A stretch of DNA of 64,000 nt from Silvibacterium dinghuense (GCF_004123295.1 NZ_SDMK01000001.1:1488001-1552000), one strand, 5' to 3'; shown: positions 1-64,000, counted from the stretch's first letter. Made by a program: numbers and translations. The notes: a model not told the origin generated them from the sequence alone.

Positions 1-730
1 AATGCAGCGTGTAGTAGGGGCGGCGATCCTCTTCGTTGATGTAACCGCAGAAATTGCCGCTGGTTACCTCTCCGGTCACGGTGCCGGTCGCCGCATCTAC
101 TTTCGTCTGCGCCGCAGTAGAGCCCACTTCCGAATCCGACGTCCGCACCAGCACGCGCGACGAGGCATCTGCCGGGAACTGGAAGGTGGCAACGCCCATG
201 CGCAGCGCAGCCGACAGACTCACCTCCACACCGTTCGCCAGCTTCACCCGATAGGAACCCGGCTCGGCCTTTTCATCTGCATGCGTGAAACCCGCCGCGT
301 AAGCGCGGCGATAATCGCTCGACGGCGACTTGTCGACAGCCACGGTGATCGGCATGAAAGGCACATCGCCCGAGCCGCCTGCGCAGCCCCATCCCTCCAC
401 GTTGGTCAGGCTGAAGCCGCGCAGCTCCGTCGCGCGATACTCATAGCCGCCAGGCGCCGCGATCGGCCGTCGCGGATTGACCGGCGATGCTTCCGGAGTG
501 AACTGCACCATGCCGAAGGGCATCGTCGCGCCCGGAAATACGTTGCCGCCATTCGTCGTACCGATCAGCTGATTCACATAGGAAGCACGGTCACGCTCCT
601 GTGCAAAACCAGCCGAGGAGAGCACGGCTCCCATCAGGCAGACAGCCAGCGTTTTTTTCCCGGCAGGGCGAAAACGGAGATAGGCGGAAACGATACCACG
701 GAGAGGGACAGAGCTGGCCACTGCATGCAT
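1..730 (-). CDS. GH92 family alpha-mannosidase, N-terminal part (partial)
   Basis: I translated this by hand; the frame is open from an ATG at 730 (reverse strand) to the left edge, so only about 243 N-terminal residues are present. An in-frame TAG lies just upstream of the ATG and an AGGA-type ribosome site precedes it. The protein starts with a basic segment and a hydrophobic signal peptide ending near SSAGFAQ. It continues with YVNQLIGTTNGGNVFPG, PFGMVQFTPE and GFSLTNVEGWGCAGGSGDVP, the typical start of glycoside hydrolase family 92 (calcium-dependent exo-alpha-mannosidases acting on alpha-mannosides). The product is expected to be periplasmic or secreted. It is divergent from vgrG and probably unrelated to the secretion locus. 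The catalytic C-terminal domain lies outside the window. Confidence 0.85.
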   Translation of the reverse strand, partial: MHAVASSVPLRGIVSAYLRFRPAGKKTLAVCLMGAVLSSAGFAQERDRASYVNQLIGTTNGGNVFPGATMPFGMVQFTPEASPVNPRRPIAAPGGYEYRATELRGFSLTNVEGWGCAGGSGDVPFMPITVAVDKSPSSDYRRAYAAGFTHADEKAEPGSYRVKLANGVEVSLSAALRMGVATFQFPADASSRVLVRTSDSEVGSTAAQTKVDAATGTVTGEVTSGNFCGYINEEDRRPYYTLH

Positions 731-1017
731 GCGTCCATCCTAATTGCTCCCCGCCCCGTCTGCACGCGCTTCCATGAATGCTCGAAACAAGCACCTTCCC
801 AGCCTGTACACCGGAGAGTGCGGATCACAGGCTTAAGAGATGGATTCCTCGTCGGGAAAAATCATTCTTTCTTCAGCCATAAAAATTCATCCTCCATTGA
901 CGCGATTTAACCGGTGATTTCCATATTTCAGGCGGTTTGCGAATTAACCTTCTTGCAATAGATTTGCGCGCGATTTCACGCATCTGACATTGCAAAAACA
1001 GTAACGAGGACATAATC
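731..1017. promoter_or_regulatory. Divergent intergenic region between the GH92 gene and vgrG
   Basis: These 287 bases separate two divergent genes and must hold both promoters. I see no convincing -35/-10 pair. A GAGGA ribosome site sits directly before the vgrG ATG at 1018. ORFs called across this stretch have no recognisable family and look like chance frames. Confidence 0.4.
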
Positions 1018-2580
1018 ATGCCCTTGCCTTCCGTAGAGATCAGTGGAAGCGTCCTGCAGCAATCCATTCTTGCCTCCGTGGAAGTCATCCAGGAGCTGAA
1101 TCAGCACTGGTGGTGCATGATCGTATGCCGCCAAACCGAAGATCAGCGTCTGGACGCGGAGGATCTCCTCGGGCAAACGGTGAAGGTCCAGACGACAGAT
1201 GAAGATGGCACTTCTCATGTCCACTTTTCCGGCTTCTTCTACGACGTCAAAATGGAATATGAGATATGGGGAAGCTATAAAGCTCAGCTCACGGCGGTGA
1301 GCGATAGTTACAAGCTGGATGTGACGGCGCGCAAACAGTACTACGCGGAGCAGACGCTATCCTCGATTGCCGGCACCATCGGCGGCCGCGACGGCATTCC
1401 GGTCAGCATCAATGCCGGAGGCTCGAAGGCGCTGAACTACGTGCAGTATGGAGAGACCGATTTCTCCTTTCTGAATCGCATTGTGGATGACTACGGTGCG
1501 TGGTCACGCCCGAACGAGAGCGGTCTCGAGGTTTACGACAGCTTTCAGAGCGGTGCCTCGTTGAACTGGCGGGAAGAAGGAGGGCTGGTCGAGTTCAGCC
1601 TCCAGGGCGCACTGGCTCCGGCAAGCTTCGGCGGCTCGCACTACGATCATCACCTCATGCAGTCGCAGACCTTCGACAAGGTCTCCAAGCCGCCGCAGTT
1701 TTTCGATGGCGGTCAGCGGCTCACCGGCGCAGTTCTCACTGCTTCACAGAACCTGCCTTCCGGATTTGAGCCGCAACGGGCTCGCGCCACCACGCTGGAT
1801 ACGTACAACGATCAACTGATGGCCGAGAGCGAACGCTCGATTGGCGGCGCCGTGATTGGCCGCGGCTGCTCCCGCAATCAGAACTTGATGGCCGGCAATA
1901 CCGTGACGATCAGCGGCGTGCTGGATGCCAAAGGAACATACGGGCTCGTGCGCGTGGAGCACCACTGGACTCCGCAAGGCTACGCGAACAACTTCCTCTG
2001 CACTCCCTGGATGCAATATCGCAACCGGCGCGCACCGGCTGCTAGGGTCTGGAGCGGGATCGTACCGGCACGCGTGGTGGATCATGACGATCCCAAGAAA
2101 ATGGGCAGGATCAAGGTACGGTTCTTCTGGCAGGAGATCGATGGCTCTACGCACTGGGCCCGCACTACCAGTCCGCATGCCGGCCCCGGCCGCGGCTTCA
2201 TGTTCATGCCGGAGGTCGGCGATGAGGTCGCAGTGGCGTTTGAGGATGGCGATCCGGAGCGTCCGGTCATCATCGGAGCGCTTTGGAACGGGGTTCACGA
2301 GCAGCCGCGCGATGCCTTCTTCGGCGGCGAAATCCCCAACAACGACATCAAACGCCTGCTCACCAAGAGCGGCAACCGCATCCAGTTCATCGATAAACCG
2401 GGCAAGGAATCCGTCGTGGTGGCGACGCCCAACAAGCTTCGCATTGCCATGCTGGAAAACACCGATGAGCATGGCCGGTCAACCATCCTGGTCCATTCCG
2501 AAGACGGTGATATCTGCCTGAGCGCACCCAACGGCCAGGTCCATATCCGCAGCAAGTTCTTCACCAAGGAGACGAACTGA
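1018..2580 (+). CDS. vgrG: VgrG / TssI spike protein of a type VI secretion-like system
   Basis: The 520-residue protein would form the trimeric spike at the tip of the Hcp tube. The N-terminal part (about 1-330) has the gp27-like phage-GPD fold signature, including a YVQYGETDFSFLNRIVDDYG segment. From about 345 there is a gp5-type OB domain: PARVVDHDDPKKMGRIKVRF, then MPEVGDEVAVAFEDGDPERP and IIGALWNG. The C-terminus is a short repeat-poor stretch (GRSTILVHSEDGDICLSAPNG) with no evident effector extension, so this is a structural rather than an evolved VgrG. A good GAGGA site precedes the ATG. It is the first gene of a plus-strand operon that converges on the main secretion operon, and it is the only VgrG in the window. 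Confidence 0.9.
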   Translation: MPLPSVEISGSVLQQSILASVEVIQELNQHWWCMIVCRQTEDQRLDAEDLLGQTVKVQTTDEDGTSHVHFSGFFYDVKMEYEIWGSYKAQLTAVSDSYKLDVTARKQYYAEQTLSSIAGTIGGRDGIPVSINAGGSKALNYVQYGETDFSFLNRIVDDYGAWSRPNESGLEVYDSFQSGASLNWREEGGLVEFSLQGALAPASFGGSHYDHHLMQSQTFDKVSKPPQFFDGGQRLTGAVLTASQNLPSGFEPQRARATTLDTYNDQLMAESERSIGGAVIGRGCSRNQNLMAGNTVTISGVLDAKGTYGLVRVEHHWTPQGYANNFLCTPWMQYRNRRAPAARVWSGIVPARVVDHDDPKKMGRIKVRFFWQEIDGSTHWARTTSPHAGPGRGFMFMPEVGDEVAVAFEDGDPERPVIIGALWNGVHEQPRDAFFGGEIPNNDIKRLLTKSGNRIQFIDKPGKESVVVATPNKLRIAMLENTDEHGRSTILVHSEDGDICLSAPNGQVHIRSKFFTKETN

Positions 2581-2582
2581 TC

Positions 2583-3308
2583 ATGACTGTCGTCATGGAT
2601 ACCGAAATCAAGATCGGTACGCGGACATATGGAACCAGCGATCATCTTCTTCCTCCGCTCGGTCCGCGCATCCCTTTCAACGGCTCGCCTGCGTTTCAGG
2701 AGTGGGACGAGGTCACGGGCAATGTCATGCGCGAGATTCGCGGCAACCTCATTTACAACCAGACCGGGAACATGACCAGCGTCCTCTCCGGCACGCTGGA
2801 TGAGCTCATCGAGACCGACCACATCTATCTGCTCATGGGGAATCTGACCGCGACAGTAAGCCAGAAGAGCAATCTCACCTTCTTTGGCCCCTACATGCAG
2901 TTGAACGGAAGCACCAGAACAGAGCACTTCACGGGCAAAGTGACGCGTCAGTATGAAGACACGCTTTCAGAGTCACAACCGGAGACTTGGCTGCAGTACT
3001 TCAAGGATATCTTCCACCGCTATGATTTCCGCGTTACGCTCTATGACGTCCTGAAGCTCGACGTCTGCGTGGCCGCGGTGAGCATCAATGGAGCCAAGTT
3101 TGATGTGAGCATGTGGAAGGGCGACATTAATATGTTCAAGCTCGACACCGCATCCATCGATGCCGAAATCAAAAAGTTCAAAGCGACGGTCAGCGCCTTA
3201 TGGGCAAAAACACTGGTAACCGGAGCACTGATTGCCGTGCTTCGCTTCGGTACGCCCTTCAAGCCCAACGCGCTGCCGGCTCCAACCCCAATTACACCGT
3301 TCGACTAA
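2583..3308 (+). CDS. Uncharacterised protein directly downstream of vgrG
   Basis: A 241-residue protein that I do not recognise. It starts two bases after the vgrG stop, so it is very probably co-translated. The middle is rich in Thr/Asn beta-strand-like segments (MTSVLSGTLDELIE, LTATVSQKSNLTFFGPYMQL). The C-terminal third has a predicted helix (DAEIKKFKATVSALWAKTL) followed by a hydrophobic stretch (VTGALIAVLRFGTPF) and a proline-rich tail. There is no signal peptide and no PAAR-type motif. Position suggests a spike-associated protein such as a tip, adaptor or cargo, but the sequence itself does not prove this. An effector role with a C-terminal membrane-active segment is an alternative. Confidence 0.6.
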   Translation: MTVVMDTEIKIGTRTYGTSDHLLPPLGPRIPFNGSPAFQEWDEVTGNVMREIRGNLIYNQTGNMTSVLSGTLDELIETDHIYLLMGNLTATVSQKSNLTFFGPYMQLNGSTRTEHFTGKVTRQYEDTLSESQPETWLQYFKDIFHRYDFRVTLYDVLKLDVCVAAVSINGAKFDVSMWKGDINMFKLDTASIDAEIKKFKATVSALWAKTLVTGALIAVLRFGTPFKPNALPAPTPITPFD

Positions 3309-3315
3309 GGAAGAT

Positions 3316-3963
3316 ATGGGCCTTCTATCTTCGGCAATTCAGATTCTTCATCCGGGAGGCGGCGATCTCGTTCTCTATTTCCCACCGGAATATCTCGCTG
3401 CGATTCCTCTCGCCCTCTTCGGCTTTCCCCTGGCTCTGGTCATGGCCATGCTGATCCGAAGCCAGGGGTTCAAGCCAGTTTCGTTTCTTCTGCTGCTCGG
3501 CTTCATCCCTGTCGGTTTGTTCTTTTACCTGGTAACAGGCTCATCGACCCTGACCTTTTCGCAGTCGAGCAGGAACCTCGAGATCAAGAACCGTGTCTTC
3601 TTTGTGACCAGCCGCAATGTCTATCCACTGGCCACGGTGGATCACGCCGAAGTACAGCAAGATGACGGACGCAGCCACATCCTCTACATCGCGCTAACAT
3701 CCGGCGAGCGCATTCCCACGGGCAGCGGGTGGAATCCTCGCAAAGGACACTTCCAGGCTGCGGATGCGATCAATCAATATCTCTCGCAGGTGAAGGGTCA
3801 GGCTGGAGCGATTCACCCCATGCCTGCCGGCGTGGCCTCACCATCAGCTGATTCTGAGATAGAGGCGGCAAAGAAGGCAGCCATGGCGCATGCTGCCAGC
3901 ACGCGTGCGCAGATCGTGCAAGCCGTCGAGCAGGCATCCAAGCCAGCAAAACAACCGCAGTAG
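3316..3963 (+). CDS. Membrane protein with cytoplasmic domain, T6SS-locus associated
   Basis: A 215-residue protein starting at the ATG at 3316, preceded by AAGGAAG; upstream codons in the same frame overlap the previous gene and are unlikely to be used. Two hydrophobic segments near residues 25-46 (EYLAAIPLALFGFPLALVMAML) and 53-73 (FKPVSFLLLLGFIPVGLFFYLV) predict an inner-membrane hairpin. A soluble domain follows (about 75-170) with a PH-like look (LEIKNRVFFVTSRNVYPLATVDHAEV, LTSGERIPTG). The protein ends in an Ala-rich helix. No family is recognised with confidence. Because TssJLM are absent, it is one candidate part of the envelope anchor; this is inference from context only. Confidence 0.6.
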   Translation: MGLLSSAIQILHPGGGDLVLYFPPEYLAAIPLALFGFPLALVMAMLIRSQGFKPVSFLLLLGFIPVGLFFYLVTGSSTLTFSQSSRNLEIKNRVFFVTSRNVYPLATVDHAEVQQDDGRSHILYIALTSGERIPTGSGWNPRKGHFQAADAINQYLSQVKGQAGAIHPMPAGVASPSADSEIEAAKKAAMAHAASTRAQIVQAVEQASKPAKQPQ

Positions 3964-3985
3964 ACTCCCCGGGGCCCGATCCGAC

Positions 3986-4912
3986 ATGAATCAGGAAGCG
4001 TCGAACAAGGAAACACGCAGCCGCCTCAATCCGGCCAGCGAGCAGGCACTGCTCCCGATCCGCAGGGCGCGCGATGTAAGCGCCTGCGCTCTCTACTGGC
4101 TGCCCGTATCCAACGTGCCCGCGTATGGACGCGAGCGCGACTGGTTACAGCATTTTTTCGACGAGCTCCACCTGGAACTTACAGTAGACAATCGGCTGCG
4201 GCAGGAGAGCTTTCTGCAGATGAAGCTGACTGCACCGCAAGGCTACGTGAAAGACGCCCTGCACCGGCACCAGACCAAGCTCATGCCCCTCATGGGATTG
4301 GGCCGCAAACCCAACGGAAAGATTCCGCCGATTCCGACAGAAGAAGATCTCGATCAGGTTATCAAGGGAAAAGCCAAGTTCGACTTCAATGAATATGTAG
4401 CCGATTATGTGTTCTGGTTTCTGGAACGCAACGAAGCTTGGAAGCGCGAGCTCTTTCTCGGCAGCGGCGGCTATACGATGATCTATCTTCCGCATGATCC
4501 GGCAACGACACCGCCGCCTATTCCGGACTATCCCGTGATCCGCGAGATGCCCGCGTTCAAAAAGTTCGATGCCGACGCACTCTGGCAGGCGACATTCCTG
4601 CTTGGCGACGCTTTCTGCGAAAAGAGCAAGCAGGTCTTTGGCAAGGGCCTGGAAGAGGAGCTGGCCTACGAGGGACTTACTTTCATCCTTCCCTTCTGGA
4701 AGGCGCGCGACTTTCTTGCAGCGGCTTCTGAAGAGCTTTCTCCGTGGTTCGAAGTCTTCGATATCTTCATCACTGAAAGCCCCGACGATCACGGCATGCT
4801 GATCGCCGCCAAGGATGATCTCGACGAGACACTTATCCGAGTGCTGGATTGTCTCCGCGCCAAGGAAGAGCCCCATCCTGTTTTTGAGCCAGAGTTGGAG
4901 ACACAACGATGA
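3986..4912 (+). CDS. Uncharacterised soluble protein, T6SS-locus associated
   Basis: A 308-residue protein starting at the ATG at 3986; an upstream in-frame start would overlap the preceding gene by more than 70 bases and is less likely. No signal peptide, membrane segment or known motif is seen. It is mixed alpha/beta and rich in aromatic residues. Its stop overlaps the ATG of the next gene (ATGA), implying translational coupling. Segments RLRQESFLQM, KLMPLMGLG and a C-terminal DETLIRVLDCL align by eye with parts of the following gene product, so the two may be distant paralogues that act together. Its role in the secretion system is unknown. Confidence 0.6.
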   Translation: MNQEASNKETRSRLNPASEQALLPIRRARDVSACALYWLPVSNVPAYGRERDWLQHFFDELHLELTVDNRLRQESFLQMKLTAPQGYVKDALHRHQTKLMPLMGLGRKPNGKIPPIPTEEDLDQVIKGKAKFDFNEYVADYVFWFLERNEAWKRELFLGSGGYTMIYLPHDPATTPPPIPDYPVIREMPAFKKFDADALWQATFLLGDAFCEKSKQVFGKGLEEELAYEGLTFILPFWKARDFLAAASEELSPWFEVFDIFITESPDDHGMLIAAKDDLDETLIRVLDCLRAKEEPHPVFEPELETQR

Positions 4913-5649
4913 CGGCTACCTGGGAGCTTGAGCAGTTACCAATTGCCGACAGCGAAGGCGAACCGCTTTCTGCACTTCGTATCTCCTGCAAATTTCCGGC
5001 ACCGGAGCAGCAGCGCCTGGAGCTCGCCGGCATGATCTCAGGCTGTCAACGCTGGCTGAAAGCGCACAGGACCGCACCTTTGCGCAGGGAGCTTTTCGTC
5101 CAGATGACTCAGCTTCCCCGTCCCGGCGGCGCTGCGCCACTGAGCCGCAACGCATCGCGCTGGATGCCCGGAATCGCAATGGGGGTATGGCCCGACCGCG
5201 AGCCGCCGCGGTCCATGCGCAAGGAAGACTTCACGCATCGGCCACCGAACACTCCATTCCCGAGACTGTCCGACGAGGCGCGCAGGATTCTTGCCAGATC
5301 CGAAGAGGTAAAGCTCGAAGTGGAATCAGAACTGAGTGGTTCCGGAGCTTTGCTTACCGTGATCGCGCCGGAGGGTTGGGCTGAAACAGATGGCAGGCAT
5401 ATCTCCGCAAAGCTCGAGGAGCGGATCGCCGATGAGGTCTGCCGCACTTATCCTCTTTTTATCCCGCTGTTCGACGCACACACGCTGACCCATCTCTCGC
5501 GGGACGAGCGCAATCAGTACCTGAGAGGGATCGAGCTATACATACGTGAAGACAGCCAGGATCGATCGGTCCTGCTCCTCTCCCGCACGCCATTTGAGGA
5601 AACGCTCGCGATGCTGGAGAGCACCGTCGAGACGACTGCCCCGGCATAA
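4909..5649 (+). CDS. Uncharacterised soluble protein, possible paralogue of its neighbour
   Basis: A 246-residue protein whose ATG overlaps the previous stop by four bases, so it is co-translated. It has no signal peptide or membrane segment. LRRELFVQM, RWMPGIAMGVW and a C-terminal FEETLAMLEST correspond in order to segments of the upstream protein, suggesting an ancient duplication. I cannot place either protein in a known family. It is the last gene of the vgrG operon and ends 39 bases before the 3' end of the oppositely directed PP2C gene, so the two T6SS operons converge here. Confidence 0.6.
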   Translation: MTATWELEQLPIADSEGEPLSALRISCKFPAPEQQRLELAGMISGCQRWLKAHRTAPLRRELFVQMTQLPRPGGAAPLSRNASRWMPGIAMGVWPDREPPRSMRKEDFTHRPPNTPFPRLSDEARRILARSEEVKLEVESELSGSGALLTVIAPEGWAETDGRHISAKLEERIADEVCRTYPLFIPLFDAHTLTHLSRDERNQYLRGIELYIREDSQDRSVLLLSRTPFEETLAMLESTVETTAPA

Positions 5650-5688
5650 AGCCCGTCGCTTGTCGCGCGATCCGTTTATCGTTCCACT

Positions 5689-6414
5689 CTAGTCGATCGT
5701 CACAACGATGCAGGTTGCGTTGTCAAAACCGCCGGAGTCATCGGCTGCGTGGATCAGGTGCTGGCAGGCCTGCTCTGGTGTAGCGGATGCGAGCAGCAGA
5801 GAGAGCATGTCGCTGTTCGAAAGCGCCTTGCAGATGCCATCCGTCGCGAGCAGAAAGCAGTCTCCCAACTGCACCTGCACCATCGTCACGGTAGGCACGA
5901 CAACATCGGATGCGCCGAGAGCCTGGGTAAGTGTGCTGTCGAGACTGGCAGCGTCCGCAGAACTGAGACGAAGCGGGTCTCTGCGGAGGATCTGCACCAA
6001 CTGGGAGTCATCGTCGGTAAGACGATGGAGGCTTTCACGCCGCAACAGATAGGCGCGGCTATCACCGATATGCGCGATCCACATGCGCGAGCCGTCAAAG
6101 TGCGCGGTGACGATGGTCGTACACATGCCCGCGTAGGCTTCTTCGCGCTGTGCGGCGCGAATGGACCTGTTGGCCACATGGATAGCCCTTTGCAGCTCAA
6201 AGCCTGCATCGTTGAAATCCTCTATCGAGTGCGGAAAGCGGCTGAGCACACAGTCCACTGCGGAACGGCTGGCGACCTCTCCCGCCGCGCGTCCCCCCAC
6301 GCCATCGCAGACAATAAAGAGTCCGCGATCTAAATCGAAGCCGAAAGCATCCTCGTTAGTGCGGCGGGCCCGTCCGCGATCGCTGGACCCAGCCGCTCGA
6401 ATGCGAATATCCAT
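5689..6414 (-). CDS. PP2C-type Ser/Thr protein phosphatase
   Basis: The 241-residue protein carries all the metal-binding motifs of the PPM/PP2C family: RRTNEDAF near residue 17, FIVCDGVGG near 34-42, IAHIGDSRAYLLR near 113-125, LLATDGI near 190 and GGFDNATCIVV at the C-terminus. It is about the size of bacterial single-domain PP2C enzymes and has no membrane segment, so it acts in the cytoplasm. It is the last gene of the secretion operon, just after an FHA protein; in known T6SS loci a kinase/PP2C/FHA trio (PpkA/PppA/Fha) controls assembly by threonine phosphorylation. The likely partner kinase here is the one at 24854. A TGGAGA site precedes the ATG. Confidence 0.92.
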   Translation of the reverse strand: MDIRIRAAGSSDRGRARRTNEDAFGFDLDRGLFIVCDGVGGRAAGEVASRSAVDCVLSRFPHSIEDFNDAGFELQRAIHVANRSIRAAQREEAYAGMCTTIVTAHFDGSRMWIAHIGDSRAYLLRRESLHRLTDDDSQLVQILRRDPLRLSSADAASLDSTLTQALGASDVVVPTVTMVQVQLGDCFLLATDGICKALSNSDMLSLLLASATPEQACQHLIHAADDSGGFDNATCIVVTID

Positions 6415-6432
6415 CGCGGATTTCTCCAGGTT

Positions 6433-8571
6433 CTATGCCTGTCCGGCGGGACGGCGACCGTAATCGAAACGCAGCTCCACGTTATTAGCGAGAGTGATGG
6501 TATTGCCACGCCGCAAGAGTCTCGGCTGTCCCGGCTGCAGCGGCTCGCCGTCTACCAGGGTTCCGTTTGCGCTCTTGAGATCGGTGATATAAAGCTGCCC
6601 ATTCTTACGCGAAACCTCGCAGTGAAAGCGGGAGATCGTGTGTTCGATGTCCTGGAGGACGATGTCGTTCTTGTATGTGCCGTTCTGCGGCACGGCTCCG
6701 ATGCGCACGGTGTCCTTCTCGATCGGATAGCTGCGTCCGACCTCGAAGCCACGCTTAACCTCGAGGTGAGGAAAGCGCTGCTGACGGCTGCGGCGCATCC
6801 AGAGAGCGGCAAGACCGAGTATGCCGACCAGGCCCGCTCCTCCACCCAGGAAGTACAACCGCGAGCGCACGGCTTGCGCCGCACTCAAACGGCTCCGCAG
6901 ATCGTGCACCGCGGGATTGCCGGGAGAGAGCTTCTCGGCTACAGCAAGTGCAGAGCTTGCTTCAGAAATCCTGCCGTTCAGGAAAGCCATACGCGCCTTC
7001 TGCAGGGATTCGCTGGTCTGCACCGCGCGGTTCTGTGCTTCCTGCTGCTGATTCACCTGCTCGTTCGCAGCATGCTCCTGCGCCTGCTGCGAGGCCTGGA
7101 TGCGCGCCTGCGCATCCTTGTATCCCTGCACGGCAACGGCGTTATAGGGATCGATCTGCACGACCTGGCCATAATCGTCGAGCTGCTGCTGCGGATCATT
7201 CGTAGAGAGAGCGTGCGCCATCAGCGCTGCAACTTTCTTCTTGTTCGCCTGATCTTCAGCATCCTTCTTGGTGGCTGCCTGCTGTTGCGCGAGAATCGCC
7301 TTCTCTGCCTCCGACGCGGGTGGCGGCGGTGCAGTTGCAGGCTGAGTCTGCGGAGCTGCCGCTACGACCGGAGGCGGAGGAGTATGCGCCGGCGCTCCGT
7401 ACAGCTTCGAAGAAAGCGTCAGGTAAAACATGCGGCTGACATTGATCTCGTCGCCGGCAGGCAGCAGCAGCGTAAGCGCGCCACCCGAGGTCTTGGCGCC
7501 CTTCAGAGGGCTCGCGTTCTCAGCGCGCGTGTCGGTATATACCGTTACCAGTGAGCCATCGATCCAGACTGCAAGCGTGCGGTCAGAGAAGACGATGGTC
7601 TGATCGATACTTTGAATCCCCTGCTGCGGATGCGGCGCGAGGCCATTGATCTGTCCAGCATTCGGGCCAATGCCAACCTCATAACCACCGCTGAGCTGCC
7701 CCGGCGAGGTTCGCACGGAGAGCACCGTCGTCGAATTGCTTTTCACAGTTCCGTGCGCCGTGATCTGCACGATGCCGTTTTCGAGATTGTTGCTGTACTC
7801 CAGGCCGCCGGGACCATCCACCCCGTGGATCGCGCCGGAAACAACACTCCATTTCGCCTCATGCGGCTTGGTCGAACCACCGCCGATACCGAAGGTGAAG
7901 GTTTTGGCCAAGTCATGGCCGACACCGCCCTTGGCATTCGGCGCCTGGGCGATGCTTTTCCAGCCGCTGAGATCGGTGCCGTTGAAGCTCTTGCTGAGTC
8001 CGAGCGGAGCGACCTTGACTCCGCGAATCTGCAAGGAGCCCTCACCCGTGGCGGTAAAGCCGATATAGCCTGCGCGTGTGCCGAGGTCTCCGGCGTTGCC
8101 GGAAGGCAGGCCATCGATCTTGACGTTGATGTGACCATGAGCCGCCTCGACCTGGACACGATGCCAACCCGGCGTCAACGTTGCGATCGATGAGTTGGAC
8201 AGCGTTTCAATGCCGCCGACACCGGCACTCGCGCCGGAGGGATCGAGATCGATCGTGAATCCTCCGCTGCCGTCGCGATCGGTCCAGAGGCGAAGCTTGC
8301 TTCCCATGCTTCCGCTGGCGTTGTACTCGAACTCAAGGTTCATTTCGCCAAAGGGCACAGCGCTGATCAGTGTGCGCTCGCCACTGCCGCCGGCCGTAAT
8401 CGCGCCGCCCGAGACATTCCAGCCTCCGTGCTGATTCCATCCCAGCAGCGATGTGCCATTGAACAGCTTAAGCGGTGCCTGGGCCCGCGCAGGTGCGCCC
8501 GTCAGGACTACGAGCAGCCCGGCAACCGAGAACCACAACCATGCGAAGATCGAACTCTTCCTGAAACCCAT
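6433..8571 (-). CDS. Membrane protein: two DUF1080-like domains, helical linker, TM helix and cytoplasmic FHA domain
   Basis: A 712-residue, unusually built protein. Residues 1-31 form a signal peptide ending in GAPARAQA. Two lectin-like DUF1080 (3-keto-disaccharide hydrolase-type) beta domains follow: the first opens with LFNGTSLLGWN near 36, the second with KSFNGTDLSGWKS near 194. A Pro-rich linker (about 398-420) leads to a long Gln/Ala-rich helical and TPR-like region. A transmembrane helix (about 572-592, LYFLGGGAGLVGILGLAALW) precedes a C-terminal FHA domain from about 600, with VRIG, SRFHCEVSRKNGQLYITDL and SANGTLVDGEPL, the canonical phosphothreonine-binding signature. The DUF1080 domains would lie in the periplasm and the FHA domain in the cytoplasm. 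It overlaps the clpV stop by one base (TAATG). Confidence 0.85.
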   Translation of the reverse strand: MGFRKSSIFAWLWFSVAGLLVVLTGAPARAQAPLKLFNGTSLLGWNQHGGWNVSGGAITAGGSGERTLISAVPFGEMNLEFEYNASGSMGSKLRLWTDRDGSGGFTIDLDPSGASAGVGGIETLSNSSIATLTPGWHRVQVEAAHGHINVKIDGLPSGNAGDLGTRAGYIGFTATGEGSLQIRGVKVAPLGLSKSFNGTDLSGWKSIAQAPNAKGGVGHDLAKTFTFGIGGGSTKPHEAKWSVVSGAIHGVDGPGGLEYSNNLENGIVQITAHGTVKSNSTTVLSVRTSPGQLSGGYEVGIGPNAGQINGLAPHPQQGIQSIDQTIVFSDRTLAVWIDGSLVTVYTDTRAENASPLKGAKTSGGALTLLLPAGDEINVSRMFYLTLSSKLYGAPAHTPPPPVVAAAPQTQPATAPPPPASEAEKAILAQQQAATKKDAEDQANKKKVAALMAHALSTNDPQQQLDDYGQVVQIDPYNAVAVQGYKDAQARIQASQQAQEHAANEQVNQQQEAQNRAVQTSESLQKARMAFLNGRISEASSALAVAEKLSPGNPAVHDLRSRLSAAQAVRSRLYFLGGGAGLVGILGLAALWMRRSRQQRFPHLEVKRGFEVGRSYPIEKDTVRIGAVPQNGTYKNDIVLQDIEHTISRFHCEVSRKNGQLYITDLKSANGTLVDGEPLQPGQPRLLRRGNTITLANNVELRFDYGRRPAGQA

Positions 8572-11306
8572 TACCGTGCCAACTCCTCTCCCTGTAGTTC
8601 TTCCGGCATCGCCGTGGCTGGTTGCTCCATATCCTCTGTGGATTCGATCGTGAACTCCAACTCGTGCGCGGGCGGTTCGCCTTCGCTCGCCGATGGCACA
8701 GCCACAGCATGGATTCGCAGTGTGCTGTGTGGCGTCGCATCCCCGGAAAGCAGGATGTCGGCGAGCGGCGAGAGGACTTCCCTCTGCAGCACGCGTGCCG
8801 AAGGACGTGCACCGTATTCGGGATCATAGGAAAGCTGCGCCAGGTAATCGACCGCTTCGGCGGTTGCTTCCATGTGAAGCTCACGGTCTTCCTGCAGCTT
8901 GCGCGTGAGAGACCGCAGATGCGTCTCGACAATGCGGCGCAGCTCCGGCATGCCAAGGGTATGAAACGGAATGATCTGACCGATGCGGTTATACAGCTCG
9001 GGGCGCAGGCTGGCGCGGACTGCATTCAGCAGGATCTCCTGCCGCAGCGCATCGTCTTCTCCTGCACGCATCGACTCACGCACGCCGAGGTTCGAGGTGA
9101 ACAGAACGACAGTATTCGTGAAGTCGCAGAAGCGGCCCTTGGCATCGGTCAGGCGGCCTTCATCGAGCACGCCGAGGAGAAGGTCGAGAATCTCAGGGTG
9201 CCCCTTCTCAACCTCATCGAAGAGCACAATCGAATAGGGCGATCGCCGCACCTGCTCGGTGAGAAAACCACCCTCATCGGAACCGATAAGACCAGGCCTC
9301 GACCCGATAAGACCGGCTGCCGAAGAGGCATCCTTGTATTCACCCATATCGATGCGGATCAGTGCGGTATCGTCATCGAACAGCGCTTCCGCCAGCGCCT
9401 TCGCTAATTCGGTCTTGCCCACGCCGGTTGGACCGACAAAAAGAAATGAGGCCGGCGCACGCTTCAGCTGCAGGTCTGTGCGCATGCGGCGCACGGCTTC
9501 GGAGATGGCACGAACGGCCTCCGGCTGACCGTAGACACGTTCGCCGATCCGCTCTTCGAGCTGCAGCAGGCGGTCACGCTCACTCTCCAGCATGCGCGCC
9601 ACCGGCACACCGGAACGCTCTCCGACAACCTCAGCGATGTGCTCCGGCAATACCTTATCTGCGATCCGCGTATCCTGCGGCGCGTTGTTGCGCAGCTCGT
9701 CGAGCTGCACCTCAAGCGCTGCGTGCTGGGTTTCCAGGTGCTGCAGCGAGCCGTAACGGATCTCTGCGGCGTGCGTAACATCCCCTGAGCTTTCCGCAGC
9801 CTTCAACAGTCGCTCGTTTTCATCGATCGCCTGTGCCGTACGTGCGAGATCGGCACGAGCATTGCGCTGCCGCTCCCAGAACTCGAGCCCTGTTTGCACC
9901 CGCGGCTCCAGTTCGGCGATCTCCGTCCGCAAGGCATCGATACGCTTCCGCTGTGTACTGCTGGCCTGAGGGAGCGCTTCTAGCGTCTGGAGCTCTGCGC
10001 GCAGGCGCGTGAGCGTGCGCTCCTGATGATCGAGCGCGGTGGGCCGTGATTCCAACTGCATGCGCAGACGTGCGGTGGCCGTATCCACAATGTCGATCGC
10101 CTTGTCCGGAAGGAATCGATCACGCATGTAGCGTCGCGAGAGCTTGACCGCAGCGGAAAGCGCCTCATCGGTGAGATCGACCCCGTGAAAGGCTGTATAA
10201 CGCTCGCGGATTCCGCGCAGGATATGCATCATCGCATCGTCGTCAGGCTCGCCGACCTGCACGCGCTCGAAGCGCCGTGCGAGTGCGCCGTCCTTTTCGA
10301 TGCGCTCACGATATTCATCGAAGGTTGTCGCGCCGACGCAGCGCAGCTCGCCGCGTGCGAGGGCAGGCTTCAGGATATTGGCGGCATCCATCCCTCCTTC
10401 AGACCCGCCCGCGCCGACCAGTTGATGGATCTCATCGAGGAAGAGGATGATCTCGCCCTTGCGTTCACGCACCTCGTCCACAATGGTCTTGATGCGCTCT
10501 TCAAACTCGCCGCGATACTTCGCGCCAGCGACAAGACTCATCAGATCGAGCGCAATGACACGGCACCGCTTCAGGCTGTCAGGCACGTCGCCCAATGCAA
10601 TGCGCTGCGCGAGCCCTTCCACAATGGCCGTTTTGCCCGTGCCAGGATCGCCGACCAGCACCGGATTGGACTTGGTCTTGCGCAGAAGAGTCTGTATCAA
10701 CTGACGGACTTCGTCGTCCCGACCGACGACAGGCATCAGCTCTCCGGCCCTGGCTGCAGCCGTCAGATCGCGCCCGAAGCGCTCGAGCATGGATGCGCCA
10801 CCGGCAAGATCGTTATTCTGCGCCTTCGCCGATGCTGCCACAGACGCGGGGTTGTTCTGTGATCCGGCGGAGGGTATCTGCGTGGAGAGGGTTTCGTCCG
10901 TGAGTCCAGCGCGGCGAAGAATGGCGCGCAGTTCCCCATCACTGCCCATCAACGCAGCCTGCAGCACATTCATCGGAACAGCCGCAGGCTGGCCCTGCTT
11001 GTCCGCAATCGCAAACGACTCTGTCAGCAGGCCGCGCAGCGCCTGCGAGGCAAGCGGACGGCGCCCGGCTTCGAGCCGCTGCGTGGAAAGCTGATCGGCG
11101 CGCCGCGACAATGCATCGAGCAGTGACATCGCTGTTTCAGGATGCTTCTGCAACACGCCGCGCAGTCCGCCGCGCTCACCATCCAGCAGCAGAAGAAGCA
11201 GGTGCTCGGGCTGAATCAGCGCCTGTCCGCGTTCCTGCGCGAGCACGCGCGCACCGGCGAGTGCGGACTCCAGCTCATCAGAGATTTTGCTCAGGTCCAG
11301 GGCCAT
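8571..11306 (-). CDS. clpV: ClpV / TssH AAA+ ATPase for sheath disassembly
   Basis: The 911-residue protein is a class I Clp/Hsp100 ATPase. It has an N-terminal Clp-N domain ([24 protein letters not shown]), a first AAA module with Walker A GDPGTGKT near 219-226 and Walker [10 protein letters not shown], a middle coiled-coil region and a second AAA module with GPTGVGKT and [14 protein letters not shown]. Length and arrangement fit ClpV rather than ClpB only by context: it sits inside a tss operon between tssK and the FHA gene. In T6SS it extracts TssB/TssC from contracted sheaths for recycling, using ATP. Start at 11306 leaves three bases after the tssK stop. Confidence 0.92.
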
Positions 11307-11309
11307 ACT

Positions 11310-13103
11310 CTACTCCAGCCTCCGCCGACGAGGCTTATTCGGATCTTCGCCGCCCAGCGTCGATGTGGATGACGATTCGCGCGGCATCCACGGTGGCTGC
11401 ACGTGCGGCGTGGGCTGCAGACCTGGAGGCGAAACGGTAGATGTCGTGTGCAGATCAGGAAGCCGGCTTTCTTCCGCCGCTGCCGGCGGCACTTCAGAAC
11501 GTCGTCCGCCATTGGCCGACCCGGAGCTGAAGCCGGATGGCTCGGAAGGCGTATCACGCTCGAGGATGCGTGCGGGCTGCTCACGCTGTCCTGCATAAAA
11601 GCGATGACGGATGAAGAGCAACGCCGTGTGCACCGTGTGATAGGCCGGCACGGTGACGCGAACATCCGTAATGGTCGGGACATCCGGCGCCTGGAAGTCG
11701 AGCTCGATGTTGTACTGGTCGTCCTGGCGCACATCGCCTGTAAGGATCAGGCTCTCGCGACGGAATCCCGACCCCTCGTTGAGGCGGATCTCGGCGCCGA
11801 TGGATGTGCCGCGCACCCATGGGGCATTGCGATCGCCGATCAGAATCAGCCGATAGCGGTCGCGACCTTCCAGGCGCAGGTTCGAGAAGAAGATCGTCAT
11901 CTCGTCCGCAATGCCCTGCACACGCGCCGGACGCGCCGCCAGCTTGTACAGGGCCTTGCCGCCGCGATCGAAGATGAAGTTCGTGCTTTCGAGCGTGTTG
12001 CTCTTGCGGAAGTCGATGTACTTGCCTTCGAGCGCGCGCTCGAGACGCTCCAGGCCCACCAGGGCAGCCGTCGCTTTGCGCACCTCCAGGCCAAGGTCTT
12101 CCTCGAGCCGCAGCGTGCGGCTGAGCTGCAGCGTGTGCTTCTGCTGCTCAATCAGGCCGAGCCACTCGGTCTCGCCCGTGTCGCGCAGCGTGTCGTAATA
12201 CGTCTGCATCCCAGGCGCGAGATCGAAATAGATCGCCGCCGAGTGCAGCAGTTCACGCACGCGGCCAAAGAACTGCGCCGGCGTCTGCGTGCGCTCCAGC
12301 AAGGCATAGGAGGCATTCTGCAGCTCCAGCACCATCCGCTCCGCAAACTGCATTGAGTCACGGTCGACTTCTGTTTCAAGACCACGCTCGGTAAAGAGCA
12401 CCATGAACTCGCGCATGGCCCGGTGCAACTCCGCATAGCCGGCCGCCAATCGCTGCACGGCTTCGAGGATGCGGCGCGTGCCGGTCATCAGCTCCGAGTG
12501 GCTCGATACGGCAACGCAGGGCGGAATGTACTGCACGTCCGCTTCAAAGCTCATGCCCGTCGCCGGCCGCTTCACACGCCCCACGGCGAGCGCCTGCGCC
12601 CGCTCAGCGGCATTCACGCTCAGCGCAACACGGTAACTCGGCGCCCGCTCGCTGTGCATCTGCGGATTGAAGCTGTCGACGGCGCCATCCACTTTGACGC
12701 GCTCGGCGGGATCGCAGACCACATACACCACCGCCTCGGCCACGCCGGCGAGCTGATCCTTTGGAACACGCACGGAGATGGCATCCCCACCTTCGATGTC
12801 TACGATCAGCCCCGACGGTGTCAGCCCTCGCGCCCGCTGCACCGCGACATCGAGGTATTCGGCCGTCTCATGCAGAGCGACTTCGGGATCGAAGCGCACG
12901 GTGCCCAGATCCGCCTCCGGCATCCGCACACCACCACCGACGAGACCTGCGGCCCGGTTTAGATAAGTCATCCCCCACATCGCCAACGATGCGAGGTACC
13001 GCTCCTGCCGGAGAAGATGATCCGGCGTAAGCAGCATGCCATGTTCCCAGTTCACAGACCGCAGGTAGAGTTCCGTTCCGGCATCCGGTCGGCGTTGGTT
13101 CAT
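11310..13103 (-). CDS. tssK: TssK-like baseplate protein with long disordered tail
   Basis: The 597-residue protein begins with the TssK signature around SVNWEHGMLLTPDHLLRQERY (residues 16-36), followed by the beta-rich neck and helical shoulder regions. TssK links the TssF/TssG wedge to the membrane complex. Usual TssK proteins are about 440-450 residues. This one is longer, mainly through a C-terminal tail from about 508 rich in Pro, Ser, Thr and Glu, ending in a basic RRRR cluster. The normal TssK C-terminus contacts the TssL anchor, which is not found here, so the tail may serve a different docking partner (inference). A GGGAG site precedes the ATG. Confidence 0.85.
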   Translation of the reverse strand: MNQRRPDAGTELYLRSVNWEHGMLLTPDHLLRQERYLASLAMWGMTYLNRAAGLVGGGVRMPEADLGTVRFDPEVALHETAEYLDVAVQRARGLTPSGLIVDIEGGDAISVRVPKDQLAGVAEAVVYVVCDPAERVKVDGAVDSFNPQMHSERAPSYRVALSVNAAERAQALAVGRVKRPATGMSFEADVQYIPPCVAVSSHSELMTGTRRILEAVQRLAAGYAELHRAMREFMVLFTERGLETEVDRDSMQFAERMVLELQNASYALLERTQTPAQFFGRVRELLHSAAIYFDLAPGMQTYYDTLRDTGETEWLGLIEQQKHTLQLSRTLRLEEDLGLEVRKATAALVGLERLERALEGKYIDFRKSNTLESTNFIFDRGGKALYKLAARPARVQGIADEMTIFFSNLRLEGRDRYRLILIGDRNAPWVRGTSIGAEIRLNEGSGFRRESLILTGDVRQDDQYNIELDFQAPDVPTITDVRVTVPAYHTVHTALLFIRHRFYAGQREQPARILERDTPSEPSGFSSGSANGGRRSEVPPAAAEESRLPDLHTTSTVSPPGLQPTPHVQPPWMPRESSSTSTLGGEDPNKPRRRRLE

Positions 13104-13104
13104 A

Positions 13105-13150
13105 CGTTCACTCCCTGATCGCGTACTCCTTGATCGTTCACTGCTTGATC
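13105..13150. repeat. Short imperfect tandem repeat between tssG and tssK
   Basis: About three degenerate copies of a unit close to GTTCACTCCTTGATC lie in the 84-base gap between tssK and tssG. It is the only sizeable gap in this part of the operon apart from those around the hcp genes. It may be replication slippage debris or an RNA processing spot; the sequence does not decide. Confidence 0.4.
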
Positions 13151-13187
13151 AGTGGCAGCCCGACCCGTTTGGATAACTTGCATCCCT

Positions 13188-14144
13188 TCAACACACACGC
13201 ACACCTGAGCCCTTGCCCATGTGCGTATTCACTCCGAGGCGGCTGTTCGCACCGATGACACCGAGCTGCGGCGGCTGCGTACGATCCTGCACAGACCAAT
13301 GCACCTCGTAGTCATGCAGCATCGGCATCAGCAGATACAGCAGGCGGGCCAGCAATGCCGCGCCTTCCTCCGACTCTGCAAAACGCTCGTAAACATCCAA
13401 AGGCACCGGCCCTATTTCGATCACCACCGTCGACAGCACCTCGATCGCGTCTCCGATGACGAGATTCGTACCGAGCTGCGATGAGCGGCTGCCAAGCAGG
13501 GACAGCGCGCTTTCCGGCAGTGGCTGATGTGTCGGCCTGTACGCAGTGCCGCTCACCGGTAACCCCAGCACAGAGCCAAGCACAATGGCGCAGCCATCGG
13601 GACGGCAAGAAAGCCCGGGAAGATCGGCGACGAGAGAGGCCAGCGGAAACCAGAGATCGCGAGGCCACTCCTCCGCACGCAGGCCGAAGAGCGACAGCCA
13701 GCGCGCACAGGCCATCTGGTCATCGGGCGAAAGGCGGAACATCGGCGCACCTTCACGAAACCAGTGACGGAGCTTCTCAAGCGGATCATCGAGCGGCGAC
13801 AGAATCTCGCGAGTGCCTGGCGTACGCTCTCCGCCCGAGTCCCACATGCCAACCGGAAGCGCATGCGTAAAACCCAGCCCTGCGATTGCCAGTTCGATGC
13901 GCACATCGTTGGTCAGCGGTGTGCCGGGTGAGGGCTGCTGATGAATGACCATGCCATCGGCATGCGCGCTGCGGCCCGCGCGCAGCAGGGTGATGCGCTC
14001 AGGCATGATGCCCATGGCGGCCAGCGAGAACAATGCGGAATCGACGGTGTGTGCGAAACCATGCGTGCCGCGCTCGAAGCACGGCATCAACGGCGCGTTC
14101 TGTACAACGGCGAGGGCATCAAGAGGAGCCGATGTCAGTTCCAT
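13188..14144 (-). CDS. tssG: TssG-like baseplate protein
   Basis: The 318-residue protein fits TssG, the gp53-like wedge component of the T6SS baseplate. It opens with a helical segment typical of the family and has LSPLDDPLEKLRHWFREGAP and a short beta-rich C-terminal half containing LGSRSSQLGTNLVIGD, matching the LG-rich TssG pattern. It overlaps the end of tssF by ten bases, as usual for a tssF-tssG pair, supporting stoichiometric translation. No unusual insertions are seen. Sequence resemblance is moderate and the call leans partly on gene order. Confidence 0.8.
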   Translation of the reverse strand: MELTSAPLDALAVVQNAPLMPCFERGTHGFAHTVDSALFSLAAMGIMPERITLLRAGRSAHADGMVIHQQPSPGTPLTNDVRIELAIAGLGFTHALPVGMWDSGGERTPGTREILSPLDDPLEKLRHWFREGAPMFRLSPDDQMACARWLSLFGLRAEEWPRDLWFPLASLVADLPGLSCRPDGCAIVLGSVLGLPVSGTAYRPTHQPLPESALSLLGSRSSQLGTNLVIGDAIEVLSTVVIEIGPVPLDVYERFAESEEGAALLARLLYLLMPMLHDYEVHWSVQDRTQPPQLGVIGANSRLGVNTHMGKGSGVRVC

Positions 14145-15823
14145 AGAAACTGCACCTCCAGATCGACTCCCTGCACCAGGCGGCCGCGCAGCGTGACTTC
14201 TACCTGCGACTTCAATGCGGGCAACTCTACCTCAGGCCGGCTGAAGCCATGCGGGTCCAGTGTAAGACTCAACCTCTCCACGCGGCGCAATCCGCCCTCG
14301 CGGCGCTCTACGCCGGAGCTCGCGGCCGCGGCCAGGATGCGCCGATCGATAGCCAGCGCAGCGGTTTCAAGATCGGCACGCGTCACAATGCGTCCGCGCG
14401 TCAGCAGAGCATTTGCAAAACGCCGCTCTTCGGTCGGCAAGGTATCGCCATCCGTGCCGCCGGACGCCGCAGTGAGAGGCGCTACATGCAGCCCTGCCAG
14501 CGCCGCACTGGCAAAGCCCGTGATGTCGCCAGGTCCCACAGAATTACCCAGATGTCCGTTGGTGAGCCATAGGCGGATATTCGCAGCAGTGTCGCGCATG
14601 CCGTTCTCTCGCGCTCCGGGAGTGAGCGTCAGGCGTCCATTCGAGAGCTCATACCATCCGGCTGTGGAGCGTGTGCGTGGCCGTGTTCCACGATCATAGG
14701 GCTCGTTCTCGATACTCATCACCGTCAGAGGAGCAACAAGATGCTCGGGGACGCCGCCCGCTTTGCTGATGGGAAACGATGTGCCGTCCTGCGCGAAATG
14801 AACCGTCTGATTGCGCACAAAAACATTGGATGCGGTCATCGCATGGAGCACGATACCGCTGATGGCGTGATGAAGCGCAGGCACTCCGGGCGGCATCGGA
14901 ATCTTGATCCAGAAGCGCGGCTCATGGAAGATCTGCGAGACATCCCGATTCACCAGGCGTGCCATTGCAGGTTCAAGCAGCCGCGGCACTCGGCAGAGCA
15001 GATTCTGCTCCGCGCTCATGCTGGGGAAGACAAACTGACGTCCAGCATAAAAGCCATCCGGAATGCTCGGACGTGCAGAGGCTGCGTGATTTTCTGTACG
15101 AGCGAGATCGCCATAAAAGCGGAGCTGCATCAGGCCGGCATTGATCCGTTCCGGCCGCATCAGGCCACTGGAAGAAAGCTCTCCGTCGCTGCCGAAGATC
15201 CACCACGGCTCATGCGCAAGTGCGTGCTGCACGGCATAAGTTCCCGGGCCTAACTCAAAAAAGAGCCCATGCCGGCTGAGCAACTGCGGCGACAGATTCT
15301 CCACCGCGAGATAGAGCGCGGGCTGCGGCCCGAGCTGGATGGGCACGGTGTCGAGCGATGGGCGCGCCGCCTGTACGTCTTCGCTCATCTCCACGCCCGA
15401 AAGTATGCGCAGAGACTGATCCTGATAACTCAGTGCGAGCGCAATGCGAGCGCGCGAAACGTCGACAGCGGCATCGAGGCTGAAGATCAGGCGCTCGCCG
15501 GAAGAAGCCACGGCATTTAGTTCGGTTCCCGCGCGCAAGGTACGCGGCTCATCGCGATCCTGCACCAATCGCACGACAGCCTGTGCGGGACGCGCGAGAT
15601 ATTGCTCCATGTGCAGGCCCTGCATCAGCTCATGTAGCAGCGAGACACGGAGCTGAGCCGTATCGCTGTAAACTTCATCGATCTGTTGCGCCACCGTACG
15701 AAATAGCACAGCCAGGAGAGGATCGGTGGTGTCCGTGCTGACGCCGTAGTCACGGACCCTCCTGCGAAAATCCTCGCGAAGCTTGCGATCAATCTCGAGC
15801 ACTGTGGGGGTTTGCAGATTCAA
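14135..15823 (-). CDS. tssF: TssF-like baseplate wedge protein
   Basis: The 562-residue protein is a TssF homologue, the gp6-like core of the baseplate wedge. The N-terminus has the characteristic helix with DPLLAVLFRTVAQQIDEVYSD and a following ELMQGLHMEQYLARPAQAV region, then beta-rich segments (RAGTELNAVAS). The start is a TTG at 15823, chosen because AGAGGA sits five bases upstream and no ATG near the conserved N-terminus exists. It lies 26 bases after tssE and overlaps tssG. TssF is usually somewhat longer than this (around 580-620 residues), so the protein is compact but complete. Confidence 0.85.
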   Translation of the reverse strand: MNLQTPTVLEIDRKLREDFRRRVRDYGVSTDTTDPLLAVLFRTVAQQIDEVYSDTAQLRVSLLHELMQGLHMEQYLARPAQAVVRLVQDRDEPRTLRAGTELNAVASSGERLIFSLDAAVDVSRARIALALSYQDQSLRILSGVEMSEDVQAARPSLDTVPIQLGPQPALYLAVENLSPQLLSRHGLFFELGPGTYAVQHALAHEPWWIFGSDGELSSSGLMRPERINAGLMQLRFYGDLARTENHAASARPSIPDGFYAGRQFVFPSMSAEQNLLCRVPRLLEPAMARLVNRDVSQIFHEPRFWIKIPMPPGVPALHHAISGIVLHAMTASNVFVRNQTVHFAQDGTSFPISKAGGVPEHLVAPLTVMSIENEPYDRGTRPRTRSTAGWYELSNGRLTLTPGARENGMRDTAANIRLWLTNGHLGNSVGPGDITGFASAALAGLHVAPLTAASGGTDGDTLPTEERRFANALLTRGRIVTRADLETAALAIDRRILAAAASSGVERREGGLRRVERLSLTLDPHGFSRPEVELPALKSQVEVTLRGRLVQGVDLEVQFLWN

Positions 15824-15849
15824 CAGATCCTCTTCGAGCCGGAGTACCC

Positions 15850-16212
15850 TTAGGGGTCCAGCGTGAGCATGGTGGTCAGTGTGTCGGCTGCGCCACCTTC
15901 GAGCAGCACAGCATAGGTATCTGTCTCGCGCCCCGGACTCAGCTCCCGAGTCACTTCGACGACGCGAAACTCATCGATGCCGAGATCCTGCAACGTTGTA
16001 TTGATGCGTTCCATCATCAAACGCGGCGTATCGGCACGCTGCCGATGCATCTCGAAAAGATCGCGCAGCCCAAAGGAAGGACAGCCGCGCCATGAGCCCT
16101 GCGGCGTGCGGGCCATGACCTGCAGCAGGCCAATGAGTCCTGTTGCGCGGTCCTCGCGACGCAGTAAACCGCTCTCTCCGAGCCTCATCGGGAATGCGAT
16201 GGATTGCACCAA
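15850..16212 (-). CDS. tssE: TssE-like gp25 baseplate protein
   Basis: The 120-residue protein matches the gp25/GPW lysozyme-like fold family that initiates sheath assembly at the baseplate. Features are an N-terminal FPMRLGESGLLRREDR segment, then FGLRDLFEM, RLMMERINTTLQDLGI and a C-terminal strand region with REL and TYAVLLEGG. Length is normal for TssE. It is placed between hcp and tssF, a common order. Conservation at the sequence level is modest, but neighbours leave little doubt. Confidence 0.82.
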   Translation of the reverse strand: MVQSIAFPMRLGESGLLRREDRATGLIGLLQVMARTPQGSWRGCPSFGLRDLFEMHRQRADTPRLMMERINTTLQDLGIDEFRVVEVTRELSPGRETDTYAVLLEGGAADTLTTMLTLDP

Positions 16213-16283
16213 GCGGACTCCGTATGCGTCAGAAGCACGGCGCCGGTGGTTTTCCGGCGCCGCCTTTTAACGAACGATAGCGG

Positions 16284-16733
16284 TTAGTTGCTCAGCGAAA
16301 TATCGCTGAAGTTCTGCTGGTTCATTGCCGGCTCGAGATCCAGCACCAGCACATGATTGATGCCGGAGTGGTCGGTCGAGCTGAGCTGGTCTTCGCTCTG
16401 GTAGGGATTGAGCGTATGGAAACCGCTGATCCAACCGTTGAACGTGTATGAAGCCAGCGCATCCTGGTGCGAGTCGTCCTTCCAGAATTCCAGCTTGATG
16501 GACTTGACCTTGTCACGCGTCACCACGTTTGCCAGATTGAACAGATTGCTCATCGTGGAGTACGGCATGTTCTGGTCATCGTGAAAGTCCACATACGCGC
16601 GGATGGTGGTCGAGAGCGAACCCATCTGCGGCATGCCGGCACGATCCTTTTCGGTTGAGAAGGCTACGGAGACGGAGAGACAATCGAACTGCTGGCCGTC
16701 GATGGTGCAGGTGCTGCGATACGGTGCTGCCAT
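16284..16733 (-). CDS. hcp: Hcp / TssD-like inner tube protein, copy 1
   Basis: A 149-residue tube protein, predicted to stack as hexameric rings that carry effectors and are expelled on sheath contraction. Conserved segments shared with the adjacent copy are QMGSLSTTIRAYVDFHDD, LFNLANVVTRDKVKSI, FWKDDS and a C-terminal VLVLDLEPAMNQQNF. It resembles the TssD form of Hcp seen in Bacteroidota-like systems more than the classical proteobacterial Hcp, an impression from memory rather than an alignment. It lacks the ten-residue loop insertion present in copy 2. No signal peptide, as expected. Confidence 0.85.
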   Translation of the reverse strand: MAAPYRSTCTIDGQQFDCLSVSVAFSTEKDRAGMPQMGSLSTTIRAYVDFHDDQNMPYSTMSNLFNLANVVTRDKVKSIKLEFWKDDSHQDALASYTFNGWISGFHTLNPYQSEDQLSSTDHSGINHVLVLDLEPAMNQQNFSDISLSN

Positions 16734-16803
16734 AATCTTTTCCTTTCGCTGAGTGTTAGGCTCGGCGGACGCCGTTCGTATCCGCCCGTCAGGGTCGGGA
16801 TAC

Positions 16804-17280
16804 TTAGTTGCTCATCCTTACGTCCTGGAAGTTCTGCTGATTGAGCGCAGGCTCCAGGTCGAGTACGAGCATATGATTCAGCTTGGGCGCGGCGCCTTCC
16901 GCCAACTGATCTTCGGTATTCACCGTGGCTGCCTTGGGCAGAAAATCCAGCGGGTTCGAGGTTTCAAAGCGTCGAATCCATCCATTGAAGCTGTAGGACA
17001 CCAGCGCATCCTGCTGCGAGTCGTCCTTCCAGAATTCGATTTTGATCGACTTGATCTTGTCGCGTGTCACCACGTTCGCCAGATTGAACAGGTGCTGCAC
17101 GGTGGCAAACGGCAGATTGACATCGTCATGCAGGTCGGCCCAGACACGAATCTTCGTCGAAAGGGATCCCATCTGCGCAACGCCAGAGCGGTCCTTCGAT
17201 GTACTGAACTTCACACTCGTGGTCACAGCCTGGAACTTCTGGCCGTCAATTGTCACAGTTGCGCGGTACGGATTTGCCAT
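16804..17280 (-). CDS. hcp: Hcp / TssD-like inner tube protein, copy 2
   Basis: A 158-residue paralogue of the neighbouring Hcp; by eye more than half of the residues are identical, including FNLANVVTRDK, KSIKIEFWKDDS and LVLDLEPALNQQNF. The main difference is a roughly ten-residue longer loop around DFLPKAATVNTEDQLAEGAA, in the region that forms the extended inter-ring loop in Hcp structures. Two tube proteins could form mixed tubes or carry different cargo. The 70-base gap between the two copies carries an independent ribosome site. The pair most likely arose by tandem duplication. Confidence 0.85.
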   Translation of the reverse strand: MANPYRATVTIDGQKFQAVTTSVKFSTSKDRSGVAQMGSLSTKIRVWADLHDDVNLPFATVQHLFNLANVVTRDKIKSIKIEFWKDDSQQDALVSYSFNGWIRRFETSNPLDFLPKAATVNTEDQLAEGAAPKLNHMLVLDLEPALNQQNFQDVRMSN

Positions 17281-17340
17281 AACGTCTCCTTGGGAGGGGG
17301 GTGCGGGACATGGGTTTTCGGAGGTCGTCGGTACGAGGCC

Positions 17341-17709
17341 CTATTCCGAAGAGCCAGTGCCTCGAAAGAGGGTTTTCAGCCGGTCTGTAAACCCTTGCAA
17401 CAGTCCGGCAGAGGGGGGATTTGGACTACCACCGCGTTCTTCAGCAGCCCAGGAAGAGTTCAGGGGCGTCTCCGCTTGAGGGACCGCTCTTATCTGCTCT
17501 TTCGATGTTTCGCTTCGTGCATCGCGAAGCGGGGTCTCCGGTGTCGGGGTGTGGTCTTTATCCGTGCGAACCACACGCCCGCCCTGTGCGCGCAGCGAGA
17601 AGCCTGGTCTTTGCGTGGAGATCGGAGCAGCAGCACGCTTCTCCTGCTCCGCGGCGCGCGCAGCTGATCCTGCGAGCCCCGGCTCTACCTTAAAACGCAG
17701 TTCTTTCAT
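17341..17709 (-). CDS. Small disordered hypothetical protein between hcp and tssC
   Basis: I place the start at the ATG at 17709 (MKELRFKVEPG), 29 bases after the tssC stop and preceded by a purine-rich GAGAG; the longer frame to 17778 would overlap tssC. The 122-residue product is rich in Ala, Pro, Arg, Ser and Glu, with no hydrophobic segment, and looks disordered apart from a possible C-terminal amphipathic helix (AGLLQGFTDRLKTLFRG). No family is recognised. In position it could be an assembly factor for tube or sheath, but a non-functional frame cannot be excluded. Confidence 0.5.
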   Translation of the reverse strand: MKELRFKVEPGLAGSAARAAEQEKRAAAPISTQRPGFSLRAQGGRVVRTDKDHTPTPETPLRDARSETSKEQIRAVPQAETPLNSSWAAEERGGSPNPPSAGLLQGFTDRLKTLFRGTGSSE

Positions 17710-17737
17710 GAGGTTTCTCTCTGTGCAGGACGATTGT

Positions 17738-19078
17738 CTACCGGTTAGATGCTTCCTGACGTGAAAATTCTGGGACATCTATCTTCAGCACAAAGGTTTC
17801 TGCGGGGCCTGTCGGCATCACGTTCAATGTGATGTCGCAGATACCTTGCATGCGCTTGTTGGAGTCCTTGTCGACAAAGAGGTCATAGCCAAGAATCGTG
17901 CCTTGCTCTACCTGTTCATCGAGCAGACGCTTCAACGGTGTTTCGATCTGCTGATCCATGAAGTCGCGCGTCAATACTTGTCCTGCGACCTGCAGCAGAT
18001 AGTGACGGCAGCAACGCTCCAGATAGCGCAGAATGCGATACGAAGTGAAAAACTTCAGCACGCCGTAAGGATCGTCAGCCTGCGTGCGGCAACCGAAGAA
18101 GCACAAATGATTGTCTGCATCGCGAATAATCGGGATCAGCTGGCGCTCCATCGAGAGATGCTCCATCTCGCCGATCAATGGCTCGATACGCGCCTTGGCG
18201 ACACCGTTGACGCGGCCGAAACGCGAGCCCACGGGGCCCTGCGCCATGCCCTGCGCATCGTCTGCACGCGCTACAGCGCCGGCGAAGACCAGCGACGGCG
18301 GAGCATAGAGGCCCTCGTTGCTGTCCGCATCTTTTTCAAACCAATGTGCTGGCCGAAGCTGCAGATAGCCCATCAGGCAGACGTCCGCCGCAGCTGCATC
18401 TTCAGGACGCTTGAGAAACTCGTACTTTCCTCCGGGAAGGAAATTACGCTCTACGTTCTTGAATGATTTTTCGTCGTCCAGGTCGCCGATCAACAGCATG
18501 CCCCAGGCATTTGCCAGCTGCTCCAGCTTTTCGCGGATGGGCTGCGGATAATAACCCGGCACAACGATGTTGCAGATATCGTCGCGGAAATTGAAGTTAT
18601 CGTTACGCTGCACCACAAAGTGCTCCATGGCAGCGAGATTCATGGAGAAGATATCCTGCATCGCAGTGGAATCTGCATTCAGGATGAACAGCTCCACCGG
18701 CTTACGGATCTTGCCGTCCCCCACCTTGGTGTTCTCGAAGAAGAGCTGCAGCTGGCGATAGCTGCGCTCCAGCGGGCGGATCTGCTCGTAAACCTGCGTA
18801 AGCAGTTCATCACGGACTTCCTCTGCGCTGTCGATCTGGGTCTGGAGCTTCTTGACCGTCTGATCGTATGTATCTTCGGCACTGATCAGCTGTTCGAAAT
18901 TGGTTAACTGCGCAAGAAATTCTTTCGCGGACTGCGAAGTAAAGATGCTCGCCAGCTCACGCTTCTCGTTGGTGAGGCCGGGGTGCAGGTCGGCGAAGAT
19001 ATCCTGCAGCAACTCGCGCGCGGGGCTATTACCAAGCAGCTGTTCGGTGGTGCGGCTTGCGGTTTGCATTTCGGACAT
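17738..19078 (-). CDS. tssC: TssC-like large sheath protein
   Basis: The 446-residue protein is the large contractile sheath subunit, pairing with TssB. Supporting segments are FEQLISAEDTYDQTVKKLQTQID near 60-85, MLLIGDLDDEKSF, WFEKDADSNEGLYAPPSLVFAGA and a C-terminal RILRYLERCCRHYLLQVAGQVLTR followed by LFVDKDSNKRMQGICDITLNVMPTGPAE (quoted here only as landmarks near the end). This is somewhat shorter than classical TssC (about 490-500). It starts two bases after the tssB stop. The sheath is the ClpV substrate in the cytoplasm. Confidence 0.85.
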   Translation of the reverse strand: MSEMQTASRTTEQLLGNSPARELLQDIFADLHPGLTNEKRELASIFTSQSAKEFLAQLTNFEQLISAEDTYDQTVKKLQTQIDSAEEVRDELLTQVYEQIRPLERSYRQLQLFFENTKVGDGKIRKPVELFILNADSTAMQDIFSMNLAAMEHFVVQRNDNFNFRDDICNIVVPGYYPQPIREKLEQLANAWGMLLIGDLDDEKSFKNVERNFLPGGKYEFLKRPEDAAAADVCLMGYLQLRPAHWFEKDADSNEGLYAPPSLVFAGAVARADDAQGMAQGPVGSRFGRVNGVAKARIEPLIGEMEHLSMERQLIPIIRDADNHLCFFGCRTQADDPYGVLKFFTSYRILRYLERCCRHYLLQVAGQVLTRDFMDQQIETPLKRLLDEQVEQGTILGYDLFVDKDSNKRMQGICDITLNVMPTGPAETFVLKIDVPEFSRQEASNR

Positions 19079-19080
19079 AG

Positions 19081-19584
19081 TTACTCCTTCCCTTCAGCAG
19101 CCACACGCTCCAACTCGGTGCGGAGCTTGGTGAGCGCATTCACAATTTCGGCACGCTGCGCTGGATTCGTCCATGCGCGGCGAACGGCGGGCAGCTTCCA
19201 CCGGTCTTTGAGGCGATAAAGCAGGTCGATGTTCGCTTTCAGATCCGCAATATCGTTGCGAAGATAGGTGACATTGCCTTCGTCATCGCGAACTTCCTGC
19301 CGCTTCTGCAGATTCTCCGGATCGAAGTCCTTAAGAGAGCGGAATTGCACCTCCGCGCGAAAAGCCGTTTCCTCTGGCCCCGCGGTGCCGGTGAATTCGA
19401 GCTTGGGCTCGAACTTGCGAAAGGCATCCGTTAGATCTTCCACCTTTACGAGCTCTTCGTTCTCGGAGGAGACTTCGCCGCCCACACGCTCCAGGGTCAT
19501 GGGTAACATCGCCGCGGCCGTTGAGGTCGGCACCTTCCGAACCGACGGCGTCACTCCTTTGCGTACGACTTTTACTAGGGGCAT
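19081..19584 (-). CDS. tssB: TssB-like small sheath protein
   Basis: The 167-residue protein matches TssB in size and layout. A basic N-terminus is followed by a central LEFTGTAGPEETAFRAEVQF strand region, FRSLKDFDPENL (the family landmark) and C-terminal helices with LLYRLKDRWKLPAVRRAW. It forms heterodimers with TssC that make the contractile sheath. It is directly followed by tssC (two-base gap) and preceded by the VWA gene with 12 bases between, so all are on one transcript. Confidence 0.87.
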   Translation of the reverse strand: MPLVKVVRKGVTPSVRKVPTSTAAAMLPMTLERVGGEVSSENEELVKVEDLTDAFRKFEPKLEFTGTAGPEETAFRAEVQFRSLKDFDPENLQKRQEVRDDEGNVTYLRNDIADLKANIDLLYRLKDRWKLPAVRRAWTNPAQRAEIVNALTKLRTELERVAAEGKE

Positions 19585-19596
19585 GTGGGCTATCTC

Positions 19597-21051
19597 CTAT
19601 TGATTAGCGGATTGAATGTGGGTACGGGGCTGAACCTGAGTCGTCTGCGAGGCCGAACGCTGAAGCGGCGCGCTCGCTGCACCAGGTCCGCCAAAACCGG
19701 AAGGCATGTTCGCTGAACGTATCTGCACGCCCGACGCAGAGGTGACCGCCGGCCGTTCGCTGCTCCACTTGCGCGGGCGGCCCTGCAGGGGACCGAGATT
19801 CCGGTCCGCCCAGACCAGGCGCGGAACCCAGAACCACAAGGCCACGAGCAACGCGGCAAGTGCCACTACGAGAATGAAATGAAAGAGGATTGCCGACCAT
19901 CCGGCATCTGTGGGCGGATTTGCCGCCATCAGCGCATTGAGCTCCGCATCGGCGGCCTTGCGGTCATAGACCGGAGCGCCGGTGGCAGGACCGACCATGC
20001 GCACGACATCACCGGAAAGCACCTGGCCACCATCCAGAGTCAACTCCGGTGTCCAGGCTGGATCACGGCCCATCAGGCTCAGGCGATTATTCTCGGGCAG
20101 CAGCCACGTTATCTGAATCTCGTGGGTGGTCGCAGAGCGTGTGGTGTGAAGCGCGTCGAGCAACTGCCCGGCATCGGAAGCAAAGAGGAAGCGCGTCGAT
20201 AACTTCTGCATCGCAGCGGCGTCGATCACATTCTTGTCGCCGAAACCGATACCGATTACATCGAAATGCGAGTTCTGCACCTGCGCGATCGCCTGCTGCA
20301 GACCCAGCGCGCCATCGAGCAACTGCGGATCGTCCCCAGGCTTCACCTCATTCTTGCCGTCCGTCATGACGACCAGATGCGGCTCCAGTTCGTCACGGGA
20401 TATGCCCTTGCGCTGCAACTGATCGATCTCATCCTGCAACGATTGCACGCCGCTAAAAACCGCCTGGTAAAGCGCAGTGTTATTGGCAGGAGCCGGCGCA
20501 GGCAGAGCGTTGAGCTGATTCAGCAACTCAGGCTTCTGTGTCGCGTATACCGCGGCCTTGATTACCGGCACTACATCATGGCTCTGGAAGGGAACAATCG
20601 CGATATGGTCGAGCCCTGGCTGCATGCCATCCGCAAACGCAGTCACAGCTTCCTTCACCGCGGCGAAGCGGCTCGTGCTTCCCGGTGCAGGCTGATTCAT
20701 ACTGCCGCTGATATCCACCATCAACAGCACCACGTTCTGGCGCTGCGCACCTGCCGAGCTGAGCCCAGCGCTCGCATAAAAGGGATGCACAGAGGTGCCA
20801 TCACCATTACGAAGCGTAATGGCAGTAGGCAATGCCGCGGCCACGGGAATATTGACGCGAGCAGGTTGCCCGTCCTTATCCACCGGCGTGATGCCTGCGG
20901 TCATGCATGGCTGCTGGCTAACCGGCGCGCAGTCCACCAGTGCAGGCTGCGTGCTGACACGCAGGTGCAGATCGGCAGTACCCTGCTGCGCCTGGGCCGC
21001 GAAGAAGGTGGTTGCGCTCAGGAAACCGAAGAGCACGGAGAAACGGCGCAT
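19597..21051 (-). CDS. Membrane-anchored periplasmic VWA-domain protein
   Basis: Start chosen at the ATG at 21051 because an excellent AAAGGAGG lies just upstream and a signal peptide (MRRFSVLFGFLSATTFFAAQA) begins there. The 484-residue protein has a von Willebrand factor A domain from about 105 with the MIDAS motif DISGSM near 113-118, a following Thr in NNTALY and the Asp in VVMTDGKNE. Near the C-terminus a transmembrane helix (WSAILFHFILVVALAALLVA) leads to a Gly/Pro/Ser/Gln-rich cytoplasmic tail of about 70 residues. MIDAS domains bind metal-dependent protein partners. It lies one base after the FHA-like membrane gene and before tssB, so it may bridge the sheath machine to the envelope (inference). 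Confidence 0.8.
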   Translation of the reverse strand: MRRFSVLFGFLSATTFFAAQAQQGTADLHLRVSTQPALVDCAPVSQQPCMTAGITPVDKDGQPARVNIPVAAALPTAITLRNGDGTSVHPFYASAGLSSAGAQRQNVVLLMVDISGSMNQPAPGSTSRFAAVKEAVTAFADGMQPGLDHIAIVPFQSHDVVPVIKAAVYATQKPELLNQLNALPAPAPANNTALYQAVFSGVQSLQDEIDQLQRKGISRDELEPHLVVMTDGKNEVKPGDDPQLLDGALGLQQAIAQVQNSHFDVIGIGFGDKNVIDAAAMQKLSTRFLFASDAGQLLDALHTTRSATTHEIQITWLLPENNRLSLMGRDPAWTPELTLDGGQVLSGDVVRMVGPATGAPVYDRKAADAELNALMAANPPTDAGWSAILFHFILVVALAALLVALWFWVPRLVWADRNLGPLQGRPRKWSSERPAVTSASGVQIRSANMPSGFGGPGAASAPLQRSASQTTQVQPRTHIQSANQ

Positions 21052-21052
21052 G

Positions 21053-22003
21053 TTAAGCGCCTCCTTTCTTGCTCTCAAAGCGCAATGCTGTGCGGCCAAT
21101 CAGGATGTCGTCGGAGGGATGCAATTCCTGAGAGCCGACAACGGTTTTGCCACGGGCACGCAGCACATACTTAGCGATCCCTTCCGGACCGCCTACATCA
21201 GGGTGCCGCGCAATAAAGTAACGTCCCTCACGCGAGAAGACCACGGCATGGCGCGGAGCAATGGCTACGTCGGGAACGCTGATATCGGCGCCCTGCTGGA
21301 ATTTCGTGCCATTCTGTGCCGTCGTTGCGCTTCCGATCACGTAGGACTCATCGATATCGAGCGCCCACAACTTACGCTCTTTGCCTAACTTATTTTGTGC
21401 GCGCGCATCGCCAGAGCTGATGAAACGCAGAGAGCCTTCGCGGATCAGGGTAGGAGCGATGCCCGTTCCAAAGCCGGTGCCGGCTCCTGCGAGCATCAGT
21501 CCGGCAATCGATGCGCCACCGGGGATATGCGGGCCAAAGAGAACGAACATGGCACCACCCAGCAATCCACCCACCAGGCTTCCCGAATAGGTATGCAGCA
21601 CACGTGCGCGGTTGGAATTCGCCCAGCGCAGGCCTATGCCCAGACCGATGACCGAGATACAAAGCGCCCACACCGCGAGGCGGAACAAAGAAGGCGAGGT
21701 ATCCGCAACAGCATGATGCAGGCCAATCGACAGGAGAGCAGCGAGGATGCCCGACACGCCGCCGAAAAGCAGCCCGTAACCAAGAGAAGCCGCGCGCATA
21801 CGCCCCAGGAGAATGCGGTCGAAGTAGAGAAAAAGCGCAATAGAGATGATGACCGCAAAGCATCCCAGATCGACGGAGTCAGGCAGGTATCTCAGGCCGC
21901 TATCGGCAAGAGGCACCATAAACAAAATGCCCAGCACGGCCGCCAGGAGTCCGCCGAGAGTACCCATCAGGGTCGCAAAGTAAAGGTTTATATATCCGTA
22001 CAT
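21053..22003 (-). CDS. Multi-spanning membrane protein with C-terminal FHA-like domain
   Basis: The 316-residue protein has about six hydrophobic segments in residues 1-185, including Gly-rich helices such as LVGGLLGGAMFVLFGP and LMLAGAGTGFGTGIAP. A C-terminal soluble part (about 215-316) resembles an FHA fold: YVIGSATTAQNG, then ISVPDVAIAPRHAVVFSREG and DILIGRTALRFES. The canonical Arg of the phosphothreonine pocket is not obvious, so binding may be degenerate. It is the first gene of the minus-strand secretion operon, 127 bases from the divergent ubiquitin-like operon. With the VWA protein it forms a candidate membrane complex in place of TssL/TssM (inference). Confidence 0.72.
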   Translation of the reverse strand: MYGYINLYFATLMGTLGGLLAAVLGILFMVPLADSGLRYLPDSVDLGCFAVIISIALFLYFDRILLGRMRAASLGYGLLFGGVSGILAALLSIGLHHAVADTSPSLFRLAVWALCISVIGLGIGLRWANSNRARVLHTYSGSLVGGLLGGAMFVLFGPHIPGGASIAGLMLAGAGTGFGTGIAPTLIREGSLRFISSGDARAQNKLGKERKLWALDIDESYVIGSATTAQNGTKFQQGADISVPDVAIAPRHAVVFSREGRYFIARHPDVGGPEGIAKYVLRARGKTVVGSQELHPSDDILIGRTALRFESKKGGA

Positions 22004-22024
22004 GAGCGAAAAATGAATTGCGGT

Positions 22025-22052
22025 TAGCTATCCTGGCATCTCACCAGGTCAA
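22025..22052 (-). promoter_or_regulatory. Candidate promoter of the minus-strand secretion operon
   Basis: Reading the minus strand, TTGACC (22052-22047) and TAGCTA (22030-22025) are separated by 16 bases, about 20 bases before the ATG at 22003. No strong Shine-Dalgarno precedes that ATG. The same 127-base gap must also hold the promoter of the divergent operon. A TATAAA at 22115-22120 lies about 10 bases before the GTG at 22130, which would fit a leaderless or near-leaderless transcript. Confidence 0.35.
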
Positions 22053-22129
22053 AATAATATCGCCGTTACGTTACAAAAGGCGCATATCGAGTGTGGTTAG
22101 AGTAGTGCGTTGGTTATAAAGTTGTCTGG

Positions 22130-23314
22130 GTGCTGAATTTATTTACAAGGACAACTGACATCACACCTGCTCCGTATCCCGCGAAAGAACGCTCTTTGCG
22201 GATCGTGCTGGCAGGCGCGGGTGCCTTGGGTTCCGCAGTACTCTATCAGCTGACAAAGCTGCGCCCCGCGTGGCTCACTTCCGTACTTCTGGTCGACCCG
22301 GATCAGCTCGAAGAACGCAATATCGCTCTCAGCCGATTCTTTCAGCAGGCAGCCTCATCTCAGGGGCAAAGCATCCTGACCAAGCCCAAAGCCGAAGTTT
22401 TATCAGCAGTCATTAATGATTCCGCAACCTTTTCCTGTGAAGCTGAAGTACGCGAGATTGCCGACGTAGGCTGGCAGCGGTTACGCGAGGCCGATATGCT
22501 CCTCTGCTGTGCAGACGATCCTTTAGCTCGCCTTGAAACAGCGCAGGCTGCCCGCGCACTGGGCCTGCCGCTGATCGATATCGGCGTCTTTGGCGGTGAG
22601 GAACTGCATCGTCCCGCAGGGCGAGCCCGGGTAACCTATTTTGCGCCAGATAACTTAGCCGCCTGCCAGCTATGTGGCCTAAGAGAAGATCGCAGGGCCG
22701 AGCTGCTGAGCTTTGCCGCAACCCGCTCACCCGGCTGCCGTCCGTTGCGTGCGCCGGAATCGCTTGGCCAGGCTGCGGCTCCGCCGCCGGCTATCGAAGC
22801 TGCCGCTACGGTTGTTACGGAAATTATCGAAGATTTCATAAGTTACTCCGAATCCGATCCCCGCTATCGCCATTCCTGGACCGTCAATCCGGCACATGGC
22901 GACCATTTGCCGCATGCACCGCGGCACTTACTTACGCGCAGCATCTCATGTCCATGGCACGAGGATGAGCCTGGCGGACTTATTGCGCTCGAGGACGATC
23001 GTCAGCTCGGAGACAGTCTGCACGCCGCTGCTCCCGACCAGCACTGGCGCATCCAACTTGCCTGGCCGGTGTGTATGGAAGCCCAGTGCCGTCATTGTGG
23101 AACCGTGCAGAGGACAGCACAGCGCCTCGCGGCGTTACGCCGGAGCGGGGGCTGCATGCATTGCGGAGTCACAGGAGAGATGGAACCGCGCCGCATCGTC
23201 AGCTCGCTCGGCACGCAGGATGCCGAAGCCTCGCTCACCCCAATGGAACTGGGGTTACCCCGCAGCCATATGGCGCGCCTGCGCCGCGTCATCTCGTTAG
23301 GAAGTGCGTCATGA
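22130..23314 (+). CDS. E1/ThiF-like ubiquitin-type adenylating enzyme with zinc ribbon
   Basis: A 394-residue protein with a GTG start. It has the ThiF/MoeB/E1 nucleotide-binding fold: RIVLAGAGALGS (Gly-rich loop 29-34), LLVDPDQLEERNIALSR with Asp56/Asp58 and Arg69, Lys85/Lys87, and CCADDPLAR with Asp129/130. These are the residues that bind ATP-Mg and adenylate the C-terminal Gly of a ubiquitin-like protein. A CxxC pair (179/182) and Cys203 follow, Cys203 being a candidate transthiolation cysteine. The C-terminal part has a zinc ribbon-like quartet Cys320, 323, 342, 345. It is the first gene of a five-gene operon whose other members supply the ubiquitin-like protein, E2-like and RING-like partners. 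The specific substrate is inferred from this context. Confidence 0.85.
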   Translation: MLNLFTRTTDITPAPYPAKERSLRIVLAGAGALGSAVLYQLTKLRPAWLTSVLLVDPDQLEERNIALSRFFQQAASSQGQSILTKPKAEVLSAVINDSATFSCEAEVREIADVGWQRLREADMLLCCADDPLARLETAQAARALGLPLIDIGVFGGEELHRPAGRARVTYFAPDNLAACQLCGLREDRRAELLSFAATRSPGCRPLRAPESLGQAAAPPPAIEAAATVVTEIIEDFISYSESDPRYRHSWTVNPAHGDHLPHAPRHLLTRSISCPWHEDEPGGLIALEDDRQLGDSLHAAAPDQHWRIQLAWPVCMEAQCRHCGTVQRTAQRLAALRRSGGCMHCGVTGEMEPRRIVSSLGTQDAEASLTPMELGLPRSHMARLRRVISLGSAS

Positions 23315-24048
23315 ATCCCGGGCTCGAACGCTGGACAGCATTGAGTGGATTATTGCTGCTGTTAGCCTCTGCACAATTCTTCTGCTGCCTCGGAGGAGCG
23401 GCACCGGCACTCCCTGCCAGCCTGCTGCTAGGTGCCGGCGTAACGTGGCTGATCTTTCGCGCTTTTGCCCCGGTTACGCTGTGGGCAGTTCCGCTGGCCA
23501 TTACTTTTACCGACTTAGCAGCCATTCTCATCGCCGAGCTTGGACTTAGGCCATCGTTCGCCCTCTGGTTCTGCCCACTGCTTGCCGGCGGAACGTCGCT
23601 CGCTACCCTTGTGCTCCTGCGCCGCAACCAGGCAAAGTGCACACTCTGCCATCGTCATCTCAGCCGGCAGGCCGTCGTCTTCCGCTGCCCTCGATGCCAG
23701 AACGAGGTCTGCGATGAAACCTGCTGGAGCTTCGAACATCGACGCTGCCAGCTCTGCCTGGAACAGCGCGTTCCGGTGTTGCCGATCAGCGATACATGGT
23801 GGCAGAAGGTAACCGGCCCGCGGATGATGCATGGCCGCTGCCAGCTCTGTCTTGCAGCGCCGGAAACCGCCGATTTGCGGGCCTGTCCACGCTGCCGTCG
23901 CGCACAGTGCCGCTCCTGCTGGGACTTTAACAACGGAGAATGTGCACGCTGCGGGGAGACACTGCCGGAACTTCCTGCATCCCTTACTATTGCGATGGCC
24001 AAGGTGGCTAGCGCATACACCACAGGCTCCACACCATCCCGGATATAA
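23311..24048 (+). CDS. Membrane protein with two RING-like zinc modules (candidate E3-like)
   Basis: The ATG overlaps the E1 stop (ATGA), so the 245-residue protein is translationally coupled. Residues 8-103 contain three to four hydrophobic helices. Two eight-cysteine modules follow. Module 1: C110-x2-C113, C126-x2-C129, C134-x3-C138, C146-x2-C149. Module 2: C177-x2-C180, C192-x2-C195, C200-x2-C203, C211-x2-C214. The spacing and the conserved CW after the sixth Cys show an internal duplication. The pattern fits cross-brace treble-clef/RING domains such as the Pfam Prok-RING families. RING domains recruit E2 enzymes, so next to E1, Ubl and E2 genes an E3-like membrane-tethered role is plausible but unproven; a structural zinc adaptor is the alternative. 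Confidence 0.75.
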   Translation: MNPGLERWTALSGLLLLLASAQFFCCLGGAAPALPASLLLGAGVTWLIFRAFAPVTLWAVPLAITFTDLAAILIAELGLRPSFALWFCPLLAGGTSLATLVLLRRNQAKCTLCHRHLSRQAVVFRCPRCQNEVCDETCWSFEHRRCQLCLEQRVPVLPISDTWWQKVTGPRMMHGRCQLCLAAPETADLRACPRCRRAQCRSCWDFNNGECARCGETLPELPASLTIAMAKVASAYTTGSTPSRI

Positions 24049-24070
24049 CCCGGACAAAGGAATAGCTTCG

Positions 24071-24331
24071 ATGCCTAAGTATCAAATGTACTTTGACACC
24101 ATCAGTGGTGAGACTAAGTACAATGTCGACATCGACGAGACAGAAACCCTGACCATGGTCCTTGAGGAAATCCTCTACGACCTGCGTGAGCGGGGCGAAG
24201 TATTGAAGGGAGACGGCGAACCGGAAGTGATCTGGGACGGCTCCAGTCTCGATTTTGCCACTCCGCTCCCGGAACAGGGCGTACACCCCAACGATGTCCT
24301 CCGTGTATCGACCATTGCCAGCAACGGCTGA
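24071..24331 (+). CDS. Ubiquitin-like beta-grasp protein ending in glycine
   Basis: An 86-residue protein; the ATG at 24071 is preceded by AAAGGA. The longer upstream frame overlaps the RING-like gene and is a shadow. It shows the beta-grasp layout: strand pair (KYQMYFDTISGETKYNVDI), one long helix (TLTMVLEEILYDLRERG), then strands with EVIWDGSSLDFATPL, EQGVHPNDVLRVSTI. The GxxL and GVxPxDxLRV pattern is shared with ubiquitin and YukD/EsaB-type proteins. The last residue is Gly86 (IASNG), so no processing protease is needed to expose the glycine that an E1 would adenylate. It lacks a di-glycine. Its stop lies inside the start region of the E2-like gene. Confidence 0.82.
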   Translation: MPKYQMYFDTISGETKYNVDIDETETLTMVLEEILYDLRERGEVLKGDGEPEVIWDGSSLDFATPLPEQGVHPNDVLRVSTIASNG

Positions 24332-24857
24332 ACCTCCGGCAGCCTCCCTGTGGGCCACGCGGCTCGCAGGAGAATGGCGCCTGCTTGCAGCTCTTGCCGA
24401 GCTGAATCCTGAACGTATGACTGGCCTGCGGCAGGAAGACAACACCTTTCATCTCACCCTGCGAGATGTCCCCGCACTCACGCGGAGCGGCGGCATCGAA
24501 CGTACTCACGCATTGAGAATCGAGTTCCCCGAGTACTTTCCTGCCATGCCGATGGAACTCTATCTTGACCGCCCCATGCAGCACCCCAATATCCATCCAG
24601 ACACTGGCTTTATGTGCCTGTGGGACCGGCATCGCGCCACACATACCTGCGAGGTAGCCCTGCATAAGGCAGTAGCCATTCTGACCTGGACCCTGCACAA
24701 TTCCGCGCAAGTGCATGTGATGCAGCCAGCTGCGCTGGCCTCCATGAAAGAGAAGGGTGATAGTGTGCGAGCGCAGCTCGCCTGTACGCCTCTGACAGGA
24801 CTTACTCCTCCAGTTATGTCTCCGGTTACGATGCCGCGGCGCCGGAGACTTTCGTGA
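24294..24857 (+). CDS. E2-like ubiquitin-conjugating enzyme (UBC fold)
   Basis: I prefer the ATG at 24294 (187 residues), overlapping the Ubl gene by 38 bases; an in-frame ATG at 24255 is the alternative. The core matches E2 enzymes: IEFPEYFPAMPMELYL (the FP-x-YP-x-xP region), then QHPNIHPDTGFMCLW, which gives the HPN motif at 97-99 and the predicted catalytic Cys108 in the CL position. A helix with AILTWTLHN follows, like the post-cysteine helix of UBC domains. A second Cys at 119 and a Pro/Arg-rich tail are extra. The enzyme would accept the Ubl as a thioester from the E1 and pass it to a target. The stop overlaps the kinase GTG (GTGA). Confidence 0.82.
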   Translation: MSSVYRPLPATAEPPAASLWATRLAGEWRLLAALAELNPERMTGLRQEDNTFHLTLRDVPALTRSGGIERTHALRIEFPEYFPAMPMELYLDRPMQHPNIHPDTGFMCLWDRHRATHTCEVALHKAVAILTWTLHNSAQVHVMQPAALASMKEKGDSVRAQLACTPLTGLTPPVMSPVTMPRRRRLS

Positions 24858-25864
24858 TCCAGATGCTCAATCTCGGCCACTCAGGCAGTACGCCATCCCA
24901 AGGCTCGGAATCCATGCCCGATCAAGCGGCCAGCCCATCCGGGGAACGTATGAGCAGGGAACGCATGAGAGAGCTGCGCAACCTCGCCCTGGAGATGCAA
25001 TCCCTTCTCGGCGCGCGATGGGAAGTGCTCGACTGCCTCGCGCTTGGCGGCATGGCGACCATTCTGCAATTGCGTCATCGCATCCACAAAGGCTTATTTG
25101 TTGCCAAGGCGCTGCGCCCCGAGCTGGCAGACCGGCCGGAGATTCTGCGCAGCTTTCATGCCGAGGCACGGAATGCCTCGCTCGTCGGCGGCCATCCGAA
25201 TGCTGTACCGGTTTTCGATGTGCTCGATGCAGGCGGGCTTCCGGTGCTGCTGATGCCCTTCATCGAAGGAGAGGACCTGGACGCTTTCATCCAGCGGCAT
25301 GGGCCTCTTTCCCGCATCCAGACGCTGCAATTTGCGACGCAGATCAGCAGCCTGCTCTGCCATGCGGAGTCGTATGGCATCTCGCACGGCGATCTCTCTC
25401 CCGGCAACATACGCCTCGACCAATTCGGCCGCTATCGCGTATTGGATTTCGGCCTGTCGCGCATGCAAAACAACGACGACCCCTATCAACCGTTTTCCGC
25501 CGGCACGCCACTCTATACGAGCCCCGAGCAGCTTCGTGGCGAAGCTCCGGACATACGTACCGACCTGTACGAGCTGGGTCTTGTGATCGTGGAAGTCATG
25601 ACTGGGAAACCGCTCATGCAGGCTGACTCCCTGAAGGCAATCCGTCAGCGCCACCTGGATGGCATCTCCGCTCTGCCTGCGGCGATCGAAGCGGATGCCC
25701 CGCTTGCACGCTTATTGCGCCGTATGCTCGCCCGGGAACGCAGCGAGCGCCTGCGTGGCGCAGCGGAACTTTCACGCGCGCTCGAGCAGCTCGGCTTTCA
25801 GCCGCAAGAGCTGATGCGCCCCGACGCAGCGTCCACGCGGCGCGGTCGAATCTCCACGCGATAG
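24854..25864 (+). CDS. Ser/Thr protein kinase (Hanks type), soluble
   Basis: A 336-residue kinase with a GTG start overlapping the E2 stop, hence in the same operon. Motifs: glycine loop LALGGMATI (62-70), VAK with Lys85, Glu104 in the C helix, catalytic HGDLSPGN (178-185, Asp180 and Asn185), DFG at 198-200, SPE at 223-225 and DLYELG. The HRD Arg is replaced by Gly, so it is a non-RD kinase and may not depend on activation-loop phosphorylation. About 50 N-terminal residues before the domain look flexible. No transmembrane segment is present, unlike PpkA. Its likely reader and eraser are the FHA proteins and the PP2C at 5689 (inference from locus). Confidence 0.92.
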   Translation: MIQMLNLGHSGSTPSQGSESMPDQAASPSGERMSRERMRELRNLALEMQSLLGARWEVLDCLALGGMATILQLRHRIHKGLFVAKALRPELADRPEILRSFHAEARNASLVGGHPNAVPVFDVLDAGGLPVLLMPFIEGEDLDAFIQRHGPLSRIQTLQFATQISSLLCHAESYGISHGDLSPGNIRLDQFGRYRVLDFGLSRMQNNDDPYQPFSAGTPLYTSPEQLRGEAPDIRTDLYELGLVIVEVMTGKPLMQADSLKAIRQRHLDGISALPAAIEADAPLARLLRRMLARERSERLRGAAELSRALEQLGFQPQELMRPDAASTRRGRISTR

Positions 25865-26415
25865 CGCGTTCAGAATACCTTGCAACTCCAGTCGAAAGAT
25901 TGGAACCCATCCATATTTCGGCACGCCATCACGACACGCCGTCCCGGCAACAGCATGCCGAATAAGGTTAAGGTTATGCGCCGTATATATTTTTTTTGTC
26001 GCCTAACATCCCCGCGGCCATGTTATTTCAATCATGTTACTATCGGGCACACATGCTGAATGAGGCCATTCCTTCGCGTCGCTGTTGTTACTCCCGCTAG
26101 CTTCTACGCGCCCAAGCCTTTACCGCCATTGCATCGGCTATCTGCTTTGCCCCCTGAAATTTCTGACATTTTCGCTTTTTTTCGCGCGGTGTGATTTCAA
26201 GATTCAACATGATAGCGGTATATCAACCGCTGCGTCCCCGGGCCAGAACTCTTCAGCAGTATTCGCAGTCGTAACTAAAGCTGTATCCGCAACGCGTTCC
26301 GGAAACACTCCGAACGCGTCGGCGCACATACATACACACTCCACCACGGTGAACCTGCTTACAGTCGGTCCACCGTTGCAGACGATGTACTTTGCTTTAC
26401 TTCTGGAGGCTGTAC
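25865..26415. other. Intergenic region before the first TonB-dependent receptor
   Basis: No gene is supported in these 551 bases; a 180-residue frame that crosses into the receptor has no family likeness. The stretch 25985-26010 is AT-rich (GTATATATTTTTTTT) and could be a terminator tail or promoter zone. An imperfect inverted repeat, ACGCGTTCCG at 26292-26301 and CCGAACGCGT at 26310-26319, lies about 100 bases before the start codon and is a possible operator. Confidence 0.35.
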
Positions 26416-29400
26416 ATGCAGGTAAATGCATTTTGGGGGCGGACGTTCTTCGCCCTGTTTGCGCTGTTGCTGCTTCACCCCGTCCTGTCCACTGCCCAAA
26501 CCTTTCGCGGTACGATCAACGGAACCGTCACCGATCCCTCGGGTGCGGCTGTCACCGGTGCCAAAGTAACAGCGACCGACACATCCACCGGAGCGGTGCG
26601 CGGTACGATTTCATCCGGTGCGGGTGAGTTCTCCTTCAGCGATCTTCCGCTGAGCACCTACACCATCAAGCTGGAAGCCGCGGGCTTCCAGGCCACAGAA
26701 ATCAACGGGGTCCAGGTACTGGCCGGCAAGGTGTATACGCTGCCGGTCAAGCTGTCCGTGGCGCAGCAGGCCTCCACGGTCGAGGTTTCGGCCGAGGCTC
26801 TGACCCTCGACACGACCACCACCACGCAGACGACCACCCTCGACTCGAAGTCACTGCAGGACACGCCGCTGAATGGCCGCGACTTTACACAGCTTTTCAG
26901 CACTTCCCCATCCTTTGCCGGCTACGGCAACTCCGGCTCGGTGAATGGCATGCGCGGCAACCAGGTCAACTACACGATTGACGGCACGGATAACAACGAT
27001 CTCTATCTCGACGTCGATGCAGTCAACCAGGGCGGCATCAGCGGCATCGCTGGCGTCATTTATCCCATCGACGCACTCGACGAGTACTCGCTGCAGACGA
27101 CGGGCAACAGCGAATCCGGACGCAGCCCAGGCGGCACTCTGAACATCACCACCAAATCGGGCACCAATCAGTTCCACGGATCAGCTTATTACTTCAACCG
27201 CAATGAGGCGCTGGCCGTCGCTTCGCCCTTTACGGCACCCGGCTCACCGGAACAGCCGCTGCGCAACCAGAACTGGGGCGGCTCACTGGGCGGCCCGATC
27301 TGGCACGATCACACCTTCTTCTTCCTCACCTATGAGGAGCAGAAGTTCGTCATCGGCGAAGCGAATACCGTAACCGAGCCTTCTCCGGCCTACGAGGCGC
27401 TGGCGCTGGCGGAGCTGAGTAAATATAACGTTGCTGCAAGCCAGGTCTCGAAGCAGATCCTGAGCACCCTATGGGACCCGAGCGAGATTGCCAACCTTTC
27501 CGCGACGCCGGGCAACTACCAAAGCAGCGCGCCGCAAAGCGGATACAGTCATAACATCGTCGCCAAGGTGGACCACAACATCAGCGACCGGAGCCATCTC
27601 TCTGCACGCTGGTACTTCGGCCAGGGCTATGCTCAGGCTCCCGATTGCGTATTTGTCTGCTCCTATCTGCCTGAGTACTTCCAGACCGTCCCTTCGCACA
27701 TCCAGAACTACGATGCGGTATGGAATTACAGCTTGCGTCCTAACCTGAGCAACCAGCTCGCCGCAGGCGTCAGCTACTTCACGCAGGGATTCGCCGATGC
27801 GGTGCACACCCAGAATCCGCTGACACTCGCCGGCCTCAATACCGGCGCCAGCTTGTCCGGCGCGCCGCAGGTTGCCATCAATGGCTTCGACTCGATTGGT
27901 GTCACACCCACCTCCGGCCGCAATGATATTACCGGTCATATCTCAGACACGCTGTCCTGGACAATCGGCAGGCATCAGCTGCGTTTCGGGCTTGAATATC
28001 GCCGCGCCTATATCGATCTTTACTACAACTGGGGAGGCCGTGGCGCCTTCAACTTCGGCACCGGCGGCGTGCTCGGCCCCTGGGCCAACGACACCACGGT
28101 CACCGACTCGAATATCCTGAACCTGGCCGATTTCATGGCTGGCTATTCGTACCAGTCCACGATCACTCTCGGCACGCAGGAGCGCTTCATCTACACCCAC
28201 ACCGGGTCCGCTTTCGCTGAGGACTCCCTGCAACTCACGCCAAAGCTCAACCTCAATCTTGGCCTGCGCTACGACTATCAGCAGCCCTTCTACACCAACG
28301 ATCCGAATCTCTCCATCTTCGCTCCGAACAATGGCGGCCTCGTGGTGGCGGGCTCGGGCAATGGCACCCCGGATTACATCTACAACAGCAACAAGCTCAA
28401 TTTCTCGCCGCGCTTCGGTGTTGCCTACCAGGTGCGCAACGACACCGTGATCCGCGCCAATTACGGTATTTATTTCGATCAGCCTGCAGGCCAGGCGTTC
28501 TTCGGCAACATCGGCATTCCCAACGGTGGCGCAGGCGGCGTCAATAACAATCCTGTCGGCAGCGAACCCAACGAATCGATCGTGCTGGGAGTCTCCAATC
28601 CTCTGGCGCCCATCTGGACTTACAACCAGACGACGCCGATCTTCACAGCCAGCCAGGGCCTGCCCACCGGCGACAACGTTGTCTCCATCTATTCGGTCAG
28701 CCGTAACTTCAAAACACCCTATGCCGAACTCTTCGGTCTGAATGTCGAACAGGGCCTGGGCAAAGCATGGCAGCTGAATGTCGGCTATGTGGGCACGGTC
28801 AGCCGCCACAACCTCGTGCTGCAGGATATCAACCAGTCGGCCGTCGTTCCCGGCGAACAGCTGGATCAAAGCACTGCGACGGTGACAACCTCATCGGGAT
28901 ATACCTTCTCGGCCCAGCAGGCTTCGCGCCCCTACTTCAGCCAATACCCCAACTTCGGCATCATCAACCAGATCAACACAGCCGCCTCATCCAGCTATAA
29001 CTCTCTGCAGGTAACGCTGCGCAGCAGCTCATGGCATGGACTGATCAGCCAATTCGCCTATGCCTGGAGCCATAACCTGGATGATTCCAGCGTCTTCAAT
29101 GTTCTTCCGCAGAATTCGGCGAACCTGGCCGGCGACTGGGGAAATGCCAACGCGGATATCCGCAATCACTTCGCGGCCTATCTCAACTATGAAATCCCTA
29201 CCCTTTCGTTCGGGCCTCGCGCTCTGACGCATGGATGGGAGGTGAACGGCATCCTCAAGTTCCAGAACGGCGAGCCGGTCAACGTGCTCACCGGCCAGGA
29301 CAACAGCGGCACCGGCGAAAATGAGGACCGCGCCAGCATCACGGGCACGGCGCTCAACAGCAACCGTTCCGTGCAGGAGCACTCCTACGCGCAGTACCTC

Positions 29401-29721
29401 AATCCGAACAGCTTTGTGGTACCGGAGGCTGGCACGTATGGCAATCTCGGCCGCAACCAGGTGATCGGGCCCGGCTTCGGTGACGTGGACCTGTCGCTGA
29501 TCAAGAACACCTTTCTCTATAAGGAGCGCATCCGTGCGCAGTTCCGAGTGGAGATGTTCAATGTCTTCAATCGCGTCAACCTCGCCCAGCCCGCCGCAAG
29601 CCTTGGCGACGGCTCTTCCTTCGGCTGGAGCACCTCGACCATCGGCGTCTCCTACGGCGCGCCTGGCATCGGCTCCGGCGAACCGTACAACACGCAGCTA
29701 GCCTTGAAGATCCTTTTTTAA
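26416..29721 (+). CDS. Oar-like TonB-dependent receptor with carboxypeptidase-regulatory domain
   Basis: Start set at the ATG at 26416, which has GGAGG seven bases upstream and opens a signal peptide (MQVNAFWGRTFFALFALLLL ending near LSTAQ). The 1101-residue outer-membrane protein has an N-terminal CarboxypepD-reg beta-sandwich (GTINGTVTDPSGAAVTGAKV), a plug region with PLNGRDFTQL and a large beta-barrel ending in LALKILF, with the terminal Phe used by the BAM machinery. Such Oar-like receptors are numerous in Acidobacteriota and are thought to take up oligosaccharides or other large ligands. The substrate is unknown; neighbours give no clear hint. It is followed by a strong terminator. Confidence 0.88.
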   Translation: MQVNAFWGRTFFALFALLLLHPVLSTAQTFRGTINGTVTDPSGAAVTGAKVTATDTSTGAVRGTISSGAGEFSFSDLPLSTYTIKLEAAGFQATEINGVQVLAGKVYTLPVKLSVAQQASTVEVSAEALTLDTTTTTQTTTLDSKSLQDTPLNGRDFTQLFSTSPSFAGYGNSGSVNGMRGNQVNYTIDGTDNNDLYLDVDAVNQGGISGIAGVIYPIDALDEYSLQTTGNSESGRSPGGTLNITTKSGTNQFHGSAYYFNRNEALAVASPFTAPGSPEQPLRNQNWGGSLGGPIWHDHTFFFLTYEEQKFVIGEANTVTEPSPAYEALALAELSKYNVAASQVSKQILSTLWDPSEIANLSATPGNYQSSAPQSGYSHNIVAKVDHNISDRSHLSARWYFGQGYAQAPDCVFVCSYLPEYFQTVPSHIQNYDAVWNYSLRPNLSNQLAAGVSYFTQGFADAVHTQNPLTLAGLNTGASLSGAPQVAINGFDSIGVTPTSGRNDITGHISDTLSWTIGRHQLRFGLEYRRAYIDLYYNWGGRGAFNFGTGGVLGPWANDTTVTDSNILNLADFMAGYSYQSTITLGTQERFIYTHTGSAFAEDSLQLTPKLNLNLGLRYDYQQPFYTNDPNLSIFAPNNGGLVVAGSGNGTPDYIYNSNKLNFSPRFGVAYQVRNDTVIRANYGIYFDQPAGQAFFGNIGIPNGGAGGVNNNPVGSEPNESIVLGVSNPLAPIWTYNQTTPIFTASQGLPTGDNVVSIYSVSRNFKTPYAELFGLNVEQGLGKAWQLNVGYVGTVSRHNLVLQDINQSAVVPGEQLDQSTATVTTSSGYTFSAQQASRPYFSQYPNFGIINQINTAASSSYNSLQVTLRSSSWHGLISQFAYAWSHNLDDSSVFNVLPQNSANLAGDWGNANADIRNHFAAYLNYEIPTLSFGPRALTHGWEVNGILKFQNGEPVNVLTGQDNSGTGENEDRASITGTALNSNRSVQEHSYAQYLNPNSFVVPEAGTYGNLGRNQVIGPGFGDVDLSLIKNTFLYKERIRAQFRVEMFNVFNRVNLAQPAASLGDGSSFGWSTSTIGVSYGAPGIGSGEPYNTQLALKILF

Positions 29722-29739
29722 AGGCTTCTCCTCTCTCTC

Positions 29740-29771
29740 GAGCCGGCCGATTCGGGCCGGCTCATTTTTTT
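29740..29771 (+). terminator. Rho-independent terminator
   Basis: A nine-pair perfect stem (GAGCCGGCC at 29740-29748 with GGCCGGCTC at 29755-29763, six-base loop) is followed by A and seven T. It lies 18 bases after the receptor stop and in front of the convergent cupredoxin gene. Confidence 0.9.
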
Positions 29772-29870
29772 GCAGCATGCAAGCAGACGCAAGGTAGCGC
29801 CTCGATACCTCTTTGAGCTGAATATCGAATGAGCAAACACGGGAATTTAGCTGCGCGAGTACTTTCACGC

Positions 29871-30236
29871 CTATTGCCTCTGCTCGATCACATGCACGAC
29901 AAACGCTATCTTGTCGTGATCGGCTCCGCAGTACCGCGTGCACATCCCGGTAAAATCTCCGGCGGCTGAAGGAGTAATCACAACCTCACTGACCGGATTG
30001 CCGGCAATCGGCACATCGATCTGCAAGCCGGGAATCGCGATGCTATGAGGGACATCATCGGAGATAAAGGTAAGACGAACCGTGCGGCCGGCCTGCAACG
30101 TGATTTGCGATGGAACAAAGGCATAGCGCTTCGCATGAATGACGATCGCCGGCGCAGACGTTTCTGCAAGTACATGACCCGCTGAATGGGAACCACTGCT
30201 CGACAATACGCAAACGGTTGCCGCAGTGACGAGCAT
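29871..30236 (-). CDS. Cupredoxin with CuA-like (cytochrome oxidase subunit II-like) site
   Basis: With the ATG at 30236 the product has 121 residues and starts with a signal peptide. The frame extends to 30356 but would then overlap the upstream gene and lose a sensible signal. The core is a single cupredoxin domain: KRYAFVPSQITLQAGRTVRL, then DDVPHSIAIPGL with His64 and FTGMCTRYCGADHDKI with Cys99, Cys103 and His107. This C-x3-C-G-x2-H pattern is that of the CuA site in COX II and nitrous oxide reductase. The usual Met ligand is replaced by Ile110. It would act in the periplasm in electron transfer or copper handling. It ends the four-gene minus-strand operon that includes a multiheme cytochrome. 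Confidence 0.75.
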   Translation of the reverse strand: MLVTAATVCVLSSSGSHSAGHVLAETSAPAIVIHAKRYAFVPSQITLQAGRTVRLTFISDDVPHSIAIPGLQIDVPIAGNPVSEVVITPSAAGDFTGMCTRYCGADHDKIAFVVHVIEQRQ

Positions 30237-30324
30237 GCGAAAGATCAGGCTCCGGTTCTGCCTGATTTCTGTCTTGCCAGCTGCAGTGTTATTCCTGCAC
30301 ACAGCTCTCTGCACTCCTGATCTC

Positions 30325-30807
30325 TCAAAACAGATTGCCCACAACCTGCTCGGCAATCAGGATTGTCTTTTCGGAAAGCTGTTGCCGGACGGCAGGAGTA
30401 TCTGGATCACCGTGACTGCGCACGATGACGAAGAACGACTTGTCCCGGACCCGCCCCATCACCTGCGCTCCATGCATGCGGTGTGCGCCAATGCTGCACA
30501 CCGCAGCCTCATTCCCAATCCCTATGAGTGGAGTTTTCGGCGATGCACATTGCACTTCCGGCTGCGTGGAATTCGAACCATGATCGGGAACGCCTTGCAC
30601 TGCAATCTCTACGCTGTAAGCCGCTTCACCATCGCGGTAATCGAAGGTACACCGGTTGCCGTCGGCAGCAACTGAGGTGTGCGCCTCGCGCACTGCCCCA
30701 TCGGGAGAATCTGTAACCGTAGCCTGGTTTACCCATGGGCATGCTGTCTGCGCATGGCAATGCAACGCGAACATCATCAGCAGCAAAAGCCAGCCTCGGC
30801 TCCTCAT
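30325..30807 (-). CDS. Small secreted hypothetical protein
   Basis: The ATG at 30807 overlaps the stop of the cytochrome gene by four bases (ATGA) and opens a signal peptide (MRSRGWLLLLMMFALHCHAQ), which settles the start against a longer frame. The mature part, about 140 residues, has four cysteines and a mixed beta/alpha character with a C-terminal helix (LSEKTILIAEQVVGN). I recognise no family. Because it is translationally coupled to a periplasmic multiheme cytochrome and lies before the cupredoxin, a role in the same periplasmic redox process is likely (inference). Confidence 0.65.
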   Translation of the reverse strand: MRSRGWLLLLMMFALHCHAQTACPWVNQATVTDSPDGAVREAHTSVAADGNRCTFDYRDGEAAYSVEIAVQGVPDHGSNSTQPEVQCASPKTPLIGIGNEAAVCSIGAHRMHGAQVMGRVRDKSFFVIVRSHGDPDTPAVRQQLSEKTILIAEQVVGNLF

Positions 30808-33152
30808 GGCTGTCCACCTTGCGATTTCATCGCGCCAGCCTGCAAAGGAGAACCACCGCCTGGAAGGTCGGTATGCACGTGCCATGGGATACTCTCCCCA
30901 GAAAGCTCTGGATGCCGTCGCAGGAAGTCCAGAGAGTCCGTACGAGCGTCCGAATTGATCTTTTCCGTGACAAACAGTGCCTGCTGCTCCGCTGCTTCTT
31001 TCGTCTTTCCCATGCGGTGATAGAGGATCGAGAGATTGTAGTGCGCGGCGAGATCATCCGGATCGATGGCCTGCAGCGCTTCGAACTGCTGCGTGGAGTG
31101 CTCGTAATCGCCCTGGCGATAATACGCGATGCCCAGTTCACGACGCGCGTCGCGCGACTGCGGATACTGCTGCACCACCTCCTGAAGATCGGCCAGCTCG
31201 GCGCTGATATTGCTCGCTCTCCTCTCGAGAAGCGCAGCGTAGTAGAGAGCACGCGCATTATCGGGAGTAAGCGCCAGCGCTTTATTGATGCTGACCCGTG
31301 CTGAATCATATTTCTCCCACTGGATCTCAGTCAGTGCAATATTCGTATAACCATCCGCATAATCCGGCCTGAGCTTGACGACCTCCCCGAATGCCTGAAC
31401 AGCCTCCGCATACTGAAACTCGTCGAGATATGCGATGCCAAGATTGTTCCAGCGCATCCAGTCGGGGTTGTCGGCGGGATCGGGTGGCACCGGAGTGTTT
31501 TCGCCAAGATTCAGTGTGCGGCTGCGCGAGGCCAGCTGAATCACCGGATAGTTCGGATGATCTTTGCCGAATACATTATTCAGATAGCTCTGCCGGAAAT
31601 GCCGATAGTTCACATTCGCCGTGATGGTCATCGGCCCCTTCACGTCTGCAGGAATGCGGAAGCGATAGCGCACCAGCGTGGACCGGCCTGCCTGAACCGT
31701 GTTGTCATACGCTACAGAGCGGATCGTCCAGACCTTGTGGTTGTCGACAAACTCACCATCCACATTCACCGGTCTATTCGTGAAGCTATGCGCATGCTCG
31801 TCGAGCATGCCATCGGGCTTCAGGAAGCCGCTATGGTAAATTTCTCTGCCGCTTGCATCCTTTACGATGAACTCGGTCCACGCCTCGTAAAGGTCTCGCA
31901 CTTCCGGAATAAGAGAATGCCCGATGTTTTTATTTTGAATAACCACATAGGCATCCAACGTATCGTTCGGAGCGATCTGAAAGGATGTGGAGCCCAGCGG
32001 AGCAGCCATGCTGCCGTCACTCGCCTTTTTGATCGCAAAGATATCCACGTTCAGATAATTGCCGGCCTTGAGAAAGTCCACCGTTTTCTTGAGCTGCTCG
32101 TCGAAGCCGTAATAAAAAGGTACAGCCGTATTGCCCGCGGTCCAGCTATGCGAGGCAAAGGTCCCGTTTTTCGCACCATAGTCCGGGAGCGTGTTGGGTG
32201 CGCGCTTCATATGGCAGTTCTGGCAGGTAGTAAAGTCGCCAGAGTAGAAAGTCAGCGGATTGCGATGCGAGAACTTAGAATTCTGCCACTCGTCATAACT
32301 TGAGAACGCACTGATGAATTTGAAGTCGTTAAGGTGCTCCGGCAGATTCGCCTTGTGGCATGCCGCACAGAATTCCGGCGTGCGATAGAACGGCTGCATG
32401 ACGGCACGAACATGCCGGTCCGTGTGCATGAGGATCTCTTCATAGGGAACCTCACCCGGGATTCGCTTTCCATTTTCATCGACCATCACGGCCGGCACGC
32501 CCATGATGTAGCCACCATTTCCGCTGGTCGACTGCAAACCCTGAATCGAGTGACAAACCATGCAGCTCACGCCGTTGTCGTCGAACTTCCTGTTCACCTG
32601 CGAGGTTTGTGTAAGGCCACCCGCAAGCATACCGATAGGGTTGTGACAGCTGTCGCAATGGCGCGAGAACTCGATTCCCTTGGTGCGGATCAGGATATTC
32701 ACGCTCGCCCGGTAGAACGGCGCGCGAAAGGCATTGGAGTGCAACGCCTGTCGCCACTGATGGTAAGCCTCCTGATGGCAGTGCGCACAATACGAAGGGT
32801 CCGGGAAAGCTCCGGGCTGGATAAAACTATTGCCTTCAATCTTGGCGTCGCTCGGAGCGAAGGGCTGATCCTTGCCAAAGCGGAAGTTATACGTCTGGCC
32901 GATCGTCTGCGAATATTTTTCGCGTTCTTCCGGAGTCCATACTTTACTCACCACGGCGGGATAAGCAGTACCACTCGCAGGCGCATGCTTCTCCATCGTA
33001 GAAGCCGGTTTTGCATTCTCCTGCGGCATCGCCTGGCTCCAGCCCGATTCAGAAGCGAATACCAGCACGAACAGGGCAGCAATTACGACAGCAGGAAACA
33101 GCCATGCACGCGCATCCCTGCATGAGGAGCTTCTGGCGTAGAGCGTGACCAT
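30804..33152 (-). CDS. Multiheme c-type cytochrome fused to TPR repeats
   Basis: Start set at the ATG at 33152, one base after the upstream stop; the longer frame to 33260 overlaps that gene. The 782-residue protein has an N-terminal signal anchor (LFPAVVIAALFVLVFA) and five CxxCH heme sites in its first half: CAHCH, CDSCH, CMVCH, CAACH and CQNCH. This resembles the cytochrome c554-like family. The centre is a beta-rich domain, and the C-terminal third has about four to five tetratricopeptide repeats (NNLGIAYLDEFQYAEAVQAF, then LGIAYYRQGDYEHSTQQFEA). It should be periplasmic and electron-transferring; the TPR part likely docks partner proteins encoded alongside. Confidence 0.85.
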   Translation of the reverse strand: MVTLYARSSSCRDARAWLFPAVVIAALFVLVFASESGWSQAMPQENAKPASTMEKHAPASGTAYPAVVSKVWTPEEREKYSQTIGQTYNFRFGKDQPFAPSDAKIEGNSFIQPGAFPDPSYCAHCHQEAYHQWRQALHSNAFRAPFYRASVNILIRTKGIEFSRHCDSCHNPIGMLAGGLTQTSQVNRKFDDNGVSCMVCHSIQGLQSTSGNGGYIMGVPAVMVDENGKRIPGEVPYEEILMHTDRHVRAVMQPFYRTPEFCAACHKANLPEHLNDFKFISAFSSYDEWQNSKFSHRNPLTFYSGDFTTCQNCHMKRAPNTLPDYGAKNGTFASHSWTAGNTAVPFYYGFDEQLKKTVDFLKAGNYLNVDIFAIKKASDGSMAAPLGSTSFQIAPNDTLDAYVVIQNKNIGHSLIPEVRDLYEAWTEFIVKDASGREIYHSGFLKPDGMLDEHAHSFTNRPVNVDGEFVDNHKVWTIRSVAYDNTVQAGRSTLVRYRFRIPADVKGPMTITANVNYRHFRQSYLNNVFGKDHPNYPVIQLASRSRTLNLGENTPVPPDPADNPDWMRWNNLGIAYLDEFQYAEAVQAFGEVVKLRPDYADGYTNIALTEIQWEKYDSARVSINKALALTPDNARALYYAALLERRASNISAELADLQEVVQQYPQSRDARRELGIAYYRQGDYEHSTQQFEALQAIDPDDLAAHYNLSILYHRMGKTKEAAEQQALFVTEKINSDARTDSLDFLRRHPELSGESIPWHVHTDLPGGGSPLQAGAMKSQGGQP

Positions 33153-33153
33153 A

Positions 33154-35067
33154 TCAATGCCCCGCTGGACTTGCCGCCGGCTGCGTGCCGCGCTGTGCTG
33201 CATCTTTTGCGATGCTGTCGTAAACACCCGGAACCACGCCTTTGCCCTCTTCCACAACAAAGTAGCGATCCACAGCAGGCAGACTCACATGCTCTACAGC
33301 TCCGCTGGGCCAATGAATTTCGACATCACTGATGCTGGCCGCCTGACCAAGACCAAAATGCACACGCTGGTCATTCGATGATTCGTAGCTTCCACCGCTC
33401 AATACATCGTCACGGTGCTTCATGCCCCCGGCAGTGAGATACACCGTAGCGCCGACAGCATCCCGTGGACTCTTAGGACCGCCGATAAGTTGCAAGCCTA
33501 CCCAGTGGTTTCCACTCGAGACCACATTCCGCAAAAGAACCGGCGTGTGATCGATGCAGTTGATGACCACATCCATCTTGCCGTCATTGAACAGATCGCC
33601 AAATGCAGCGCCGCGAGCAGGAATCACATCTGCCAGTCCGGTTCCCTCTACAGGCGGAATCAGATCGAATTTCTTCCCGTTGTCCACGTTATGAAAGAGC
33701 AGCGGCCGTTCGGCAAAGGACGTTCCCCAGTTATGCTGGTCCACCTGCGGATAAACATGACCGTTGGCTAGAAAGATGTCCCGCCATCCGTCATTGTCAT
33801 AGTCGATAAATCCTGTGGCCCAGGTGAGGAAGGGATATGTCACCTCGGCAATGTGCATCTGCGGACTTATTTCCGAAAAGTTGGCATTGCCGAGGTTTTC
33901 AAAGAGAGGCTTGTAGTCATCAGAAAAAGTCCCGGTATAAAAATCCACGAGCCCATTGTTCTTGTAATCGCCAACGGCCAGCCCCATGTTCGCTGTTTCG
34001 CGGGCATCCTGGTTTAAGGCAAATCCAGAGTAAAAGCTCGCATCCTCGAAGGTTCCATCGCCTTTATTGATATAGAGGTAGCTTGGCGTAGAATCATTCG
34101 CAACCACCAGATCCACCTTTCCATCGTTGTTCACATCGACGAAGGTGGAAGAAAATCCGTAGTTATGCGTGGGGTCGCTGACGCCGGCCTTCTCGCTGAC
34201 ATCAGTGAAAGTACCGTCCCCATTGTTATGGAAGAGATGGTCACCTTCGCCCGGCAGTCCGCGCGGGCCGCACATGACATGCGCTCCTCGGAACTGACAA
34301 AAGCCATTATTCATGGCCGGAACATTCTTCGGATCCCAATGAATGTAGCCAGGGACAAACAGATCGAGACGGCCGTCGCCGTCATAATCACCGAAGCTCG
34401 CGCCCGTTGACCAGTTGCCCAGAGTTACACCCGCCTTTTCGGCGATGTCCGTGAATGTACCGTCGTGATTATTGCGGTAGAGCCGGTTCTTTCCATAGTT
34501 GGTGACGTAGAGATCAGGCCAGCCATCATTATCGAAGTCGCCTACGGCGCAACCAAAGCCCCACCTGTCATTCGTCGTGCCAGAGATGTTAGCGACATTC
34601 GTGAAAGTGCCATCGTGGTTGTTATGAAAAAGAGCGGCATGAGGCGCCTCCGCCTTTCCATCCAGGGCATCATAGGTCGAGCCGTTCACCAGATAGATAT
34701 CGAGCCAGCCATCGTGGTCATAGTCGAGCAGGCAGACACCCGAACCGGTCGTCTCAAGAATGTATGGCTTTGCCGGCGTTCCCATCTTGTGATGCCACGT
34801 TGTCAGACCGGCTTTTTCCGAGATGTCCTGGAAGATCACCTGCCCTGTCTTTACGAAACCGCCCGCTGTAATCGGTCTCTTCTCCGAGTCCAGCACTGGA
34901 GCAAACGCGCCTGCAGTCGCAGAACCGCCCTGAGGAGAGCTGTCAGCGGCTGCATTTTGCGCATAAGGCTGAACCGTCTGCTCCGTTGCCTGAGCCAGCC
35001 CGAGGGAGGGAACCATCAGCATGCACAGGCATGCGAAAAAAAACGCGCGAAAGCAACCAGCAAACAT
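33154..35067 (-). CDS. CRTAC1-like FG-GAP/VCBS repeat protein with ASPIC/UnbV domain
   Basis: The 637-residue secreted protein starts with a signal peptide (FFFACLCMLMVPSLGLAQA). It contains at least six FG-GAP/VCBS-type calcium-binding repeats with DxDxDGxxD loops, for example DYDHDGWLDIYLVNG, DFDNDGWPDLYVTNYG and DYDGDGRLDLFVPG, which form a beta-propeller. The C-terminal part (WVGLQLIGGPKSPRDAVGATV to VEIHWPSGAVEHV) is the ASPIC/UnbV domain. Such proteins often neighbour multiheme cytochromes with TPRs in Acidobacteriota. The biochemical role is not established. It is the first gene of the operon reaching to 29871. Confidence 0.88.
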   Translation of the reverse strand: MFAGCFRAFFFACLCMLMVPSLGLAQATEQTVQPYAQNAAADSSPQGGSATAGAFAPVLDSEKRPITAGGFVKTGQVIFQDISEKAGLTTWHHKMGTPAKPYILETTGSGVCLLDYDHDGWLDIYLVNGSTYDALDGKAEAPHAALFHNNHDGTFTNVANISGTTNDRWGFGCAVGDFDNDGWPDLYVTNYGKNRLYRNNHDGTFTDIAEKAGVTLGNWSTGASFGDYDGDGRLDLFVPGYIHWDPKNVPAMNNGFCQFRGAHVMCGPRGLPGEGDHLFHNNGDGTFTDVSEKAGVSDPTHNYGFSSTFVDVNNDGKVDLVVANDSTPSYLYINKGDGTFEDASFYSGFALNQDARETANMGLAVGDYKNNGLVDFYTGTFSDDYKPLFENLGNANFSEISPQMHIAEVTYPFLTWATGFIDYDNDGWRDIFLANGHVYPQVDQHNWGTSFAERPLLFHNVDNGKKFDLIPPVEGTGLADVIPARGAAFGDLFNDGKMDVVINCIDHTPVLLRNVVSSGNHWVGLQLIGGPKSPRDAVGATVYLTAGGMKHRDDVLSGGSYESSNDQRVHFGLGQAASISDVEIHWPSGAVEHVSLPAVDRYFVVEEGKGVVPGVYDSIAKDAAQRGTQPAASPAGH

Positions 35068-35403
35068 CTTTGCTCAACCTCAAGGCCACGCCTGATGGCA
35101 GGAGCAAGTCAGGAATGCGAAAGAAGAGCGGCATCCAAAGAACAAAGCTCACTGCGCCGAGCAGCATTTGCATTCGCTTTATCTGCCCGGCCCAGCCATC
35201 ATGCTGAGATCAAGGCCTGAGTGTCTTCCATCAAAGGACTGACATACCAAAGGTGGAGAGTAATCCCATCCTTGCGAATGGCGAGAGGAGGAGATGAGAG
35301 GTATTTGTTCAGTCTGCGATTCTTTCAGGAATCAGAATCCAGCGTGCTCCAGGTACTTCAATCCAGTCCGGACGGGCGAACGTGAATGCAGCGACCTGAA
35401 TAC
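35068..35403. other. Intergenic region upstream of the CRTAC1-like operon
   Basis: I see no supported gene in these 336 bases, which should hold the promoter of the minus-strand operon starting at 35067 and the 3' end of the CDF-like gene. No clear hairpin terminator or -35/-10 pair stands out. Confidence 0.3.
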
Positions 35404-36015
35404 TTAGCAGCAACTGCAGACCTGCCCCCTGCGTGCACGCTTCGCTTCCAGAACAAGGATTGGAACAGCGGCGAGCGCTGCCACAGAATCAAGCCAATCA
35501 AAACCAAACCATGAGCGGAGGAGAAGTCCGGCAAGCGTAAGAGCCGCGAGGTACGCGCAAGCAGCTGACTGGACCGCATCCGCGCGCAAGGCCTTGCTCC
35601 CGGTACGTTCTGCTTCTCTCCTCTTGAAATATGCGAGAACAGGCATCAGGACAAGAGCTCCTGCAGTGATCGCAATCCCGAGTGGGCTTAGCTCCACTTC
35701 CTGTCGCCGGATCAGTCCGAAAATCGCGATTGCAGTCACAACGGCTGCGAGGACGTAAAGAAGCAACCCGCAGAATCTTGCGGCCTTTGCCTGCGACATA
35801 CGGGGAGGGGATGCAAACTGGAGAAGCACCACTAAGGCAGAGATCAATTCCACAAGACTGTCAGATCCAAAAGCGAGCAGGGATGCGCTTCTCGCATCCC
35901 ATGCCGCGATCAAAGCGACGAAACATTCGATCAGCATCCATGCGAGAGTTATCCACTGTAGCAGGATCACCTGTCGTGGTGAGAACGTTCCAGCCGGTGC
36001 GTCTATCTCCATCAA
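35404..36015 (-). CDS. CDF-like cation transporter membrane protein
   Basis: A 203-residue protein with five to six hydrophobic segments. SLLAFGSDSLVELISALVVL and KALRADAVQSAACAYLAALTL followed by DWLDSVAAL match the transmembrane motifs of cation diffusion facilitators, in which paired Asp/His residues bind the metal. It lacks the cytoplasmic C-terminal domain of typical CDF exporters and ends instead in a short tail with CSCC, a possible metal-binding motif. The protein would sit in the inner membrane. It lies 102 bases after the second TonB-dependent receptor on the same strand, so a link with metal transport or copper oxidase is possible but not proven. Confidence 0.65.
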   Translation of the reverse strand: MMEIDAPAGTFSPRQVILLQWITLAWMLIECFVALIAAWDARSASLLAFGSDSLVELISALVVLLQFASPPRMSQAKAARFCGLLLYVLAAVVTAIAIFGLIRRQEVELSPLGIAITAGALVLMPVLAYFKRREAERTGSKALRADAVQSAACAYLAALTLAGLLLRSWFGFDWLDSVAALAAVPILVLEAKRARRGQVCSCC

Positions 36016-36117
36016 GAAACCTCGCGTACTGCACTACGAAATGCTATCCAAGATCGGAGCTCGCTTTCCACTCTCGCCCTAAGACACTCCCATGCTGCAC
36101 GCAAAAGGCAGCCGCAA

Positions 36118-39100
36118 TTAGAAAGACAATTTCAGTGCACCTTGCAAGATACGCGGAGCGGCCGCACTGATCACATTTCCGAAGGTGGAACTGCCGATAT
36201 CACCATCGACGGCCTGTGGCCCAAAGAACTGCGCATGGTTGAATGCGTTGAATGCCTCTACGCGAAAGAGAAGACTCTTTGAATCCGAGAAAGGCAGGTT
36301 CTTCGAAAGTGCCATGTCGTAATTGTCCTGGCCAGGGCCATAGAAGAAGCGCCGCTTCGCTGTTCCCGGACTGCCCAACGCATTCATGCTGAAGTCTGTA
36401 GCGGCAAAGTAGCGATTGCTTGTGGAGCGAGGGTTCCTGTTTAAGTGCAATGCGCTTCCGTTGTAATCCGGCTCATCGATGCTGCTGTTATTCACGCCGT
36501 TCGGGTTCGTTCCAATCAGTGAGTTGTCGCCATTGTTAATCATCGTTACCGGAAAACCGGAGGAGAAGCGGGAGATTCCCGACAGAGACCATCCCTTGGT
36601 CAGGCGATCGGGATGAAAAAACTGATCGAAAGGCAACTGATACTCGTAGCTGATCACAAAGTTCTGCGTTATATCGAAGGCCGAAAGCGCATAGCTCAGT
36701 GCCGGATTGAAAGGATTCACCTCTTCACCAATGTTCGAGGATTGATCCAGCGACTTACTGTAGGTATACGAGGCATCGAATTCGAGCCGCCCCGAGGCAT
36801 GGCGCGCGCTCAACTCCAACGCGTTATAACTCGCGAAGCCAGTGTTGGACTGCAACGCATTGCTGCCGAATTTTGACCCGAGCGGCCCGCGTGTGCCATC
36901 AACTGTGCCACCAGCCTCTGGATAGTACACCGTATCCTCACCAAAAGCGCCGCAGGTTACCGTGCCGAACTTCACCTCACTCGATTGGCTCAAGCTCAGG
37001 CAGAGCGATGGGCTGCCGGGATTGGCCTCCACCAGAACACGTTGCCGATGCGATGCGGAGCCGATATAGCTTGCGCTGAAAACCGTCTTCGGACCAGCCT
37101 GCCGCTCTATGGCAAGCGACCACTCTTCGGTATACGGCGTATGGTTATGGATGTCATAGCCAGGGATACCGCTGATCGGTTCATAAGCTGCCCAATTCAC
37201 ATTGGGATCAGGATGACTGCGCGACGAATTCAGCGGAGCAAAGGTATATGGAAATGGCTGACCATTATCAGTGCCGTCTGCCGCATTGATGAATGGTGTT
37301 GCAAACAGCGGAGGAGCGGGACTGCTATATGTTGTTCCGTACGGAGCATTGGCGGCCAGAACGCTGATCTCCATCGCGTCGATTGCGTTATAAAACATGC
37401 CGAAACTGGAACGCACGCTCGTAGCGCCTTCGCTGCCGAAGATCTTCTTCAGAAAGGTTCCATCTGCCGCTCGAGGCGACCACGCAAATCCGACTCTTGG
37501 CGAGAAGTCCCGCGCATCGATGGGAGCAAGTGTATTCGGAATGCCAGGATCGCCCGGATAGAGAATGCCCGGAGGCGCGCCTGGAAAAACAACAGACTGC
37601 GCACCGGCCACGAATGTCGAAATCTGGTTGTACTTCTCCGACCACGGCGCAATGCGGTCCCAGCGCAGACCATAATTCAACGTGAGATTCGACTGCACAT
37701 GCCAACTATCCTGCGCAAAGGCGCCGAAGTATTTATTTCGCGCATAGAAAGGATTCAACTGGCTCTGGTTGTACTGGCTGGGAACACCAATCAGGAAATC
37801 TGCGAAGTCGACGCCCGTCTCCTGCCCGGAGAAAACAAAATTGCCATTGAACTGCGCGATGGGCATGGCATTTATCTGGTCCGCATGGAATTCCGCGCCG
37901 AACTTCATGGTATGCGCGCCGAGCACTTTCGAGAAGTTATCGCTGGTCTGATACGTATTGTTAACCTGGATGAGCTGATTGGCTGCCATGCCTGTGGAAT
38001 AGGCATTGAAATTCAGGTTTTCAACTCCCTGCCCTCTCGGATCGAGCGCCACGATGCTGTCACTGCCATCCTTATTCACAAACCCCTGCGACGCAAGGCT
38101 TACACCAAGGCCGCCAATCGGCTGGCCGAGATTTGTGTTGTCCCGCATATAGCTCAGATGGAACTCATTGACCATCGTTGCTCCAAAGCTCTTCGTATCA
38201 CCGAGAGCAAGAAGCTGCGCGCGTCCTGTTGTCGCTGCGGAGAATCCGGGAACGCTTGCGCCACTCTGCGCTACCGGATACGGGTTGACGAGATAAAAAT
38301 CGTCGATGAAGTAATACGCTGACATCAGGCCCCAGCGCGTATTCGCATCCACCCGGGTGCCTGCCTTATCATCGCGCACCGTCTGGTTATAGGAAGAGGT
38401 GGCAAAGGTTCCGGTCGCAGTATTCGGCGCAGGGATATATTGCAGCATACGCTGCGCCGGCACCGACCATGCATTTTGCGGAATCGCCGCATACGGGAAA
38501 ACGCACGTCGAGGAAGAGGTGCATCCCGGCAGATAGTACGGCTCCCCTGAAACAACTTCATAGCCCAGCCTTTGCGTCAGAGTGGTGGCAAAGCTAGGTC
38601 CACTCACAATTCCGCTGAGTTGATTTCCAGCTTTTCCGGTTGTGAAGTCAGAGAGCGTGCCGAGACGGTCTGCATCGGATGGAACAGCAATGTTGCCCGT
38701 ATCGACTCCCTGCGTCTGCCGCGTGCCCTGATAGTCGAGAAAAAAGAAAAGCTTGTTGCGGCGAATGGGACCGCCCACTGTTCCACCGAATTGATTCTGC
38801 CGGAAGGCGCCACGCGTCGGCGAAAAGTAATTGCGGGCATCGAGAGCAGTATTACGGAGAAAGTTAAAAGCATTGCCGTGAAAAGCATTGCTGCCTGACT
38901 TTGTCACTACGGTGATCTGACCACCGCTATATTCGCCATACTCGGCGTCGAAATTACTGGTAATGATGCGAAATTCGGTAATGGCATCGAGGTTCGGAAT
39001 TACAGCCGTACCGGCATTCACATCTTCTTCCACATCGCTACCGTTAACGCCGAAGTAGTTGGCCGTCTCCCGCTGGCCGTTCACGGACAGGTTGCCGGGA

Positions 39101-39681
39101 TTCAGTGTGCCCGATGGATTGAGTACGGTTGCGCCTACATCCTGCACTGTGGTGCTGGTAATCGATGTCACAGGCGCAACGCCTGGCTGCAACGAAAGCA
39201 GGTCTGTATAACTGCGGCCATTCAGCGGAACGGCTGTCATCTGCCGTCCGCTAATCACCTGCCCCAGTTGCGTGCTGGTTGTCTCCACATGCAGCGTGTT
39301 GTCCGTAACCTCGACGTTTTCTGCCACGTTTCCAACGCGAAGAGCGGCATCCAGCGTGAGCGCGGCATTTGTGTCCAGCGTAATGTCCTTGCGCTCATAC
39401 TTGCCGAATCCAGTTGCCCTTACTTCGAGGACATAATGACCGACAGGCAAAACAGGAAAGGTGTAATAACCCCTGCTGTCAGTATGCGTGACATGCACCA
39501 TGCCGGTATTGATCTCGCGGGCCGTCACTTCGACATGTACCACCACACTGCCTGCCGGATCTTTTACTGTGCCCGAGATACTTCCACTTACGCTGGCCCA
39601 CATCATGGTTACCGGCAGTGCTGCAAATATGCAGATAACTACGGCTACTCGTACCAAGAAGCACATGGCTCTGCTCAACAT
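36118..39681 (-). CDS. Oar-like TonB-dependent receptor
   Basis: The 1187-residue outer-membrane receptor has a signal peptide (VRVAVVICIFAALPVTMMWA), a CarboxypepD-reg domain (GSISGTVKDPAGSVVVHVEV), a plug with PLNGRSYTDLLSLQPGV and a long barrel ending in GALKLSF with the terminal Phe. It lies 48 bases downstream of the multicopper oxidase gene and is read in the same direction, so the two are probably cotranscribed. That pairing suggests uptake of a metal chelate or a product of the oxidase, but the substrate cannot be read from the sequence. Confidence 0.88.
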   Translation of the reverse strand: MLSRAMCFLVRVAVVICIFAALPVTMMWASVSGSISGTVKDPAGSVVVHVEVTAREINTGMVHVTHTDSRGYYTFPVLPVGHYVLEVRATGFGKYERKDITLDTNAALTLDAALRVGNVAENVEVTDNTLHVETTSTQLGQVISGRQMTAVPLNGRSYTDLLSLQPGVAPVTSITSTTVQDVGATVLNPSGTLNPGNLSVNGQRETANYFGVNGSDVEEDVNAGTAVIPNLDAITEFRIITSNFDAEYGEYSGGQITVVTKSGSNAFHGNAFNFLRNTALDARNYFSPTRGAFRQNQFGGTVGGPIRRNKLFFFLDYQGTRQTQGVDTGNIAVPSDADRLGTLSDFTTGKAGNQLSGIVSGPSFATTLTQRLGYEVVSGEPYYLPGCTSSSTCVFPYAAIPQNAWSVPAQRMLQYIPAPNTATGTFATSSYNQTVRDDKAGTRVDANTRWGLMSAYYFIDDFYLVNPYPVAQSGASVPGFSAATTGRAQLLALGDTKSFGATMVNEFHLSYMRDNTNLGQPIGGLGVSLASQGFVNKDGSDSIVALDPRGQGVENLNFNAYSTGMAANQLIQVNNTYQTSDNFSKVLGAHTMKFGAEFHADQINAMPIAQFNGNFVFSGQETGVDFADFLIGVPSQYNQSQLNPFYARNKYFGAFAQDSWHVQSNLTLNYGLRWDRIAPWSEKYNQISTFVAGAQSVVFPGAPPGILYPGDPGIPNTLAPIDARDFSPRVGFAWSPRAADGTFLKKIFGSEGATSVRSSFGMFYNAIDAMEISVLAANAPYGTTYSSPAPPLFATPFINAADGTDNGQPFPYTFAPLNSSRSHPDPNVNWAAYEPISGIPGYDIHNHTPYTEEWSLAIERQAGPKTVFSASYIGSASHRQRVLVEANPGSPSLCLSLSQSSEVKFGTVTCGAFGEDTVYYPEAGGTVDGTRGPLGSKFGSNALQSNTGFASYNALELSARHASGRLEFDASYTYSKSLDQSSNIGEEVNPFNPALSYALSAFDITQNFVISYEYQLPFDQFFHPDRLTKGWSLSGISRFSSGFPVTMINNGDNSLIGTNPNGVNNSSIDEPDYNGSALHLNRNPRSTSNRYFAATDFSMNALGSPGTAKRRFFYGPGQDNYDMALSKNLPFSDSKSLLFRVEAFNAFNHAQFFGPQAVDGDIGSSTFGNVISAAAPRILQGALKLSF

Positions 39682-39729
39682 AATCCTTCTCCTGGTTGCT
39701 CTCTCATGTCAGCTAAGTGGCAGAGACCA

Positions 39730-42303
39730 TTACTGAATCGTGATCGGAATATTGACACTGGTTTGGTATGAGGAAGAGCCTGTACCCGCAGTACCAGCAA
39801 CAACAACGGAGTAGCTTCCCTTCGCGGTTCCAGGATCAGTCTTTGCTGTACCTCCACAACCGATGAGGGTGAAAGCAATGGCAAACATCGCCAGGACACA
39901 GAGTGCGATGTAGCGCCCCTTGCGCCGCGGCAGGACCAGCAACATGACACATGCAAGGCTTGCTCCACCACTCGCAGCCAACCATCCTGGATACCCCTCC
40001 ACCTTGGAGCTCAGGGGATGCGCCGGTGTCGTGTTCACCGTGAGTTGCACGGTTCCAGTACCAGTGATGGAAGTTGGATTCACGAAACATGCGCTTTCCG
40101 TCATTGAGGAAGGCAGTGTGCACGTGAGATTAATGACTGAGGTGTAGTTATTCGCAACATTCACCGCAACATTTGCGATTGCTGCTGAACCAACGCTTGC
40201 CGTGGCCCCCGATGAGGTAAGTCCAAACTGAGAGACCGTGATCGGAGTAGAGGGAGATGTCACCTCGGTATAAGTGGAGTCACCCTCATAGAAGGCTGTT
40301 AAATTGTTGCTGCCTACATTGCCATTTACCTCTGTGGTCAATGTCGCCTGACCATTGGCAATCGTTGCCGGATCGCCTACGTTATCCCCATTGATCTGGA
40401 ACTGCACGAGCCCGGTCGGCGTTGGATTGCCTGTGCCGGCATCCACTACGTTTGCTGTCAGCGTAATGTTCTGATTCGGCGCAATACTCGATGCCGAGGC
40501 CGCAACAGATGCTGTAGCGGTGGTTCCCGCTGGCAGAACTTGAATCTCTCCCATCATGCCGCCGTCTTCGTGTTCCAGAATGTGGCAGTGATAGACAAAC
40601 ATACCTACAACATTGGGATCGCTGAAGTCCATGCGGACGGTAATGCTGTGATATGCACCCGTGCCGCTCCAGTAAGGAATATCGTAGGTGTCGCGCAATG
40701 CCGGATCGTTTACCGGCTGGCCGTCAATCGCAAGGATCTGAAAGTGCAGCTGATGAATATGGAAGATGTGATCTTCCTGCGCGCGGTTCTCAATCGTCCA
40801 ATCCTCAACGGTTCCAGCATGGACAACGATATTCGGGGCCTGGTCCATCGTGAATAGCGCGGGAGTCTGCCCTTCTTCCGTGATGTAGAAGTTGGTAGGG
40901 CTGTTTGGGTCTGATGGATTCTCAAGCACCTCCGAGAAATACAGATTTCGCTGCGCTGCCGGTGTCAGACTGCCCAGGCCGCTATAGAGGGAGGCGCGGT
41001 GCGCCGTGGCTGCAGCATGTTGCGCTGGCGAAACCTGCGCGGGCATGTGATGTGTCACCGCCGCACCGGGGGTATTCGATTCCTCTACTCCATTCTGGCT
41101 GACAATATTTGCAATCGGACGTGCCGGATCATAGTCTCCATCCGGACCCGTGTTTTGATACTGAGTTACAAGCTGCGCAGTATCGCCAACATTGGGAGTC
41201 GTCACAACAAACTCCGCGCGCGCACCGGGCCCCATCTGAATAGTGGTCATCGTGCTGGCTGTTCCAGAGGAAAGCGGATAGCCATCGATGGCGTACACCT
41301 GCATCGGCTGTGCAGTCCCGTTCACGAGATACTGAAGATTCAGGATGGTGTCAGCCGCAGTATTCGCAACACGCCACAACTCCTGCCTGGCGGGATCGGT
41401 CTGGATAACTGCGGGAGTGTAACTGGGATAAGGAACGGGAATGTAGTTGATCGAGAGATCCCACGCAGGGATATTGCTGTCGTTGGCTTCCGAGGCCGGC
41501 AGCAACTGATCGCGGATGACAAAGGTATGCTCTGTCAGGCCAGCCAGTGCAGGAAATACAGTTTGCAATCCCTGAACAATGATGGCGCCGGTAGCTCCAC
41601 CCTGTACCTGCCCCTCCGAAATGCCATGCGGATGCGGGTGATACCAGTAAAGCCCCGGTGGAAGCGTGCTGGGAATCTGTACGTTGTAATCGAAGCTCTG
41701 TCCCGGCGAAACGAGCGTATGTACGACTTCATCCTGTCCGCACACGGGAGCGATATTCGTTCCGTGAAAGTGAATGTTGGACACATTGGTGCCCATGCTG
41801 CCGGTGCAGGAAGGGCTGGTGCTCGTCGTAGCGCTGTTCGAGAGCGCCATTTTCATGCCGGCCATGTTGTCGCTCGTGCTCGTCGCAGCAGGAGCCGGCA
41901 GTGCATTCTGAAAATGGATAACAAGATTGTCGCCGGGATTCACCACCAGCGTCGGGGCTTCTACTCCCGTGCTGGTCACATAGCAATAACGCACCAGCCC
42001 TTGTGAATCGGTGACGGTAAGAAGCTTCATCGTCACTTCCAAGGTGCCGTTCTGACTCTCAAGAACAGGTGGGTCGGTGACAGTCGATCCCGTCGTATAA
42101 CGCGCACACACCTGGTCTGCGGCAGTGGTCCCCACTGCCTGCGGAGCCGTCAGCCTGGCGAAATCCTGCGCAGAAACCGCACCGCGGCCTGGATACCTGT
42201 GTTCTGTCTGAGCGGAAGCAATCGCCACGAACAGCGAGAGGAACAACGCAAACGAGAAAACTCGATGCATATGCCGCGATAGCGAAACAGCAAAACCCTT
42301 CAT
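39730..42303 (-). CDS. Secreted multicopper oxidase with Ig-like C-terminal domain
   Basis: An 857-residue protein. After a signal peptide (FSFALFLSLFVAIASAQ) it shows the four copper motifs: HFHG, YWYHPHPHG, HIFHIHQLHF and FVYHCHILEHEDGGMM. The last supplies the type 1 Cys and axial Met. A Met-rich insert (NMAGMKMAL) near residue 155 may bind extra copper, as in CueO-like enzymes. After the oxidase domains comes a bacterial Ig-like repeat (ANVVDAGTGNPTPTGLVQFQ), then two hydrophobic stretches with an RRKGR basic spacer and an IGCGG segment. This C-terminus looks like a membrane anchor, unusual for the family. Likely roles are copper(I) or phenol oxidation at the cell surface. Confidence 0.85.
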   Translation of the reverse strand: MKGFAVSLSRHMHRVFSFALFLSLFVAIASAQTEHRYPGRGAVSAQDFARLTAPQAVGTTAADQVCARYTTGSTVTDPPVLESQNGTLEVTMKLLTVTDSQGLVRYCYVTSTGVEAPTLVVNPGDNLVIHFQNALPAPAATSTSDNMAGMKMALSNSATTSTSPSCTGSMGTNVSNIHFHGTNIAPVCGQDEVVHTLVSPGQSFDYNVQIPSTLPPGLYWYHPHPHGISEGQVQGGATGAIIVQGLQTVFPALAGLTEHTFVIRDQLLPASEANDSNIPAWDLSINYIPVPYPSYTPAVIQTDPARQELWRVANTAADTILNLQYLVNGTAQPMQVYAIDGYPLSSGTASTMTTIQMGPGARAEFVVTTPNVGDTAQLVTQYQNTGPDGDYDPARPIANIVSQNGVEESNTPGAAVTHHMPAQVSPAQHAAATAHRASLYSGLGSLTPAAQRNLYFSEVLENPSDPNSPTNFYITEEGQTPALFTMDQAPNIVVHAGTVEDWTIENRAQEDHIFHIHQLHFQILAIDGQPVNDPALRDTYDIPYWSGTGAYHSITVRMDFSDPNVVGMFVYHCHILEHEDGGMMGEIQVLPAGTTATASVAASASSIAPNQNITLTANVVDAGTGNPTPTGLVQFQINGDNVGDPATIANGQATLTTEVNGNVGSNNLTAFYEGDSTYTEVTSPSTPITVSQFGLTSSGATASVGSAAIANVAVNVANNYTSVINLTCTLPSSMTESACFVNPTSITGTGTVQLTVNTTPAHPLSSKVEGYPGWLAASGGASLACVMLLVLPRRKGRYIALCVLAMFAIAFTLIGCGGTAKTDPGTAKGSYSVVVAGTAGTGSSSYQTSVNIPITIQ

Positions 42304-42454
42304 TTACTGGCCTCACAAAGAACACAACTTGACCTGCTGCTCCAGCTCTACCGGCGAAGCAGTTTGAAATTTTGCGAGCGGGATTCCCGTGGTGAAATCA
42401 GCTCGCAGCCCATCTGGCATGGAACGGAAGTTTCCCTGCGGTAAAACCGTCCAA

Positions 42455-42479
42455 ATATCGGACTAATTTTGTCCTATAT
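42455..42479 (-). promoter_or_regulatory. Rrf2/IscR-like operator over the multicopper oxidase start site
   Basis: A 25-base imperfect palindrome reads, on the minus strand, ATATAGGAC, then seven bases, then AGTCCGATAT. Spacing and the invariant ATA...GAC...AGTC...TAT positions match the IscR type-1 site of the Rrf2 family. It sits directly downstream of the predicted -10, across the expected transcription start, where a repressor would act. Confidence 0.45.
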
Positions 42480-42481
42480 CT

Positions 42482-42510
42482 ATATACGACGGTTTTGGTC
42501 CCAGTTTCAA
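42482..42510 (-). promoter_or_regulatory. Candidate sigma-70 promoter of the multicopper oxidase operon
   Basis: On the minus strand TTGAAA (42510-42505) and GTATAT (42487-42482) are 17 bases apart, about 180 bases before the oxidase ATG at 42303. The palindrome at 42455-42479 begins three bases after the -10 element. Confidence 0.45.
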
Positions 42511-42685
42511 GCAGTCTGAGTAAATTTCTTTACGCTTTCAAAAACCGCGATACCTCTCGCGAGCGTGGCTTCTCTGAATCGCGGATCAAGCCGCGTTCCG
42601 CTGCCGCAGGAGTTGCTGCTTTAAGAAGCTTTCCCGGCACGGCGCCAAATCCGACTAATGAGCTGTCACGTGCACGTACTCATGA

Positions 42686-42715
42686 CAAAGGCCGGAGCTC
42701 ACGCTCCGGCCTTTG
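42686..42715 (-). terminator. Hairpin terminator downstream of the GH43 gene
   Basis: A perfect 13-pair stem (42686-42698 with 42703-42715) with a four-base loop lies 16 bases after the GH43 stop. On the minus strand the 3' arm ends in CCTTTG but no longer T tract follows. Confidence 0.65.
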
Positions 42716-42730
42716 CTACTCCACGCATCG

Positions 42731-44278
42731 TTAATCGAGGTAGGGCCAGCCGTCCGATGTGAATGCAATCCGGTTAATCCCAAGTGTCGGGGTACCGCTG
42801 TTGTTTCCATCGTAGTAGTGATAGACAAACGTAGGCTTGCTCGATGTCCCGGCAGTCCCGGTATCCGTATAGACGCTCCCGCCTCCGGGGCCAATCACAT
42901 TCCCATGCGTGCTCACCAGGATGGTGCCACCGCCTGCCGTCAACGCTATACCGCCGCGATCGTAATAAGGCCCTGTCACGCTCGTCGACCGCCCATAGAT
43001 CGTGCGATATGTGCTGCTCGTTCCCTCACAGCAGACATTGATCGGAGCGAAGTAGTAATAGTAGCCGTTGTAGTAATAAATGAATGGCCCCTCTTCGCCG
43101 GCGCTGCGGGAGGCGATCGTGTACATCGTCGAGTTCAGCCGCAGTCCAGTCGACGGATCCAGCTGCACCAGATGTGTGCCATCCTGCCATGAACCAAAAA
43201 CCATCCACCAGTTGCCGCTCGCATCCACAAACGGTGCCGGATCAATCGCGTTGTATGTCGTGCCAGCAGTAAAACCCCATGGATTCGTCGATGGCACCGC
43301 GCTTGAACTTGTCCACGACGAAACCACCCATCCTTTGTCAGTCCAGGGTCCATACGGCGTCGTGCTCGTCGCCACTCCTATAATCGCTTCCGCGCCCGTA
43401 GAGGGTTCATACGGAATCGAATAGTACTGGTAATAGGTTCCACCGCTGTACAGCAGACTTGGCGCCCACACATCGATGTTTTCGCCATTATTCTCGGAAG
43501 GCGGCGTCTGCAGTCCCGACCATGACGAAAAATCCGGCCCGATGATAGGACAATGGCTGTCGTCCGTAATCCAATATCCACCTTCCGTCGCCGTGCATGC
43601 TCCATAGGGTGTGCTCTCGGTTGTCAGCGTAAACTTCAACCCATCGGTCGAATATGCAATCGTCTGGTGCGTTCCGTACAGCCAGTAGAAGTGGGTCGTA
43701 GGATCCTGCAGCATGTATGGATCATGGACATAGATGCCTGTGCCGCTCACAGTAATTGGCGTCGGATACGGGCTCGTTCCCGTATTCACCAGCTCCCACT
43801 CCTGGCAGGTGCATCCGGTTGAGGTCCATTGGTCGATTGTGGCGCTTGTTGACGTGCTCGCGTCATAAACCTCGAGATACTTGTTGCTGTTCACGTTCTG
43901 GATCAGGTAATTTCCGTCGGAAGCCTGAGTAATCGTCCACAAATGGTCTGCTGTGCCGTTGTCGGCGTACTGCACAATCTGTGCGCCGTCCGCTGTCGAG
44001 GCATCCGACACTCCCAGCACCTGATGTGTCGCCATGTTTTCGATGTTGTATTCGCCATTTCCCATCGGCATGAAGTGCCACAGATGATCGGTTGTACCGT
44101 TGTCTGTCCACTGCACCACATCGGTTCCCGCTGTCTGGCTGATATCGGAAATGCCCAGCACCAGTCCGCTGTTTACGTTCTCCAGTTTGAATTCCACGCT
44201 TGTGTCTACAGTGACCTGCGCACGCCCCAGCGTCACAAGCCCTATCCATACCGCCAATACCATTGCTGCGTATTTCAT
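42731..44278 (-). CDS. Secreted GH43 arabinan-degrading enzyme with ricin-type lectin domain
   Basis: A 515-residue secreted enzyme with signal peptide (YAAMVLAVWIGLVTLGRAQ). Residues about 25-170 form a ricin-B/CBM13-like trefoil with QxW-type repeats (DHLWHF, DHLWTI, CQEWEL). The catalytic five-bladed propeller has the GH43 acids: Asp in VHDPYM, Asp in IDPAPF and Glu in EEGPFIYY, and a late HGNVIGPGGGS loop. The pattern is that of endo-1,5-alpha-L-arabinanases (GH43 subfamily 4/5 type). It would cut plant arabinan outside the cell or in the periplasm. GGAGCG precedes the ATG. Confidence 0.85.
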   Translation of the reverse strand: MKYAAMVLAVWIGLVTLGRAQVTVDTSVEFKLENVNSGLVLGISDISQTAGTDVVQWTDNGTTDHLWHFMPMGNGEYNIENMATHQVLGVSDASTADGAQIVQYADNGTADHLWTITQASDGNYLIQNVNSNKYLEVYDASTSTSATIDQWTSTGCTCQEWELVNTGTSPYPTPITVSGTGIYVHDPYMLQDPTTHFYWLYGTHQTIAYSTDGLKFTLTTESTPYGACTATEGGYWITDDSHCPIIGPDFSSWSGLQTPPSENNGENIDVWAPSLLYSGGTYYQYYSIPYEPSTGAEAIIGVATSTTPYGPWTDKGWVVSSWTSSSAVPSTNPWGFTAGTTYNAIDPAPFVDASGNWWMVFGSWQDGTHLVQLDPSTGLRLNSTMYTIASRSAGEEGPFIYYYNGYYYYFAPINVCCEGTSSTYRTIYGRSTSVTGPYYDRGGIALTAGGGTILVSTHGNVIGPGGGSVYTDTGTAGTSSKPTFVYHYYDGNNSGTPTLGINRIAFTSDGWPYLD

Positions 44279-44389
44279 GAATCGCTCCTTGCGCGAAGTG
44301 AAAGTCCGCTACGGCACTATCTGGAGAAGCCAGCGAAGCCCGCGAAAAGCATGGCGAACCGCCGGCAAGGAATCAGCCGGAATTGCGAT

Positions 44390-44558
44390 TTTCAGGAATC
44401 GTTTTCTTAAAAACTGCGAGACTCTCTCTGCCGGCGAAGTATAGGAAGACAGAAAATCAGCTGTCAATTTAATAATTCGCGCACGTAGGACTGCTTTTGG
44501 CCGCTGCTCCCAGGCTCAAGAATCCTTACGCATAAGGATTTCAGGAATCGTTTTCTTA
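44390..44558. repeat. 20-base direct repeat upstream of the GH43 gene
   Basis: TTTCAGGAATCGTTTTCTTA occurs identically at 44390-44409 and 44539-44558, 149 bases apart start to start. GAAT-CG-TTTTC within it is an imperfect palindrome centred on CG, as in LacI-family operators. The copies lie about 110 and 260 bases upstream of the GH43 ATG. Confidence 0.6.
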
Positions 44559-44673
44559 TTTGAAATTCCCTTTTGAAGCCCTTTGCGCTGGAAGAGAGAT
44601 TTCTCCGGTCTATTCCTTTGTTATCCAGACAAAGCTTCCGTATCCAGCAGCAAGCGGCGTGCCTGGGGTCATG

Positions 44674-44710
44674 CAACGATGCCGCACCTATCCTAGGTGC
44701 GGCATCGTTG
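44674..44710. terminator. 17-pair hairpin, probable (bidirectional) terminator for nrdJ
   Basis: A perfect 17-pair inverted repeat (44674-44690 with 44694-44710) with a three-base loop. In the plus direction it is followed by TTACTTTTTA. It lies about 100 bases beyond the nrdJ stop. Confidence 0.65.
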
Positions 44711-44812
44711 TTACTTTTTATCGTCTCTTACGGCACTTGCAACGAAAATAGCTTCCACTTGCAAATAATCCGGCAACGCACAAAAGAGCTCTGATGTTAT
44801 CGAGGTGATGCT

Positions 44813-47800
44813 CTAGCTGCAGCCGGAAGTAGATCCGCAGCTCATGCAGCGGTAGCAACTCCCATTGCGAACCATAATGGCTCCGCAGGTATGGCAGCTT
44901 GGCGCATCGCCCATGTCATACATCTCGCGCATGGCATCGGCTGCGTGAAAGACTCCACGATCCTCAACCTTGTCCGAAGTGCGCACCGCAGGCGAACCAA
45001 CTTCCGGCAGCAAGCCGCCCTGCGGCGCAGAGGTCGCCCCCATACCACGCGCAGGCTCATGCTGCTCGGGCGCGATCGGCGCTGCTCCCGCTGGAACAAA
45101 GCCGGCGAAGAGGCTCAACTGCTGGCCTGACAGGAAGCGCAACTGCAGCCAGCGGAAGATATAGTCCATGATCGACTTCGCATAGCCGATCTGCTCGTTG
45201 CCTGTCCATCCCGATGGCTCAAAGCGCGAGTGCGCGAACTTCTCGCACAGGACTTTGAGCGGAACTCCATGCTGGAGAGCGAGAGAAATAGCAGTGGCAA
45301 AGCTATCCATCAGGCCCGATACGGTGGAGCCCTCCTTCGCCATCTTGATGAAGATCTCACCCGGCTGCCCATTCGGATAGAGGCCGACAGTGATGTAGCC
45401 TTCATGGCCGGCCAGACCAAACTTATGCGTCAGCGAAGCACGCTCTTCCGGCAGACGATGACGAACCGCACGCGGCGGCGCGCCCACATCCTGGTCCTGC
45501 GCAGACGGCGGATTGCTTCGCGTGGCAACACCTGCCACCGCACCACTGCTAAGAGCGCTGATCGTCGCGGCAAAGGCGCCGGTCGCATCGATAACCGACT
45601 TCGCCGTGACCTCGATGCGTTCGGCAACCTTGCCTTCGAGCGTCTTCAGGTCAGCGACCTCAGCCGGCTTGCCGAAGGCGAGCGCAGTGAGTACACGCTC
45701 GGCCGCGGCATTGAGTTCCACCGTCGCGCCATCCTTCTTGATCTCCTTGGCCTTGTTGCCGTCGGAGACATTGAGCGGCTGCGCGCCCTTCGAACCATCG
45801 CGATAGATCGCGACAGCCTTCAATCCCTGGCGCCAGCTCTCGGTATAGGCCTCGGCGATGTCGTCGATCGTGCAATCGTGCGGCAGGTTGACGGTCTTTG
45901 AGATCGCGCCCGAGAGAAACGGTTGCGTGGCCGACATCATCTTGATGTGGCCCATGTAGTGAATCGAGCGCGTGCCCTTGGCCGGCTTGAACGAGCAATC
46001 GAAGACGGCCAGATGCTCGGGCTTGATGCCGGGCGCACCCTCAATGGTTCCCGTGGCATCGATGTAGCTGACGATCACGTCCACCTGGTCGTTGTTGTAG
46101 CCGAGCTTGAAGAGCGCAGCCGGGACCGTGTTGTTCACGATCTTGATCATGCCGCCGCCGACCAGCTTCTTATACTTCACCAGTGCAAGATCGGGCTCGA
46201 TGCCGGTGGTGTCGCAATCCATCATGAAGCCGATGGTTCCCGTCGGAGCAAGCACCGTCACCTGCGAGTTGCGATAGCCGTGCTTCTCGCCGTGCGCGAG
46301 CGCCTTGTCCCAGCAATCCTTCGAGGCCACGATGAGCGCGTCGAGCTGGGGCACAACGAAAGGCTCGGCACTCGTCTTCGATTTGCCGATGTGGTTCACT
46401 TCGGCGCGATGCATACGGATGACGTCGAGGAACGGCTCGCGGTTGACATAGAAGCCGGGGCAGGCTCCGCCTTCGTGCGCGGTGGAAGCCGTCAGCGGCG
46501 TGGCCGAGGCCAGCGCCGGGCACTTCTCCGCAATGCGCGAAGACTGCAGGTACGCCTCACCGCACATGATGGCAGTGAGCGTCGCGGCGAAGTCGCGGCC
46601 CGCGTCCGAGTCATACGGCAGGCCGAAGGCCATCAACAGCGCACCGAGGTTTGCGTAGCCGAGACCCAGCGGACGATAGTCATGCGAGTTGCGGCCGATC
46701 ATCTCCGTCGGATAACCGGAGTTATCGACGAGAATCTCCATCGCCGTAATCATGATGTCGATCGCTGTGCGATACGCCTCGATATCGAATGTGCCTGCCG
46801 GAGTTACAAATTTCAGCAGGTTGAAGCTCGCCAGGTTGCAGGCCGAGTTATCGAGGAACATGTACTCCGAGCAGGGATTCGAGGCATGGATGCGCGCCGT
46901 GTTCTTCGACGTGTGCCACTTGTTGATGGTGGTGTCGTACTGCATGCCCGGATCGCCGCACTGCCAGGTGGCTTCGGCAATCTTGTGCATCAGATCGCGC
47001 GCCTTATAGCTCTTCACCGGCGCGCCATCCTTCACTGCCTTCGTCGAGAACTCGCCGTCCTTCTCCACTGCGCGCATGAACTCGTCGTTGACGCGCACGG
47101 AGTTGTTCGCATTCTGGAAGAAGATCGAGCTGTAAGCCTCGGAGTCCGGGCCTGACGAGCCGTCGTAGCCCTCGCGCATCAGCGCCCAGGCCTTGGCCTC
47201 TTCCTTCATCTTGCATTCGACGAAATCGACAATATCCGGATGGTCGACGTTGAGGATCACCATCTTCGCTGCGCGACGTGTCTTGCCGCCGGACTTGATG
47301 ACGCCAGCGAAGGCGTCGAAGCCGCGCATGAAGCTCAGCGGACCGGAGGCCGTGCCGCCGCCCGAGAGCAGCTCCATCGAGCCGCGCAGCGTGGAGAGAT
47401 TGGTGCCCGTGCCCGAGCCCCACTTGAAGAGCATGCCCTCGGTCTTGGCCAGAGTCAGGATCGAATCCAGCGAGTCCTCGACTGCATTGATGAAGCAGGC
47501 CGAGCACTGCGGCTTGCGATAGCCGGTCACCGAAAACTCAACAGCACACGTGTGCTGGTTCCAGTGCCAGTTCTGCGCGTCGGAATTCGGCTCCAGCCGG
47601 TCGCACCCCACGTTGAACCACACCGGCGAGTTGAAGGCCGCCTTCTGCGTCACCAGCAGGTGGGCGAGCTCGTCGTGAAAGATCGCTGCATCTTCCGCCG
47701 TGGCGAAGTAGCCGCCATTCAGTCCCCAGTCGCGAACGGTCTCGGCCACGCGGCTTACGAGCTGGCGAACGCCGGTCTCGCGCTCAGGCGTGTCGAGCTG

Positions 47801-48067
47801 GCCGTGCAGATACTTCGAGGCGACGATATTGGTCGCCGTCATCGACCAGTCGACCGGCACCTCCACGCCCTTCTGCTCGAAGATCGTCTTGCCGGAAGCA
47901 TCCGTAATCGCTGCGGTGCGGTGTTCCCAGTGCACCTCGTCGTAGGGCGAAACATTCTCCTTGGAGAAAAAGCGCTCGAAGCGCAGCGCATGGCTCGCAG
48001 CTGCGCGTCCCGCATCGCTGACAGTTGTGGAAGCGGTGGCTACCGTTTTTTTTGTGGCCTCTGCCAT
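44813..48067 (-). CDS. nrdJ: Adenosylcobalamin-dependent (class II) ribonucleoside-diphosphate reductase
   Basis: The 1084-residue enzyme reduces ribonucleotides to deoxyribonucleotides using a B12-derived thiyl radical. Landmarks: KAAFNSPVWFNVG and CSACFINAVEDSLDSI near 150-205, GSGTGTNLSTLRG, the active-site NPCSEYMFLDNSACNLASFN with the radical Cys and catalytic Glu, PTGTIGFMMDCDTTGIEPD, and a C-terminal Cys-rich tail (CHTCGAIMVRNGSCYRCMSC) that shuttles electrons from thioredoxin. It acts in the cytosol and works with or without oxygen. No other RNR gene is in the window. AAGGAG lies ten bases before the ATG; the leader is about 220 bases long and has a candidate NrdR site upstream. Confidence 0.95.
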   Translation of the reverse strand: MAEATKKTVATASTTVSDAGRAAASHALRFERFFSKENVSPYDEVHWEHRTAAITDASGKTIFEQKGVEVPVDWSMTATNIVASKYLHGQLDTPERETGVRQLVSRVAETVRDWGLNGGYFATAEDAAIFHDELAHLLVTQKAAFNSPVWFNVGCDRLEPNSDAQNWHWNQHTCAVEFSVTGYRKPQCSACFINAVEDSLDSILTLAKTEGMLFKWGSGTGTNLSTLRGSMELLSGGGTASGPLSFMRGFDAFAGVIKSGGKTRRAAKMVILNVDHPDIVDFVECKMKEEAKAWALMREGYDGSSGPDSEAYSSIFFQNANNSVRVNDEFMRAVEKDGEFSTKAVKDGAPVKSYKARDLMHKIAEATWQCGDPGMQYDTTINKWHTSKNTARIHASNPCSEYMFLDNSACNLASFNLLKFVTPAGTFDIEAYRTAIDIMITAMEILVDNSGYPTEMIGRNSHDYRPLGLGYANLGALLMAFGLPYDSDAGRDFAATLTAIMCGEAYLQSSRIAEKCPALASATPLTASTAHEGGACPGFYVNREPFLDVIRMHRAEVNHIGKSKTSAEPFVVPQLDALIVASKDCWDKALAHGEKHGYRNSQVTVLAPTGTIGFMMDCDTTGIEPDLALVKYKKLVGGGMIKIVNNTVPAALFKLGYNNDQVDVIVSYIDATGTIEGAPGIKPEHLAVFDCSFKPAKGTRSIHYMGHIKMMSATQPFLSGAISKTVNLPHDCTIDDIAEAYTESWRQGLKAVAIYRDGSKGAQPLNVSDGNKAKEIKKDGATVELNAAAERVLTALAFGKPAEVADLKTLEGKVAERIEVTAKSVIDATGAFAATISALSSGAVAGVATRSNPPSAQDQDVGAPPRAVRHRLPEERASLTHKFGLAGHEGYITVGLYPNGQPGEIFIKMAKEGSTVSGLMDSFATAISLALQHGVPLKVLCEKFAHSRFEPSGWTGNEQIGYAKSIMDYIFRWLQLRFLSGQQLSLFAGFVPAGAAPIAPEQHEPARGMGATSAPQGGLLPEVGSPAVRTSDKVEDRGVFHAADAMREMYDMGDAPSCHTCGAIMVRNGSCYRCMSCGSTSGCS

Positions 48068-48288
48068 AAAGTCCTAACTCCTTCCAAAGGGGAGGTTCCA
48101 TGTCGAACGGCCACGCATCCGCGGCCAAAACGTTAACGCTGCGATCAACAGGTGGATCGCAAGAAAAACAAGGTCGAACTGGAAAATTGGCGTCGGGATT
48201 CACAGGTTGCCGGGCTTCAGCCGCTCTCTGGCCGTGCTCAGCATCAGCGTTCGAAGGTCCCGGGGCCGCCACCGATACCACCGGCCGC
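48068..48288 (-). promoter_or_regulatory. Long structured nrdJ 5' leader with SAM-riboswitch-like core
   Basis: If transcription starts near 48289, the leader is about 220 bases. On the minus strand it contains TGAAGCCCGGCAACC followed 13 bases later by GCCAATT, both matching core segments of SAM-I riboswitches. A GCGATC/GATCGC hairpin lies nearer the gene. The conserved 5' kink-turn segment (GGAGGGA) is not visible, so this may be chance. Confidence 0.25.
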
Positions 48289-48295
48289 AGTACGG

Positions 48296-48324
48296 AAAGT
48301 ACCTCTGTGAATGGTATGTGTCAA
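48296..48324 (-). promoter_or_regulatory. Candidate sigma-70 promoter of nrdJ
   Basis: On the minus strand TTGACA (48324-48319) and TACTTT (48301-48296) are separated by 17 bases. This is the best promoter-like sequence upstream of nrdJ and sits just downstream of the NrdR-like box. Confidence 0.5.
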
Positions 48325-48331
48325 GCCACAA

Positions 48332-48347
48332 CCACTACATCTAGTAT
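48332..48347. promoter_or_regulatory. NrdR-box-like operator upstream of nrdJ
   Basis: CCACTACATCTAGTAT agrees with the NrdR-box consensus acaCwAtATaTwGtgt at 12 of 16 positions, including all the invariant ones. It ends seven bases upstream of the predicted -35. NrdR is the common repressor of ribonucleotide reductase genes. Its usual second box about 31 bases away was not found. Confidence 0.5.
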
Positions 48348-48541
48348 ACGCCGCGCACCAGAACAGCTACGTCCCTCATTTTCCGGGGATTCTCCTGTGG
48401 AAGAATCCGCCCCCCTACGGCGGAGGCGGCCCCGGCAACTTCATGAGCTGCGTCTGCGGTTTAGGGCCAGGCCACACAATTACTATTCAGTAAACAAATT
48501 CCGCACGCAGGTAAGCGGCATCCGGCTCACCGAACGAGCCT

Positions 48542-48853
48542 AGAGCCTGTTATGAACTTTCGCGCGGCGGACGCTGGGAGCCAATTTTTACGAGATCGAG
48601 GAGCGAGTTGCGACGGATATCGGGCTATATCCGAGCAGCGAGCGACGAAGAGATCGGGAAAATTGGCCCCAGCCCTGAAGGGTTGCGGGGAAAATCGGCC
48701 CATACTTCGTTGTCGGCCTCACCTAGGAATAGCCTAAGCCTTCGTCCTCCGCCTCGTCTCCCACCCCACGGACCAGGACCTGTCCGTGGGGACCCCGGTC
48801 TTGGCCGATTTTCCCACGCAACGCCGCTCGCGCGAAAGTTCATAACAGGCTCT
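48542..48853. mobile_element. MITE-like element with 25-bp perfect terminal inverted repeats
   Basis: The 312-base element is bounded by identical inverted repeats at 48542-48566 and 48829-48853 that begin AGAGCCTGTTATGAAC. Inside are a second imperfect inverted pair (around 48685-48704 and 48803-48822, core GGGAAAATCGGCC) and a ten-pair hairpin (48764-48773 with 48782-48791). No transposase is encoded; small frames inside have no family likeness. The flanks are CTA and TTA if the element starts at GAGCC, compatible with a diverged TNA target duplication like those of some IS5-group elements. It lies between nrdJ and the nitroreductase gene. Confidence 0.7.
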
Positions 48854-49056
48854 TAGCTCCGCATCCCTGCCCTCACAAGATGCAGGAACGGTGCATATCC
48901 TGTGCAAACCTGTGCAAAGTGTGGATAACCGGTCCAGGCGTGAGCCGGCGCAGGGGAGAGCGTCTCAGACCTACAATAGGCACGGTCTTTTCTTCGACCC
49001 TGCATCCGCCGTCCTGAATCCAACCCATTACCGGGAGATTTCCCTGGGAGAATGTC
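48854..49056. other. Upstream region of the nitroreductase gene
   Basis: About 200 bases with two adjacent CCTGTGCAAA-type repeats (48899-48918) and one TGTGGATAA (48920-48928), the complement of a DnaA box. No gene is supported. A GGGAGA-like site lies before the ATG at 49057. Confidence 0.35.
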
Positions 49057-49689
49057 ATGCCGCAGAACCACGAATCGGAAAAGCTGAAGGAACTGGAAAA
49101 GCTGAAACACGCCCCCGCCACACCGGGTGTGATCGAGGAAATCCTGCAGCGCTGGAGTCCGCGCGCCTTTGCTGACACGCCTGTCGCCCCGGAAGAGCTC
49201 AAGGAAGCCTTCGAAGCCGCCCGCTGGGCCGCCTCCTCCTTCAACGAGCAGCCCTGGCGCTTCCTCGTCGGGCATAAGGGCGACGAGACCTACGAGAAGA
49301 TCTTCGCCTCGCTCGTGGAATTCAATCAGAGCTGGGCCAGGCGCGCACCCGTGCTCATCCTCTCTGTCGCAAAAAAGACCTTTACCCAGAATGGCTCCCC
49401 GAACTACTACGCACTGCATGATGTAGGCGCAGCCACGGCCTACCTCGCACTTGGAGCGACGAAGCTCGGCTTCCATACTCACTCCATGGCCGGCTTCGAC
49501 CGCGAGAAGGCGCAGAAACTCTTCGGCATCCCCGAAGACTTCGAGCCGGGCGCAGTCACTGCGCTTGGCTACCTCGGCGATCCCGAGGTTCTCTCCGATC
49601 ACGCGAAGCAGATGGAACTCTCTCCCCGCCAGCGGAAGCCTCTCTCGGAGATCGTCCTCTCCGCCTGGGACAAGCCTCACAGCTTTTAA
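49057..49689 (+). CDS. Nitroreductase family flavoprotein
   Basis: The 210-residue protein matches the nitroreductase/FMN-dependent oxidoreductase family. RWSPRAFADTPV at the N-terminus and FEAARWAASSFNEQPWRFLV are the typical FMN-phosphate and isoalloxazine binding segments. YALHDVGAATAYLALGATKLG is the dimer helix, and the C-terminus contains VTALGYLGDPE. Such enzymes reduce nitro compounds, quinones or other acceptors with NAD(P)H; the natural substrate is not predictable. A helical N-terminal extension rich in Lys/Glu (residues 5-20) precedes the domain. It is monocistronic, lying between two repeat-bearing gaps. Confidence 0.88.
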   Translation: MPQNHESEKLKELEKLKHAPATPGVIEEILQRWSPRAFADTPVAPEELKEAFEAARWAASSFNEQPWRFLVGHKGDETYEKIFASLVEFNQSWARRAPVLILSVAKKTFTQNGSPNYYALHDVGAATAYLALGATKLGFHTHSMAGFDREKAQKLFGIPEDFEPGAVTALGYLGDPEVLSDHAKQMELSPRQRKPLSEIVLSAWDKPHSF

Positions 49690-49695
49690 CTGCTA

Positions 49696-49973
49696 CGCGC
49701 AGGGCGACACGCCTTCGGCCCCTCCGCTCCCTCTGGTCGCGATCAAGCACGGTAACAGGAATCACCTCAAATCCCGTAGCACAGCACCCAACCCCGCCGG
49801 GTGGTCCATTCAAGCCGGTGTTGGCTTGAGTGGGGTAGCTCAGGGCTCAAATAAAAATCCCACGTCTCAACTGCGAGACGTGGGGCACCCGGGCTCTTTT
49901 CTCTTTCAAGAGAACAAAATCTCAATCGCGACCAGAAGAGGAAGCGGAGGCCGAAGGCGGATCGCCCTGCGCG
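49696..49973. repeat. Long palindromic intergenic repeat with inner hairpin
   Basis: Two arms of about 48 bases (49696-49743 and 49925-49973) are imperfect inverted copies of each other; both contain the GGGCGA..CGCCTTC and CTCCGCT..CTGGTCGCGAT blocks. Between them is a ten-pair stem (49859-49868 with 49875-49884) that may end transcription of the nitroreductase gene. The block CAGGGCGATCCGCCTTC in the right arm recurs exactly at 52168-52184. No gene is supported from 49690 to 50068. Confidence 0.65.
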
Positions 49974-50068
49974 AAGCAGCCCGTAATCACGACGGTTCCA
50001 CAGCTTCTGTTGTCATCGGATCTTCATCACGTTTCGGCACAACCTGCGCATAGTCTGACGATTTGAGC

Positions 50069-51013
50069 ATGCGTCGCGTCCTCTTCTTCCTTAATCCGCT
50101 GCTGATGCAGCGCCGCAACCGCCGCGCCCTCGTCGAGGGCCTCGCCCACCAGCTTCGCGGGGAGGGCTGCGAAGTCGAGCTGCAGGACACGCTTTCTGCG
50201 CACTCCGCGGGAGAGCAGGCAAAGGAAGCCGTCGCTGCCGGCTTCGATACCCTCTTTGTCTGCGGTGGCGACGGCACGCTCTTTCAGGTCATCCAGGGCG
50301 TCGCCGGCTCCGAGGCCGCCATCGGCATCATCCCCTTCGGCACCGGCAACGTCCTCGCCCAGAACCTGCGCCTGCCCCGCGATCCCGTCTCCGCCTTTGC
50401 TCTTCTTCGCAGCGCACAAGCAGTTTCCGTCCCGCTCGGCCGTATCACCTGCAAGAGTCCCGGCCATGCGCAGGACCGCACCTGGTACTTCACCATCGCC
50501 GCCGGCATGGGCGTCCATGCCGCGCTCATGAACCTCGCCCCAACTGGAAACGGCAAGCGCGTCGGCGGCCGCGCAGCTTACTTCACCGGCGGCATCCGCC
50601 TGCTTCTCCAGCACCCGGTCGATCCCTTCGATCTGCAACTGACGCTCGCCGATGGCAGCGAGCGCACACTCCGCGCCAGCGAGCTCATCGCCGTCCGTGT
50701 ACCCGAGATCAACATCTGGAGGCCGGGCGGCAATCTCGAAGCTCCGTTGCTGCAGGTTGCCGTCGTTCCTGAAACGACGCGCCTCGGCCTCGCTCACGCC
50801 AGCTATCACGCCCTGCTCACGCGCAAGAGCAGCGGCCACTCGCGACTGCCCTACCCCGAATACCTCACGGCCACGCAGCTGGCCTGCCGCCCCATCCAGA
50901 GCCACGTGTATCAGTCGCCTTTGCTGGTGGAGGCAGACGGCGAGGTCATCGGCCTCAAGCGTGCGACCATCACCATCGCCCAGCGCCGTCTCCGCCTGCT
51001 CTGGCCGCGCTGA
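50069..51013 (+). CDS. Diacylglycerol/sphingosine kinase-like lipid kinase (YegS/DgkB family)
   Basis: I use the ATG at 50069; a TTG two codons earlier is possible. The 314-residue cytosolic or membrane-associated protein has the DAGK catalytic signature: FFLNPLLMQRRNR near the N-terminus, LFVCGGDGTLFQVIQGV with the GGDGT ATP-binding motif, and IGIIPFGTGNVLAQNL. A C-terminal beta domain (SPLLVEADGEVIGLKRATI) completes the family layout. The substrate could be diacylglycerol, ceramide-type lipid or phosphatidylglycerol. It stands alone between repeat-bearing gaps upstream and a same-strand aldo/keto reductase gene 62 bases downstream. Confidence 0.88.
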   Translation: MRRVLFFLNPLLMQRRNRRALVEGLAHQLRGEGCEVELQDTLSAHSAGEQAKEAVAAGFDTLFVCGGDGTLFQVIQGVAGSEAAIGIIPFGTGNVLAQNLRLPRDPVSAFALLRSAQAVSVPLGRITCKSPGHAQDRTWYFTIAAGMGVHAALMNLAPTGNGKRVGGRAAYFTGGIRLLLQHPVDPFDLQLTLADGSERTLRASELIAVRVPEINIWRPGGNLEAPLLQVAVVPETTRLGLAHASYHALLTRKSSGHSRLPYPEYLTATQLACRPIQSHVYQSPLLVEADGEVIGLKRATITIAQRRLRLLWPR

Positions 51014-51075
51014 CCTCCGAAGCATTGCGGCGGCATTCTCCGCACCGTCCTCATGCCGGTGGGCATCCAAACAGC

Positions 51076-52050
51076 ATGACGAACTCCATCCCCCGCGTTC
51101 TTCTCGGCAAATCCGATCTCAACGTCCCCACCCTCTGCCTGGGCGGCAATGTCTTCGGCTGGACCGTTCCTGAGTCCGAAGCTTTCCGTCAGCTCGATGC
51201 GGCGCTGGAAGCGGGCCTCAATTTCATCGATACTGCCGACGTCTATTCCCGCTGGGCTCCCGGCAATCAGGGAGGCGAATCCGAGACGATCCTCGGCAAG
51301 TGGTTCGCAAAAAGCGGCAAGCGCAAGGATGTGATCCTGGCCACCAAGGTCGGCATGGACATGGGTGAGGGAAAGAGCGGCCTCAAGCCCGCCTATATCG
51401 AGCAGGCCGTCGAAGCCTCGCTGCGCCGCCTGCAAACCGATGCCATCGACCTCTACCAGGCGCACCGCGACGACGAGTCGACGCCACTCGAAGAGACTCT
51501 CGCAGCCTTCGACAAACTCGTCAAAGCCGGCAAAGTTCGCTATATCGGAGCGTCAAACTATAAAGGTGCGCGGCTTGCTGAGGCCCTCAAGGTCAGCCGG
51601 GACAACGGCCTCGCCGCGTATGTCTCCCTGCAGCCGCATTACAGTCTGGTCGAACGTAAGGACTTCGAGTCCGACCTGCTCCCCGTCGTCGAGCAGCACA
51701 AGCTGGGCGTGATTCCCTACTTTTCGCTGGCCAGCGGCTTCCTGACCGGCAAATACCACAGCAAGACGGACGCCGAGGGCCAGGCCCGCGCCGGCATGGT
51801 CGGCAAATACCTCAACGATCGAGGCTTCGCCGTCGTCTCCGCGCTCGAAGAGGTGGCGGAAGCCCATCAGTCCACGCCTGCGCGGGTGGCTCTCGCCTGG
51901 CTCATCGCCCAGCCCGGCATTACCGCACCTATCGCCAGCGCAACCAAGGAGAAGCACCTCACCGATCTCGTCGAAGCGACGAAGCTCTCACTCTCCAAAG
52001 GCGATATCGAGAAGCTGAATACGGTCAGCAACGGCAAAATCGCCGAGTAA
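51076..52050 (+). CDS. Aldo/keto reductase
   Basis: The 324-residue TIM-barrel oxidoreductase has the conserved catalytic tetrad: Asp and Tyr in NFIDTADVYSRWAPG, Lys in ILATKVG and His in LYQAHRDD. NADPH-binding segments are present (GASNYKG, LASGFLTGKY, PIASATKEKHL). It reduces aldehydes or ketones, or acts as a sugar dehydrogenase; the specific substrate is not predictable. Start set at the ATG at 51076 because the motif TNSIPRVLLGKSDLNVP directly follows, as is normal for the family; the longer frame has only an atypical Arg/His-rich extension. No clear ribosome site precedes it. Confidence 0.9.
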   Translation: MTNSIPRVLLGKSDLNVPTLCLGGNVFGWTVPESEAFRQLDAALEAGLNFIDTADVYSRWAPGNQGGESETILGKWFAKSGKRKDVILATKVGMDMGEGKSGLKPAYIEQAVEASLRRLQTDAIDLYQAHRDDESTPLEETLAAFDKLVKAGKVRYIGASNYKGARLAEALKVSRDNGLAAYVSLQPHYSLVERKDFESDLLPVVEQHKLGVIPYFSLASGFLTGKYHSKTDAEGQARAGMVGKYLNDRGFAVVSALEEVAEAHQSTPARVALAWLIAQPGITAPIASATKEKHLTDLVEATKLSLSKGDIEKLNTVSNGKIAE

Positions 52051-52493
52051 ATGAGAACAAAGCAAGAAGCGGTCAGCAGTCAGTCACAAGAGCGGCCAGT
52101 GGTTGGGTGCCGGGTGCCCCATCCATGACATGTCGTTTGTCATGGGTGGGGCTCACACCACTGCGCACAGGGCGATCCGCCTTCAGTACCCGCTCCGCTG
52201 GTCGCCATCAAGCATCCTGCGAACGCCCAGATCTCGAAACAACGGGATATGGGCACCCGTCTATCTTTCTTTATTCTTGAAAATCTTTGCGAGCTTTGCG
52301 GAACCTGGCGTTCTTGGCGCGAACCGGGATGTTGGTGGAGTGACAGAACCCTCTGTGCTCTCTGTGTCCTCTGTGGTGAATCTCTGTCGGTCCTGGCTTC
52401 CGTGAAGATTCTTCGGAGACTCCCCCATGACCAACAGCTTGTCATGGGCACCCGCTGCCGCGAAGCGGACATTTATAATCTCCGTTGGCAGAT
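52051..52493. repeat. Repeat-rich intergenic region before fabZ
   Basis: No gene is supported. The region holds a 15-pair hairpin with one mismatch (52116-52130 with 52138-52152), a half copy of the 49696 element (52168-52210), short repeats of CTTTGCG near 52284-52300, a degenerate CTCTGTG tandem tract (52350-52388) and a second CCCATGAC/GTCATGGG hairpin (52424-52431 with 52441-52448). The two hairpins share the CCATGAC core. The fabZ promoter must lie here too, but I cannot point to it. Confidence 0.6.
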
Positions 52494-53054
52494 ATGGAAA
52501 CTCCCAATCCCATCCTCGACGGCAAACAGGTGCTGGACATTAACGACATCATGTCCATCCTTCCGCACCGCTATCCATTCCTTCTCATCGACCGGCTCAT
52601 CGAAATCGAGCGGAAGAAGCGCATCGTCGCCATCAAGAACGTGAGCATCAACGAGCCCTTCTTCGCCGGCCACTTCCCGAACTATCCGATCATGCCGGGC
52701 GTGCTCATCGTTGAGTCCATCGCCCAGGCGGGCGGCGCGCTGCTGCTGACGGAAGTCCCTGACCGCGACCAGAAGCTGATGGTTTTCACCGGCATCGAGC
52801 GGGCGAAGTTCCGCCGCCCCGTCGTCCCCGGCGATCAGCTGCGCATCGAGATCGACGTGCTCAACTGGAAGCCCCGTGCCGTGCGCATGAAGGGAAGCTG
52901 CTTCGTGGAAGGCAAGCTCGCCTGCGAGGCGACAGTGATGTGCCAGCTCGTTCCGCGCCAACCGCAGCAGTCCGCAGCTCCGGCCGCCGGCGAAGAACCA
53001 GCCTCAACTCTCACGACAGAAGCGCCTGCGCTTGAGCCAGTGAGCCAGCAGTGA
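52494..53054 (+). CDS. fabZ: 3-hydroxyacyl-ACP dehydratase FabZ
   Basis: Start taken at the ATG at 52494. The 186-residue cytosolic enzyme dehydrates beta-hydroxyacyl-ACP in fatty acid synthesis. It shows ILPHRYPFLLIDR with the catalytic His and GHFPNYPIMPGVLIVESIAQ with the catalytic Glu, and a typical hot-dog fold length up to about residue 150. A Pro/Ala/Glu-rich tail of about 35 residues is added, not part of the catalytic domain. The GTG of lpxA overlaps its stop (GTGA). The fabZ-lpxA pairing is classical: both use hydroxyacyl-ACP, balancing phospholipids against lipid A. Confidence 0.95.
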   Translation: METPNPILDGKQVLDINDIMSILPHRYPFLLIDRLIEIERKKRIVAIKNVSINEPFFAGHFPNYPIMPGVLIVESIAQAGGALLLTEVPDRDQKLMVFTGIERAKFRRPVVPGDQLRIEIDVLNWKPRAVRMKGSCFVEGKLACEATVMCQLVPRQPQQSAAPAAGEEPASTLTTEAPALEPVSQQ

Positions 53055-53827
53055 GCATCCATCCCACCGCCATCGTCGCGCCTGGCGCGGTCGTGCCGGA
53101 GTCCTGCACCGTGGGGCCTTATTGCACCATCGGCCCCAACGTCATCCTCGGCCAAGGCTGCGAGCTCGTCTCGCACGTCGTCCTCGATGGCCACCTCACC
53201 GTGGGCGCACGCAACCGCTTCTTCCCTTTTGCCTGCGTCGGCGTGCCGCCGCAGGATTTGAAGTACAAGGGCGAGCCCACCGGCGCCACACTCGGCGATG
53301 ACAACACCATCCGCGAGTCGGTGACCATCTCGCGCGGCACCGTTGGCGGAGGAGGCACCACCCGGGTCGGCTCAGGCTGCCTCATCATGGCCTACGCGCA
53401 CATCGGTCATGACTCGGTCGTCGGCAACTCCTGCATCCTGGCCAATGCAGCCACGCTTGCCGGTCACGTCGTCGTCGAGGACTATGCCGTCGTCGGCGCG
53501 CTCAATCAGGTGCACCAGTTTTGCCGCATCGGCAAGTATGCTTACCTTGGCGGAGGCACCACCGTTACGCAGGATGTGCTGCCCTTCTCGCTGACCTCGG
53601 CCAAGCGCGAAACCCACGCCTACAGCGTGAACAAGGTTGGCCTCGAGCGCCGCGGCTTCACCAAGGAACAGCTCCGCGCCATCCAGTACGCCTACCGCGT
53701 GCTGCTCGCCGCCAAGCTCAATACCTCGCAAGCCATCGAACGGTTGAAGAGCGAAGGCATTGCCACCGAAGACGTGGATTACCTGATCACCTTCATCGAA
53801 TCCGCCGCCCGCGGCATTCACAAGTAA
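53051..53827 (+). CDS. lpxA: UDP-N-acetylglucosamine O-acyltransferase LpxA
   Basis: A 258-residue protein with a GTG start, coupled to fabZ. It catalyses the first step of lipid A synthesis, transferring a 3-hydroxyacyl chain from ACP to UDP-GlcNAc. The N-terminal two thirds are left-handed beta-helix hexapeptide repeats (IHPTAIVAPGAVVPESCTVG, IGPNVILGQGC), with the catalytic His region AYAHIGHDSVVGNSC and GALNQVHQFCRIGKYAYLGG. The C-terminal helices (FTKEQLRAIQYAYRVLL) are those of LpxA. The length is the family's usual length. Its presence indicates a lipopolysaccharide-type outer membrane. Confidence 0.95.
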   Translation: MSIHPTAIVAPGAVVPESCTVGPYCTIGPNVILGQGCELVSHVVLDGHLTVGARNRFFPFACVGVPPQDLKYKGEPTGATLGDDNTIRESVTISRGTVGGGGTTRVGSGCLIMAYAHIGHDSVVGNSCILANAATLAGHVVVEDYAVVGALNQVHQFCRIGKYAYLGGGTTVTQDVLPFSLTSAKRETHAYSVNKVGLERRGFTKEQLRAIQYAYRVLLAAKLNTSQAIERLKSEGIATEDVDYLITFIESAARGIHK

Positions 53828-53834
53828 AGCAATC

Positions 53835-54713
53835 ATGTCGAAACTCGGTCTCATCGCCGGCAACGGCCGCTTCCCCTTTCTGCTCCTCGATGCGGCCCGC
53901 GCCCACGGCGTCGAAGTCGTCGTCGCTGCGATCAAAGAGGAAACCGAGCCCGAGATCGAAGACCGAGCCCGCGCCGACAGCGGCATCCGCGTGCACTGGC
54001 TCTCGCTCGGTGAGCTCTCCAGGCTCATCGACACCTTCCACAAGGAAGGCGTCTCGCGCGCGGTGATGGCCGGCCAGGTGAAGCACAAGCAGATCTTCTC
54101 GAGCATCCGCCCGGACTGGCGCCTGGCGAAGCTGCTGCTTTCGCTGCGCACCAAAAATACCGATATGCTGCTCGGCGCGGTGGCGAAGGTTCTGGGCGAC
54201 GAAGGCATTGAGCTGGTCTCCTCGACCTCATATCTGGAACCACTGCTCGCGCCTGCCGGCGTACTCACGAAACGCGCGCCCAATGAGACGGAGCAGCGCG
54301 ACATCGACTACGGCCGCACTGTGGCTCTTGCGATCGCCGGCTACGACATCGGACAAACCGTGGTCATCGCCAGCCAGGCCTGCGTAGCGATCGAAGCGAT
54401 GGAAGGCACCGATGCGGCCATCGAGCGCGCCGGCGCGCTCATGCAGACGCTCCGTGATGCGTCGTCAGGGGATGCAGCCTCCACGCCCCAGGAAACGACG
54501 CTGGAGCGCAGCCTGACCGTCATCAAGGTTGCCAAGCCCAAGCAGGACATGCGCTTCGACGTGCCAGTCATCGGCATCCGCACGCTTGAAACGATGCGCC
54601 GCGCCGGAGCTACCTGCCTGGCTCTCGAAGCCGAACGCACGCTGCTCTTTGACCGCGAGGAACTGGTGCACCTCGCCGATGAGGCCGGCATCGCCATCGT
54701 CGCCGTCAGCTGA
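53835..54713 (+). CDS. lpxI: UDP-2,3-diacylglucosamine pyrophosphatase LpxI
   Basis: The 292-residue protein matches LpxI (DUF1009), which hydrolyses UDP-2,3-diacylglucosamine to lipid X, replacing LpxH in many non-enteric bacteria. Landmarks are LGLIAGNGRFPFLLLDAAR at the N-terminus, AVMAGQVKHKQIF, RTKNTDMLLGAVAKVL and, in the C-terminal catalytic half, GYDIGQTVVIASQACVAIEAMEGTD and KPKQDMRFDVPVIG with the conserved acidic residues. It begins seven bases after lpxA, so fabZ-lpxA-lpxI form an operon. Confidence 0.93.
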   Translation: MSKLGLIAGNGRFPFLLLDAARAHGVEVVVAAIKEETEPEIEDRARADSGIRVHWLSLGELSRLIDTFHKEGVSRAVMAGQVKHKQIFSSIRPDWRLAKLLLSLRTKNTDMLLGAVAKVLGDEGIELVSSTSYLEPLLAPAGVLTKRAPNETEQRDIDYGRTVALAIAGYDIGQTVVIASQACVAIEAMEGTDAAIERAGALMQTLRDASSGDAASTPQETTLERSLTVIKVAKPKQDMRFDVPVIGIRTLETMRRAGATCLALEAERTLLFDREELVHLADEAGIAIVAVS

Positions 54714-54768
54714 CCAGAGCGCGTAACGGGCGTCATAATTGTCTATCCCGAGGAGGCGCATCCCACCG

Positions 54769-55614
54769 ATGTTCACTCTGTGCTCCAGGGCATCCCTCAC
54801 AGCGATCCTGCTCGCCGCGATCCTTGGCCATGCACCTGCGCTCTCCGCACAGCAGTCCGGTGCGCCCAGCCTGAAGCAGATCCTCGAACATCTCGAAGCT
54901 AACCTGCGGCACTACGATTCCAGCGTTCCCAGTCTCTTTTGTGAAGAACACGCTGTTTCCTCTCAGACAGAACACAACCTGCCCGAAGAGCAGACCGTCA
55001 CCGGCTCCATCTTCCGCCTCCGGCGCACCGCCGGCCCCGGCAATACCACATCGCTGGTTGAGTCCCGCGAGATCAAGAGCGTCGACGGCAAGCCGGCGCG
55101 CTCCCAGGACATCGATGGCCCAGCCCTGGTAAGCGGAATCTTCGAAGGCGGCCTCGCCGTCGCCTCGCTCGAGCAGAGCGGCTGCATGGACTACACCCTG
55201 CAGCCGCCCGACAGGAAGCATCCCGGCGGACCCTACATCATCCGCTTCTCGACGGACCTCACTCCAGCCAACTCCGCCAACTGCTTTCTCAAGGAAAAGA
55301 GCAAAGGCCGCGTCTTTGTCGATCCCGCATCGATGCAGATTACGCACCTGGAGATCCTCACTCCACGCCACGTCATGGAAGAAGGAAATGCCTTCTCACC
55401 CAGGGTTGTCGGCAAGCGCGATCTCACCGTCGACTATGCGCCGGTCCTTCTCGGCAGCGAAAGCTTCTGGCTGCCTTCCGCCATCACCATGCGCATCACC
55501 CGGGGTTCGGACTTTCACCCTACTATCTGGTCTTTTCAGGCCACCTACGTCAACTACCATCGGATGGAAGTCACGACACGCATCGTCCCTGAAGGCGAAA
55601 CACCCCAGCCGTAA
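54769..55614 (+). CDS. Secreted hypothetical protein
   Basis: Start chosen at the ATG at 54769: AGGAGG lies 12 bases upstream and a signal peptide begins (LTAILLAAILGHAPALSAQQ); a TTG ten codons earlier is less likely. The 281-residue protein has two N-terminal landmarks common in related acidobacterial proteins (SLFCEEHAVSSQ, VESREIKSVDG), then a beta-rich domain with FVDPASMQITHLEILTPRHV and a C-terminal VNYHRMEVTTRIVPEG. The alternating strands suggest a lipocalin- or LolA-like barrel facing the periplasm, which would fit next to lipid A genes, but I do not recognise a family. Confidence 0.65.
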   Translation: MFTLCSRASLTAILLAAILGHAPALSAQQSGAPSLKQILEHLEANLRHYDSSVPSLFCEEHAVSSQTEHNLPEEQTVTGSIFRLRRTAGPGNTTSLVESREIKSVDGKPARSQDIDGPALVSGIFEGGLAVASLEQSGCMDYTLQPPDRKHPGGPYIIRFSTDLTPANSANCFLKEKSKGRVFVDPASMQITHLEILTPRHVMEEGNAFSPRVVGKRDLTVDYAPVLLGSESFWLPSAITMRITRGSDFHPTIWSFQATYVNYHRMEVTTRIVPEGETPQP

Positions 55615-55722
55615 TCTCTGCATCTTCACCGGCAAACTCTTGCTGCTGCAACCACGGCTTGCCGCGAAAGTGCTCTAATAATTCCGTCGAGCCATTCCAT
55701 CCGCACCTCGCAGGAGAACCGT

Positions 55723-56274
55723 ATGTCCCGCACCGTATTGATCGCCGCCGCAGTTGTCGTCGTCATCCTGGGCGCACTCGTCGTGCGCAGCTTCGCCGCC
55801 GACGCCGGCACCCTCCCGCAGGAAGGGCAGACCGCACCCACCTTTACCCTGCCCAACCAGGAAGGCCAGTCCATCAGCCTCGATAGCTACAAGGGCAAGT
55901 GGGTGGTCCTCTACTTCTATCCCAAGGACATGACCTCCGGCTGCACGCTCGAGGCGCACAACTTCCAGCGCGACCTCGACAAGTACAAGGCCGCGAACGC
56001 CGTCATCCTCGGCGTGTCGGTCGATTCGGTCGATAGCCACAAGCAGTTCTGCACCAAGGACTCGCTCAGCTTCAACCTGCTCGCCGATCCGGACAAGAAC
56101 ACCGTCAACGCATACGGCTCGCTCGGCAACTACATGGGTATCAAGATCGCGAACCGCAACACCTTCCTCATCGACCCCAACGGCAAGATCGTGAAGGTGT
56201 GGACCAAGGTTTCGCCCGGCGGACACAGCGATGAGGTCCTCACCGCACTGGCAGGCTTTGAGAAGAAGGGTTGA
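55723..56274 (+). CDS. BCP-type peroxiredoxin with N-terminal membrane/signal segment
   Basis: A 183-residue thiol peroxidase. Residues 1-26 form a hydrophobic signal or anchor (VLIAAAVVVVILGALVV, then RSFAADA), so it should work outside the inner membrane. The AhpC/TSA domain follows with LYFYPKDMTSGCTLEAHNF, where the Cys in SGCT is the peroxidatic residue, and a second Cys in KQFCTKDSLSF is the likely resolving residue. NRNTFLIDPNGKIVKVW is the typical late strand pair. It reduces hydrogen or lipid hydroperoxides. Cytosolic Bcp lacks the leader seen here. Confidence 0.9.
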   Translation: MSRTVLIAAAVVVVILGALVVRSFAADAGTLPQEGQTAPTFTLPNQEGQSISLDSYKGKWVVLYFYPKDMTSGCTLEAHNFQRDLDKYKAANAVILGVSVDSVDSHKQFCTKDSLSFNLLADPDKNTVNAYGSLGNYMGIKIANRNTFLIDPNGKIVKVWTKVSPGGHSDEVLTALAGFEKKG

Positions 56275-56278
56275 GCAT

Positions 56279-56722
56279 TTGCCGGCTTCTATCGCTGAAA
56301 GTTTTCGTGACGGCTGCGCAGCGCTTGAATCCGCGCTGCGCGCCGTGCCTGAAGCGTTGGCGGACACTCCCTGGCGCGCCGGCGGCTGGACACGCAAACA
56401 AATCCTCGGCCACATGATTGACTCTGCCGCAAACAATCACCAGCGATTCGTGCGCGCTGCGATTGACGGCGATTACACCGGGCCTTTCTATCAACAGGAA
56501 GCCTGGGTCGAAGCGCATGGTTATACCGCCATGTCCTGGCCCGTGCTGCTCCGCTGGTGGCAGAACTACCATGAGCTGCTGATTGCCGTGGTCGAGCGCA
56601 TTCCCAGCGAGCGCCTCGATTCTCCCTGCCGGGTTGGTACCAATCCGCCCGTCACCCTCGCCTTTCTCATCGAGGATTACCTCGCCCATCAGCAGCACCA
56701 TTTGCGCCAGATCCAGAGCTAG
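56279..56722 (+). CDS. DinB-like four-helix protein
   Basis: I favour a TTG start at 56279, five bases after the peroxiredoxin stop and preceded by AGAAGG. An ATG at 56231 would overlap that gene by 44 bases. The product of about 147 residues matches the DinB/YfiT-like helical bundle: WRAGGWTRKQILGHMIDSAANNHQRF with the first metal-binding His, and LIEDYLAHQQHHLRQI with the His-rich C-terminal helix completing a three-His site. These proteins are metal-binding and include thiol transferases for bacillithiol or mycothiol; the substrate here is unknown. Coupling to a peroxiredoxin hints at thiol redox work. Confidence 0.78.
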   Translation: MPASIAESFRDGCAALESALRAVPEALADTPWRAGGWTRKQILGHMIDSAANNHQRFVRAAIDGDYTGPFYQQEAWVEAHGYTAMSWPVLLRWWQNYHELLIAVVERIPSERLDSPCRVGTNPPVTLAFLIEDYLAHQQHHLRQIQS

Positions 56723-56726
56723 AACC

Positions 56727-59399
56727 TCATTCTGCGCGCAGCGCCGCCATGGGATCGGTCTTTGCCGCGCGCCATGCAGGCACCAGGCATGCGGCAATGG
56801 CCGCAGCCAGCAGCACCGCGACCGTTCCCGCATATACACCCGCATCGAGCGGCTTCGTCGCATAAAGCGTCGCGCGCAGCGCCTGCGTCGCTCCCAGGCT
56901 CACCACGATGCCGCATCCCAGCCCCCACAGCGCAGGTCGCAGGCCGCTCCCCAGCATCAGGCGCAGCACCTCTTCCCGCCGCGCGCCCAGCGCCATGCGA
57001 ATGCCTATCTCTCCGCGGCGCTGCGCCACCACGTACGAGAGCACGCCGTAGAGTCCCACCGCAGCTAACAACAGAGAAAGACCGGCGAACGCTCCCAGCA
57101 GCGTCGCGTTGCGCTGCGAGTCGGCCGTCGCCAGCCCCAGCACCTGGTTCATGGTGAGGATGCGCGTCACCGGCAGGTCTGCATCGAGCGAGGCCACGAT
57201 CTTCTGCACGGGCAATGCGAGTTGTTCCACATCGCCGCTACTCCGTATCACCAGCACCGCGTCGCTCGATGCAGGCGCGCCGGAGAAGATCGGAAACCAG
57301 ATCATGGGCCGCTCCTGTGCGCCCAGTTCCCACGGCGTATCGCCCACCACGCCAACCACTTCGAAGGTCTCGACATCCCATCCGAGCTGAGTGCGGATTA
57401 CCTGCCCCACCGCATCCTTTGCGCCGAAAAACTCGCGCGCAAAGAGGCGGCTCACTACCACCACGTGATGGTTGTCGAGCCGCTCGTTCTCCGCGAAGGT
57501 GCGCCCGCGCAGCAGAGGAATGCCCATGGCCGCGAAGTATCCGGGATCGGCGGTGCGGAAGAGCGGCTGGTCATGCGGTGAGGCACGGTTTTCATCTTCG
57601 CCCCGCAGCCACACGCTCCGGTCACTGTAGTAGCCGTCCCCCGGTACCACGTTGGTAAGGCCCGCGGCCTCGACGCCGCGCAATGCACGCACCTTTTCGA
57701 GCAATGCGGTATCGAGCGCCGCGATCTGCGCGGGCTGACGATAAGCATGGCCGCGCAGGAAGAAGCGCATGGTGAGGACGTTGTCGGTCGCGCAGCCGAT
57801 CTCTTCCCCCTTGAGCCGCAAAAAGCTGGTGAAGAGCAGCCCCGCGCAGACCAGCAGCACCACGGTGAGACCGACCTCGGCCGCCAGCAGCGAGCGCAGC
57901 AGCCGCGTGCGGCCCGCACCGGCGCTCATAGTGCGCGCATTGTCCTTGAGGGCTTCGGTCATTCCCCGCGAGCTGCTGCGCAGGCCGCCGCCGGTCGCGG
58001 CCAATGCAGGAACCAGCCCCGAGAGCACGCCGGTCAGCATGACCAGGCCCATCGCAAAGAGCAGCACCACGCCATCCACATGCACGCTCTCCGTCTGCGG
58101 AAGCCCATTCCAATGGCGCACCAGCCAGCGTACCGCGAGCATGGCCAGCGCCATGCCTGCTGCGCCGCCCGTCGCGCATAGCACCAGGCTCTCGGCCACC
58201 TGCTCGATGCACAGTCGCAACCGGCTCGAGCCCAGCGCCGTGCGCACCGCAATTTCCCTGCGGCGCCCCGCGCCGCGTGCCACCATCAGGTTGGCCAGAT
58301 TGAGGCATCCGATCAGCAACAGGCACCCCACGGCGGCTTGCAATACCAGCAGAGGCTGTCGCACGTCCCGCGCCATGTCACTCTGCATCGGACGCGTCTC
58401 CACCAGCTTGCGCACCGAGCCAGCCGCGCCGAATTGCGCCACGATCTGCCTCTGGATCGCCGTCAGCTCTGCGTCGGCGGCCTGCGCCGTCACGCCCGGC
58501 ATCAGCCGGCCGATCACGTGCGCCAGGTGCGCGTAGTGGTTGTCAATCAGCTTCGCCGCCGTATCGGCATGGAAAGGCACCCAGAGCGCGATCTCCCCAT
58601 CGGGATACGCAAACTCACGCGGCAGCACGCCGACGATAGTGTAGGCCTGCATGTTCAACCGCATCGTCGTGCCCAGCACCGCCGGGTTGCCGTGAAAGCG
58701 CCGCTCGAAGAGGTTCCAGCTCAGCACCGTGACCAGCGGGCCGCCGCTTGTGTCTTCCTGCGTCGAGAACCATCGCCCCAGCACGGGCCTTACACCCAGC
58801 ACCGGCAGCAGTTCAGCCGAGCCCGAGCCCGCCTCGACGAACTCCGGCAGCTCACCCGCCGCGCCCGCCATGTTGAAGCCGCTGACCCTCCAGATGGCCA
58901 TGCCCTCGAAGGCTGCCGTTTTGCGCCAATCATAGTAATCACCCGGAGCCACCAGGTTGCCCGAAGCCTCCTCACCCGGCGCGTCCATGCCGTAGACGGC
59001 CACCAGCCTCGAGGGCTGGGCAAAAGGCAGCGGCCGCAGCAGCACCGCGCGCACCAGTGTGAACAGCGCCACGTTTGCTCCGATGCCCAGTGCCACAATC
59101 GCCACCGCCGCCAGCGCAAAGCCCGGCGCGCGCCACAACGTCCGCGCTCCGCGCGAGAGATCGCGCAGCAGGATCTCCAGCCACGGCAGCCCGCGCTGCT
59201 CGCGCCATGCCTGCTGCGTCTGCGCATAGCCTCCATGCCGGATCAAGGCCTGCCGTCGCGCCTCCTGCTCGCTGAGACCACCTCGCACTCCATCTTCGAT
59301 CTCCATCGTCAGATGGCTCTCGAACTCTGCGGCAAAGTCGCCTTCGTCCTTGCGCCACACGCCCGCCAACCGCAGCAGAAATGCTCTCAGCTTCCGCAT
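56727..59399 (-). CDS. ADOP-type duplicated orphan permease (MacB/FtsX-like)
   Basis: Start at the ATG at 59399, with GGGAGG six bases upstream; the longer frame enters the upstream gene. The 890-residue protein has an N-terminal cytoplasmic helical module (FAAEFESHLTMEIEDGVRGG, EARRQALIRHGG), then a transmembrane helix (FALAAVAIVALGIGANVALF), a MacB-type periplasmic domain and an FtsX block of three helices, and then a second copy of periplasmic plus FtsX parts. This duplicated layout is the acidobacterial ADOP family. No ATPase gene is nearby. The role is unknown; MacB relatives use mechanotransmission to drive export or lipoprotein handling. Confidence 0.9.
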   Translation of the reverse strand: MRKLRAFLLRLAGVWRKDEGDFAAEFESHLTMEIEDGVRGGLSEQEARRQALIRHGGYAQTQQAWREQRGLPWLEILLRDLSRGARTLWRAPGFALAAVAIVALGIGANVALFTLVRAVLLRPLPFAQPSRLVAVYGMDAPGEEASGNLVAPGDYYDWRKTAAFEGMAIWRVSGFNMAGAAGELPEFVEAGSGSAELLPVLGVRPVLGRWFSTQEDTSGGPLVTVLSWNLFERRFHGNPAVLGTTMRLNMQAYTIVGVLPREFAYPDGEIALWVPFHADTAAKLIDNHYAHLAHVIGRLMPGVTAQAADAELTAIQRQIVAQFGAAGSVRKLVETRPMQSDMARDVRQPLLVLQAAVGCLLLIGCLNLANLMVARGAGRRREIAVRTALGSSRLRLCIEQVAESLVLCATGGAAGMALAMLAVRWLVRHWNGLPQTESVHVDGVVLLFAMGLVMLTGVLSGLVPALAATGGGLRSSSRGMTEALKDNARTMSAGAGRTRLLRSLLAAEVGLTVVLLVCAGLLFTSFLRLKGEEIGCATDNVLTMRFFLRGHAYRQPAQIAALDTALLEKVRALRGVEAAGLTNVVPGDGYYSDRSVWLRGEDENRASPHDQPLFRTADPGYFAAMGIPLLRGRTFAENERLDNHHVVVVSRLFAREFFGAKDAVGQVIRTQLGWDVETFEVVGVVGDTPWELGAQERPMIWFPIFSGAPASSDAVLVIRSSGDVEQLALPVQKIVASLDADLPVTRILTMNQVLGLATADSQRNATLLGAFAGLSLLLAAVGLYGVLSYVVAQRRGEIGIRMALGARREEVLRLMLGSGLRPALWGLGCGIVVSLGATQALRATLYATKPLDAGVYAGTVAVLLAAAIAACLVPAWRAAKTDPMAALRAE

Positions 59400-59410
59400 C
59401 GCGCCTCCCT

Positions 59411-62092
59411 CTACTCCGTCCGCAATGCCGCCATTGGATCGACCCGCGTCGCCCGCCATGCCGGCACCGCGCAGGCCGCCAGAGCCACCACCAGCAGCAC
59501 TACCGTCACCGCACCCATGGTGAGCGGATCGAAGGACCGCACTCCGTAGAGCAGTGCCGAGCTGGCCATCATCGGCGTCAGCAGCGCCGCACAGCCCAAC
59601 CCCAGCGCCACGCCGATGACCGCCAGCCGCCCACCTTGTCCAAGCACCCAGCGCATCACCCGGCTACGATCCGCGCCCAGCGCCATGCGCACGCCGATCT
59701 CCTGCCGCCGCTCGCTCACCGCATAGGCAATCACGCCGTAGATGCCCAGGCTCGCCAGCACCACCGCCGTCACCGCGAAGACGCTCAGCAGGATCATCGA
59801 GAAGCGCCAGCCTGCCAGGGAATCGCTGACAATCGAGTCCATCGTCGTCGGGTTATAGATCACCTGTTCGCGGCTCATGTCGGCCATCGATCGCTTGACC
59901 GCGGCAAAGGCCGCACCCGTATCGCCGCCCTTTACCCGCACCAGCACATCCATGCCCGAGGGCACGAGACCCAGCTGCATAGGTGGAAGCTGCAGTACCG
60001 ACTCGAAGGTTTCGGCACGCAGCGACTGGCTCGCGTCAGAATCGAGTCCCCATTGGTTCACATGCCCGACGACACCGACCACCTGCGCCGGATCATCGAA
60101 GTTCTCGAGGTAGAGCTGACGGCCGATGGGGTCCTGGCCCTTGAAATACGTTCGCGCGAAAACATCATCGACCACGATCGCGCGCGCCCCATGCTCGTCA
60201 TCGCCGGGCGCGAGGAAGCGGCCTCGCAGCAGGCGCAACCCCATCACCTTGAGATAGCCGGGCCCCACAATGTAGCGGAGGGCCGAGTGCATCTGGCTCT
60301 CGCTCTGTGGCCGCGCCTCACGATCCAGCCAGAAAAAATGATCGTCCTCACTGTAGAGCGGGATCGCAGCCCAGGATAACGACACAGCCTCAACGCCCGG
60401 CGTCGCTGCCAGCCGCGCCTCTGCCTCGCGCAGATAGGCACGCACGCCGCTCTCATCTGCATGGCCCACCGACGGAGCTGCCTGCAGCCCGAAGGTCAGC
60501 ACATCATGCGGATCGAAGCCCATTTCCACATTCGAGAGCTTCACCAGGCTGCGCACTGCGAGACCGGCACCGGCCAGCAGAGTCAGGGCCAGGGCCATCT
60601 GCAGAACCACCAGCGTGCTCTGCGTACGATTCTGGCCGCCATACGTTCCGCGGCCACCCTCCTTGAGGGTTCCGACAAGACTCTGCCGCGAAACCTTGCG
60701 CGCCGGCACGAGCCCGAAGAGCAGGCCCGAGAGCAGCGAGGCCGCGAAGGTAAAGAGCAGTACCGGACCGCTGATGTGAATACTCTCCGCACGCGGCAGC
60801 GTCGCCGGCAGCGCCGCAATGGCCGCCCTGGTACCGAGCGCCGCGACCAGCAGTCCCAGCGCGCCGCCGGCCAGCGAAAGCATCGCACTCTCGGTCAGCA
60901 GCTGGCGGATGAGCCGTCCGCGTCCCGCGCCCAATGCCGCGCGCACCGCAAACTCCTGCGAACGCGCATGCGCCCGCGCCAGCATCAGGTTGGCTACATT
61001 CACGCAGGCGATCAGCAGCACGCAGCCCACCGCGCCCAGCAGCACCAGCAACAGCGGCTTTACATCGCGCACCATGGAATCCTGGAAGTTCACCAGCCTG
61101 GCGCGTATTCCCTTGTCCTCACGCGGATACTGCTGCTCGAGCCGCGCGGAAACCTGCAGCAGGTCTTCCTGTGCCTGCGCCTGCGTAACGCCGGGCTTCA
61201 GCCGCGCAATTCCGTGCAGTCCCAGCCCCGCCCCGCGATCGTTCAGCGCCGGGTTTTGGAACTGCCCGATCGGCACATAAATCTCAGCCTCTCGAAAACG
61301 TCCGATACTCAGCCGAAAGCTTTCCGGGATCACGCCCACAACCGTGTAATCGCGCCCATCCAGTGTCAGCACGCGACCAATCGCTTTCGGATCGCTGCCA
61401 AACTTGCGCTTCCAGAAGCCCTCGCCGATCATCGCCAGCGGCGCGCGCCCAATCTCGTCCTCGCCCGGCGCAAACAGCCGCCCCGCCACCGGCTTCACCC
61501 CCAGCAAGGGAAAGAAGTCTGACGACACCAGCTCGGCACGCATCTCCTCCGCGTCTCCAAGGCCGGTCATGTTGTAGCCCGTGCTCCGCGTGATCGCGAA
61601 GCCGGCGAGCGTGCGGTTATAACGGTGCCAGTCACGGAAGTTCAGATACGAGATCGAACCCTCGGGAAAGTTCGGCTTGCTCGCATTCACCGTCACCAGC
61701 TCTTCCGGATGCGGAAACGGCAGCGGATGCAGCAGCACCCCGTCCACCACCGAGAACATCGCCGTATTCGCACCGATGCCCAGCGCCAGGGTCAGGATCG
61801 CCACCACGGCGAAGCCCGGCTTCGCCGCCAGTGTCCGCGCTCCGTACGCGATGTCCTGCATCAGCTGCTCGAGCCACGGCAACCCGCGCCGCTCACGATA
61901 CGCCTGCTGGGCCTGCGCAACGCCCCCGTGCCGGATCAGCGCCTGCCGCCGCGCCTCCTGCGGGCTGAGCCCACGCTGCTCACCGGCCTCGATCTCCATC
62001 GCCAGATGGCTCTCAAGCTCCGCCGCAAACTCCCCGTCATCCCGCCGCCACATGCCGGCTACCCGGCGCAGCCACACCCTCAGCATCCGCAT
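59411..62092 (-). CDS. ADOP-type duplicated orphan permease (MacB/FtsX-like)
   Basis: An 893-residue paralogue of its neighbours with the same order: N-terminal helical module (AAELESHLAMEIEAGEQRG, EARRQALIRHGG), transmembrane helix (FAVVAILTLALGIGANTAMF), periplasmic domain, three-helix FtsX block (LLLVLLGAVGCVLLIACVNV), then the duplicated half ending with MALGADRSRVMRWVLGQGG and a final VDPMAALRTE tail. It ends 12 bases before the next permease and starts eight bases after the previous one, so the three form one operon. Charged signature ARAHARSQEFAVRAALGAGR at the FtsX loop is well conserved. Confidence 0.9.
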   Translation of the reverse strand: MRMLRVWLRRVAGMWRRDDGEFAAELESHLAMEIEAGEQRGLSPQEARRQALIRHGGVAQAQQAYRERRGLPWLEQLMQDIAYGARTLAAKPGFAVVAILTLALGIGANTAMFSVVDGVLLHPLPFPHPEELVTVNASKPNFPEGSISYLNFRDWHRYNRTLAGFAITRSTGYNMTGLGDAEEMRAELVSSDFFPLLGVKPVAGRLFAPGEDEIGRAPLAMIGEGFWKRKFGSDPKAIGRVLTLDGRDYTVVGVIPESFRLSIGRFREAEIYVPIGQFQNPALNDRGAGLGLHGIARLKPGVTQAQAQEDLLQVSARLEQQYPREDKGIRARLVNFQDSMVRDVKPLLLVLLGAVGCVLLIACVNVANLMLARAHARSQEFAVRAALGAGRGRLIRQLLTESAMLSLAGGALGLLVAALGTRAAIAALPATLPRAESIHISGPVLLFTFAASLLSGLLFGLVPARKVSRQSLVGTLKEGGRGTYGGQNRTQSTLVVLQMALALTLLAGAGLAVRSLVKLSNVEMGFDPHDVLTFGLQAAPSVGHADESGVRAYLREAEARLAATPGVEAVSLSWAAIPLYSEDDHFFWLDREARPQSESQMHSALRYIVGPGYLKVMGLRLLRGRFLAPGDDEHGARAIVVDDVFARTYFKGQDPIGRQLYLENFDDPAQVVGVVGHVNQWGLDSDASQSLRAETFESVLQLPPMQLGLVPSGMDVLVRVKGGDTGAAFAAVKRSMADMSREQVIYNPTTMDSIVSDSLAGWRFSMILLSVFAVTAVVLASLGIYGVIAYAVSERRQEIGVRMALGADRSRVMRWVLGQGGRLAVIGVALGLGCAALLTPMMASSALLYGVRSFDPLTMGAVTVVLLVVALAACAVPAWRATRVDPMAALRTE

Positions 62093-62099
62093 CGCACCC

Positions 62100-64000
62100 T
62101 CACTCCGCTCGTAAAGCCTGCACTGGATTCACCTGCGTCGCGCTCCGCGCCGGCAGCAGAGACGCCACCACCGAAACCGCGCACAGCAGACCGCCCGCGC
62201 CAAGCACCGCCAGCAGCAGCGACCACGCATCGCCACCGCTCAGCAACCGCACGCCACTGCCCATCGCCGAGGTGGTAAACGACAACGATCCGGCCGCCCG
62301 CGCCACCAGTACCGACAGAGCTCCGCCCACGCACGTGCCCACCAGCGCCAGGCACAGCGCCTGCCCGATGACCATCCGCAACACATCGACACGCTTCGCG
62401 CCCAACGCCATGCGCACGCCGATCTCGCGCGTCCGCAGCGAGACTGCATACGCCACGACGCTGTAGAGCCCGACTGCCGCCAGCACCATGGCCAAAGCGC
62501 CCATCGCGCTCAGCAGGCTGGCCGCCACGCGCTGCGGATAGAGCGACGCCCCGATGTAGTCCTCCATCGCATCGGCGTCATAGACATTCACGTCCGGGTC
62601 CAGCGATTTCACCTGCTCCTGCAGCGGCGCCAGCATCCGCATCGGATCGCCCGCCGGCCCGCGCACGTAAAATGCCAGGTCCATATCCGCGCGGTAGAAC
62701 TGCCGGAAAGGCACATAAAAGTACGGCACGTCCCGCTCGCCCACGTAGTGGTACTTGCTGTCCTTGACCACGCCCACTACGGTGATCCATTCGCCCCAGC
62801 CATGCACACGACGACCTATCGCCTCGCGTCCGCCGAAGTATTTCCGCGCGAAGGTCTGATTCACGATCATCACCGGCCTCGACTGCTCGTCGTCATGCTC
62901 GGTGAACTCGCGGCCTTCCATCATCGGAATCTTCATCAGGTCGAGGTATCCCGGCGACACCACGTTGCGGAAGGTCTTCATGTTCTCGCCCGGCGCGGGA
63001 ACATAGCCCGCCACCTCCAGGTCTTCCCACCAGCTCGGCTCAAAGCCCAGCGGCACGCCATCCGAATACGCCGCAGCTGTCACTCCCGGCACCGCGCTCA
63101 TCTTCTCCGCCAGCTGCCGGCAGAACGCCTTGCGTGCCGCCAGATCGTAGCCACTCCCCGCCAGGTAGAACTTCCCCAGCAGGACATGCGCCGGATCGAA
63201 CCCCGGGTCCATCTCTCGTGCCTGCTCGAAGCTGCGCACGAACAGCCCTGCCGAAACCAGTGCCACCAGCGCCAGAGCCACCTCCGCAGTCACCAGCGCC
63301 GAGCGCAGCCGACGCCCGCCGCGGCCAGCCATTCCGCCACGCCCGCCCTCGCTCATCGGCATGGCCGGCGGCTTCAGCGCCAGCAGCATCGCTGGAACCA
63401 CACCGGCGGCAACCGTGGTCAACAGGCACAACCCCATGGTGAAGGCCGCGGCACGCAGCTCTCCTCCATATGGCAGCGCAAGCCGCATCTGTCCCGGAGG
63501 CAACAAGACAGCGAGCAGCTTCACCGTCCACCGCGTGGCTACCAGGCCCAGCGCCGCGGCGCCCAGCGTCAGCAGCAGGCACTCGGTCAGCACCTGTCGC
63601 GCCAGCCGCCAGCGTCCCGCACCCAGCGCCAGCCGTGTTCCATACTCCCGCTGCCGCACCGTCGCCCGCGCCAGCAGCAGGTTCGCTACATTCACACAGA
63701 CGATCGCCAGCACCAGCAGGCAGATGCCCGCCAGCATCCGCAGCGGTCCAGTGAGCAGCCCTTGCGCCCCGAACGGCGCCTTCTCCAGCGGCAGCAGCTC
63801 CGCGCTCATGCCCGCATTCGTATCGGCATCCGCCTTCGCCATCCGCGCTGCCAGCGCTGTCAGCTCCTGCTGCGCCTCGGCCAGCGTCACGCCCGGCTTC
63901 AGCCTTGCCATGCCGATCACCGCGCGGTCCTGCCGGTCGCGCATCATCCACTCCGGCACACCCTCGAGCACCGGCCGCTCCATGTACGGCACCCAGATGT
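62100..64000 (-). CDS. ADOP-type duplicated orphan permease, C-terminal part (partial)
   Basis: The frame is open to the right edge (upstream codons read IWVPYMERP), so the N-terminus lies outside the window and about 633 residues are visible. It shows the first FtsX block (MLAGICLLVLAIVCVNVANLL), the loop TVRQREYGTRLALGAGRWRL, a second periplasmic domain (MDPGFDPAHVLLGKFYLAGS) and the last FtsX block with TREIGVRMALGAKRVDVLRM. It ends in VNPVQALRAE, the same tail as the other two. It is the first of the three visible permeases in the minus-strand operon. Confidence 0.88.
   Translation of the reverse strand, partial: IWVPYMERPVLEGVPEWMMRDRQDRAVIGMARLKPGVTLAEAQQELTALAARMAKADADTNAGMSAELLPLEKAPFGAQGLLTGPLRMLAGICLLVLAIVCVNVANLLLARATVRQREYGTRLALGAGRWRLARQVLTECLLLTLGAAALGLVATRWTVKLLAVLLPPGQMRLALPYGGELRAAAFTMGLCLLTTVAAGVVPAMLLALKPPAMPMSEGGRGGMAGRGGRRLRSALVTAEVALALVALVSAGLFVRSFEQAREMDPGFDPAHVLLGKFYLAGSGYDLAARKAFCRQLAEKMSAVPGVTAAAYSDGVPLGFEPSWWEDLEVAGYVPAPGENMKTFRNVVSPGYLDLMKIPMMEGREFTEHDDEQSRPVMIVNQTFARKYFGGREAIGRRVHGWGEWITVVGVVKDSKYHYVGERDVPYFYVPFRQFYRADMDLAFYVRGPAGDPMRMLAPLQEQVKSLDPDVNVYDADAMEDYIGASLYPQRVAASLLSAMGALAMVLAAVGLYSVVAYAVSLRTREIGVRMALGAKRVDVLRMVIGQALCLALVGTCVGGALSVLVARAAGSLSFTTSAMGSGVRLLSGGDAWSLLLAVLGAGGLLCAVSVVASLLPARSATQVNPVQALRAE

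Follow-up and report, generated by a model that had tools for sequence, protein, structure and literature searches.

The cassette described here suggests that bacteria run an injection machine with ubiquitin-like tagging. We propose that its five genes, which encode an E1-like enzyme, a RING-like membrane protein, a ubiquitin-like modifier (Ubl), an E2 and a Ser/Thr kinase, probably form a Ubl-conjugation pathway dedicated to one T6SS type in Acidobacteriota, acting at the inner membrane on a T6SS component under kinase and PP2C control. Where bacterial ubiquitin-like cascades have a known role, it is mostly in phage defence, and most predicted operons lack known targets; here, strict gene linkage to a single conserved T6SS type means that the process can be named and that a target search becomes tractable. 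Granulicella mallensis and Edaphobacter modestus offer a culturable test bed.

The window is a stretch of 64,000 nucleotides from the soil bacterium Silvibacterium dinghuense, and the cassette occupies positions 22130-25864, with all five genes on the plus strand in the order E1, RING, Ubl, E2, kinase (Table 1). This is the gene content, and these are the coordinates, of the initial annotation, which was also right that the cassette carries no JAB gene and that it is divergent from a T6SS-like locus: the minus-strand T6SS locus is real and lies 126 bases away. The overlaps that it described are present as ATGA between E1 and RING, 38 bases between Ubl and E2 (taking the ATG at 24294 as the E2 start) and GTGA between E2 and kinase; its count of four overlapping pairs gives way to three of four junctions, since RING and Ubl stand 22 bases apart. 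Across six pairs of close relatives the dN/dS of the cassette genes is 0.02-0.36, and the predicted catalytic residues of the enzymes are invariant across the aligned relatives. Such a pattern greatly exceeds what chance would give.

Table 1. Cassette and neighbouring T6SS locus, in window positions, with the basis of each assignment.
Feature	Position	Strand	Basis
E1-like activating enzyme, 394 aa	22130..23314	+	Pfam ThiF E 3.6e-9
RING-like membrane protein, 245 aa	23311..24048	+	Prok-RING_2/Prok-RING_1 weak matches; hydropathy
Ubiquitin-like modifier, 86 aa, beta-grasp	24071..24331	+	AF2 model; no sequence family
E2 (UBC) enzyme, 187 aa	24294..24857	+	UQ_con E 2.3e-5, slightly under cut-off
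Ser/Thr protein kinase, 336 aa	24854..25864	+	Pkinase E 2.7e-27
Divergent intergenic region, cassette and T6SS operon	22004..22129	.	126 bases; from sequence
TM-FHA, multi-pass membrane protein, C-terminal FHA-like domain	21053..22003	-	FHA E 0.035, weak
vWA-domain protein	19597..21051	-	VWA E 8.7e-12; hydropathy
TssB sheath subunit	19081..19584	-	T6SS_VipA E 0.0014, weak; adjoins TssC
TssC sheath subunit	17738..19078	-	Pfam TssC E 7.4e-22
Two Hcp-like genes (16284-16733, 16804-17280)	16284..17280	-	Position and mutual similarity
TssE	15850-16212	-	Weak TIGR03357
TssF	14135-15823	-	Position only
TssG	13188-14144	-	E 7.9e-16
TssK	11310-13103	-	VasE E 8e-8
ClpV-type AAA+	8571-11306	-	Pfam AAA_2 E 1.2e-50, Clp_N
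FHA protein with transmembrane segments	6433-8571	-	FHA E 4.7e-16
PP2C phosphatase	5689-6414	-	PP2C_2 E 5.7e-14
VgrG-like spike gene	1018-2580	+	Phage_base_V E 1.7e-26, Phage_GPD E 5.5e-12
VgrG-like gene and associated genes	1018..5649	+	Convergent with T6SS operon

The E1-like enzyme combines a single ThiF/MoeB-type adenylation domain with a C-terminal zinc-binding region (CPxH + CxxC + CxxC). Among 26 homologues, residues G29, G31, G34, D56, K87, D129 and R134 are invariant, as are cysteines C179, C182, C203, C320, C323, C342 and C345 and the motif C274-P-x-H277; this set includes the GxGxxG motif, the ATP-site residues and a putative catalytic cysteine, Cys203, at the crossover-loop position. 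The E1 profile matches UBA7, the NEDD8 E1, MoeB, ThiF, BubCD and Cap2 in the PDB, and the enzyme is homologous over near-full length to the E1 of a plasmid cassette in Crinalium epipsammum (hhalign 99.8%, E 4e-30), a cysteine of which aligns with the C203 region. Similarly, the E2 contains a putative catalytic Cys108 and an HPN motif (His97-Pro98-Asn99), with C108 and N99 invariant in 26 homologues. In its profile alignment GFvCL falls on the E2 active-site sequence GaiCL, and its AF2 model (pLDDT 90) has the UBC fold (VIA Z 12.0 with Ube2S, 11.9 with Ubc9).

The Ubl profile gave no meaningful match among PDB sequences or in Pfam, and the fold was recognised solely through the AF2 model (pLDDT 87.6), a ubiquitin fold with residues 84-86 disordered that matches SUMO2 (VIA Z 11.0) and the EccD5 Ubl of ESX-5 (Z 10.3). 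The flexible tail ends in an invariant Asn85-Gly86 without any extension to remove; all 15 aligned sequences end at Gly86, while residues 82-84 just ahead of the final Asn-Gly vary among relatives. Since the coding sequence stops at the reactive Gly itself, JAB would be unneeded for Ubl maturation. The initial annotation had named a beta-grasp protein ending in Gly and an E2-like enzyme, and the models uphold both; the loss of either fold, which would have spoken against it, was not seen. Neither of these proteins, nor the RING-like protein, has a family in PADLOC or NCBIfam.

The RING-like protein has a hydrophobic N-terminal half of about four helices, as judged by hydropathy, followed by two presumably cytosolic zinc domains of RING-like (treble-clef) type, whose sixteen cysteines form two clusters and are invariant in 26 homologues. 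Prok-RING_2 (PF14445) matches the window protein at E 0.0018 and 18.8 bits against a curated cut-off of 22.4, and matches 14 of the 26 homologues (best E 4.5e-5), and the second-domain profile matches the RINGs of NOT4, RLIM and Arkadia at E 0.005-0.013. The double RING-like membrane protein called initially is recovered in its two Cys clusters and hydrophobic half, with a weak Prok-RING_2 match. We regard it as a candidate E3 whose RING assignment is weak by sequence.

Hydropathy predicts no transmembrane helix in the kinase, the gene of which comes after that for the E2 in Bryobacteraceae and in the loci of clade A. In a second clade of loci the operon lacks it and a metallophosphoesterase takes its place, so kinase control is not universal. 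In Serratia, PpkA, PppA and Fha control T6SS assembly (PMC6082577), and genes for a Ser/Thr kinase, a PP2C phosphatase and an FHA protein are all present at the T6SS locus studied here. These genes resemble known T6SS threonine-phosphorylation control, with the differences that a ubiquitin-like cascade is added and that one clade lacks the kinase in its operon. The kinase of the initial annotation is present, and is less exceptional than was supposed.

The secretion locus includes TssB, C, E, F, G, K, Hcp, VgrG and ClpV, with Hcp and TssF assigned by position only; the name Hcp-like is given from position and mutual similarity, the two genes having no Pfam match. In TM-FHA, K205 is the sole invariant Lys, and a search of plasmids found no TM-FHA relatives. 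Kept beside it is the vWA protein, which has a C-terminal transmembrane helix and, judged by eye, seems to carry a signal sequence. The whole genome has no PF09850 or PF06761 match, that is, no recognised TssL (DotU) or TssM (IcmF); these are absent from 13 and 14, respectively, of 19 cassette-bearing genomes and, where present, are located elsewhere in the genome. The cassette may help to explain the anchoring or activation of a T6SS that lacks TssL/TssM. Bacteroidota have a T6SS without TssJLM that carries TssNQOPR instead (PMC10781749). Canonical membrane-complex genes are missing there as here; however, that phylum is a different one, and the membrane candidates in our locus are TM-FHA, the vWA protein, the FHA protein and the RING-like protein.

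How tightly is the cassette bound to this T6SS? We found 27 distinct relative loci, 25 of them with enough sequence to test linkage, and in all 25 the cassette adjoins the same TM-FHA/vWA genes of the T6SS locus, a linkage that survives a rearrangement in Bryobacteraceae. In an order-level survey of 200 genomes, the cassette E1 occurs in 15 and the TssC of the cassette-linked T6SS in the same 15 plus one; the E1 is thus found in 15/16 genomes with this TssC type and 0/184 without it (Fisher p 1e-21). The additional genome (G177) was rejected as an exception, its TssC lying on a broken contig just 4,270 bases long. Likewise, cassette and TssC fall in the same five genomes of a phylum-wide sample of 396; a weak TssC match in G381 (22% identity) was set aside as a different system. 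The cassette and TssB/C trees largely agree, with 14/19 splits common to both. Clades A and B of loci cut across genera, and in one Granulicella genome (G083) there are two T6SS loci with a separate cassette at each. The link between cassette and T6SS is not chance. The survey of linkage with tssB/tssC proposed initially bears out the annotation on this point, as the lack of conserved linkage that would weaken it was not observed.

The sole Prok-JAB gene of the genome is about 0.53 Mb from the cassette, and we judged it unlikely to serve the cassette in trans because it adjoins a MoeB/ThiF-like gene. A distant relative, locus L070 (genome G416, another acidobacterial family), has the gene order PP2C-E1-RING-[Ubl+E2 fusion]-JAB-TM-FHA-vWA. 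It keeps E1, RING, Ubl and E2 in the same order and beside the same TM-FHA/vWA partners, but its Ubl is fused to the E2 via a GGG-containing junction and JAB is present (Prok-JAB E 7.5e-12). The fusion with its adjoining JAB supports true Ubl processing and transfer, and suggests one route from a JAB-dependent to a JAB-free system. TssC was not found in G416, and association with a T6SS therefore does not extend to the family as a whole; since TM-FHA, vWA and PP2C are kept with the cassette where TssC is missing, these, and not the sheath, would be the direct partners.

The initial annotation, supported in its account of the cascade and of the T6SS link, had proposed that the pathway modifies injection-machine parts, effectors or envelope proteins, and such targets are hypothetical. 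We infer the conjugation itself, the E3 role of the RING-like protein, what is tagged and how tagging affects assembly, as follows. The E1 would adenylate Gly86 of the Ubl and take it as a thioester on Cys203, from which it would move to the E2 at Cys108. As E3, the RING-like protein in the membrane would then steer the Ubl onto an inner-membrane component where the T6SS is assembled, most likely TM-FHA with vWA, and tagging would license or stabilise assembly of a machine that lacks the TssL/TssM anchor. Kinase, PP2C and FHA proteins may add phosphorylation control, as in the T6SS threonine-phosphorylation pathway. A more specific version, which we hold to be possible but unlikely, is that conjugation builds a membrane docking site: the RING-like protein would put the Ubl on TM-FHA (perhaps at K205) or, Atg8-like, on a lipid, and the Ubl would recruit the baseplate. 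If true, a secretion machine of bacteria would need ubiquitin-like conjugation in order to assemble.

Several other readings were weighed. The Ubl might be a non-covalent structural or assembly factor like YukD/EccD, with E1, E2 and RING as scaffolds or with conjugation lost. YukD, a Ubl in type VII secretion sometimes accompanied by a Ser/Thr kinase, is reported not to be conjugated (PMC1779556), and the match to EccD5 points the same way, as does conservation at the level of the sheath proteins: the Ubl is 64-84% identical in 14 relatives (TssB 55-82%, TssC 66-90%), with a distance correlation with TssC of 0.93. We nevertheless think this a minor possibility, given that the ATP-site residues of the E1 and the putative catalytic Cys of each enzyme are invariant, that the terminal Gly is invariant and last while residues 82-84 vary, and that a JAB is kept beside the L070 fusion. 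Alternatively, the Ubl might be put on T6SS cargo (effectors, Hcp or VgrG) to mark proteins for loading, or the pathway might itself be injected and the Ubl act in target cells, which would fit the close linkage to hcp-like and vgrG-like genes; the RING-like protein is membrane-bound by hydropathy, however, and the partners kept at the TssC-less locus are membrane proteins, not cargo, which makes cargo tagging rather improbable.

Could the cassette be a Bil-, CBASS- or Bub-type anti-phage operon with a T6SS neighbour by accident? Other bacterial E1-E2-Ubl operons do act in, or associate with, defence, and the E1 weakly matches PADLOC E1-E2 models. Against this, the cassette is linked to and co-occurs with one T6SS type almost without exception, and the trees are in broad agreement, which is not the pattern of a mobile defence island. 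Neither the Ubl nor the E2 has a match among the PADLOC models, the genes adjoining the cassette include no recognised nucleotidyltransferase, JAB or known defence partner, and searches of plasmids and viral contigs found no Ubl relative. We consider a defence role quite unlikely. A sulfur-carrier pathway of ThiF/ThiS or MoeB/MoaD type, suggested by the ThiF/MoeB fold of the E1 and its zinc-binding cysteines, is highly improbable: the cassette also encodes an E2 and a RING-like protein, separate full-strength ThiF/MoeB genes exist elsewhere in the genome (one beside the only JAB), and no sulfur-metabolism genes were recognised near the cassette. The preferred reading remains a conjugation pathway dedicated to the T6SS.

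Operons with E1, E2, Ubl and RING are of a known kind, and the JAB-less, T6SS-bound form appears to be new; searches of the open literature, Burroughs 2011 aside, turned up no mention of a T6SS link for such operons. Prokaryotic operons that combine E1, E2, Ubl and JAB, in some cases with a transmembrane RING finger, have been predicted before (Iyer 2006, PMC1779556; reportedly also Burroughs 2011). With these Aravind-type operons the cassette shares a single-ThiF E1, a UBC-type E2 with HPN and Cys, a beta-grasp Ubl with a C-terminal Gly and a Prok-RING-like membrane protein. It differs in lacking the JAB that is usual, perhaps not obligatory, in such operons, in a Ubl ending exactly at Gly, in its strict T6SS association and in the kinase and PP2C that its locus also encodes.

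The initial annotation had cited Bil and CBASS as precedents, but these are not the nearest relatives: JAB-bearing cassettes, in the distant acidobacterium and on the cyanobacterial plasmid, are closer. Bil operons (BilABCD) are likewise bacterial E1-E2-Ubl sets, with a two-domain Ubl, a JAB (BilC), an E1 with two adenylation domains (BilD) and a CEHH-type E2; JAB, a second adenylation domain and a second Ubl domain were not found in the cassette. CBASS Cap2/Cap3 and Bub share the ThiF-type E1 domain, as the profile matches to Cap2 and BubCD structures indicate, whereas here E1 and E2 are separate genes, the Ubl is free with a C-terminal Gly, the context is a T6SS, and no CD-NTase of CBASS type II was recognised among the cassette neighbours scanned. 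Finally, YukD/EccD of type VII secretion offers the parallel of a ubiquitin-fold protein tied to a secretion machine. YukD systems have an FtsK-like ATPase and ESAT-6 partners, neither of which is among the cassette neighbours scanned, whereas the cassette described here encodes both an E1 and an E2.

What does the Silvibacterium dinghuense cassette track, its host or the T6SS beside it? Relative loci were gathered from genomes of the order and from GTDB contigs, and after removal of duplicates 27 were distinct; all 27 lie in Acidobacteriota, counting one MAG with an Arcobacter label, in a contig scan that used short peptide patterns which divergent Ubls of other phyla could escape. The contig so labelled (L059; Arcobacter sp. 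SulCav_AS07-7_66_22) bears a Bryobacteraceae-type locus, and the label looks wrongly assigned. The cassette adjoins the genes for TM-FHA (a multi-pass membrane protein with a C-terminal FHA-like domain) and a vWA protein of the T6SS locus in 25 of 25 loci, the remaining two of the 27 being cut by contig ends. TssB is present in 24 of the 25 uncut loci, and the contig of the other, L060, stops short of tssB. The linkage on which the initial annotation relied is thus conserved in relatives. In Acidobacteriaceae the cassette is divergent from TM-FHA/vWA; in Bryobacteraceae it lies a few kilobases upstream, on the same strand.

Co-occurrence was counted in genome samples from one order and one phylum. 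Of 200 genomes sampled from the order, 15 contain E1 (at a cut-off of E 1e-14) and 16 the TssC of the cassette-linked T6SS (Fisher p 1e-21); in the single genome with TssC and no E1, TssC sits on a 4,270-base contig. Among 396 genomes of the phylum, close Ubl relatives and close TssC relatives are confined to the same five. The TssB+C tree and the tree of four cassette proteins have 14 of 19 splits in common, the two clades of loci (A and B) do not respect genus boundaries, and a Granulicella genome, G083, holds both clade types in two T6SSs, each with its own cassette. Therefore, the cassette tracks the T6SS, not the host.

Features of the window and of relative loci (genes of relatives were called by a simple script using longest ORFs and a GC3 score, with exact starts approximate)
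Feature	Position	Strand	Basis or remark
Cassette, five genes: E1, membrane protein with two RING-like zinc domains, 86-aa Gly-ending protein, E2, Ser/Thr kinase	22130-25864	+	sequence, Pfam
Divergent T6SS operon: TM-FHA, vWA, TssB, TssC, two Hcp-like, TssE, TssF, TssG, TssK, ClpV, FHA protein, PP2C	22003 to 5689	-	TssF and Hcp-like named from position and similarity only
ORF of 145 aa between hcp-like gene and tssC	17341-17778		overlaps tssC end; gene status uncertain
FHA protein	6433-8571		
VgrG-like gene, beyond T6SS operon	1018-2580		
Phosphoesterase, clade B	L043:7422-8159		
E2 to TM-FHA interval, Bryobacteraceae	L055:10786-16433		
Cassette of genome G416	L070:4313-9041		
Crinalium epipsammum cassette	L087:4245-9463		
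TssL and TssM genes	G083:C1:3554769-3557719		

The identities of E1, E2, Ubl and RING-like protein agree with their appearance, any activity being predicted. The E1 has a ThiF domain (Pfam, E 3.6e-9), and its family profile matches eukaryotic E1s, MoeB, ThiF, Cap2 and BubCD in the PDB; the nucleotide-binding residues, Cys203 at the E1-cysteine position and the zinc-ligand cysteine set are invariant in 26 homologues. Profile searches with the Ubl sequence found no recognisable family. The beta-grasp and UBC folds supposed in the initial annotation were both obtained by structure prediction: the Ubl model (pLDDT 87.6) has the ubiquitin fold (SUMO2 Z 11.0, EccD5 Ubl domain Z 10.3), and the E2 model (pLDDT 90) has the UBC fold (Ube2S Z 12.0, Ubc9 Z 11.9), with E2-fold proteins only among the matches listed. 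E2 residues Cys108 and Asn99 are invariant among aligned homologues. In 15 aligned Ubl sequences the final Asn-Gly is invariant and the preceding three residues vary; because the gene ends at Gly, with no residue after it, the Ubl does not need a protease for its maturation. In the RING protein, a hydrophobic N-terminal half precedes two clusters holding sixteen invariant cysteines; its Pfam matches are weak, and the second cluster is similar to the NOT4 and RLIM RINGs. Purifying selection acts on every cassette gene (dN/dS 0.02-0.36, six pairs).

The five genes and the ATGA, 38-base and GTGA junctions read earlier stand, and the overlapping pairs are three of four junctions rather than four pairs, since a 22-base gap separates the RING and Ubl genes. 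The cassette lies 126 bases from the divergent operon. Within that operon, the 145-aa ORF is weakly conserved (32-38%) in a few relatives, and the FHA protein has in its N-terminal part a further match, to the 3-keto-disaccharide hydrolase (LamG-like) family, an unusual combination for a T6SS FHA protein.

Not all cassettes have the kinase. Clade B locus L043 has a calcineurin-like phosphoesterase after E2, where clade A has the kinase, and a similar-sized ORF occupies that place at L044-L048 and L062-L069, the remaining loci of clade B. In the Bryobacteraceae loci L055, L057 and L061, a kinase-FGE-sulfatase fusion, two small proteins and a caspase (C14)-TPR protein lie between E2 and TM-FHA; the one small protein of this interval that we examined is DUF4384, and the T6SS/Ubl locus here includes a caspase-like protein.

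Which partners persist outside the T6SS setting? Locus L070, in a genome of another acidobacterial family (G416), encodes PP2C, E1, RING, a Ubl-E2 fusion, a Prok-JAB peptidase (E 7.5e-12), TM-FHA and vWA in this order, all on one strand, and this genome (90% complete) gave no TssC match. Because TM-FHA and vWA, with PP2C, are kept there, they are the constant partners of the cassette; the T6SS link belongs to the Acidobacteriaceae and Bryobacteraceae lineages. The Ubl-E2 junction of L070 reads YEGGGSLRDD, and its JAB peptidase bears a C-terminal transmembrane segment. More distant is the cassette on plasmid pCRI9333.03 of the cyanobacterium Crinalium epipsammum, with E1, two similar Ubl-like genes (one product ending EGGY), E2 and JAB, which adjoins a T4SS coupling protein gene and so places a ubiquitin-like cassette beside conjugation genes. 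Its E1 is homologous to the window E1 over nearly full length, its E2 weakly so, and no alignment was obtained between the Ubls.

The T6SS beside the cassette is of an unusual type. No TssM or TssL homologue was found in the window's own genome, and among 19 further cassette-bearing genomes 14 are without TssM and 13 without TssL; where present, these genes lie well away from the cassette or on a different contig. In G083 they occupy a third site, away from both Ubl-linked loci, and a canonical T6SS may coexist there with the Ubl-linked ones. Similarly, Bacteroidota T6SSs are without TssJLM and use other proteins (PMC10781749). The candidates that we infer for the anchor are TM-FHA and the vWA, FHA and RING proteins. 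A single lysine of TM-FHA, K205, close to where its membrane region ends, is invariant (25 of 25 sequences, among them that of the genome without a TssC match); it is a candidate modification site, no more.

We propose, as the most likely reading of sequence and predicted structure, that E1 activates Ubl at Gly86, that Ubl then passes to E2, and that the membrane-bound RING-like protein steers it to a component of the T6SS assembly site in the inner membrane, most probably TM-FHA/vWA. Kinase, PP2C and FHA proteins, all encoded at the locus, would add phosphorylation control resembling PpkA/PppA/Fha, in which T6SS assembly requires Fha phosphorylation (PMC6082577). The main rival is a purely structural, unconjugated Ubl like YukD, for which conjugation is reported absent (PMC1779556); however, the catalytic cysteines are invariant, the C-terminal Gly is exact, and the outlier L070 encodes a JAB. 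That the cascade tags cargo is possible. The presence of E2 and a RING protein is at odds with a sulfur-carrier pathway. A defence island is unlikely because linkage to the T6SS is strict and the trees match.

Finally, E1-E2-Ubl operons are known in bacteria, and forms with membrane RING proteins, which the Prok-RING_2 family covers, were reportedly described by Burroughs in 2011. The open literature searched gave no report of a T6SS association for cassettes of this kind; the JAB-less, T6SS-bound E1-E2-Ubl-RING form with kinase, PP2C and FHA at the locus therefore appears to be new, the operon type itself being already known. The cassette falls outside the definitions of both Bil and CBASS, and its T6SS stands apart from the canonical system, which requires TssL and TssM.
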